The notes under the pieces: generated by a model
What the model was told of the DNA's origin: nothing
The model's input: the letters and a program-made list of their open reading frames with translations, nothing else
The model's database searches: none
Translations under genes and position numbers: made by a program
Shown here: piece after piece, positions 1-24,055 of the stretch
How positions within the stretch are numbered: the stretch's first letter is position 1
How the letters are laid out: every line of letters starts with the position of its first letter
Origin: a virus
IMG/VR virus record: IMGVR_UViG_3300020450_000090
Span: 1-24,055 of that record
DNA: 24,055 nucleotides
Direction: 5' to 3' (one strand)

Positions 1-3000
1 CAGTATATCATCCAGACTTCTACCATGCTCAGGACTCACAAACAAACTCACAGTCAAGACTTGCTGATGCATTCCGTCTAATCAGAAGAAACTCATCTGA
101 GATTAGAGACAAGGCACTTGCTCAGATTGCTGTTGATCATCCTAACTTCTACATTGATGGAGATAATCAGACTGATGAGGGATCAAGATACGCATCTGCA
201 TATCGTTTGATTCAAAAGAACAGAGATCAGATTGTTGACACTGCACTAGCAGAGACAACTGTATCACATCCTGATTACTTCTTTGTTGGAGATCAGCAAA
301 CAGATGCACGTTCAAGATATGCTGATGGTTATCGTTTAATTGTACAGAACAGAGTAGAGATTGTGAACACAGCATGGGCAAACATGCTAGTGTCATATCC
401 TAATCACGGACAGTACGAAGCAAAATGTAAACGTGACCTAGACATTTTTGTTGAGGCAATCGGTCTTGACTTATTTGTTGGTGGTAACAAATACTCCCGT
501 AAGTTCATTCAGGAATACTTTGAAGCTTCAGGTGCATGGATTTCTGGTGGATTACAAGGAGAGGAACAACAGAGTATTGAGGCATTTAATCAAGCAAGAG
601 ATCAGATGAAACTTGCGGTTGCTAACCAACTCTCTATTCAAGATCCTACAGTTACACCAGGTCCTGCACAGTATGGTGGAGGAGGTGGAGATATTCCTAA
701 TAATAATGCTGGTGCTTGTGACGATGTACAATCTGCTATCGTAACACTTACTGATATTGTTACAACACAGGTTGCAAACGGTAATCTTAATTCACTTCCT
801 ACAGAGACATCATACATCGCAGGTCCTGGCGAGGAGAAATGTCGTAGGGACATTGGTATCTTTGTTGATTCTCTTGCACTTGACTTATTCTGCAAGGGTA
901 ATGTTTACTCATACAGATTTGCAGCAGAGTTCTTCACAGATGCTACAACTCCTGAGTTCTCATTCAACTCAGGTGTATACAACACGAACTTCAACAAAGC
1001 TCGTGACATGATCAAGAAGGCAATCACTAACCAGTTGTACTTCAAAGATAATGGTACACAGGGAGCGATAGACAGAACAGCAGATAACGCACCTGGCTCA
1101 GCATATGGTCAGGTATCTAAGGACTTCACACCACATGGTGCAACTTATGATGCAACAACTGGTGAGATGGTTCTTGACATTGCTAATCATGGATTAAGTA
1201 ATGGTGATCGTGTTAAGATTGCAGATGATTCATTGACATTTACATGTTCAATGGATAACAACGCAACTAATCATGCATATCCTCGTAGCACAGACCCTGC
1301 ATCTGGACAGTATCTTGAGATCACTACATCTACAACAGACAGCATCACAGTTAATGTTGGTGCATCACCTATTGTAGAGTTTACGCCAACTACAGGAACA
1401 ACATATGATCCTAACACAGGATTAATGGTTCTTGAAATCGGTGCTCATAACTTGACTGCTGGTACAAATGTTAAGTTAAAAGAGGAATCATTAGTATTCA
1501 GTTGTGGATTTGGTGGTGCTACTGGTGCAGCTGCTGAGAAGGCATATCCTAGATCAAATGGTAATGACCCATTCTTCAATACTTCAATTGAAATTCAGTC
1601 AGTAACTGCTACAACAATTACACTCCAAGTATTAACAACAATTCCATCAACAAACACTGATCCACATACATTCGTGTCTGCTACTACTGGTGCGGTTGAG
1701 AGTGGTGGTAACTATGCACATACATTTGTAAGTGCTGCAACTGATGCAGTAAACTTTGGTGGTAACACTGAGAATGAATTGACTGATGCTCAACCATTCT
1801 TATGTTCTGATGTTCAAGCTGCTACTGATACATTGACAAGTATTGTTACCACAATTCTTTCTGATGGTAATCTTAGCTCAATGCCAATTGAGGTTAATTA
1901 CGGTACAGGCAGAGGACCTGGCGAAGTTAAGTGTGCTCGTGACTTAGGATACTTTATTGATGCTATCTCTGTTGACATGTATTGTGAAGGTAACAAGCAT
2001 ACTAGAGAATACACAGAGCAATATTTCACAAATGCAACTACACCATTGCCAAATGGACTAGAGGGAGAGGAGGCAGAGAGTATAACTGCATACAATACCG
2101 CCATCAACGAGATGAAGAGGGCGATTACTAACCAGTTATATTATAAAGATTTAACAGTTACAGAGGGTGGATCTACATTTGCTGGTTCACAAGGTGACGT
2201 AGGAACTCCTACTAACGTGACATATAATGCAACTACTGGTGTTCTTGTAACAACTATTGCTGGTCATGGTCTTGCTAACGGAGATCAAATTAAATTTGTA
2301 GAAAATTCATTGACATTATCATGTACAATGGATGGCAACACTTCTAATAAGACATATCCAAGACCATCTGATCCATCATTCAACACATGGTTGACTGTTG
2401 CAAATAAGACTGACGATACATTTGAGGTTAATGTAGGCACATCACCTATCGTAACATACACACCAACCACAGGAACAACATATGATCCTAATACAGGATT
2501 GATGGTTCTTGAGATTGGTAATCATAATTTGACTGCTGGCACAAGCATTAAGTTAGCACCTGAGTCATTGACATTTAGTTGTGGATTTGGCGGTGCTACA
2601 GGTGCAGCTGCAGAAAAATCATACCCTAGAGCAAATGGTAATGATCCATTCTATGATACTGCAATTAATATTGAGTCAGTAACTGCAACTACAATCACAC
2701 TACAGGTGTTGACAACAGTTCCTTCTACAAATACTGACCCACATACATTCGTTTCTGCCACTGCTGGAGCAGTTATTGCTGGTGGTGACTATGCTCATAC
2801 ATTTGTATCTGCAACTACAAACGCTGTTAAGAAACAGAACTCAGCAATCACAAGCAGAACAAGTTCAAGTGCATGTGCTGACGTACAATCTGCTATTGAT
2901 ACATTAGGAACTATCGTCACTGATGCAATCGCTAATGGTAACATCACAGGTGGCATTTGGAATCAACCAGTCAACGAAGGAACATTTATTGCTGGTGAGG

Positions 3001-6000
3001 CTAAGTGTCGTAGAGACCTTGGTATTGTTGTTGATGCTGTTGCACAGGATCTTTGGTTTGGTGGTAATGAATTTAGTATCTCTGCAACTAAGGAATACTT
3101 CCAAGGTAATCAACTACTTGCAAATGGTATTGATGCAACTCTAGAAGTTCAACCAGCAATCACTGCATTCAAACGTGCAGAAGATTTGATGCAACGTGCA
3201 TTGAACAACCAATACTATGACCGTGACCTTAACATTACATTAGATCAAACAGGAGATCCTCCTATTGTTGGAGATATTGAGTGTGATGCACATGATATCG
3301 TAACAAGAAATACAAAATTCATTGCTAAGGAAGCATATGAAAGGATGAAGTTGGCATATCCATCATACACACCATCCGCAGGAAACACAGCACAAGATTG
3401 TTTAGATGACATCTATGATGTATTGCGTGACGTAATGTGGGATGTGAAGTTTGGTGGTAACTACAAGACATATTCTATTGCTAAGGGTTACATTACTAAT
3501 GACTTCAATGGTAAGACATATCCACAGATCATTCAAGACGTAGAGAGAGATGAGGTAGCGAAGGTATTCCAAGAAGTTAAGAGTATTGCAATAGAAATCA
3601 TTAACAATAAAACAGTCACTGTATCAGCAGGAAATGATTTAACTCAGATCATTGACAATACAATCGTATACGACTGGGATGCTGATGAACTACTACCACA
3701 ATGTGGTTCAGCTGTCTCAGCTGTTGATTCATTGATGGACATCATCATACAGGCAATCGGAACTGATGCTGGTGTTGGTAATCTTGATGGTATACAGAGA
3801 ACAACACAAGACGGTCCTGATCCTGCATGGAATACTGCACTCAATATTATATCTAAGACTGCAACTTCTATTACAGTCAATGTTGGTGCCACATCATCAC
3901 AAGATCAAGATGACCATACATTTGTTGCTGCTGTGGCAGGTGCTGTTGTATCTGGTGGTAACTATGCCCATACATTTGTAAATGCCAATAATAATTCTGT
4001 TAGTGTTCTCAATGGTGGTCAACTAACACCTACTAACGCTACTTACAACGCTGTTAATGGTCAACTCATATTGTTCTTTGGATCGGCACATGGTGTAACT
4101 ATAAGTGATCAAATATCCATAACACCTAATTCATTAACATTCTCTTGTGAGATGGATGGTAATGCTACAACTAAGACATATCCTCGTGCTGGTCAAGATC
4201 CTGTTGCTGGTCAAAACATTCAAGTTGCTGCTGTAACTAATACTTCTATTACAATTAATGTTGGCACATCACCATTAGTTGATTGGAATGTATCTAATGC
4301 AGTTTATGATTATGCATCAGGTAATCTTGCATTAACCATAGGTAACCACAGTCTTGCAGTAGGGACTAGCATCAGATTGAAGGAAGAGTCACTCATCTTC
4401 ACATGTACTAAAGATCAGAATAAGACAACACACGCATATCCTAGATCTGCTGGTAAGTACAGACCTTCTGCATATCAGGAGGGTAATTGTTCTGACGTTT
4501 GTGCAACTGTCAACGCATTGATTGATATTCTTACAGTATCACTTAATGATGGTAATTTAGATGCTCTACCTCCACTAAGCAATGGTGAGTGGGATTGTGC
4601 TAATGTTCGTGGATCTATTGAGGTTCTTTATGATATTCTTTTAGATGCAATTACTGGTGGAACTCTTGCAGAGTTACCAGTATTGAATAAAGGTGACTTT
4701 ACAATTAACAACGAAGCATCCAAGTGTTTCCGTGATGTCACTTACATTGTTGATGCTATCGTCAATGACCTTAGACTTGGTGGTAATATCAATAGTATTC
4801 AGGCTGGTGAGGCATACTATGTTGGTAATAGTCTAGAATATATTGACGGGGAGAAGACAGAAACCTTAGATGCATGGGATTATGTCGGTCAGATAGCAAC
4901 TGCTGCTATGAGGAACTTTGACGTTCTTGGTTTTGATTGTTCTACAACAGCTGGTAGTGCTATTATTGATGTTAATGATACACGTGGTATCATTATTGGT
5001 ATGAGTGTTGTTGAATATGATAACTCTAGAGGTCAAACAGATCCTGCAAATCCAGCATTTGTTAATGGACTATTACAGGACAATGCAACTCCAATCTACA
5101 CAAACATTCCCGAAGGAACATTTGTTAAGAGAATCGTAAGTAACACACAGATTGAACTTGGTGTCAATGGTTCTAGATTGACTGAAGGTAATACAGTCAA
5201 CGCCTTACAAACAAGTAGTACGACTGATCTATACTTTGTATACAGCAATGGTATCTGGGCAGATACATTACCAAATACAGTAACTGTAGGACCTGAGAAT
5301 GAAGGACCTGATGTTATTCAAGATACATTAACCTCTCCATCATACAGAGAGTGTTCTGGAACTGCTGATGCTATAGAGACATTAGTAGGTAATATTACTA
5401 CTATTATCAACAGTGGTCTTGGCACAGTTGTTAGACAAGAACAGACAGTTAACACTGCACTTCTTGCATCTAGAGCTACAGTGTTTACCATTGATACTGG
5501 TGGTAACCCATCTGACCCACATAAATTTGAGACAGGAACTCCTGTCAGACTTGTAGCACGTCCTCGTTTTGATACTGTAACTGGTGATTATGTTGATGTT
5601 GATAAACGTCTTGTTAGATTACCAAATGGATTTGAACCTAATAGAATTTACTATGTGATTGCGCCAGGTAGAGTAACTCAACCAGAGAACTATGGTGGCA
5701 CTACATTCTTTGATGGTAATGACCAGACAAGATTGATGCTTGCAACATCCAAAGAGAACGCAGCTGCTGGTATCTACATCTACGCATCTGAGACAGATAG
5801 CATTGATGCTGATGTTGAGATAGATATGTATCAATTCATCCTAGATGAGCAATACGATCTACACAATTACAGAGCGACACTTAGCACTTCTATTGTTGCT
5901 GGTATTGAGACTGATGTTTCACACATCTTTGACAGACCATCTGCATCCCTATCGTCAAGTGAAGCTCAAAAAGTATTCATTAGAGCGATTGAGGGTGGAC

Positions 6001-9000
6001 AATTACCAATCGTTGGTAGTCAGTTTGCTAACAATTCTAATGTAGCTGTTACTGATCCTACTGATGCTAATGTTGGTAGAATCAATCCTAATATTGAATT
6101 CTTTGTAAGATATCAAAACAATAAAACATTTACCCTTCACCAATCTTATGCAAATGCAATCAGTGGTGCTGATCCAATCGTATTTGCATCTGGTCAGGCA
6201 GGATTAATCTTTGATGTCTTTGCTAACAAGCGTCGTGTTCCAATGAGGTTTGATCCTGGTTTCACTGATGCCACTACAACCACAGGTAAATGGTATATTG
6301 CTTGTAAGGATGAGGTTACAGGACAACCAGATAACATTAAGAAAGAAAATATCTTCTGGAGAATTTCTCAATCAGATTACAATGATAGACAAAGATCCAC
6401 TGACATGTGGTATCAACGTCTAGAGGATGATCGTGACAAGGATGATAGAACATACAAATTACGTATGGTCATTCCTAAGTATCTTGAAAATGCAAGAGAT
6501 CCTATCAATGGATTTGTTATTAAGACAAGAACTGATGACACACGTAAGTTAGTACCTCAGAAGATTCTACTTAAACCAGTTGTTGGCACAGTATATGGTG
6601 CTCGTTTTGAGAACCCAGTGCAGGCAGGTGAATTTATTGGTTTTACTGATGCAGATTTTGCTTCTAATAATCTTAATAGTGAGGCACAATATGATCCATT
6701 TAAGAAAGATTTGACAGGTGCTGCTATTGAATACAGAGCATTCGCAAGATTTAGTTCTGGTGTACAGGCAACTATTCAATGTGGTCGCTACGTAGAGGAT
6801 ATTCTTGATCCTTCCATCAAGTATCTTGAATTGACTGTTAATGACCATACTATTGATTCTAAGAATTTTCCTGGTTTAAGAAATGAGATCCTAACCACAG
6901 TTAAGATCACTGCTCCTCAGGGTGGTAATTTTGAAGTAAGTAAGACTGAGAATACAGCGAGTGCTATCAATGCTGTAAGCTTCTCTGGTAATTCCTCTGG
7001 TCTCGCGAATATTCATGCATACTTTACCACTGGTGGTGACCACTACATTATCATTAAGAATATTCGTGGTGGAACTCTAGAATACAGTGAGTTTGCCAAT
7101 ACCAGATTTACTCAGGGCACTGTCTTTGCTGACATGCTAGAGGATCAGGACATGGGCAAATCTCTACCTCTAAAAACACAAATCGCGAAAAAAAATCCGC
7201 AATTTTTCTACAAGCAAAACGGTGCGAACGTTTACACAATCACACCTGGCGATAGAATCCAAGATGACGCTGGTGTTGAATACTTTGTTGATAGTGTTGA
7301 GGATGCAGGAGTTATTGAGGATACATTCTACATCTTTGGATATGAAACATTACAACGTAGGATCTCAGGTCAGCAGGACGGTATTTACTATCTAACTGCA
7401 TTACGTGGTAATATTTCACCATTCCCAACTGGAGCAGGAATTACTAATAACTTCAAGAAGTTCAAATTCTCACAACCAGTTAGCAAACTATATCCTCTAA
7501 ACTTTAGAAATGATCCTCTCTGGTTCAAGAACTCTGGTACAACTCAAGCAGAAAAAGATTATTATGCTGGATTAATTGATCCTCCATCTACATTCTCTGC
7601 TGCTGACAACTATACACATGGTTTAGTTTACGTTAATGACTTCAAGAACTCTACGACCAGAGAGATGGTTGCAGACTTAACAGAGCAACCAGCGTTTATT
7701 CAAAATACTTATAGTGGTAATAATGAAATTAAGGCACAGGATGGTAATGCAACCTCTGGTTCTGAGGATCGTTTAATTCCTATTGCTGGTGATAGCACGG
7801 TTCTGTCTGATCAACGATATTATGTTGAACTTAGAAGACCATCTATTGCAAGAGCAGGAAACCACACATTTGAATACCTCGGTTTCGGACCTGGTAACTA
7901 CAGTACTGGTTTACCAGCTAGACAGGAAGTTGTACTCACACCAGATGAAGACTTCTATGCACAGTCCAAGAAACAGGATGGTGGTATTGTATTCTACACA
8001 GGTATCAACTCACAAGGTGACTTGTATATTGGTAACAGAAGAATCAATGCTATCACAGGTGAGGAAACATTCATTGATAGAGCAACACTTGCAGATGATG
8101 GAGACGAGGATGACACAATTGGAGGTTTAGTCACTACATTTGATACTCCTGTAACATTCAACCAGAATATTACAGTTGTTGGTGGTGATGGACAGTTAGT
8201 AAGTAACTTTGAATCTCCCGTAGTTATTGCAGTTCAAGATCAAGATTTAACACAATCACGTGATTCTCTTATTATTCGTTCTAATGTATCATCTGTAGAT
8301 CCAATCACACAACTGGAGCAAGATGAAGGATTAGATAGAACATCATTCTCTCCTCCAACAGAGGGTGATATCAGACTAAGCAAAAACAGAATTCGTTCTG
8401 CTATCTTCCAGTTCAATGCTAGAGGAAATGGTCAGAGTTATATGTTCCAGACACACACTGTGGCAGGTATTGCGTCTAACATTACACCTAACCAAACTCC
8501 ATTAATTGCTTCTGGTGGAACTAGAATTGCATCTGAACAATTCATTACATATGGTGGCGTATTACCTTCACCTGGCGATGTCATATTCAAGGGAACTGAG
8601 GTTGGTAAGAACGGATCTATTGCATGGATTCTTGCTAATTACTTCTCAAATATTGCTAATAACAGTATTGATAACATCGTCTTTGATGGATCTAATGTTG
8701 TTAAGATTGAATTTAGAGACTTTACCAGTGGTGCTGCACTCTCAGTTGGTACCGATATTGGAATTACCTCTACCTCTCAAATCAGATTTAAGAACTTCTA
8801 CTTTGATCCTAGACTGAATTTAACTTGGACTGTTTACGCTGCTAAACCTGGCGATCCATTTGATCCAACAAATAATTACGTTCACTTCCAAGTTATTGAT
8901 CAGATTCCACAATCAACACAGGCATGGGAATCAATCATTTCTGGAACTCCTATAGGAGCTGATCAACCTAGCATTGAATTCTCTAATGCTAACTTCAAGG

Positions 9001-12000
9001 AAGTTGGTGTCATAGGTGGTGAGGCATTAAGAACAGAGACAGAATCTATTGGTAATTACAAGTTAGGTATTAACACAATCGCAAGAGCACCACACAGTGC
9101 ATATACAAACGCATGGGTTGATAACCTAACAACTGATCCAAGAGCGAACTTAGATGTTGTTGGTACAGCATTCATCAGTGGTAGAGTTACAGGTGACTTC
9201 CTAGATCATACTAACTTTGCTGATCGTGATAAGACTGATGTTGATAACGCATTCTTGGTCGGTGGTGACAGTGATACTCCTAACGATGAGGCAGTATTAC
9301 GTGTTGCTACTACAAATAATGGTCGTGTTGGTATTAACGTTGATAACTCACAATTAGATAGAACATTCGTTGTTGATGGTACATCTAGATTTACAGATGA
9401 CGCTAGATTTGAGCATGATATTGAGGTTAATGGTGATGATGGTTCTCTTGCTGAGGTAAGAACCTCTCAAACAACTGGACAAGTTAACTTGTTCAATGAT
9501 AGTGGATTTGTTGGTGGTGATAACACTGGTGGTTTACACATTGGTGGTTATGCCAAGACTATTAGAATTGGTGATTACAACACCAGCTCTACTCAATGGA
9601 TTTACGTTGGTGATAAGTCTACAGGCGATCAGTTTGTATACATCGCTAACACTGCTAACCATGCAAACATCTTTATTGGTAATATTGACAGAGATGCTGC
9701 AATATCCAAGACAACAATTGGTGGTGCGTATAATCGTGTTGAGTCATTATCCTTTGTTGATTTTGAAGTCAAGAGAGCTAAGTTTGCAGGTGATGTAACA
9801 TTTGGTGCATTCAAGCAACTTGGTGGAGATAGAACGAATCCTGAGCAAGTTGTAACTTTATCAACAGAGGCAGGTATTGTTGATTTCTTCTCTGGTAACA
9901 CTCAAACAATTGATTTTGCTATAAACGCTTCTGAGATTAATATCGCTGGTCAAGGTGGTACGACTACAATTAGGAACAGTCTTGAGATTGATGGTGAGAC
10001 AACATTCAACAGTAGTGTTAAACTCTGTGGTGGTACATCATCATTCTCCTTTGTAGGTGTTGGAGGATCTCTAGGAACAACACCAATCGCTCATGCGTCT
10101 GGTGTTCTAGGACCTGCTTCATTTAATCAGAATGTTGACATTGTTAACGTCTTACAGGTTGTATCCTCTGATCCTAACTTCAATAGAATTGACACAGCTG
10201 GTTCTGCAACTTGGGGTGACGCAACATTCCAAGACATCAAGACTGGTGCAGGTCCTGAAGGAGCTGACCTACCAGCACTAACTGGTAAGCAATATTACTT
10301 ACCACTATTGAACAATCCTGGCACATACTTTGCTGAAGGTGATTATATTTTACTTGATGCCACTGTTGATGCAGGAACTGGCACTAGACCTGAGATTGTT
10401 CGTGTTGCAGTTGGTGGTTTAGCAGGTGCAGAGAGTGCTCCATACTACTTAACTGTTGAGAGAGAACCACTTGGTTCATTTGCACCTCAGATTGATAATC
10501 ATCCAGAGGAACCAGGTAATAGAACTCCTGTTTATAAGTGTAATATCGCGTTTGATGCAACATGGATTGAGCAAGCGATTGATGCACTTAGAGATGCAAC
10601 TAATGAAGAAAATGTTTATCTTTCAACCTTTGGTGGTACATTACGAGTCGGTGTTGATTATGTAATTGTTTCTCGTGAAGATACTAACAATGATGGAGAC
10701 TTTAATCAGGGTGAGGCATTTAAGCTTGCTACACCGTTAGCAATTGTTAATAAGAAGTTTGAGATTACCAATGGTTGTCCTAACGGTGATACTCTCTTCT
10801 CTGTTGACAGTGTAACTGGTGATACAATTATTGGTAATGATGGTGTTGACGGTGAAAACGGAAAACTAATTGTTAATGGTTCCTTTGAATTCAAGGGTGG
10901 ATGTAAGACATCATCACCCCAAGAGTTTACAGGAAATATACAAGCAACACTCAATACAATTAATGCAGTTTCCTCAGTTGAGGGACTTGAGGTTGGTGAT
11001 TATGTTGAACTTACTGGTAACGGTGGCACAGTCACACTTGATCAAAACAGATTCCCAGAAGATTCTGGAACCGTAAGACTGACTGATCCTCAGATTGTTA
11101 GTATCGTTGGTAGCACAGTTACACTTAACGTTCCATTTACAGGATCAGGTAGTGCAACTGGTGCAACATTAGTTGCTACAAAGGATGAGAAATTTAGAAT
11201 TACCGATAGAGTTCGCGACATCTTCACTATTGATGGATGTTCTGGCGATACTGTAATTGGTAATCCAAGTGGTACTGTATTAGCAAATAGATCTCAATAT
11301 GGAACTTCTGTTGCTTCACATGCTGTTGGAACTACAGTATTAACAGCTCTAAAAGATCCTAAGGTAGACAATGGTATAGCTACCACATTTGTCAATACTG
11401 TTACAACTATTGGTACAGGTGATACAACACTTCCTGTTGATGATATCTCCAATTTTGAAAATGGTGATTTCATCTTTGTTGGATTTGGATCTGGTGGAAA
11501 CGAAGAGATCATGCAAATCAATGGAACTCCTCAAGCGAGTGGAGTTGCACCATCTGGTAACTTACCAGTTGCTCGTGTTGGATCTCTATCAAATGTTGGT
11601 GGTACAGCAACAACACATACTGATGGTGAGTCTGTATTCAGAATTCTATTCAGAGAAAATACCGTTCTAACGAATAGCATTGCAGGATCTGGATCTAACT
11701 CTGTTGAAATTGGATTAGAAAATAGTGATGTTGTTCCATTCTTCCTTGACCGTGAATATTGGTTACTAATTGAGAATGAAATATTCCTCGTAACCAGTAG
11801 CATCACTAATGACGGTGGCACTATCTTAGTTAAGAAAGATTATCATCATGGTCGTTTGACAGTATTTGATGACGTTAAGTTTATCGGTTCCAATTTTGAA
11901 ATTACTGGTACAGATAACAATGTACCTATCCTTAAATTACTCAACAACGAGGAACATCACTTTGAGGGTGGAGCACTTGACATTAACGCTACTACTGATA

Positions 12001-12677
12001 TCAGTGGTAACTTGAGACTATTCCCATCCAAGTGTGTTGAGGATCCTGATGCTATCCAGTTTAGTAACAAGGCGTTTACTCCAACATTTAGAGTTGAATC
12101 AGAGTTTGGTGATACATTTGTTGGTCGTCTACTTGATGTCGCTGGTATTCAATCAGCAAACCCAACTAACTCACAACCAATCCTTGATGTTAGAAATCTA
12201 GGTGTTAATGGTGCGAATAGCTTTACCATTGTACAAGATGGATCTATCAATGCCTTTGGTTACACTGGATATAAAAACAAGAATGGTGGACATATTAGTA
12301 AATTTGTTAACGCAGATGCCACTCTCTCTTGTAATATAAATTATATTGTAGCGGTAGCTCCTTCTACTGGTGCTCTTATACTTACACTTCCAAATAATCC
12401 TGTGACAGGTGATGTCATTAGAATTACTGAGGTTGCAGGAGCGTTGACTTACAACAACTCACTTGTAATTCGTGCACCGATCATTGGAGGTGAACCAGTA
12501 GCGGTTCAAGGAGATACCTCAGGAACCAAGTTGGGTGGTTTATCTACACCATATGGATCTGGTGAACTGGTTGTTCAAAACAGAAATGCTTCCTTCGGAC
12601 TCATCTATGTTGGACAAACAGATGGTGATAACTTTATCCCTGCTGTCTATCAAGGTTGGTGGTTAACTGAACTATAA
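1..12677 (+). CDS. Giant modular virion structural protein (tail fibre/baseplate type), 5' end missing
   Basis: The frame is open from base 3 to the TAA at 12675-12677, so at least 4224 residues are visible and the true start lies upstream. The first TTG or ATG codons inside the frame fall in the middle of a repeat and are not starts. In order it holds: three 43-residue helical repeats (9-395); Cys-containing helical modules with a KCxRDxxxxVDAxxxDLxxxGN core (about 415-645, 717-1050, 1803-2150, 2874-3230, 4488-4920); beta modules with an AYPRxxxDP or similar core (about 1125-1790, 2195-2860, 3806-4470); a region with the motif IPKYLENARDPINGFV (about 6463-6520); a module with FGPGNYSTGLP and QDGGIVFYTG (about 7870-8040); fibre-like repeats such as RVGINV...LDRTFVVDG (about 9130-10130); and an end reading QGWWLTEL. 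No S74 autoprotease is visible at the C terminus. Related modules are familiar from T4-like cyanophage virion proteins. The exact tail position is inferred, not shown. The stop overlaps the next ATG by one base. Confidence 0.88.
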   Translation, partial: VYHPDFYHAQDSQTNSQSRLADAFRLIRRNSSEIRDKALAQIAVDHPNFYIDGDNQTDEGSRYASAYRLIQKNRDQIVDTALAETTVSHPDYFFVGDQQTDARSRYADGYRLIVQNRVEIVNTAWANMLVSYPNHGQYEAKCKRDLDIFVEAIGLDLFVGGNKYSRKFIQEYFEASGAWISGGLQGEEQQSIEAFNQARDQMKLAVANQLSIQDPTVTPGPAQYGGGGGDIPNNNAGACDDVQSAIVTLTDIVTTQVANGNLNSLPTETSYIAGPGEEKCRRDIGIFVDSLALDLFCKGNVYSYRFAAEFFTDATTPEFSFNSGVYNTNFNKARDMIKKAITNQLYFKDNGTQGAIDRTADNAPGSAYGQVSKDFTPHGATYDATTGEMVLDIANHGLSNGDRVKIADDSLTFTCSMDNNATNHAYPRSTDPASGQYLEITTSTTDSITVNVGASPIVEFTPTTGTTYDPNTGLMVLEIGAHNLTAGTNVKLKEESLVFSCGFGGATGAAAEKAYPRSNGNDPFFNTSIEIQSVTATTITLQVLTTIPSTNTDPHTFVSATTGAVESGGNYAHTFVSAATDAVNFGGNTENELTDAQPFLCSDVQAATDTLTSIVTTILSDGNLSSMPIEVNYGTGRGPGEVKCARDLGYFIDAISVDMYCEGNKHTREYTEQYFTNATTPLPNGLEGEEAESITAYNTAINEMKRAITNQLYYKDLTVTEGGSTFAGSQGDVGTPTNVTYNATTGVLVTTIAGHGLANGDQIKFVENSLTLSCTMDGNTSNKTYPRPSDPSFNTWLTVANKTDDTFEVNVGTSPIVTYTPTTGTTYDPNTGLMVLEIGNHNLTAGTSIKLAPESLTFSCGFGGATGAAAEKSYPRANGNDPFYDTAINIESVTATTITLQVLTTVPSTNTDPHTFVSATAGAVIAGGDYAHTFVSATTNAVKKQNSAITSRTSSSACADVQSAIDTLGTIVTDAIANGNITGGIWNQPVNEGTFIAGEAKCRRDLGIVVDAVAQDLWFGGNEFSISATKEYFQGNQLLANGIDATLEVQPAITAFKRAEDLMQRALNNQYYDRDLNITLDQTGDPPIVGDIECDAHDIVTRNTKFIAKEAYERMKLAYPSYTPSAGNTAQDCLDDIYDVLRDVMWDVKFGGNYKTYSIAKGYITNDFNGKTYPQIIQDVERDEVAKVFQEVKSIAIEIINNKTVTVSAGNDLTQIIDNTIVYDWDADELLPQCGSAVSAVDSLMDIIIQAIGTDAGVGNLDGIQRTTQDGPDPAWNTALNIISKTATSITVNVGATSSQDQDDHTFVAAVAGAVVSGGNYAHTFVNANNNSVSVLNGGQLTPTNATYNAVNGQLILFFGSAHGVTISDQISITPNSLTFSCEMDGNATTKTYPRAGQDPVAGQNIQVAAVTNTSITINVGTSPLVDWNVSNAVYDYASGNLALTIGNHSLAVGTSIRLKEESLIFTCTKDQNKTTHAYPRSAGKYRPSAYQEGNCSDVCATVNALIDILTVSLNDGNLDALPPLSNGEWDCANVRGSIEVLYDILLDAITGGTLAELPVLNKGDFTINNEASKCFRDVTYIVDAIVNDLRLGGNINSIQAGEAYYVGNSLEYIDGEKTETLDAWDYVGQIATAAMRNFDVLGFDCSTTAGSAIIDVNDTRGIIIGMSVVEYDNSRGQTDPANPAFVNGLLQDNATPIYTNIPEGTFVKRIVSNTQIELGVNGSRLTEGNTVNALQTSSTTDLYFVYSNGIWADTLPNTVTVGPENEGPDVIQDTLTSPSYRECSGTADAIETLVGNITTIINSGLGTVVRQEQTVNTALLASRATVFTIDTGGNPSDPHKFETGTPVRLVARPRFDTVTGDYVDVDKRLVRLPNGFEPNRIYYVIAPGRVTQPENYGGTTFFDGNDQTRLMLATSKENAAAGIYIYASETDSIDADVEIDMYQFILDEQYDLHNYRATLSTSIVAGIETDVSHIFDRPSASLSSSEAQKVFIRAIEGGQLPIVGSQFANNSNVAVTDPTDANVGRINPNIEFFVRYQNNKTFTLHQSYANAISGADPIVFASGQAGLIFDVFANKRRVPMRFDPGFTDATTTTGKWYIACKDEVTGQPDNIKKENIFWRISQSDYNDRQRSTDMWYQRLEDDRDKDDRTYKLRMVIPKYLENARDPINGFVIKTRTDDTRKLVPQKILLKPVVGTVYGARFENPVQAGEFIGFTDADFASNNLNSEAQYDPFKKDLTGAAIEYRAFARFSSGVQATIQCGRYVEDILDPSIKYLELTVNDHTIDSKNFPGLRNEILTTVKITAPQGGNFEVSKTENTASAINAVSFSGNSSGLANIHAYFTTGGDHYIIIKNIRGGTLEYSEFANTRFTQGTVFADMLEDQDMGKSLPLKTQIAKKNPQFFYKQNGANVYTITPGDRIQDDAGVEYFVDSVEDAGVIEDTFYIFGYETLQRRISGQQDGIYYLTALRGNISPFPTGAGITNNFKKFKFSQPVSKLYPLNFRNDPLWFKNSGTTQAEKDYYAGLIDPPSTFSAADNYTHGLVYVNDFKNSTTREMVADLTEQPAFIQNTYSGNNEIKAQDGNATSGSEDRLIPIAGDSTVLSDQRYYVELRRPSIARAGNHTFEYLGFGPGNYSTGLPARQEVVLTPDEDFYAQSKKQDGGIVFYTGINSQGDLYIGNRRINAITGEETFIDRATLADDGDEDDTIGGLVTTFDTPVTFNQNITVVGGDGQLVSNFESPVVIAVQDQDLTQSRDSLIIRSNVSSVDPITQLEQDEGLDRTSFSPPTEGDIRLSKNRIRSAIFQFNARGNGQSYMFQTHTVAGIASNITPNQTPLIASGGTRIASEQFITYGGVLPSPGDVIFKGTEVGKNGSIAWILANYFSNIANNSIDNIVFDGSNVVKIEFRDFTSGAALSVGTDIGITSTSQIRFKNFYFDPRLNLTWTVYAAKPGDPFDPTNNYVHFQVIDQIPQSTQAWESIISGTPIGADQPSIEFSNANFKEVGVIGGEALRTETESIGNYKLGINTIARAPHSAYTNAWVDNLTTDPRANLDVVGTAFISGRVTGDFLDHTNFADRDKTDVDNAFLVGGDSDTPNDEAVLRVATTNNGRVGINVDNSQLDRTFVVDGTSRFTDDARFEHDIEVNGDDGSLAEVRTSQTTGQVNLFNDSGFVGGDNTGGLHIGGYAKTIRIGDYNTSSTQWIYVGDKSTGDQFVYIANTANHANIFIGNIDRDAAISKTTIGGAYNRVESLSFVDFEVKRAKFAGDVTFGAFKQLGGDRTNPEQVVTLSTEAGIVDFFSGNTQTIDFAINASEINIAGQGGTTTIRNSLEIDGETTFNSSVKLCGGTSSFSFVGVGGSLGTTPIAHASGVLGPASFNQNVDIVNVLQVVSSDPNFNRIDTAGSATWGDATFQDIKTGAGPEGADLPALTGKQYYLPLLNNPGTYFAEGDYILLDATVDAGTGTRPEIVRVAVGGLAGAESAPYYLTVEREPLGSFAPQIDNHPEEPGNRTPVYKCNIAFDATWIEQAIDALRDATNEENVYLSTFGGTLRVGVDYVIVSREDTNNDGDFNQGEAFKLATPLAIVNKKFEITNGCPNGDTLFSVDSVTGDTIIGNDGVDGENGKLIVNGSFEFKGGCKTSSPQEFTGNIQATLNTINAVSSVEGLEVGDYVELTGNGGTVTLDQNRFPEDSGTVRLTDPQIVSIVGSTVTLNVPFTGSGSATGATLVATKDEKFRITDRVRDIFTIDGCSGDTVIGNPSGTVLANRSQYGTSVASHAVGTTVLTALKDPKVDNGIATTFVNTVTTIGTGDTTLPVDDISNFENGDFIFVGFGSGGNEEIMQINGTPQASGVAPSGNLPVARVGSLSNVGGTATTHTDGESVFRILFRENTVLTNSIAGSGSNSVEIGLENSDVVPFFLDREYWLLIENEIFLVTSSITNDGGTILVKKDYHHGRLTVFDDVKFIGSNFEITGTDNNVPILKLLNNEEHHFEGGALDINATTDISGNLRLFPSKCVEDPDAIQFSNKAFTPTFRVESEFGDTFVGRLLDVAGIQSANPTNSQPILDVRNLGVNGANSFTIVQDGSINAFGYTGYKNKNGGHISKFVNADATLSCNINYIVAVAPSTGALILTLPNNPVTGDVIRITEVAGALTYNNSLVIRAPIIGGEPVAVQGDTSGTKLGGLSTPYGSGELVVQNRNASFGLIYVGQTDGDNFIPAVYQGWWLTEL
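9..395 (+). repeat. Three tandem 129-bp (43-aa) coding repeats
   Basis: Three exact-length units begin at 9, 138 and 267 and end where a fourth HP/YP motif begins at 396. Each encodes H-P-x-F/Y-Y/F, then xxGDxQTxxxSRYADxYRLI or a close variant, then NRxxIVxxA. The reading frame continues off the left edge, so more units may lie upstream. The units have diverged in sequence, but their length is fixed at 43 codons. The pattern suggests an amphipathic helical repeat. Confidence 0.85.
717..2873 (+). repeat. Tandem duplication of a ~1.08-kb module (helical domain plus two beta domains)
   Basis: Copy 1 runs from the Cys codon at 717 to 1802 and copy 2 from the Cys codon at 1803 to 2873, 362 and 357 codons. 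Each contains C-x-DVQ...T-L-T..IVT, then a KCxRD helical domain ending in A-I-T-N-Q-L-Y, then two beta domains ending with HTFVSA pairs. DNA identity is still high in places: the stretch from 1392 (acaggaacaacatatgatcc) recurs at 2469, an offset of 1077 bases. The in-frame offset and third-position differences indicate a fairly old but well-kept duplication. A third helical copy starts at 2874. Confidence 0.8.
3702..4487 (+). repeat. Third, internally deleted copy of the helical/beta module
   Basis: This copy begins with the Cys of CGSAVSAVDSLMDI and keeps the first helix pair. It then passes directly (about 3795-3830) into the second half of a beta domain (DPAWNTALNI...SITVNVG). The KCxRD half and the first half of the beta domain, both present in the copies at 717 and 1803, are absent. 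Two further beta domains follow (about 4020-4280 and 4282-4470). The second of these lacks its HTFVSA tail and runs into the next helical domain (CSDVCATVNALIDI). The reading frame is kept throughout. Confidence 0.65.
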
Positions 12678-13885
12678 TGGCATTCTATAACAGACTAAAA
12701 ACTATGAAGTCCGCTCCAGTAGGCACCATCATGCCTTGGAGTGGACAATCTAGCTTAGGTGCAAATCCTGAGAATATACCACATGGTTGGTTGGTTTGTG
12801 ATGGTAGGACTTTTGCAGCTAATGATTATCCGTTGTTAGCATCCATAATTGGAAATACGTACGGTCCTACTGATGATTCTATTGTTGGTAATTTTCCAGA
12901 CTTTGAGGAGGCAGACACCTTTAGAGTTCCCAACATGAACGGTAGGTCAATGGTTGACCTTGAAAAATCTTATTTACAGGACAGTAAATATCAATTTGGA
13001 CAATCAGATGCAGAAAGTGTCATTGGAGATTTAATTTCTGATGATGGTACTGGTGTTACTCCGCCTACCATATACAGTGCTGATACAGATCTGAAATTTC
13101 AATTAGATCCAATTGATACAATGGCGGGAAAAATTCAAAATATCACATTGAATGATCCTACATGGTCTAAAACATATTATACTATAGGTAGAAAATTGGG
13201 TATTGACCATACACCAGGTCACAAACATGGTGGACAATATACAACAGCATTCCCTGATGGAAAGTATGTTCAAGTATTTGAAGCACCTATCTCAAATCCT
13301 GGTTCTGGTTATGAATCTGCAAACTTAAATGGTATTCAAAACACTGATACTGCAGACCAGTGGCCTAATGGATATGGTAATATGACATATTATGATGAAA
13401 ATACTTTAGTTTTAACGAACGAATCAAAAACTTTTTCACAAGATAGAATTCCACTAGCAGGAGAGGAAAGACTTATTCCTGCTCATGGTGCGTACACTGC
13501 TGAATTTAATGACAAATATAATATTGCACCTAGCGTAACAGCAGGAAATTACGATCACTCTCTGAGGCAGGTTACAGGTGTATTTCCGCCACCAACTACT
13601 ATTTTTGGTAGACCAAACTATTATAATGGAGATGTCTCTCAAACATATCCTACTAACCTCAGTCATATAGGACAAGATTTTACCGATGCAACAGTGGCAT
13701 CACACAACCACTTCAGTTTTGATGTTTCTATGAATATTGGTGGTCTTAGAATTCCACCAAATATTGCTGTGAATAACGTACAATCTTATACTGTTAACGT
13801 TTCTGACATACCTGATGCGTTAAATATTCTTATGGACAATCAAACTCCATCACAAACTGTGGTAATGATTATCAGAGCTTACTAA
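12677..13885 (+). CDS. Tail collar domain protein, short-tail-fibre-like (402 aa)
   Basis: A phage tail collar domain (PF07484 type) is visible at residues 14-95: PVGTIMPWSG, then GWLVCDGRTF, YPLLASIIGNTYG and FRVPNMNGRS. Two HxH motifs follow, H182-K-H184 and H343-N-H345, resembling the axial metal-binding histidines of T4 gp12 and gp37 trimers. The C terminus ends in VVMIIRAY, nearly the same as the 1400-aa protein two genes downstream. The start ATG overlaps the preceding TAA (TAATG), which implies translational coupling. It probably forms a trimeric receptor-binding fibre at the baseplate. It is the shortest of three collar proteins in a row and so may represent the basic form. Identity with gp12 itself is not claimed. 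Confidence 0.82.
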   Translation: MAFYNRLKTMKSAPVGTIMPWSGQSSLGANPENIPHGWLVCDGRTFAANDYPLLASIIGNTYGPTDDSIVGNFPDFEEADTFRVPNMNGRSMVDLEKSYLQDSKYQFGQSDAESVIGDLISDDGTGVTPPTIYSADTDLKFQLDPIDTMAGKIQNITLNDPTWSKTYYTIGRKLGIDHTPGHKHGGQYTTAFPDGKYVQVFEAPISNPGSGYESANLNGIQNTDTADQWPNGYGNMTYYDENTLVLTNESKTFSQDRIPLAGEERLIPAHGAYTAEFNDKYNIAPSVTAGNYDHSLRQVTGVFPPPTTIFGRPNYYNGDVSQTYPTNLSHIGQDFTDATVASHNHFSFDVSMNIGGLRIPPNIAVNNVQSYTVNVSDIPDALNILMDNQTPSQTVVMIIRAY

Positions 13886-13886
13886 A

Positions 13887-15623
13887 ATGCCAGTTTTTTT
13901 AAATCAAGAAAGAACAAAGATCGGAACAACTACAGGAACGCTAATCGCTTTTCCCCAAGAGTTAGAGGTAAATGATCCCGCAGTTGGAAATAGTGCAGAA
14001 CTTCTTCCCGCTGGTTATTTAAGATGTGATGGTGGAATTTATAGTGAAGAGATATATCCTGCATTAGCACAAGTTTTAGGAACAGGAGAGGAATGTTCAT
14101 TCAAACAAGAGGGAGTAACTTTAGGTGATAATCAATTTCAAGTTCCAGATCTAAGATCTAAATTCATTAGAGCTAGTTCTGCGTCTGATCAAGGTGTTAT
14201 TAATGATAACACGGTAGTTTCTGCTACAGGACAAACTATTGAGAGATCTGGTGTTGGTGTTTCAGTCTCATCTAACGTAGGAAGTGTTGCAAATGTTGAT
14301 TTAGTAGGACAATTTAGAATTCCACCTAGAACTGTAAATCTTACAGGTAATGTTGGTTTTACTAGACCTAGAAGTCCAGATGAGGAGGTTGTTACTATCA
14401 ATGCTTTCTTACCACACATGCATTACACTACAACATTTAGATGTAGAACTATTAGGAGACAAGGAAGTGACATATTTGAGATAAATTATTACACAAATGC
14501 CTCTACAATAGGTGTTCATAATTGGTTTGATAATACTGACTCTAATGATGGTACCAATGCAAGACAAGATGCTTGTAGATATTATGGAGAATCTGAAACA
14601 TGGAATACTGGTGCTTATATTCCATCATCTACATTTGCATCATTTACTTATGCTGGTATTTGTAAGGGAAGTTGTGGAGGATTCATCACCAGTTGTTTAG
14701 TTCCTCAAGATAGAGCAATAACAGTTGACACAAGACCAGACGGTCCTTGTACACAAACCTATTCTGTTTTTGGAATTGGGTTAATTACAGTTAATTTGCC
14801 AGGTTGTGGTGGAGCAAGCAGCTGGCCAATACCACCAAATTATATCTCAGGTGCTAGTGGTGTTGGTAGTGATAACATTCCAAACTCAGCAACTGGTTCT
14901 TCTGGCGTAGTGCAATCATTTTCATTATATGATGTTGATCTTGATACTGGTAGTGGATCATATGTAAATAAGGGTTTCGGACAATGGGCGTATTCACAAT
15001 ATAATCCTGGTTGGAGTTCATTAACTGATTTTGGACAATCAGAGGTTGATATGAGTGGTGGAACTGGATCTGATTTTAGAGTTCTGGTAAGATTTGAGGC
15101 GTGGCCAGGTCCTGGCGGTGCTCCAGTCTACACAAGATATAAAATTTCTTCTTTTGTTGATGGTGGTCAAAATTATTCGTCAAGTGATGTACTGACTTTT
15201 CCTGATGTTCAAGGAGTAAACATTAGTGGTGCACCTAGTACAGGTAGTACAGGAATTAGTATGCTTGTCAATACCACAGGTTTTGCAAACTTTGCAGATG
15301 CTGCAGCATATTCTCATGATCAATCTCTACATCACATGTTACCAGTAGATACTCAAGTTGATGCTGCTCAAAACGTTGTTTATCCTCAAGTTTCAAACGT
15401 TGTTGAAACTACACTACCATTTAACTATGATTCTGATCCCACAAGGCACACACATACTATAAATTATACAACTGGACTTACCAATTATCAGTTAAATATA
15501 CCAGAGCTGTTTGTTAGCACTGATGGATTAAGTGCTTCTATTAACATCCAACCAGAAACTGCATCTAAAATTGATAATTTAATTTCTCCTTTCGTCATGG
15601 TTGACTATTTAATCAAGACCTAA
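13887..15623 (+). CDS. Tail collar domain protein with Cys-containing insert (578 aa)
   Basis: The collar domain occupies roughly residues 14-95: TGTLIAFPQE, LPAGYLRCDGG, YPALAQVLG and FQVPDLRSKFIRAS. The first HxH is H177-M-H179 and the second H521-T-H523. About 340 residues lie between them, far more than in the 402-aa neighbour. That insert holds seven cysteines between about residues 186 and 307 (including CKGSCGGFITSC), unusual for a phage fibre, plus Gly/Ser-rich beta-type sequence. The C terminus reads MVDYLIKT, a variant of the hydrophobic ending of its two neighbours. The ATG lies one base after the previous stop. It is probably a receptor-binding or adhesin protein. The ligand is unknown. 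Confidence 0.8.
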   Translation: MPVFLNQERTKIGTTTGTLIAFPQELEVNDPAVGNSAELLPAGYLRCDGGIYSEEIYPALAQVLGTGEECSFKQEGVTLGDNQFQVPDLRSKFIRASSASDQGVINDNTVVSATGQTIERSGVGVSVSSNVGSVANVDLVGQFRIPPRTVNLTGNVGFTRPRSPDEEVVTINAFLPHMHYTTTFRCRTIRRQGSDIFEINYYTNASTIGVHNWFDNTDSNDGTNARQDACRYYGESETWNTGAYIPSSTFASFTYAGICKGSCGGFITSCLVPQDRAITVDTRPDGPCTQTYSVFGIGLITVNLPGCGGASSWPIPPNYISGASGVGSDNIPNSATGSSGVVQSFSLYDVDLDTGSGSYVNKGFGQWAYSQYNPGWSSLTDFGQSEVDMSGGTGSDFRVLVRFEAWPGPGGAPVYTRYKISSFVDGGQNYSSSDVLTFPDVQGVNISGAPSTGSTGISMLVNTTGFANFADAAAYSHDQSLHHMLPVDTQVDAAQNVVYPQVSNVVETTLPFNYDSDPTRHTHTINYTTGLTNYQLNIPELFVSTDGLSASINIQPETASKIDNLISPFVMVDYLIKT

Positions 15624-15624
15624 A

Positions 15625-18600
15625 ATGTCAAGAAACATACGTTCAAATTTTCTTACAGATAAATCAACTTTCGGCAACTCTACGTTGCCAATTGGTTCTA
15701 TCGTACCTATTTTTAAGGCAACTGATGATAAGGTAACAGATAATGGTGTTGTGACTAACCTAGGATCAGTGGTTGCTGGAGCTGGTGGTGGTAGCGGATA
15801 TGTGACAGATTTAGGAACAACTACGGGATATCCCACAGGTCCTGTAACTTTTGATATTCCAGCAACAGCATTTGAAGAGGGAACAGATAATATTGTTATT
15901 AATAATCATCCTTTTATTGAGGGTGATACTTTATCAGTGGTTGCAACTAGTCAAGCTCCAAATAGAGTCAAGTTTGGAGGATCTATTCAAACTATTGGTA
16001 TTACTAACAGTGGTAGTGGTTATACAGCACCACCAATTGTACAAGTAACCGATAATGGTAGCGGTCCTGTTTCTGCTGGTACATTTTCTGCAGTGTTTGA
16101 TTCTAATACAGGACAGGTAACGGGAATAACTGTTGTTGATGGTGGTGTAGGATATCAGTTTCCACAAGTTACATTGATTGGAGGTGGTGGAGTTGGTGCA
16201 GCTGCAACACCAGTACTGGCATCAGGTGGTATTGGTGGTATTGAACTTGATAAAGGATTCTCATTCTTAATTGATGTTGTTGACTCAAACACAATCAAAT
16301 TTTCTAGAAGTAATGGAGATATTGCTGCAGGAAAATATTATAATATTACTAGTGTTGGTTCTAACGGAACAGTAAGTATAGCATCAACCACTGGATTTGG
16401 ATTGACAGTTGGTATAGCAGCAAATTTAGATGGGAGTGTCAATTTTGTTACGATAAAAAATCCTGGTTATGGTTATAAGGATGGTGATGTAGTTTATATC
16501 CTACAACCAGGCAGTAGTGGAACAGCAAGAGTAGAAATTGTTAGCACATCTTCCAATACTGCTAATGATCCAGCAATGCAATATGAGGGTTGGTTATACT
16601 GTGATGGATCTGAATATAATGCAGAGGATTATCCTTTATTATATGAGGTTCTTGAGGATAAGTATGGTGGACTTGGTGGATCATATGATCCAGAAGATTT
16701 TGGATCATCATCTAGTATTACATTTAATGTTCCTGATTATAAAGCTAGAAAATTAGTGGGTGCTGGTGGTGGTGTCAGTGGTGGTGGATCTCCTGTATCT
16801 GGTAATGTTATATCTACAGTTGGTGCAACAGGTGGTAGATGGTTCTTCTCTAAATTGCAACAAGAAGCATTATTTGATGTTGGAAATATTGTAATTAGTG
16901 GATATCAAAATATATCAGAATTTGTTGGTGGAGAACTCACTGGTGAGGTAACATTGCAAGTAGGTCCTATGCAGGAGAAACTATTATCCTCAGTTCCAGA
17001 ACATGATCATGCTATTATGACATCAACAGCACCACAGGCAGGATCATTTGAGGGTTCTGGTTTTGCTGTTGATAATAAACTTGCTGGTTATAAGGATAGC
17101 ACAGGACAGGTTAGTTTCTTCCTACCAAATGGGGGTACGCCATTATTCCATAATCATGGTCTTGTAGATTATATTATCACTGATCCAACTCTCTCTACGT
17201 TCGGTAATGTTGGTGGTATTGGTGAGACAAAAGATGTAACCATCACAGCAACAAATATTATTGGTGAGGTTCTAGGAACTAAATTTAATATTCCATCCCA
17301 TAATTTAACTACGGGATATAAGATAAGAGTTAAATCAAATGATCAATCAACTCCGTTAGTATTTGATGTAGATGGTGTTTCTGTAGCGTTTGCAACAAAC
17401 ACAGAGTGGTATGCAATTGTAATTGATGACGATAATTTTTACCTAGCTAGAACAAAATATCTTGCAAGAAAACAGCAAGCATTGATTGCAACAACTAATG
17501 GTAGTGGTGGACAAGATATTGTAATAGAATTAGCATATAAAATATCAGGAGATATACCTGCAGATCAGGTAACAGTTATTCAACAACCGCCTGATACAAT
17601 ATATGATATCAATGACACATATACCATTGGTGGTAAAACAATTCAGTTGCCAGGCGGATCTTTTTCTACCACTGAAATACAAGTAGAGACAACAACACCT
17701 GGCGCTAGCACAGTTCCAGCTCCAACTGAGACAATTGTAGGTGTCTCTGGGAGTCTCTCTGGAGGTGGTGGTGGAGGTGCTACCTCTGTTGCTAACGGTG
17801 GCATTGGAGGAAACTCATACTACCAATTCACATATAATGGAACGATATATCAAGTCGTTGCAGCAGGTGGTGGAGGTGGTGTATCAGGTGATAGTGGTGG
17901 TGCTGGAGGTAATCCTGGTCAGATTAGAATTAATCACAACAGTAGTACTACAAATATTAGTTCATCAGGAGATTATGTCATAGATGGATTGACCTTTACT
18001 ATTACTGATTATTTTTCTGGTATTGTGGGTGGAGATGGAAGTGTTGGGTCTGGTGGAAGTGGTGCAACCTCAAGTCTCTTTCAAGGTGCTGGTGGTGATG
18101 GTGCTCGTACTCTATTTACTGGAACAAATGATACAGAGCAGGAATTTAATACTCCATCCAGTACTTTCTATCCATATACTATTCCTACTACATGGCCTCT
18201 TGACTCTCTAAGGGCTATCATTAAAGGTGGTGGTGGAGGATCAGGTGGTACTGGTGATGGTGGTTCTGGATGGTGGGCTGGCAGTGGTGGTGCTGGTAAA
18301 GAATTGACCGTTGACCTTAGCACTACTATTAGTTCGTTAAGAGTCTACGTTGGTGGCGGTGGTGGCGCAGGTAGTGGTAGAACTAGAGGAACTGGAGCAA
18401 CCACTGGTTTTGCAACTGGCGGTAATGGTGGTAATGGAACTGGCGGAGGAGGCGGAGGCGGAGGCGGTGGAGCCTCTGCTATTGGTACTTCCACACAAAT
18501 GCTCGCAGGAGCTGGCGGTGGCGGTGGCGGTGGTGCTGCAGGTGATGCCACTCAAGGTTCCGATCAGAATGGTCAGATATCTGGTAATGATGGTTCTCAA

Positions 18601-19827
18601 AATTTAGCAAACCTCTTCTCTGGAAACGGTTCAACTGGTGGTAACTCCGTTTGCTCTGGTGGCGGAGGAGGAGGAGGTGGCGGTGGCGTCGGTTTTGGTG
18701 CTGGCATCGGTGGCGGTGGCGGTGGTGGAAACGGTTCCAACGCACGAAGAGATGGATATGGTGCTACCAGAGGACAAACTTCATATAGAGGGTCTGGTTC
18801 AGGAGGTACAGCATCACTTATCAATGCTACTGACGCAGGAAACGGTGGAATCGTTGGCATAGGAGAACAAATAGGTGGTAGTGATGGATCTGTTAAAATG
18901 ATAGCTACAGAAAACCAAACATTCTACGGAGATGGTGGAGGTGGTGGTGCATCAGGTGGATATGTAAGTTTCTCAGTTGATATTCCTAGTGTAAACGCTG
19001 GAACATTAGTTGTTGGTGATGGTGCTGCAAATGGTGGACAGGAGGGATATGCTAAAATAGGATATGAGGTTTTAGAAACTATTTCTGGTGGTACAGGAAC
19101 TTCAGTTACCTCTGGGTTATTTGATATTGCAAGCGATGGTGTTGATTATGCTCAGTCTGGAACTGGATCGGGATCAAATGGTGGATTTGCATCTATTGAC
19201 TCAGAAAAATATCTTAGATTCTTTGGAAATGAAGCAACTAGATTTGCAAGAACAATTGGAATAGATGCATCTAGTGGTAACTCAAAAGGAGCAGCAATAA
19301 CTTCTGTTAAATTTAGAATTATTCGTGGTAATGGTAGTAATGGTGGTGAAGCACCAAATGAACCATTAGAGCTATTTGCTAGTAATGATAATGCTACTAG
19401 TTTTTCTAAGATAGGTACAATTTCTTCATCCTCAGGTCCTGTAGACTGGACTATTGTTGAGTTACCTTTAGGAATAAATTATCAAATTTCTAATTTAATT
19501 CTGGAAATAAGACAAACAAGAGCTGGTGCTGGAAATCCTGATAATGATAACTATGGTATTGATTATGTTGCGTTTGAACATGAGGAGACAGAACAAACTA
19601 TCACAACATATCCATCTGGTACCACTGATTTAGGAATTGAATTTGTCACAGAACGTATTGAACCACAGGGAGATCCAATCAATAGTGCTGGTCTTGACGT
19701 TAATGAGGGTACATTTACATTATCATCTGCTGTTAAATTAAATGTTTCATCTTCATTACAACCAAACATTGACATTCCTCTCTTAACAAGGTATCATTTA
19801 GTTAAGTATATGATCAGAGCTTATTGA
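15625..19827 (+). CDS. Large adhesin-like tail collar protein with polyglycine and Reelin-like regions (1400 aa)
   Basis: The collar domain is split: LPIGSIVPIF at residues 21-30 and GWLYCDGSEY from residue 322, with FNVPDYKARKLVGAG following. The ~285-residue insert has several GxGY motifs (GSGYTAPP, GVGYQFPQ, YGYKDGD), probably short beta repeats. The two HxH motifs are H460-D-H462 and H509-N-H511. Residues about 545-650 form a beta module (IPSHNLTTGYKIRV). Residues about 706-770 and 865-1147 are glycine-rich with runs of up to ten Gly, preceded by YPYTIPTTWP, as in phage glycine-rich domains. Residues about 1164-1319 resemble a Reelin repeat. The protein ends VKYMIRAY. I infer a trimeric fibre whose glycine-rich part may form a polyglycine sandwich like that of phage S16 gp38. 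That structure is by analogy only. Confidence 0.8.
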   Translation: MSRNIRSNFLTDKSTFGNSTLPIGSIVPIFKATDDKVTDNGVVTNLGSVVAGAGGGSGYVTDLGTTTGYPTGPVTFDIPATAFEEGTDNIVINNHPFIEGDTLSVVATSQAPNRVKFGGSIQTIGITNSGSGYTAPPIVQVTDNGSGPVSAGTFSAVFDSNTGQVTGITVVDGGVGYQFPQVTLIGGGGVGAAATPVLASGGIGGIELDKGFSFLIDVVDSNTIKFSRSNGDIAAGKYYNITSVGSNGTVSIASTTGFGLTVGIAANLDGSVNFVTIKNPGYGYKDGDVVYILQPGSSGTARVEIVSTSSNTANDPAMQYEGWLYCDGSEYNAEDYPLLYEVLEDKYGGLGGSYDPEDFGSSSSITFNVPDYKARKLVGAGGGVSGGGSPVSGNVISTVGATGGRWFFSKLQQEALFDVGNIVISGYQNISEFVGGELTGEVTLQVGPMQEKLLSSVPEHDHAIMTSTAPQAGSFEGSGFAVDNKLAGYKDSTGQVSFFLPNGGTPLFHNHGLVDYIITDPTLSTFGNVGGIGETKDVTITATNIIGEVLGTKFNIPSHNLTTGYKIRVKSNDQSTPLVFDVDGVSVAFATNTEWYAIVIDDDNFYLARTKYLARKQQALIATTNGSGGQDIVIELAYKISGDIPADQVTVIQQPPDTIYDINDTYTIGGKTIQLPGGSFSTTEIQVETTTPGASTVPAPTETIVGVSGSLSGGGGGGATSVANGGIGGNSYYQFTYNGTIYQVVAAGGGGGVSGDSGGAGGNPGQIRINHNSSTTNISSSGDYVIDGLTFTITDYFSGIVGGDGSVGSGGSGATSSLFQGAGGDGARTLFTGTNDTEQEFNTPSSTFYPYTIPTTWPLDSLRAIIKGGGGGSGGTGDGGSGWWAGSGGAGKELTVDLSTTISSLRVYVGGGGGAGSGRTRGTGATTGFATGGNGGNGTGGGGGGGGGGASAIGTSTQMLAGAGGGGGGGAAGDATQGSDQNGQISGNDGSQNLANLFSGNGSTGGNSVCSGGGGGGGGGGVGFGAGIGGGGGGGNGSNARRDGYGATRGQTSYRGSGSGGTASLINATDAGNGGIVGIGEQIGGSDGSVKMIATENQTFYGDGGGGGASGGYVSFSVDIPSVNAGTLVVGDGAANGGQEGYAKIGYEVLETISGGTGTSVTSGLFDIASDGVDYAQSGTGSGSNGGFASIDSEKYLRFFGNEATRFARTIGIDASSGNSKGAAITSVKFRIIRGNGSNGGEAPNEPLELFASNDNATSFSKIGTISSSSGPVDWTIVELPLGINYQISNLILEIRQTRAGAGNPDNDNYGIDYVAFEHEETEQTITTYPSGTTDLGIEFVTERIEPQGDPINSAGLDVNEGTFTLSSAVKLNVSSSLQPNIDIPLLTRYHLVKYMIRAY
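15715..16572 (+). other. Insert that splits the collar domain of the 1400-aa adhesin
   Basis: In the two upstream collar proteins, about 20 residues separate the P-(V/I)-G-(T/S)-I segment from the G-(W/Y)-L-x-C-D-G segment. Here they are about 285 residues apart (31-316). The insert is rich in Gly, Val, Thr and Ser. It carries repeated GSGY/GVGY/GYGY turns spaced tens of residues apart, which suggests consecutive small beta units rather than a disordered linker. Confidence 0.65.
18217..18972 (+). repeat. Low-complexity GGN tract encoding polyglycine
   Basis: Codons here are dominated by GGT, GGA and GGC, giving Gly runs separated by short non-Gly segments. The densest parts are about 18346-18372, 18445-18470, 18514-18536 and 18658-18728. 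GGC and GGA codons crowd in the core, in contrast with the GGT preference around it, so local GC is much higher than in the rest of the window. The tract is in frame with the 1400-aa protein and is not interrupted. Confidence 0.85.
19115..19578 (+). other. Reelin-repeat-like beta-sandwich region in the adhesin
   Basis: Residues about 1164-1319 of the 1400-aa protein show an ordered set of features. These are LRFFGNEATRFARTIGIDAS, then SVKFRIIRGNG, then PLELFASNDNATSFSKIGTI, then VELPLGINYQISNLILEIRQ, then NYGIDYVAFE. This order (aromatic 'L.F', arginine, strand, 'S-D-x-G/A-x-x-F/W', 'LP', 'R-x-R-Q', 'D-x-x-x-I-D-x-V') matches Reelin subrepeats, which are jelly-roll folds. Assignment is by motif order only. 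A different carbohydrate-binding-like sandwich is possible. Confidence 0.45.
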
Positions 19828-20447
19828 TGTTAGAAGCGAGTGAGAGTGGATTAATAGTTGATCCTGATAGATTAGAAGGACAGTTTGAAGATTTTATTGG
19901 TGTGTATAGGAGACTAGTACATCATGAGATGTGTAATGCTATTATATCTAATTTTGAAAAACATTTGAAGATTAATCCAGATTATGTACAATATGGCAGT
20001 AATCAAATGCCAACCAAAAAATTAGCACGTCATGATGTTAGCATGATGTATGATGATATTGATATGGGGTTATCTTCACATTTCTATAAATATCTAAACT
20101 CTGCACTTGAGAACTATAAACAAGAGTATAATCATATCAGAGAAGTTAAACTGGCGTCAATTGGTTTAAAAATACAAAAAACTCCAGTTGGAGGTGGTTA
20201 TCACACTTGGCATTATGAAAACTCTAGCTTTAGAGCAGCAAATAGAGAGATAGCATGGATGGTATACTTAAATGATATGCCAGATGGTGAGGCAGAGACA
20301 GAGTTCTTGTATCAGAAGAAAAGATACAAACCACAGACAGGCACACTATTGTTATGGCCTGCAGGTATGACACATGTTCATCGTGGAAACACAGTCTTTA
20401 CCCATGATAAATATATTGCGACAGGCTGGTTCATTAAAATCCCTTAA
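19827..20447 (+). CDS. 2OG-Fe(II) oxygenase, HxE type (206 aa)
   Basis: This resembles the prolyl-4-hydroxylase-like oxygenase superfamily. Likely iron ligands are H129-x-E131 in YHTWHYEN and H183 or H185 in MTHVHRGN. K195 in DKYIATGW is the candidate 2-oxoglutarate-binding residue. Between them, VYLND and ETEFLYQ followed by PQTGTLLLWPAG match the double-stranded beta-helix core of this family. The first metal pair is His-x-Glu rather than the usual His-x-Asp. The ATG at 19827 overlaps the TGA of the adhesin gene (TGATG), so I prefer it to the TTG at 19824. The enzyme would hydroxylate a protein or small molecule using 2-oxoglutarate and O2. The substrate is unknown. Its coupling to the adhesin gene suggests a tail-related or late role. 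Confidence 0.78.
   Translation: MLEASESGLIVDPDRLEGQFEDFIGVYRRLVHHEMCNAIISNFEKHLKINPDYVQYGSNQMPTKKLARHDVSMMYDDIDMGLSSHFYKYLNSALENYKQEYNHIREVKLASIGLKIQKTPVGGGYHTWHYENSSFRAANREIAWMVYLNDMPDGEAETEFLYQKKRYKPQTGTLLLWPAGMTHVHRGNTVFTHDKYIATGWFIKIP
20406..20413 (+). promoter_or_regulatory. Possible T4-like late promoter -10 element
   Basis: The octamer GATAAATA matches the NATAAATA form of the T4-like late promoter and ends 38 bases before the ATG at 20452. It lies inside the end of the upstream oxygenase gene. In AT-rich DNA such an octamer can occur by chance. Confidence 0.25.
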
Positions 20448-20451
20448 TCAA

Positions 20452-21312
20452 ATGGCAGATATCCGTGTAGTAGTGCAAATAAACGCACTAGAAAGAATGA
20501 TCATCGTTGATGGTAAGACAGAATTTATCAGTGAGGATTATTGGAATGATAACATTCAAAATATTCTATTTCCATTCTGGACGTCTGATAGAGACCGTTT
20601 AATTCACTTGAATTATTTCAGTGATGGATCATATGGTATTGAAAAGAAGAAGTATGTATATGATCGTGCAACTAAAGAAAGAAAGTGGAAGACATATCAA
20701 TGGAGAGAACCAACCAACGAAGAAGTAGGACAAATTGCTGAGACAGTCAAAGAGAAATATTTTGAATATCAAGATGTAGGACAGGAGGAGATTCAAGAGA
20801 AGCTATACAATGAGTATGGTAGATGGCAGAAGGTGTCTTGGGAAGGCGTTAGAATGATTAGAAATTTTCTTCTTGCTGATTCCGATTGGACTCAGATGCC
20901 TGACAATGGAATTGATGCTACATTAAAAGCACAGTGGGTAAAATATAGACAAAAGTTGAGAGATATACCTGCAGATCATGATGGCAAAGATGCAGATGAG
21001 GTTCAGTTCCCTTTCAATCCAGTGATGTATGCAAAGTATCTTACGAAGCGTGCATTAAACAATCAACTTATAAATGAAGGAAAGGAATATCTAGAGACTG
21101 TAGATCAGTTCGGACCTTTTGATCAGAAAACATACAATCAATATGCACAGAGAATAGTATTAACTATCGCATCTAATTACAAAATTAAAAATCCAGATAT
21201 TATTCTTAAGACATCAAAAGATACTGAATATATTGGTGACAGTGCAGAGAAGGCAACCACACAAGAAGAAGTAGACGCATTATTGGAGCAAATCAGACAA
21301 AACAATCTTTAA
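20452..21312 (+). CDS. Tail assembly chaperone-like protein (286 aa)
   Basis: Residues 137-175 contain RNFLLADSDWTQMPD, then WVKYRQKLRDIP. This is the signature of phage tail assembly chaperone proteins (PF16778 type), found next to tail fibre genes in many phages. The N-terminal 130 residues are rich in aromatic and charged residues (NYFSDGSYG, a KxKxYxxRxxTKERKW stretch). The C-terminal end is helical and acidic (TTQEEVDALLEQIRQ). I chose the ATG at 20452 (MADIRVVV), five bases past the preceding stop. The frame extends upstream to 20374 but that part overlaps the oxygenase and reads as non-native. The position right behind three fibre genes fits a helper for fibre folding or attachment. 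This is inferred from motif and context. Confidence 0.65.
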   Translation: MADIRVVVQINALERMIIVDGKTEFISEDYWNDNIQNILFPFWTSDRDRLIHLNYFSDGSYGIEKKKYVYDRATKERKWKTYQWREPTNEEVGQIAETVKEKYFEYQDVGQEEIQEKLYNEYGRWQKVSWEGVRMIRNFLLADSDWTQMPDNGIDATLKAQWVKYRQKLRDIPADHDGKDADEVQFPFNPVMYAKYLTKRALNNQLINEGKEYLETVDQFGPFDQKTYNQYAQRIVLTIASNYKIKNPDIILKTSKDTEYIGDSAEKATTQEEVDALLEQIRQNNL

Positions 21313-21319
21313 TTAAATT

Positions 21320-21655
21320 ATGCACAAAATGGAATTGAATATTCTCATCCTCACATTGATGACAGGGGAGGAGTTGATAGCAAATGTGAAAGATCATACT
21401 GAGAAAATAGATGGTGTTGAGCAAAAAGTATGCTATAGTATAACATACCCATTTAGATTACAGACATCAGGACCTATAGATGGCAAGACGGCTCAATTAA
21501 CTCTCGTGCCATGGAAATTTTGGTCATGTGACACATCATTCTTACTTGGGTATGATAAGATATTGAACATGTGTACACCTCTAAAAGATGTCACTGAACA
21601 ATATACACTAGCTGTAGATAACTTTATTAAAGCTCTGGCGGAGACACAACAATGA
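21320..21655 (+). CDS. Small 'TGEE' protein, possibly Sm/Hfq-like fold (111 aa)
   Basis: An N-terminal strand LNILILTLMTGEELIANV is followed by a strand-rich middle (YPFRLQ, LTLVPWKFWSCD) and a helical end (VDNFIKALAETQ). The pattern 'hydrophobic strand - TGEE(L/I)IA - strand ... P-W' recurs in small phage proteins of T4-like marine viruses that are sometimes compared with Sm-like beta barrels. I do not claim RNA binding. The ATG at 21320 is seven bases past the preceding stop. An in-frame ATG at 21329 is also possible, and neither has a clear ribosome binding site. The stop overlaps the next ATG (ATGA). Confidence 0.6.
   Translation: MHKMELNILILTLMTGEELIANVKDHTEKIDGVEQKVCYSITYPFRLQTSGPIDGKTAQLTLVPWKFWSCDTSFLLGYDKILNMCTPLKDVTEQYTLAVDNFIKALAETQQ
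21637..21643 (+). promoter_or_regulatory. Shine-Dalgarno-like site for the PKHD hydroxylase gene
   Basis: GGCGGAG lies eight bases before the ATG at 21652, inside the end of the preceding gene. It is one of the few recognisable ribosome binding sites in the window and supports the overlapping ATGA start. Confidence 0.45.
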
Positions 21656-22302
21656 TATATGAGTATGATTTCTTTGACTCTAATCAATTAAGACAAATAC
21701 TGAGTATATTTGATGCTGGTAAATTTGTTGATGGTGCTCGCACAGGTCCTAAAGAGAAGGATGTAAAGGATAACACACAGCAAGATGACATTGAATTGAA
21801 TAAGATGACAAATCAATGCGTTCATAAAGTGTTGAGACAATCAGAGATATCTGATTTACATCCACTTAACAAATGTAGTCCATGTTATATGTTAAAATAT
21901 GAAGTAGGACAACATTACAATGATCATATAGACTACTGGGACATGTGGGGTAACCGAACGGATTACACTGCAGTCGTTATGTTAAATGATGATTATGAGG
22001 GTGGTGAACATTTCATAAAGATAGGGACAGAGACTATTGAAAGAAAGCTAGAAGCAGGTAGAATGTTGATGTATCAATCTGATTATGTTCATGGTGTCAG
22101 ACCAGTGACCTCTGGTGTTAGAAAATGTCTTACATTCTGGATGGAAAGTTCTATTCCAGATCCTACCATGAGATACTACATCACAGAGTTGAACAAACTA
22201 CATTGTAGGATACATGAACAAGATGTGGATAGGGAAACTTTATTATTGCTTGACCACGTTCGTTGTGGAATTATCAAACGTTGTGCACAAATGAGAAATT
22301 AG
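21652..22302 (+). CDS. PKHD-type hydroxylase, 2OG-Fe(II) oxygenase (216 aa)
   Basis: Canonical residues are present: H92-x-D94 in YNDHIDYW, the LNDDYEGGEHF strand, distal H147 in YVHGVRPVTSGVRK and R157 for 2-oxoglutarate. The stretch VHGVRPVTSGVRK...FWMESSI is very like PKHD-type hydroxylases (YbiX/PiuC family), and the ~216-residue length is close to that family. The N terminus (residues 1-60) has an acidic/lysine-rich loop (TGPKEKDVKDN). The start overlaps the previous stop (ATGA) and has a GGCGGAG site upstream. It should be an active dioxygenase as far as the residues show. The physiological substrate of this family is not established and none can be read here. Confidence 0.85.
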   Translation: MIYEYDFFDSNQLRQILSIFDAGKFVDGARTGPKEKDVKDNTQQDDIELNKMTNQCVHKVLRQSEISDLHPLNKCSPCYMLKYEVGQHYNDHIDYWDMWGNRTDYTAVVMLNDDYEGGEHFIKIGTETIERKLEAGRMLMYQSDYVHGVRPVTSGVRKCLTFWMESSIPDPTMRYYITELNKLHCRIHEQDVDRETLLLLDHVRCGIIKRCAQMRN

Positions 22303-22303
22303 T

Positions 22304-22837
22304 ATGGTTTTATTAACTGATATTATGTCGTGGGATACTATTCTCACAAGAGAGGAGATGGAGGAGATTGAAAAGATTTGCAGTCGTCCTAGATGGCAGT
22401 GGGGTGCCATAAGTGATCACACAGCACCACACAAGAAGTTTTGGAAGATGGACGTGAAAGGACATGCCATTTTTGATACTACCATACCTGAGAAAATAGA
22501 GATACTTGTACCATTTAAACATGAGATACTTGATTATTATGTCAATGGACATACAAGGGGATTAGATGGTTTCATGCATAAGGATGATGCAGACTATACA
22601 TTTTTAATATTCTGCAATCCTGTATGGGATATTATGTGGGGTGGTAAAACTATGTTTGTACAGGATGATGGTAGATTTGACTGTATATTTCCTAAGCCTG
22701 GCTCAGCAATATGTTTCCCATCAGGTATATTACACTGTGCAGAGGACGTGAGCAGGGAATTCTATGGTATTAGAGTTAGTGCTGCTTATAAATTAAAGAA
22801 AGTAGAGAATACAGATGCAGAACCTACAGACGTTTAG
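22304..22837 (+). CDS. 2OG-Fe(II) oxygenase, HxD type (177 aa)
   Basis: The expected residues are H92-x-D94 (FMHKDDADYTF), the strand GGKTMFV, PKPGSAICFPSGILHCAED with distal H144, and R157 in EFYGIRVSAAYKL. The N-terminal 75 residues resemble neither neighbouring oxygenase. The protein is compact, essentially just the beta-helix domain. The ATG at 22304 is one base past the preceding stop. An in-frame ATG at 22325 (MSWDTILT) is an alternative start. The last 23 bases overlap the next gene. The substrate is unknown. Confidence 0.8.
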   Translation: MVLLTDIMSWDTILTREEMEEIEKICSRPRWQWGAISDHTAPHKKFWKMDVKGHAIFDTTIPEKIEILVPFKHEILDYYVNGHTRGLDGFMHKDDADYTFLIFCNPVWDIMWGGKTMFVQDDGRFDCIFPKPGSAICFPSGILHCAEDVSREFYGIRVSAAYKLKKVENTDAEPTDV

Positions 22838-23192
22838 CAGTGCTAGAGACTGGGATCAGATTGAAGCATACGCTTCTACTATTTCTGGTGCTCTAGTGTA
22901 TTGGGAGAACCCAAGATTGGAGTTGGCAAATGCTGACGCTAAGAAGATAGTTCTTGATTACTATAAGATTGATGAGGAGATACCTACAGATCTAGCTATC
23001 ACGTTAGATGGTAATTATTATGGATATATTGAGTTTAGAGATTCTACCGTAGCATTTGATTTTGTCACTGACTATTTTCCTCGTAAGGATGAGGTAAGTG
23101 ACGATACATACTGGTATCATTGCTATGTTGTTAGACCAGATGGTGTCATAGAATATGATAACGATGCATTACGAAAGGGTAACAACGTGTGA
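22815..23192 (+). CDS. Acidic protein of unknown function (125 aa)
   Basis: I do not recognise this protein. It has an N-terminal helical region (residues 8-52, ARDWDQIEAYAS), a beta-rich middle (ITLDGNYYGYIEFRDSTVAF) and a tail with YHCYVVRPDGVIEYD. It is rich in Asp, Glu and Tyr. It overlaps the preceding oxygenase by 23 bases and the following gene by four (GTGA), so it is translated within the oxygenase cluster. A TATAAATT octamer lies about 20 bases before its ATG but is only a weak match to a late promoter. The ending VVRPDGVIEYD suggests a small compact domain. Confidence 0.6.
   Translation: MQNLQTFSSARDWDQIEAYASTISGALVYWENPRLELANADAKKIVLDYYKIDEEIPTDLAITLDGNYYGYIEFRDSTVAFDFVTDYFPRKDEVSDDTYWYHCYVVRPDGVIEYDNDALRKGNNV
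23174..23180 (+). promoter_or_regulatory. Shine-Dalgarno-like site supporting a GTG start
   Basis: AAAGGGT lies eight bases before the GTG at 23189. It supports a non-ATG start overlapping the previous stop (GTGA) over the internal ATG at 23210. Confidence 0.4.
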
Positions 23193-23713
23193 AGAATGAC
23201 GTAGCATTTATGATACCAGTCTTTACACATACTGTAGAGAATTGGGTTGATTACAAAGATGAGATCCTTAACATGATTGACCTTGAGGATGGTGATGGAC
23301 ATCAAACTGATTATATTAAATATCATCAACAGGATAAACTACCACCATATGCTGACAGGTTGTTTGAGATATTAAAACCATCATTGATAGAATTTGATGA
23401 TGTATATCCACATGCATTTGATATTCGTAATGTGTGGTGTCAGAAATATGGAAGTGGAAGTTATCATCAACTACACAATCATGGAGCATTAGGTTACTCA
23501 GCAATATTATATGCTAAGTTGGAGGACGATCACAATCCTACATCATTCTTTGCACCATTTCTTGACTTTATAGAGGGTAATGTGATAGAATATGTACCTG
23601 AGGTCAGTGAAGGAGATATTATTTTCTTTCCGTCAAGCTTGACACATCAGTGTAAAGTGGTACAATCTGAATCAGAACGTATTATTTTTTCTTTCAATAT
23701 AAGAAATGCTTGA
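23189..23713 (+). CDS. 2OG-Fe(II) oxygenase of TIGR02466/PF13759 type (174 aa)
   Basis: The order of motifs fits the TIGR02466 group: VWCQKYGSGSYHQLHNHG (histidines 93, 96 and 98), a strand SAILYAKL, SFFAPF, then EGDIIFFPSSLTHQCKV with distal H153, and R164 in SERIIFSFNIR. The proximal motif is His-x-His rather than His-x-Asp, as I recall for this family, so metal binding may differ from the two HxD enzymes upstream. The start is a GTG overlapping the TGA of the preceding gene. The 3' end overlaps the ATG of the next gene by eight bases. Function in phages is unknown. It is the fourth oxygenase in this run. Confidence 0.72.
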   Translation: MKNDVAFMIPVFTHTVENWVDYKDEILNMIDLEDGDGHQTDYIKYHQQDKLPPYADRLFEILKPSLIEFDDVYPHAFDIRNVWCQKYGSGSYHQLHNHGALGYSAILYAKLEDDHNPTSFFAPFLDFIEGNVIEYVPEVSEGDIIFFPSSLTHQCKVVQSESERIIFSFNIRNA

Positions 23714-24055
23714 ATTTCCCTATGAACTCCCCTATGAAAACCTTGACTTTACAGATGAAGACACTAACAAACTATATCGTATCGGAAGAGGCGAGCAAGG
23801 GGTTCTATTGGTTCGCCCTTATACAAACCTTATTTGTGCTCATTGGAGATTCAAGACTCCCGAAATAGCAACAAAATCTGCTAATAAAATATACTCCATG
23901 TTCCTAGATTATATGGCACATGGAGATTTTGTTGGTATGGATATGTCTCGTAAATTTTTAGAGATGGGATTTACTAGATCAAGACGCTATGCCAATCATC
24001 ATACAGGCAAGAAATATGATGCCGAAGGAAATGTAAGACCCCAAGAGAAAGATCA
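23706..24055 (+). CDS. DUF4385 family protein, 3' end cut by the window
   Basis: From the ATG at 23706 the frame is open to the right edge (116 codons). The sequence contains YRIGRGEQGVLLVRPYTN, HWRFKTPEIATKSANKIY, then DFVGMDMSRKFLEMGFTRSR and RYANHHTGKKYD, the hallmark of DUF4385. That family is widespread in T4-like cyanophages and also found in some bacteria. The function is unknown. The conserved Arg/Lys/His-rich part suggests contact with nucleic acid or another polyanion, but this is only a guess. The visible length is most of the usual domain, and I judge the gene intact as far as it goes. It overlaps the end of the oxygenase gene by eight bases. Confidence 0.82.
   Translation, partial: MLEFPYELPYENLDFTDEDTNKLYRIGRGEQGVLLVRPYTNLICAHWRFKTPEIATKSANKIYSMFLDYMAHGDFVGMDMSRKFLEMGFTRSRRYANHHTGKKYDAEGNVRPQEKD

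Follow-up and report, generated by a model that had tools for sequence, protein, structure and literature searches.

Four conserved 2-oxoglutarate oxygenases surround the tail fibre chaperone of an S-RSM4-like cyanomyovirus and are candidates for fibre modification

Few unexplained genes of marine T4-like phages are as numerous as those for 2-oxoglutarate (2OG)-Fe(II) oxygenases. These oxygenases are usually listed as host-metabolism genes, and published proposals for them invoke host nitrogen/2OG metabolism or DNA repair. The DNA analyzed here, a stretch of 24,055 nucleotides referred to below as the window (IMG/VR record IMGVR_UViG_3300020450_000090), is a fragment of a cyanomyovirus, a marine cyanobacterial virus, and carries four such genes behind a set of fibre genes. 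What do these enzymes act on?

All genes of the window discussed here lie on the plus strand. The first encodes a partial giant fibre-related protein (3..12677), which matches the C-terminal residues of a 4482-aa protein at the equivalent position in S-RSM4, annotated as “short tail fiber protein.” Three Collar-domain genes follow: TF1, a short tail fibre (12677..13885; PF07484, 1.1e-15; phrog_4591, 2.7e-86); TF2, a virion structural protein (13887..15623; PF07484, 3.5e-8; phrog_31602, 8e-152); and ADH, a 1400-aa fibre (15625..19827; PF07484, 3.1e-9; phrog_30655, E = 0). Behind them, between 19827 and 23713, an earlier note made from the sequence had placed four oxygenases, and we found all four to be intact open reading frames with Pfam and PHROG matches, arranged around a Phage_tail_APC chaperone and translationally coupled. 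OX1 (206 aa, 19827..20447; PF13640, phrog_61) precedes the tail assembly chaperone CHAP (20452..21312; phrog_4697, 1.9e-54), whose C-terminal Phage_tail_APC domain passes the PF16778 cut-off (1.2e-14; 54.3 bits versus 26.6). TGEE (111 aa, 21320..21655), with a weak match to DUF6561/phrog_431, is followed by the PKHD/PiuC-like OX2 (21652..22302; PF13640, 2.1e-13) and the compact OX3 (22304..22837; phrog_274, 2.4e-21; PF13640 at threshold). H125 (125 aa, 22815..23192), which is conserved in the cassette and to which Pfam/PHROG profile matching assigned no family, separates OX3 from OX4 (23189..23713; 2OG-FeII_Oxy_5, PF13759, 1e-11; phrog_81, 4.9e-34). The downstream neighbour, a DUF4385 protein (23706..24053; PF14328, 1.3e-46), is truncated by the window end.

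Stop and start codons overlap at ADH/OX1 (TGATG), TGEE/OX2 (ATGA), and H125/OX4 (GTGTGA); the OX2/OX3 gap is 1 nt, and OX3 and H125 overlap by 23 nt. Because a methionine at ATG 20452 is invariant in 55 homologues, we moved the CHAP start from 20374 to 20452, and the chaperone therefore begins 4 nt past the end of OX1 and does not overlap it. A search for the late promoter ATAAATA inside the cassette returned two matches, both within OX1 and fewer than expected by chance.

The enzymes are of different types. OX1 (E 4.8e-10, 40.7 bits) and OX2 (51.5 bits) exceed the 27-bit gathering cut-off of PF13640, while OX3 falls just under it (E 1.1e-5, 26.8 bits against 27.0), although its predicted fold is nevertheless of that type. 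OX2 matches PRK05467 (PiuC/YbiX) with 114.2 bits, under the curated cut-off (143 for the nearest model), with 6e-33 against PRK05467.1-3 and 9.9e-13 against a PKHD hydroxylase in the PDB. OX4 reaches 45.5 bits against PF13759 (cut-off, 27 bits) but only 37.9 bits against TIGR02466, for which the curated cut-off is 62.5, so its HxH type stands while its proposed TIGR02466 membership does not. OX1 and OX2 fall in one PHROG, yet in different clades.

Metal ligands and 2OG-binding lysine or arginine residues are essentially invariant among homologues. The HxE, H, and K of OX1 are invariant, OX2 keeps HxD, H, and R in 50/50 sequences, and the HxD, H, and two candidate arginines of OX3 are all invariant; the facial triad (H, D/E, H) is kept in all 174 phrog_61-type sequences compared. 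With facial triad and 2OG-binding residue conserved, OX1 to OX3 fit the predicted Fe(II)/2OG chemistry. OX4 has H-x-H in place of H-x-D in all 42 sequences, with H96, H98, and H153 invariant, and so lacks the acidic third ligand (HxD/E). The invariant catalytic residues rule out decaying copies, in agreement with the earlier note.

Foldseek placed the viral collagen prolyl hydroxylase 5c5t as the best PDB match of the OX1 model (E 6.6e-9, TM about 0.6), followed by other protein prolyl hydroxylases, bacterial and human, and the OX3 model matched P4H/PHD2/PKHD folds. Both models are of moderate quality (pLDDT 77 and 72), with poor, low-confidence active-site loops. Likeness to prolyl hydroxylase folds is expected throughout the PF13640 family. 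Homologues of OX3 bear the RefSeq/PHROG label “DNA endonuclease V”; we rejected this identity, as OX3 has no such Pfam match and its model resembles prolyl hydroxylases and PKHD proteins.

We then considered how constant the arrangement is. Wherever a related contig extended far enough around the locus, all four enzymes were kept (55/55, 51/51, 45/45, and 33/33), and TGEE was found in 62/62 contigs with room. Gene order did not vary in any related contig with room, so the arrangement exceeds chance, and both enzyme order and catalytic residues hold down to about 45 to 65% identity. Some related contigs carry an extra membrane-like and signal-peptide-like protein between TGEE and OX2. A fifth oxygenase in this optional insert was sought and rejected, the insert consisting of small proteins of these two kinds.

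Random scatter of oxygenases with respect to fibre genes had been named as the outcome that would speak against a functional link. The 11 complete cyanophages that have this chaperone carry 97 oxygenases, of which 30 lay within 3 kb of the chaperone, compared with 3.0 expected under uniform placement (simulated p = 5e-5, the floor of the simulation), and the linkage was seen in 10/11 genomes, counts that are not independent because these genomes share ancestry. Oxygenases upstream and downstream of the chaperone formed separate orthologous clades. Random scatter was rejected on both grounds. Speaking against a fibre role, S-WAM2 carries the chaperone and a comparable glycine-rich Collar fibre with no oxygenase within 3 kb. 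By composition, ADH contains a glycine-rich region with 9 poly-Gly runs, but the S-WAM2 fibre leaves this domain unsupported as the discriminating target. Beyond cyanophages, 0/11 more distant APC loci had a detectable oxygenase. Conservation of the layout in related viruses is suggestive, though no proof, of a role for the enzymes in the chemical finishing of the fibres and not in changing the metabolism of the host.

A collagen-like G-X-Y array was absent from the window's fibres, including ADH, as the earlier note had observed, and from the S-RSM4 record; the collagen analogy therefore names no target site here. A different picture emerged for P-SSM2, where a collagen-like fibre (PF01391, 1.6e-19), a hypothetical gene, an APC gene (PF16778, 8e-12), and an oxygenase stand in a row. 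This oxygenase belongs to a third clade, apart from the chaperone-upstream and chaperone-downstream clades. A collagen open reading frame ended at most 3.5 kb upstream in 40/62 loci of this type with upstream sequence (23/36 after dereplication), and an APC gene was present in 39/78, in most cases as the gene immediately preceding the oxygenase; when close homologues of the P-SSM2 APC gene were sought, one locus was recovered. Collagen above the cut-off occurred in 6/11 records with a P-SSM2-type oxygenase versus 0/22 without. Across collagen-bearing viral contigs from all habitats, an oxygenase was found in just 6/69, so an oxygenase is not a general requirement of collagen fibres. The collagen linkage of this clade is the strongest hint at fibre hydroxylation by enzymes of this kind. 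A 2012 study of phage collagens stated that the prolyl hydroxylases needed are missing from bacteria and viruses (PMC3368898); the P-SSM2 clade points the other way.

Together, these observations make fibre modification the best explanation of the locus, one we hold with middling confidence: the window would carry a late operon for fibre maturation in an S-RSM4-like cyanomyovirus. It leads because the scatter test failed to refute it and because an independent clade adjoins collagen-like fibre genes; the host-receptor variant of the hydroxylation cassette proposed earlier gained no specific support. A single transcript would yield the fibre proteins together with the APC-type chaperone and all four oxygenases. 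The chaperone would aid folding and trimerization of the fibres, and the oxygenases, using Fe(II), O2, and 2-oxoglutarate, would place hydroxyl groups on residues of the fibres or of other tail polypeptides, with OX1 and OX2 most likely acting as protein hydroxylases of the prolyl-hydroxylase type. Hydroxylation may in turn alter fibre stability or receptor contact. More tentatively, cyanophages may possess a dedicated fibre hydroxylation system, pairing an APC chaperone with position-specific oxygenases on glycine-rich or collagen-like fibres. Such a system would have arisen for two fibre types or more and expanded to four different enzymes in the S-RSM4 group.

Alternatively, the enzymes could be auxiliary metabolic genes that modify small molecules of the host, or that consume 2-oxoglutarate and thereby tune host nitrogen signalling, their seat in a late operon being incidental. 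Such a role was proposed by Sullivan et al. 2010 (PMC3037559) and again for S-SCSM1, which has 24 such genes (PMC9602691), and it accords with the 5 to 23 oxygenases per genome, most of them away from fibres, in the complete cyanophages that we compared. However, it predicts neither position-specific clades flanking a tail fibre chaperone, nor four different enzymes strictly kept in the same order, nor the collagen-fibre linkage of another clade, and the late expression that coupling to virion genes would entail is awkward for metabolic reprogramming. We regard it as unlikely.

Linkage to the late region need not mean fibres, since in 10/12 other cyanophages an oxygenase lies just downstream of gp23, near gp3/uvsW. 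The substrate could then be the chaperone, gp3, or another tail or baseplate component. Related oxygenases directly precede gp3 in Syn33 and P-SSM4, and across the 23 genomes the place next to gp23 was empty in all 11 full-chaperone records and filled in 10 of the 12 others. Even so, the constant neighbour here is the fibre chaperone, and in the P-SSM2 group this place is taken by collagen-like fibres; we regard a non-fibre tail substrate as quite unlikely.

Modification of the host surface appears more improbable still. The target might be lipopolysaccharide, a receptor protein, or something secreted, and the benefit, for instance, a block on superinfection or on progeny adsorbing to debris. 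S-SSM7 has oxygenases within a sugar/carbamoyltransferase cluster, a similar cyanophage cluster has been interpreted as a pathway for a capsule or a metabolite (PMC7824862), and the TGEE-OX2 inserts of some related contigs are membrane-like and signal-peptide-like, but the window cassette lacks genes for sugars, transport, or membrane proteins, and fibres and chaperone are what it is constantly found with. Genomic hitchhiking, in which unrelated cargo accumulates at a hot spot downstream of the fibre genes and position carries no functional meaning, fits the variability of the downstream region between phages and its group-specific cargo but is already weakened and very improbable given enzymes that keep order and catalytic residues at the divergence described above, clades that track position, and a fibre-chaperone-oxygenase order that recurs in a second lineage.

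Because these oxygenases stay linked to fibre genes and a fibre chaperone, with one clade linked to collagen-like fibres, they now have a specific candidate protein substrate, in phages of which cultured isolates exist. If fibre modification is correct, enzymatic fibre hydroxylation would be added to phage biology, and a large gene class would leave the “auxiliary metabolic” list. We found no described fibre-oxygenase link in the open-access literature.

The cassette itself is not new, as Synechococcus phage S-RSM4 (NC_013085, 151555-162121) has the identical order from fibres to OX4, with OX2 and chaperone at about 62 to 65% identity; its RefSeq record names the OX3 homologue “DNA endonuclease V” and proposes no function. 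The S-PM2, Syn1, S-RIM32, and S-CAM loci share the order OX1-chaperone-OX2-OX3, with OX1 and OX2 orthologous to those of the window, but have another last fibre and an OX4-like gene further off or absent; unlike the window, S-PM2 and Syn1 lack TGEE between chaperone and OX2. The best fold match of OX1, the Chlorella virus PBCV-1 enzyme vCPH (5c5t, 5c5u), is a virus-encoded protein hydroxylase, but it shares 18 to 19% identity with OX1 and comes from a eukaryotic giant virus, without a tie to a tail fibre chaperone. Its motif is expected to be the canonical HxD, whereas that of OX1 is HxE. OX2 resembles PiuC/YbiX (PDB 9ghl, 3dkq) in sequence (E about 1e-12 to 1e-10) and motif but remains under the curated NCBIfam cut-offs, and its neighbours are fibres, whereas bacterial PiuC adjoins siderophore receptors. 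In the cluster of Prochlorococcus phage P-SSM2 (PSSM2_28 to _31) and its relatives, fibre, APC chaperone, and PF13640 oxygenase likewise lie in a row, but with a collagen-like fibre, a small APC gene, and a single oxygenase of a separate clade.

All genes of the window, which comes from a cyanomyovirus, are co-directional and follow the order giant fibre-related ORF, three Collar-domain fibre genes, OX1 (19827-20447), Phage_tail_APC chaperone gene, TGEE (111 aa; 21320-21655), OX2 (21652-22302), OX3 (22304-22837), a gene for a 125-aa protein, OX4 (23189-23713) and a DUF4385 gene. The cassette junctions are overlaps or gaps of a few bases, with TGATG joining the glycine-rich fibre gene ADH (15625-19827) to OX1, ATGA joining TGEE to OX2 and GTGTGA ahead of OX4, and no late-promoter matches were found between the window genes. 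Gene content and coupling thus confirmed the earlier note's observation of four 2OG-Fe(II) oxygenase genes interleaved with a tail chaperone behind fibre genes. The chaperone start at 20374 in the mechanical listing was wrong; because Met27 is invariant in 55 homologues, the true start is the ATG at 20452. The Collar fibres TF1, TF2 and ADH, and their homologues in S-RSM4, S-PM2, S-WAM2 and ACG-2014h, have a common C-terminal motif, hydrophobic-Y-hydrophobic-I-K/R-(A)-Y/F (e.g., LVKYMIRAY and KIKYIIKVY), which may serve as a site for a chaperone or for capping. At about 3285-3440, the giant ORF gave a weak Pfam Phycobilisome score (whole-protein E value of 9e-8, with no single stretch passing), which may be a repeat artefact.

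Related viral contigs, retrieved by chaperone and by OX2 similarity, all kept the cassette order. Where the contig had room, OX1 was present in 55/55, TGEE in 62/62, OX2 in 51/51, OX3 in 45/45 and OX4 in 33/33, counts that are not independent because some contigs are near-identical. Eleven loci (L004, L006, L012, L016, L026, L028, L030, L032, L038, L040 and L057) carry an optional insert between TGEE and OX2, encoding a 95-aa membrane-like protein and a protein of ~104 aa with a likely signal peptide (NHLPVMYVQVPQWADDWAVCAVDIPD...), neither of which matched any Pfam family.

OX1 and OX2 passed the PF13640 cut-off, OX3 fell 0.2 bits under it, and OX4 passed that of PF13759. AlphaFold2 models of OX1 (pLDDT 77) and OX3 (pLDDT 72) both matched prolyl hydroxylases in the PDB: for OX1, a Chlorella-virus collagen prolyl hydroxylase ranked first, followed by bacterial and human P4H and PHD2, and for OX3, the matches were Pseudomonas P4H, PolD, PKHD and PHD2. 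At the sequence level, OX2 matched PKHD hydroxylases. Metal ligands were invariant in all four enzymes (42 to 50 homologues per enzyme), the homologue alignments giving H-x-E...H with K for OX1 and H-x-D...H with R for OX2 and OX3. Among 174 phrog_61-type sequences, the family of OX1 and OX2, every one kept both histidines and had D or E as third ligand, the choice being fixed inside each of the OX1, OX2 and P-SSM2-type clades. With ligands conserved in this way, OX1 to OX3 look like working enzymes. The chemistry of OX4 (H-x-H...H, with R kept in 41/42 homologues) is less certain, given its non-standard third ligand. Both RefSeq (S-RSM4 SRSM4_206, S-PM2p230 and Syn1_042) and PHROG 274 give oxygenases of the OX3 type the name "DNA endonuclease V"; the prolyl hydroxylase fold matches of OX3 leave this name unsupported, and it looks like a propagated misannotation.

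We then scanned 23 complete cyanophage records for oxygenases (three PHROG models), chaperone, Collar domains and gp23. A full chaperone was present in 11, in which 30 of 97 oxygenases lay within 3 kb of it, compared with 3.0 expected under uniform placement, a figure inflated by shared ancestry and subject to a small selection bias, as most of these records had entered the scan through a similar chaperone or as members of the 2010 published set, and a few through OX2. Ten of the 11 had at least one oxygenase within this distance, the exception being S-WAM2. Random scatter, which the earlier note had listed among the outcomes that would speak against its reading, is therefore rejected. In a tree of 93 phrog_61-type proteins, every enzyme encoded downstream of the chaperone fell into a single clade (SH-aLRT 98%), and those encoded upstream all came together in one group with two outsiders; a larger tree placed each set in a single group, with weak support (80%) for the upstream one. 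This grouping by position indicates that placement relative to the chaperone is inherited with the lineage.

Oxygenases also occupy other late-gene positions. None lay within 5 kb downstream of gp23 in the 11 chaperone-bearing records, which likewise lacked gp23-uvsW oxygenases, and 10 of the 12 records without a full chaperone had one there. In Syn33 and P-SSM4, these enzymes adjoin gp3 and uvsW; in cyanophages that lack the Collar fibres, related oxygenases are encoded in the gp23-uvsW interval, immediately ahead of gp3 (NC_015285, 114027-116273; NC_006884, 120256-123357). The gp23/gp3-side enzymes show that a late-gene link is kept while fibre adjacency is not universal. In S-SSM7 (L208, 103587-112379), a tail fibre gene is followed by a single cluster that encodes oxygenases, carbamoyltransferases, a cysteine dioxygenase, a tryptophan halogenase and heptose enzymes.

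Published proposals for phage oxygenases include 2OG and nitrogen signalling control, or DNA repair (Sullivan et al. 2010, PMC3037559). Prolyl 4-hydroxylase is an abundant Baltic viral gene whose use was termed cryptic (PMC9301287), and phage oxygenases are structurally similar to human EGLN3 (PMC12774648). The open-access literature searched yielded no description of the fibre-chaperone-oxygenase linkage and no print account of the functional reading, which is testable. The most economical account of the gene content, coupling, conservation and linkage is that the cassette enzymes modify the fibres made with them; the fibre would then be the substrate, with some residue modified to some benefit. 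This proposal of the earlier note is partly supported, by the non-random chaperone linkage and by a collagen-fibre clade; the strongest counter-evidence is S-WAM2, which has no local oxygenase, and the window's glycine-rich fibre, in which no obvious target motif was found.

The collagen-fibre clade is that of P-SSM2, where four genes stand in a row (L209, 13116-16271), the first for a collagen-like fibre with 35 G-X-Y triplets, the second hypothetical, the third an APC gene and the last for a PF13640 oxygenase; RefSeq names this oxygenase copy "ferrochelatase". Among relatives taken from viral contigs (L211-L288), a same-strand collagen ORF ended within 3.5 kb before the oxygenase in 40 of the 62 loci with more than 2.5 kb of upstream sequence (23/36 dereplicated); among the controls, 1/93 window-type and 1/11 distant-chaperone loci contained a collagen ORF of this kind. 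Half of the P-SSM2-type loci had an APC gene, usually directly ahead of the oxygenase. Pfam Collagen exceeded its cut-off in 6 of 33 whole records, all six among the 11 with a P-SSM2-type oxygenase, and most collagen-bearing contigs, drawn from all habitats, lacked any oxygenase. The P-SSM2-type enzyme is a candidate phage collagen prolyl hydroxylase. Its clade is distinct from OX1 and OX2 in the larger tree, and the collagen link is therefore an analogy, not orthology. The isolate S-RSM4 has a gene order identical to that of the window cassette, which is a further member of the arrangement already sequenced in that phage.
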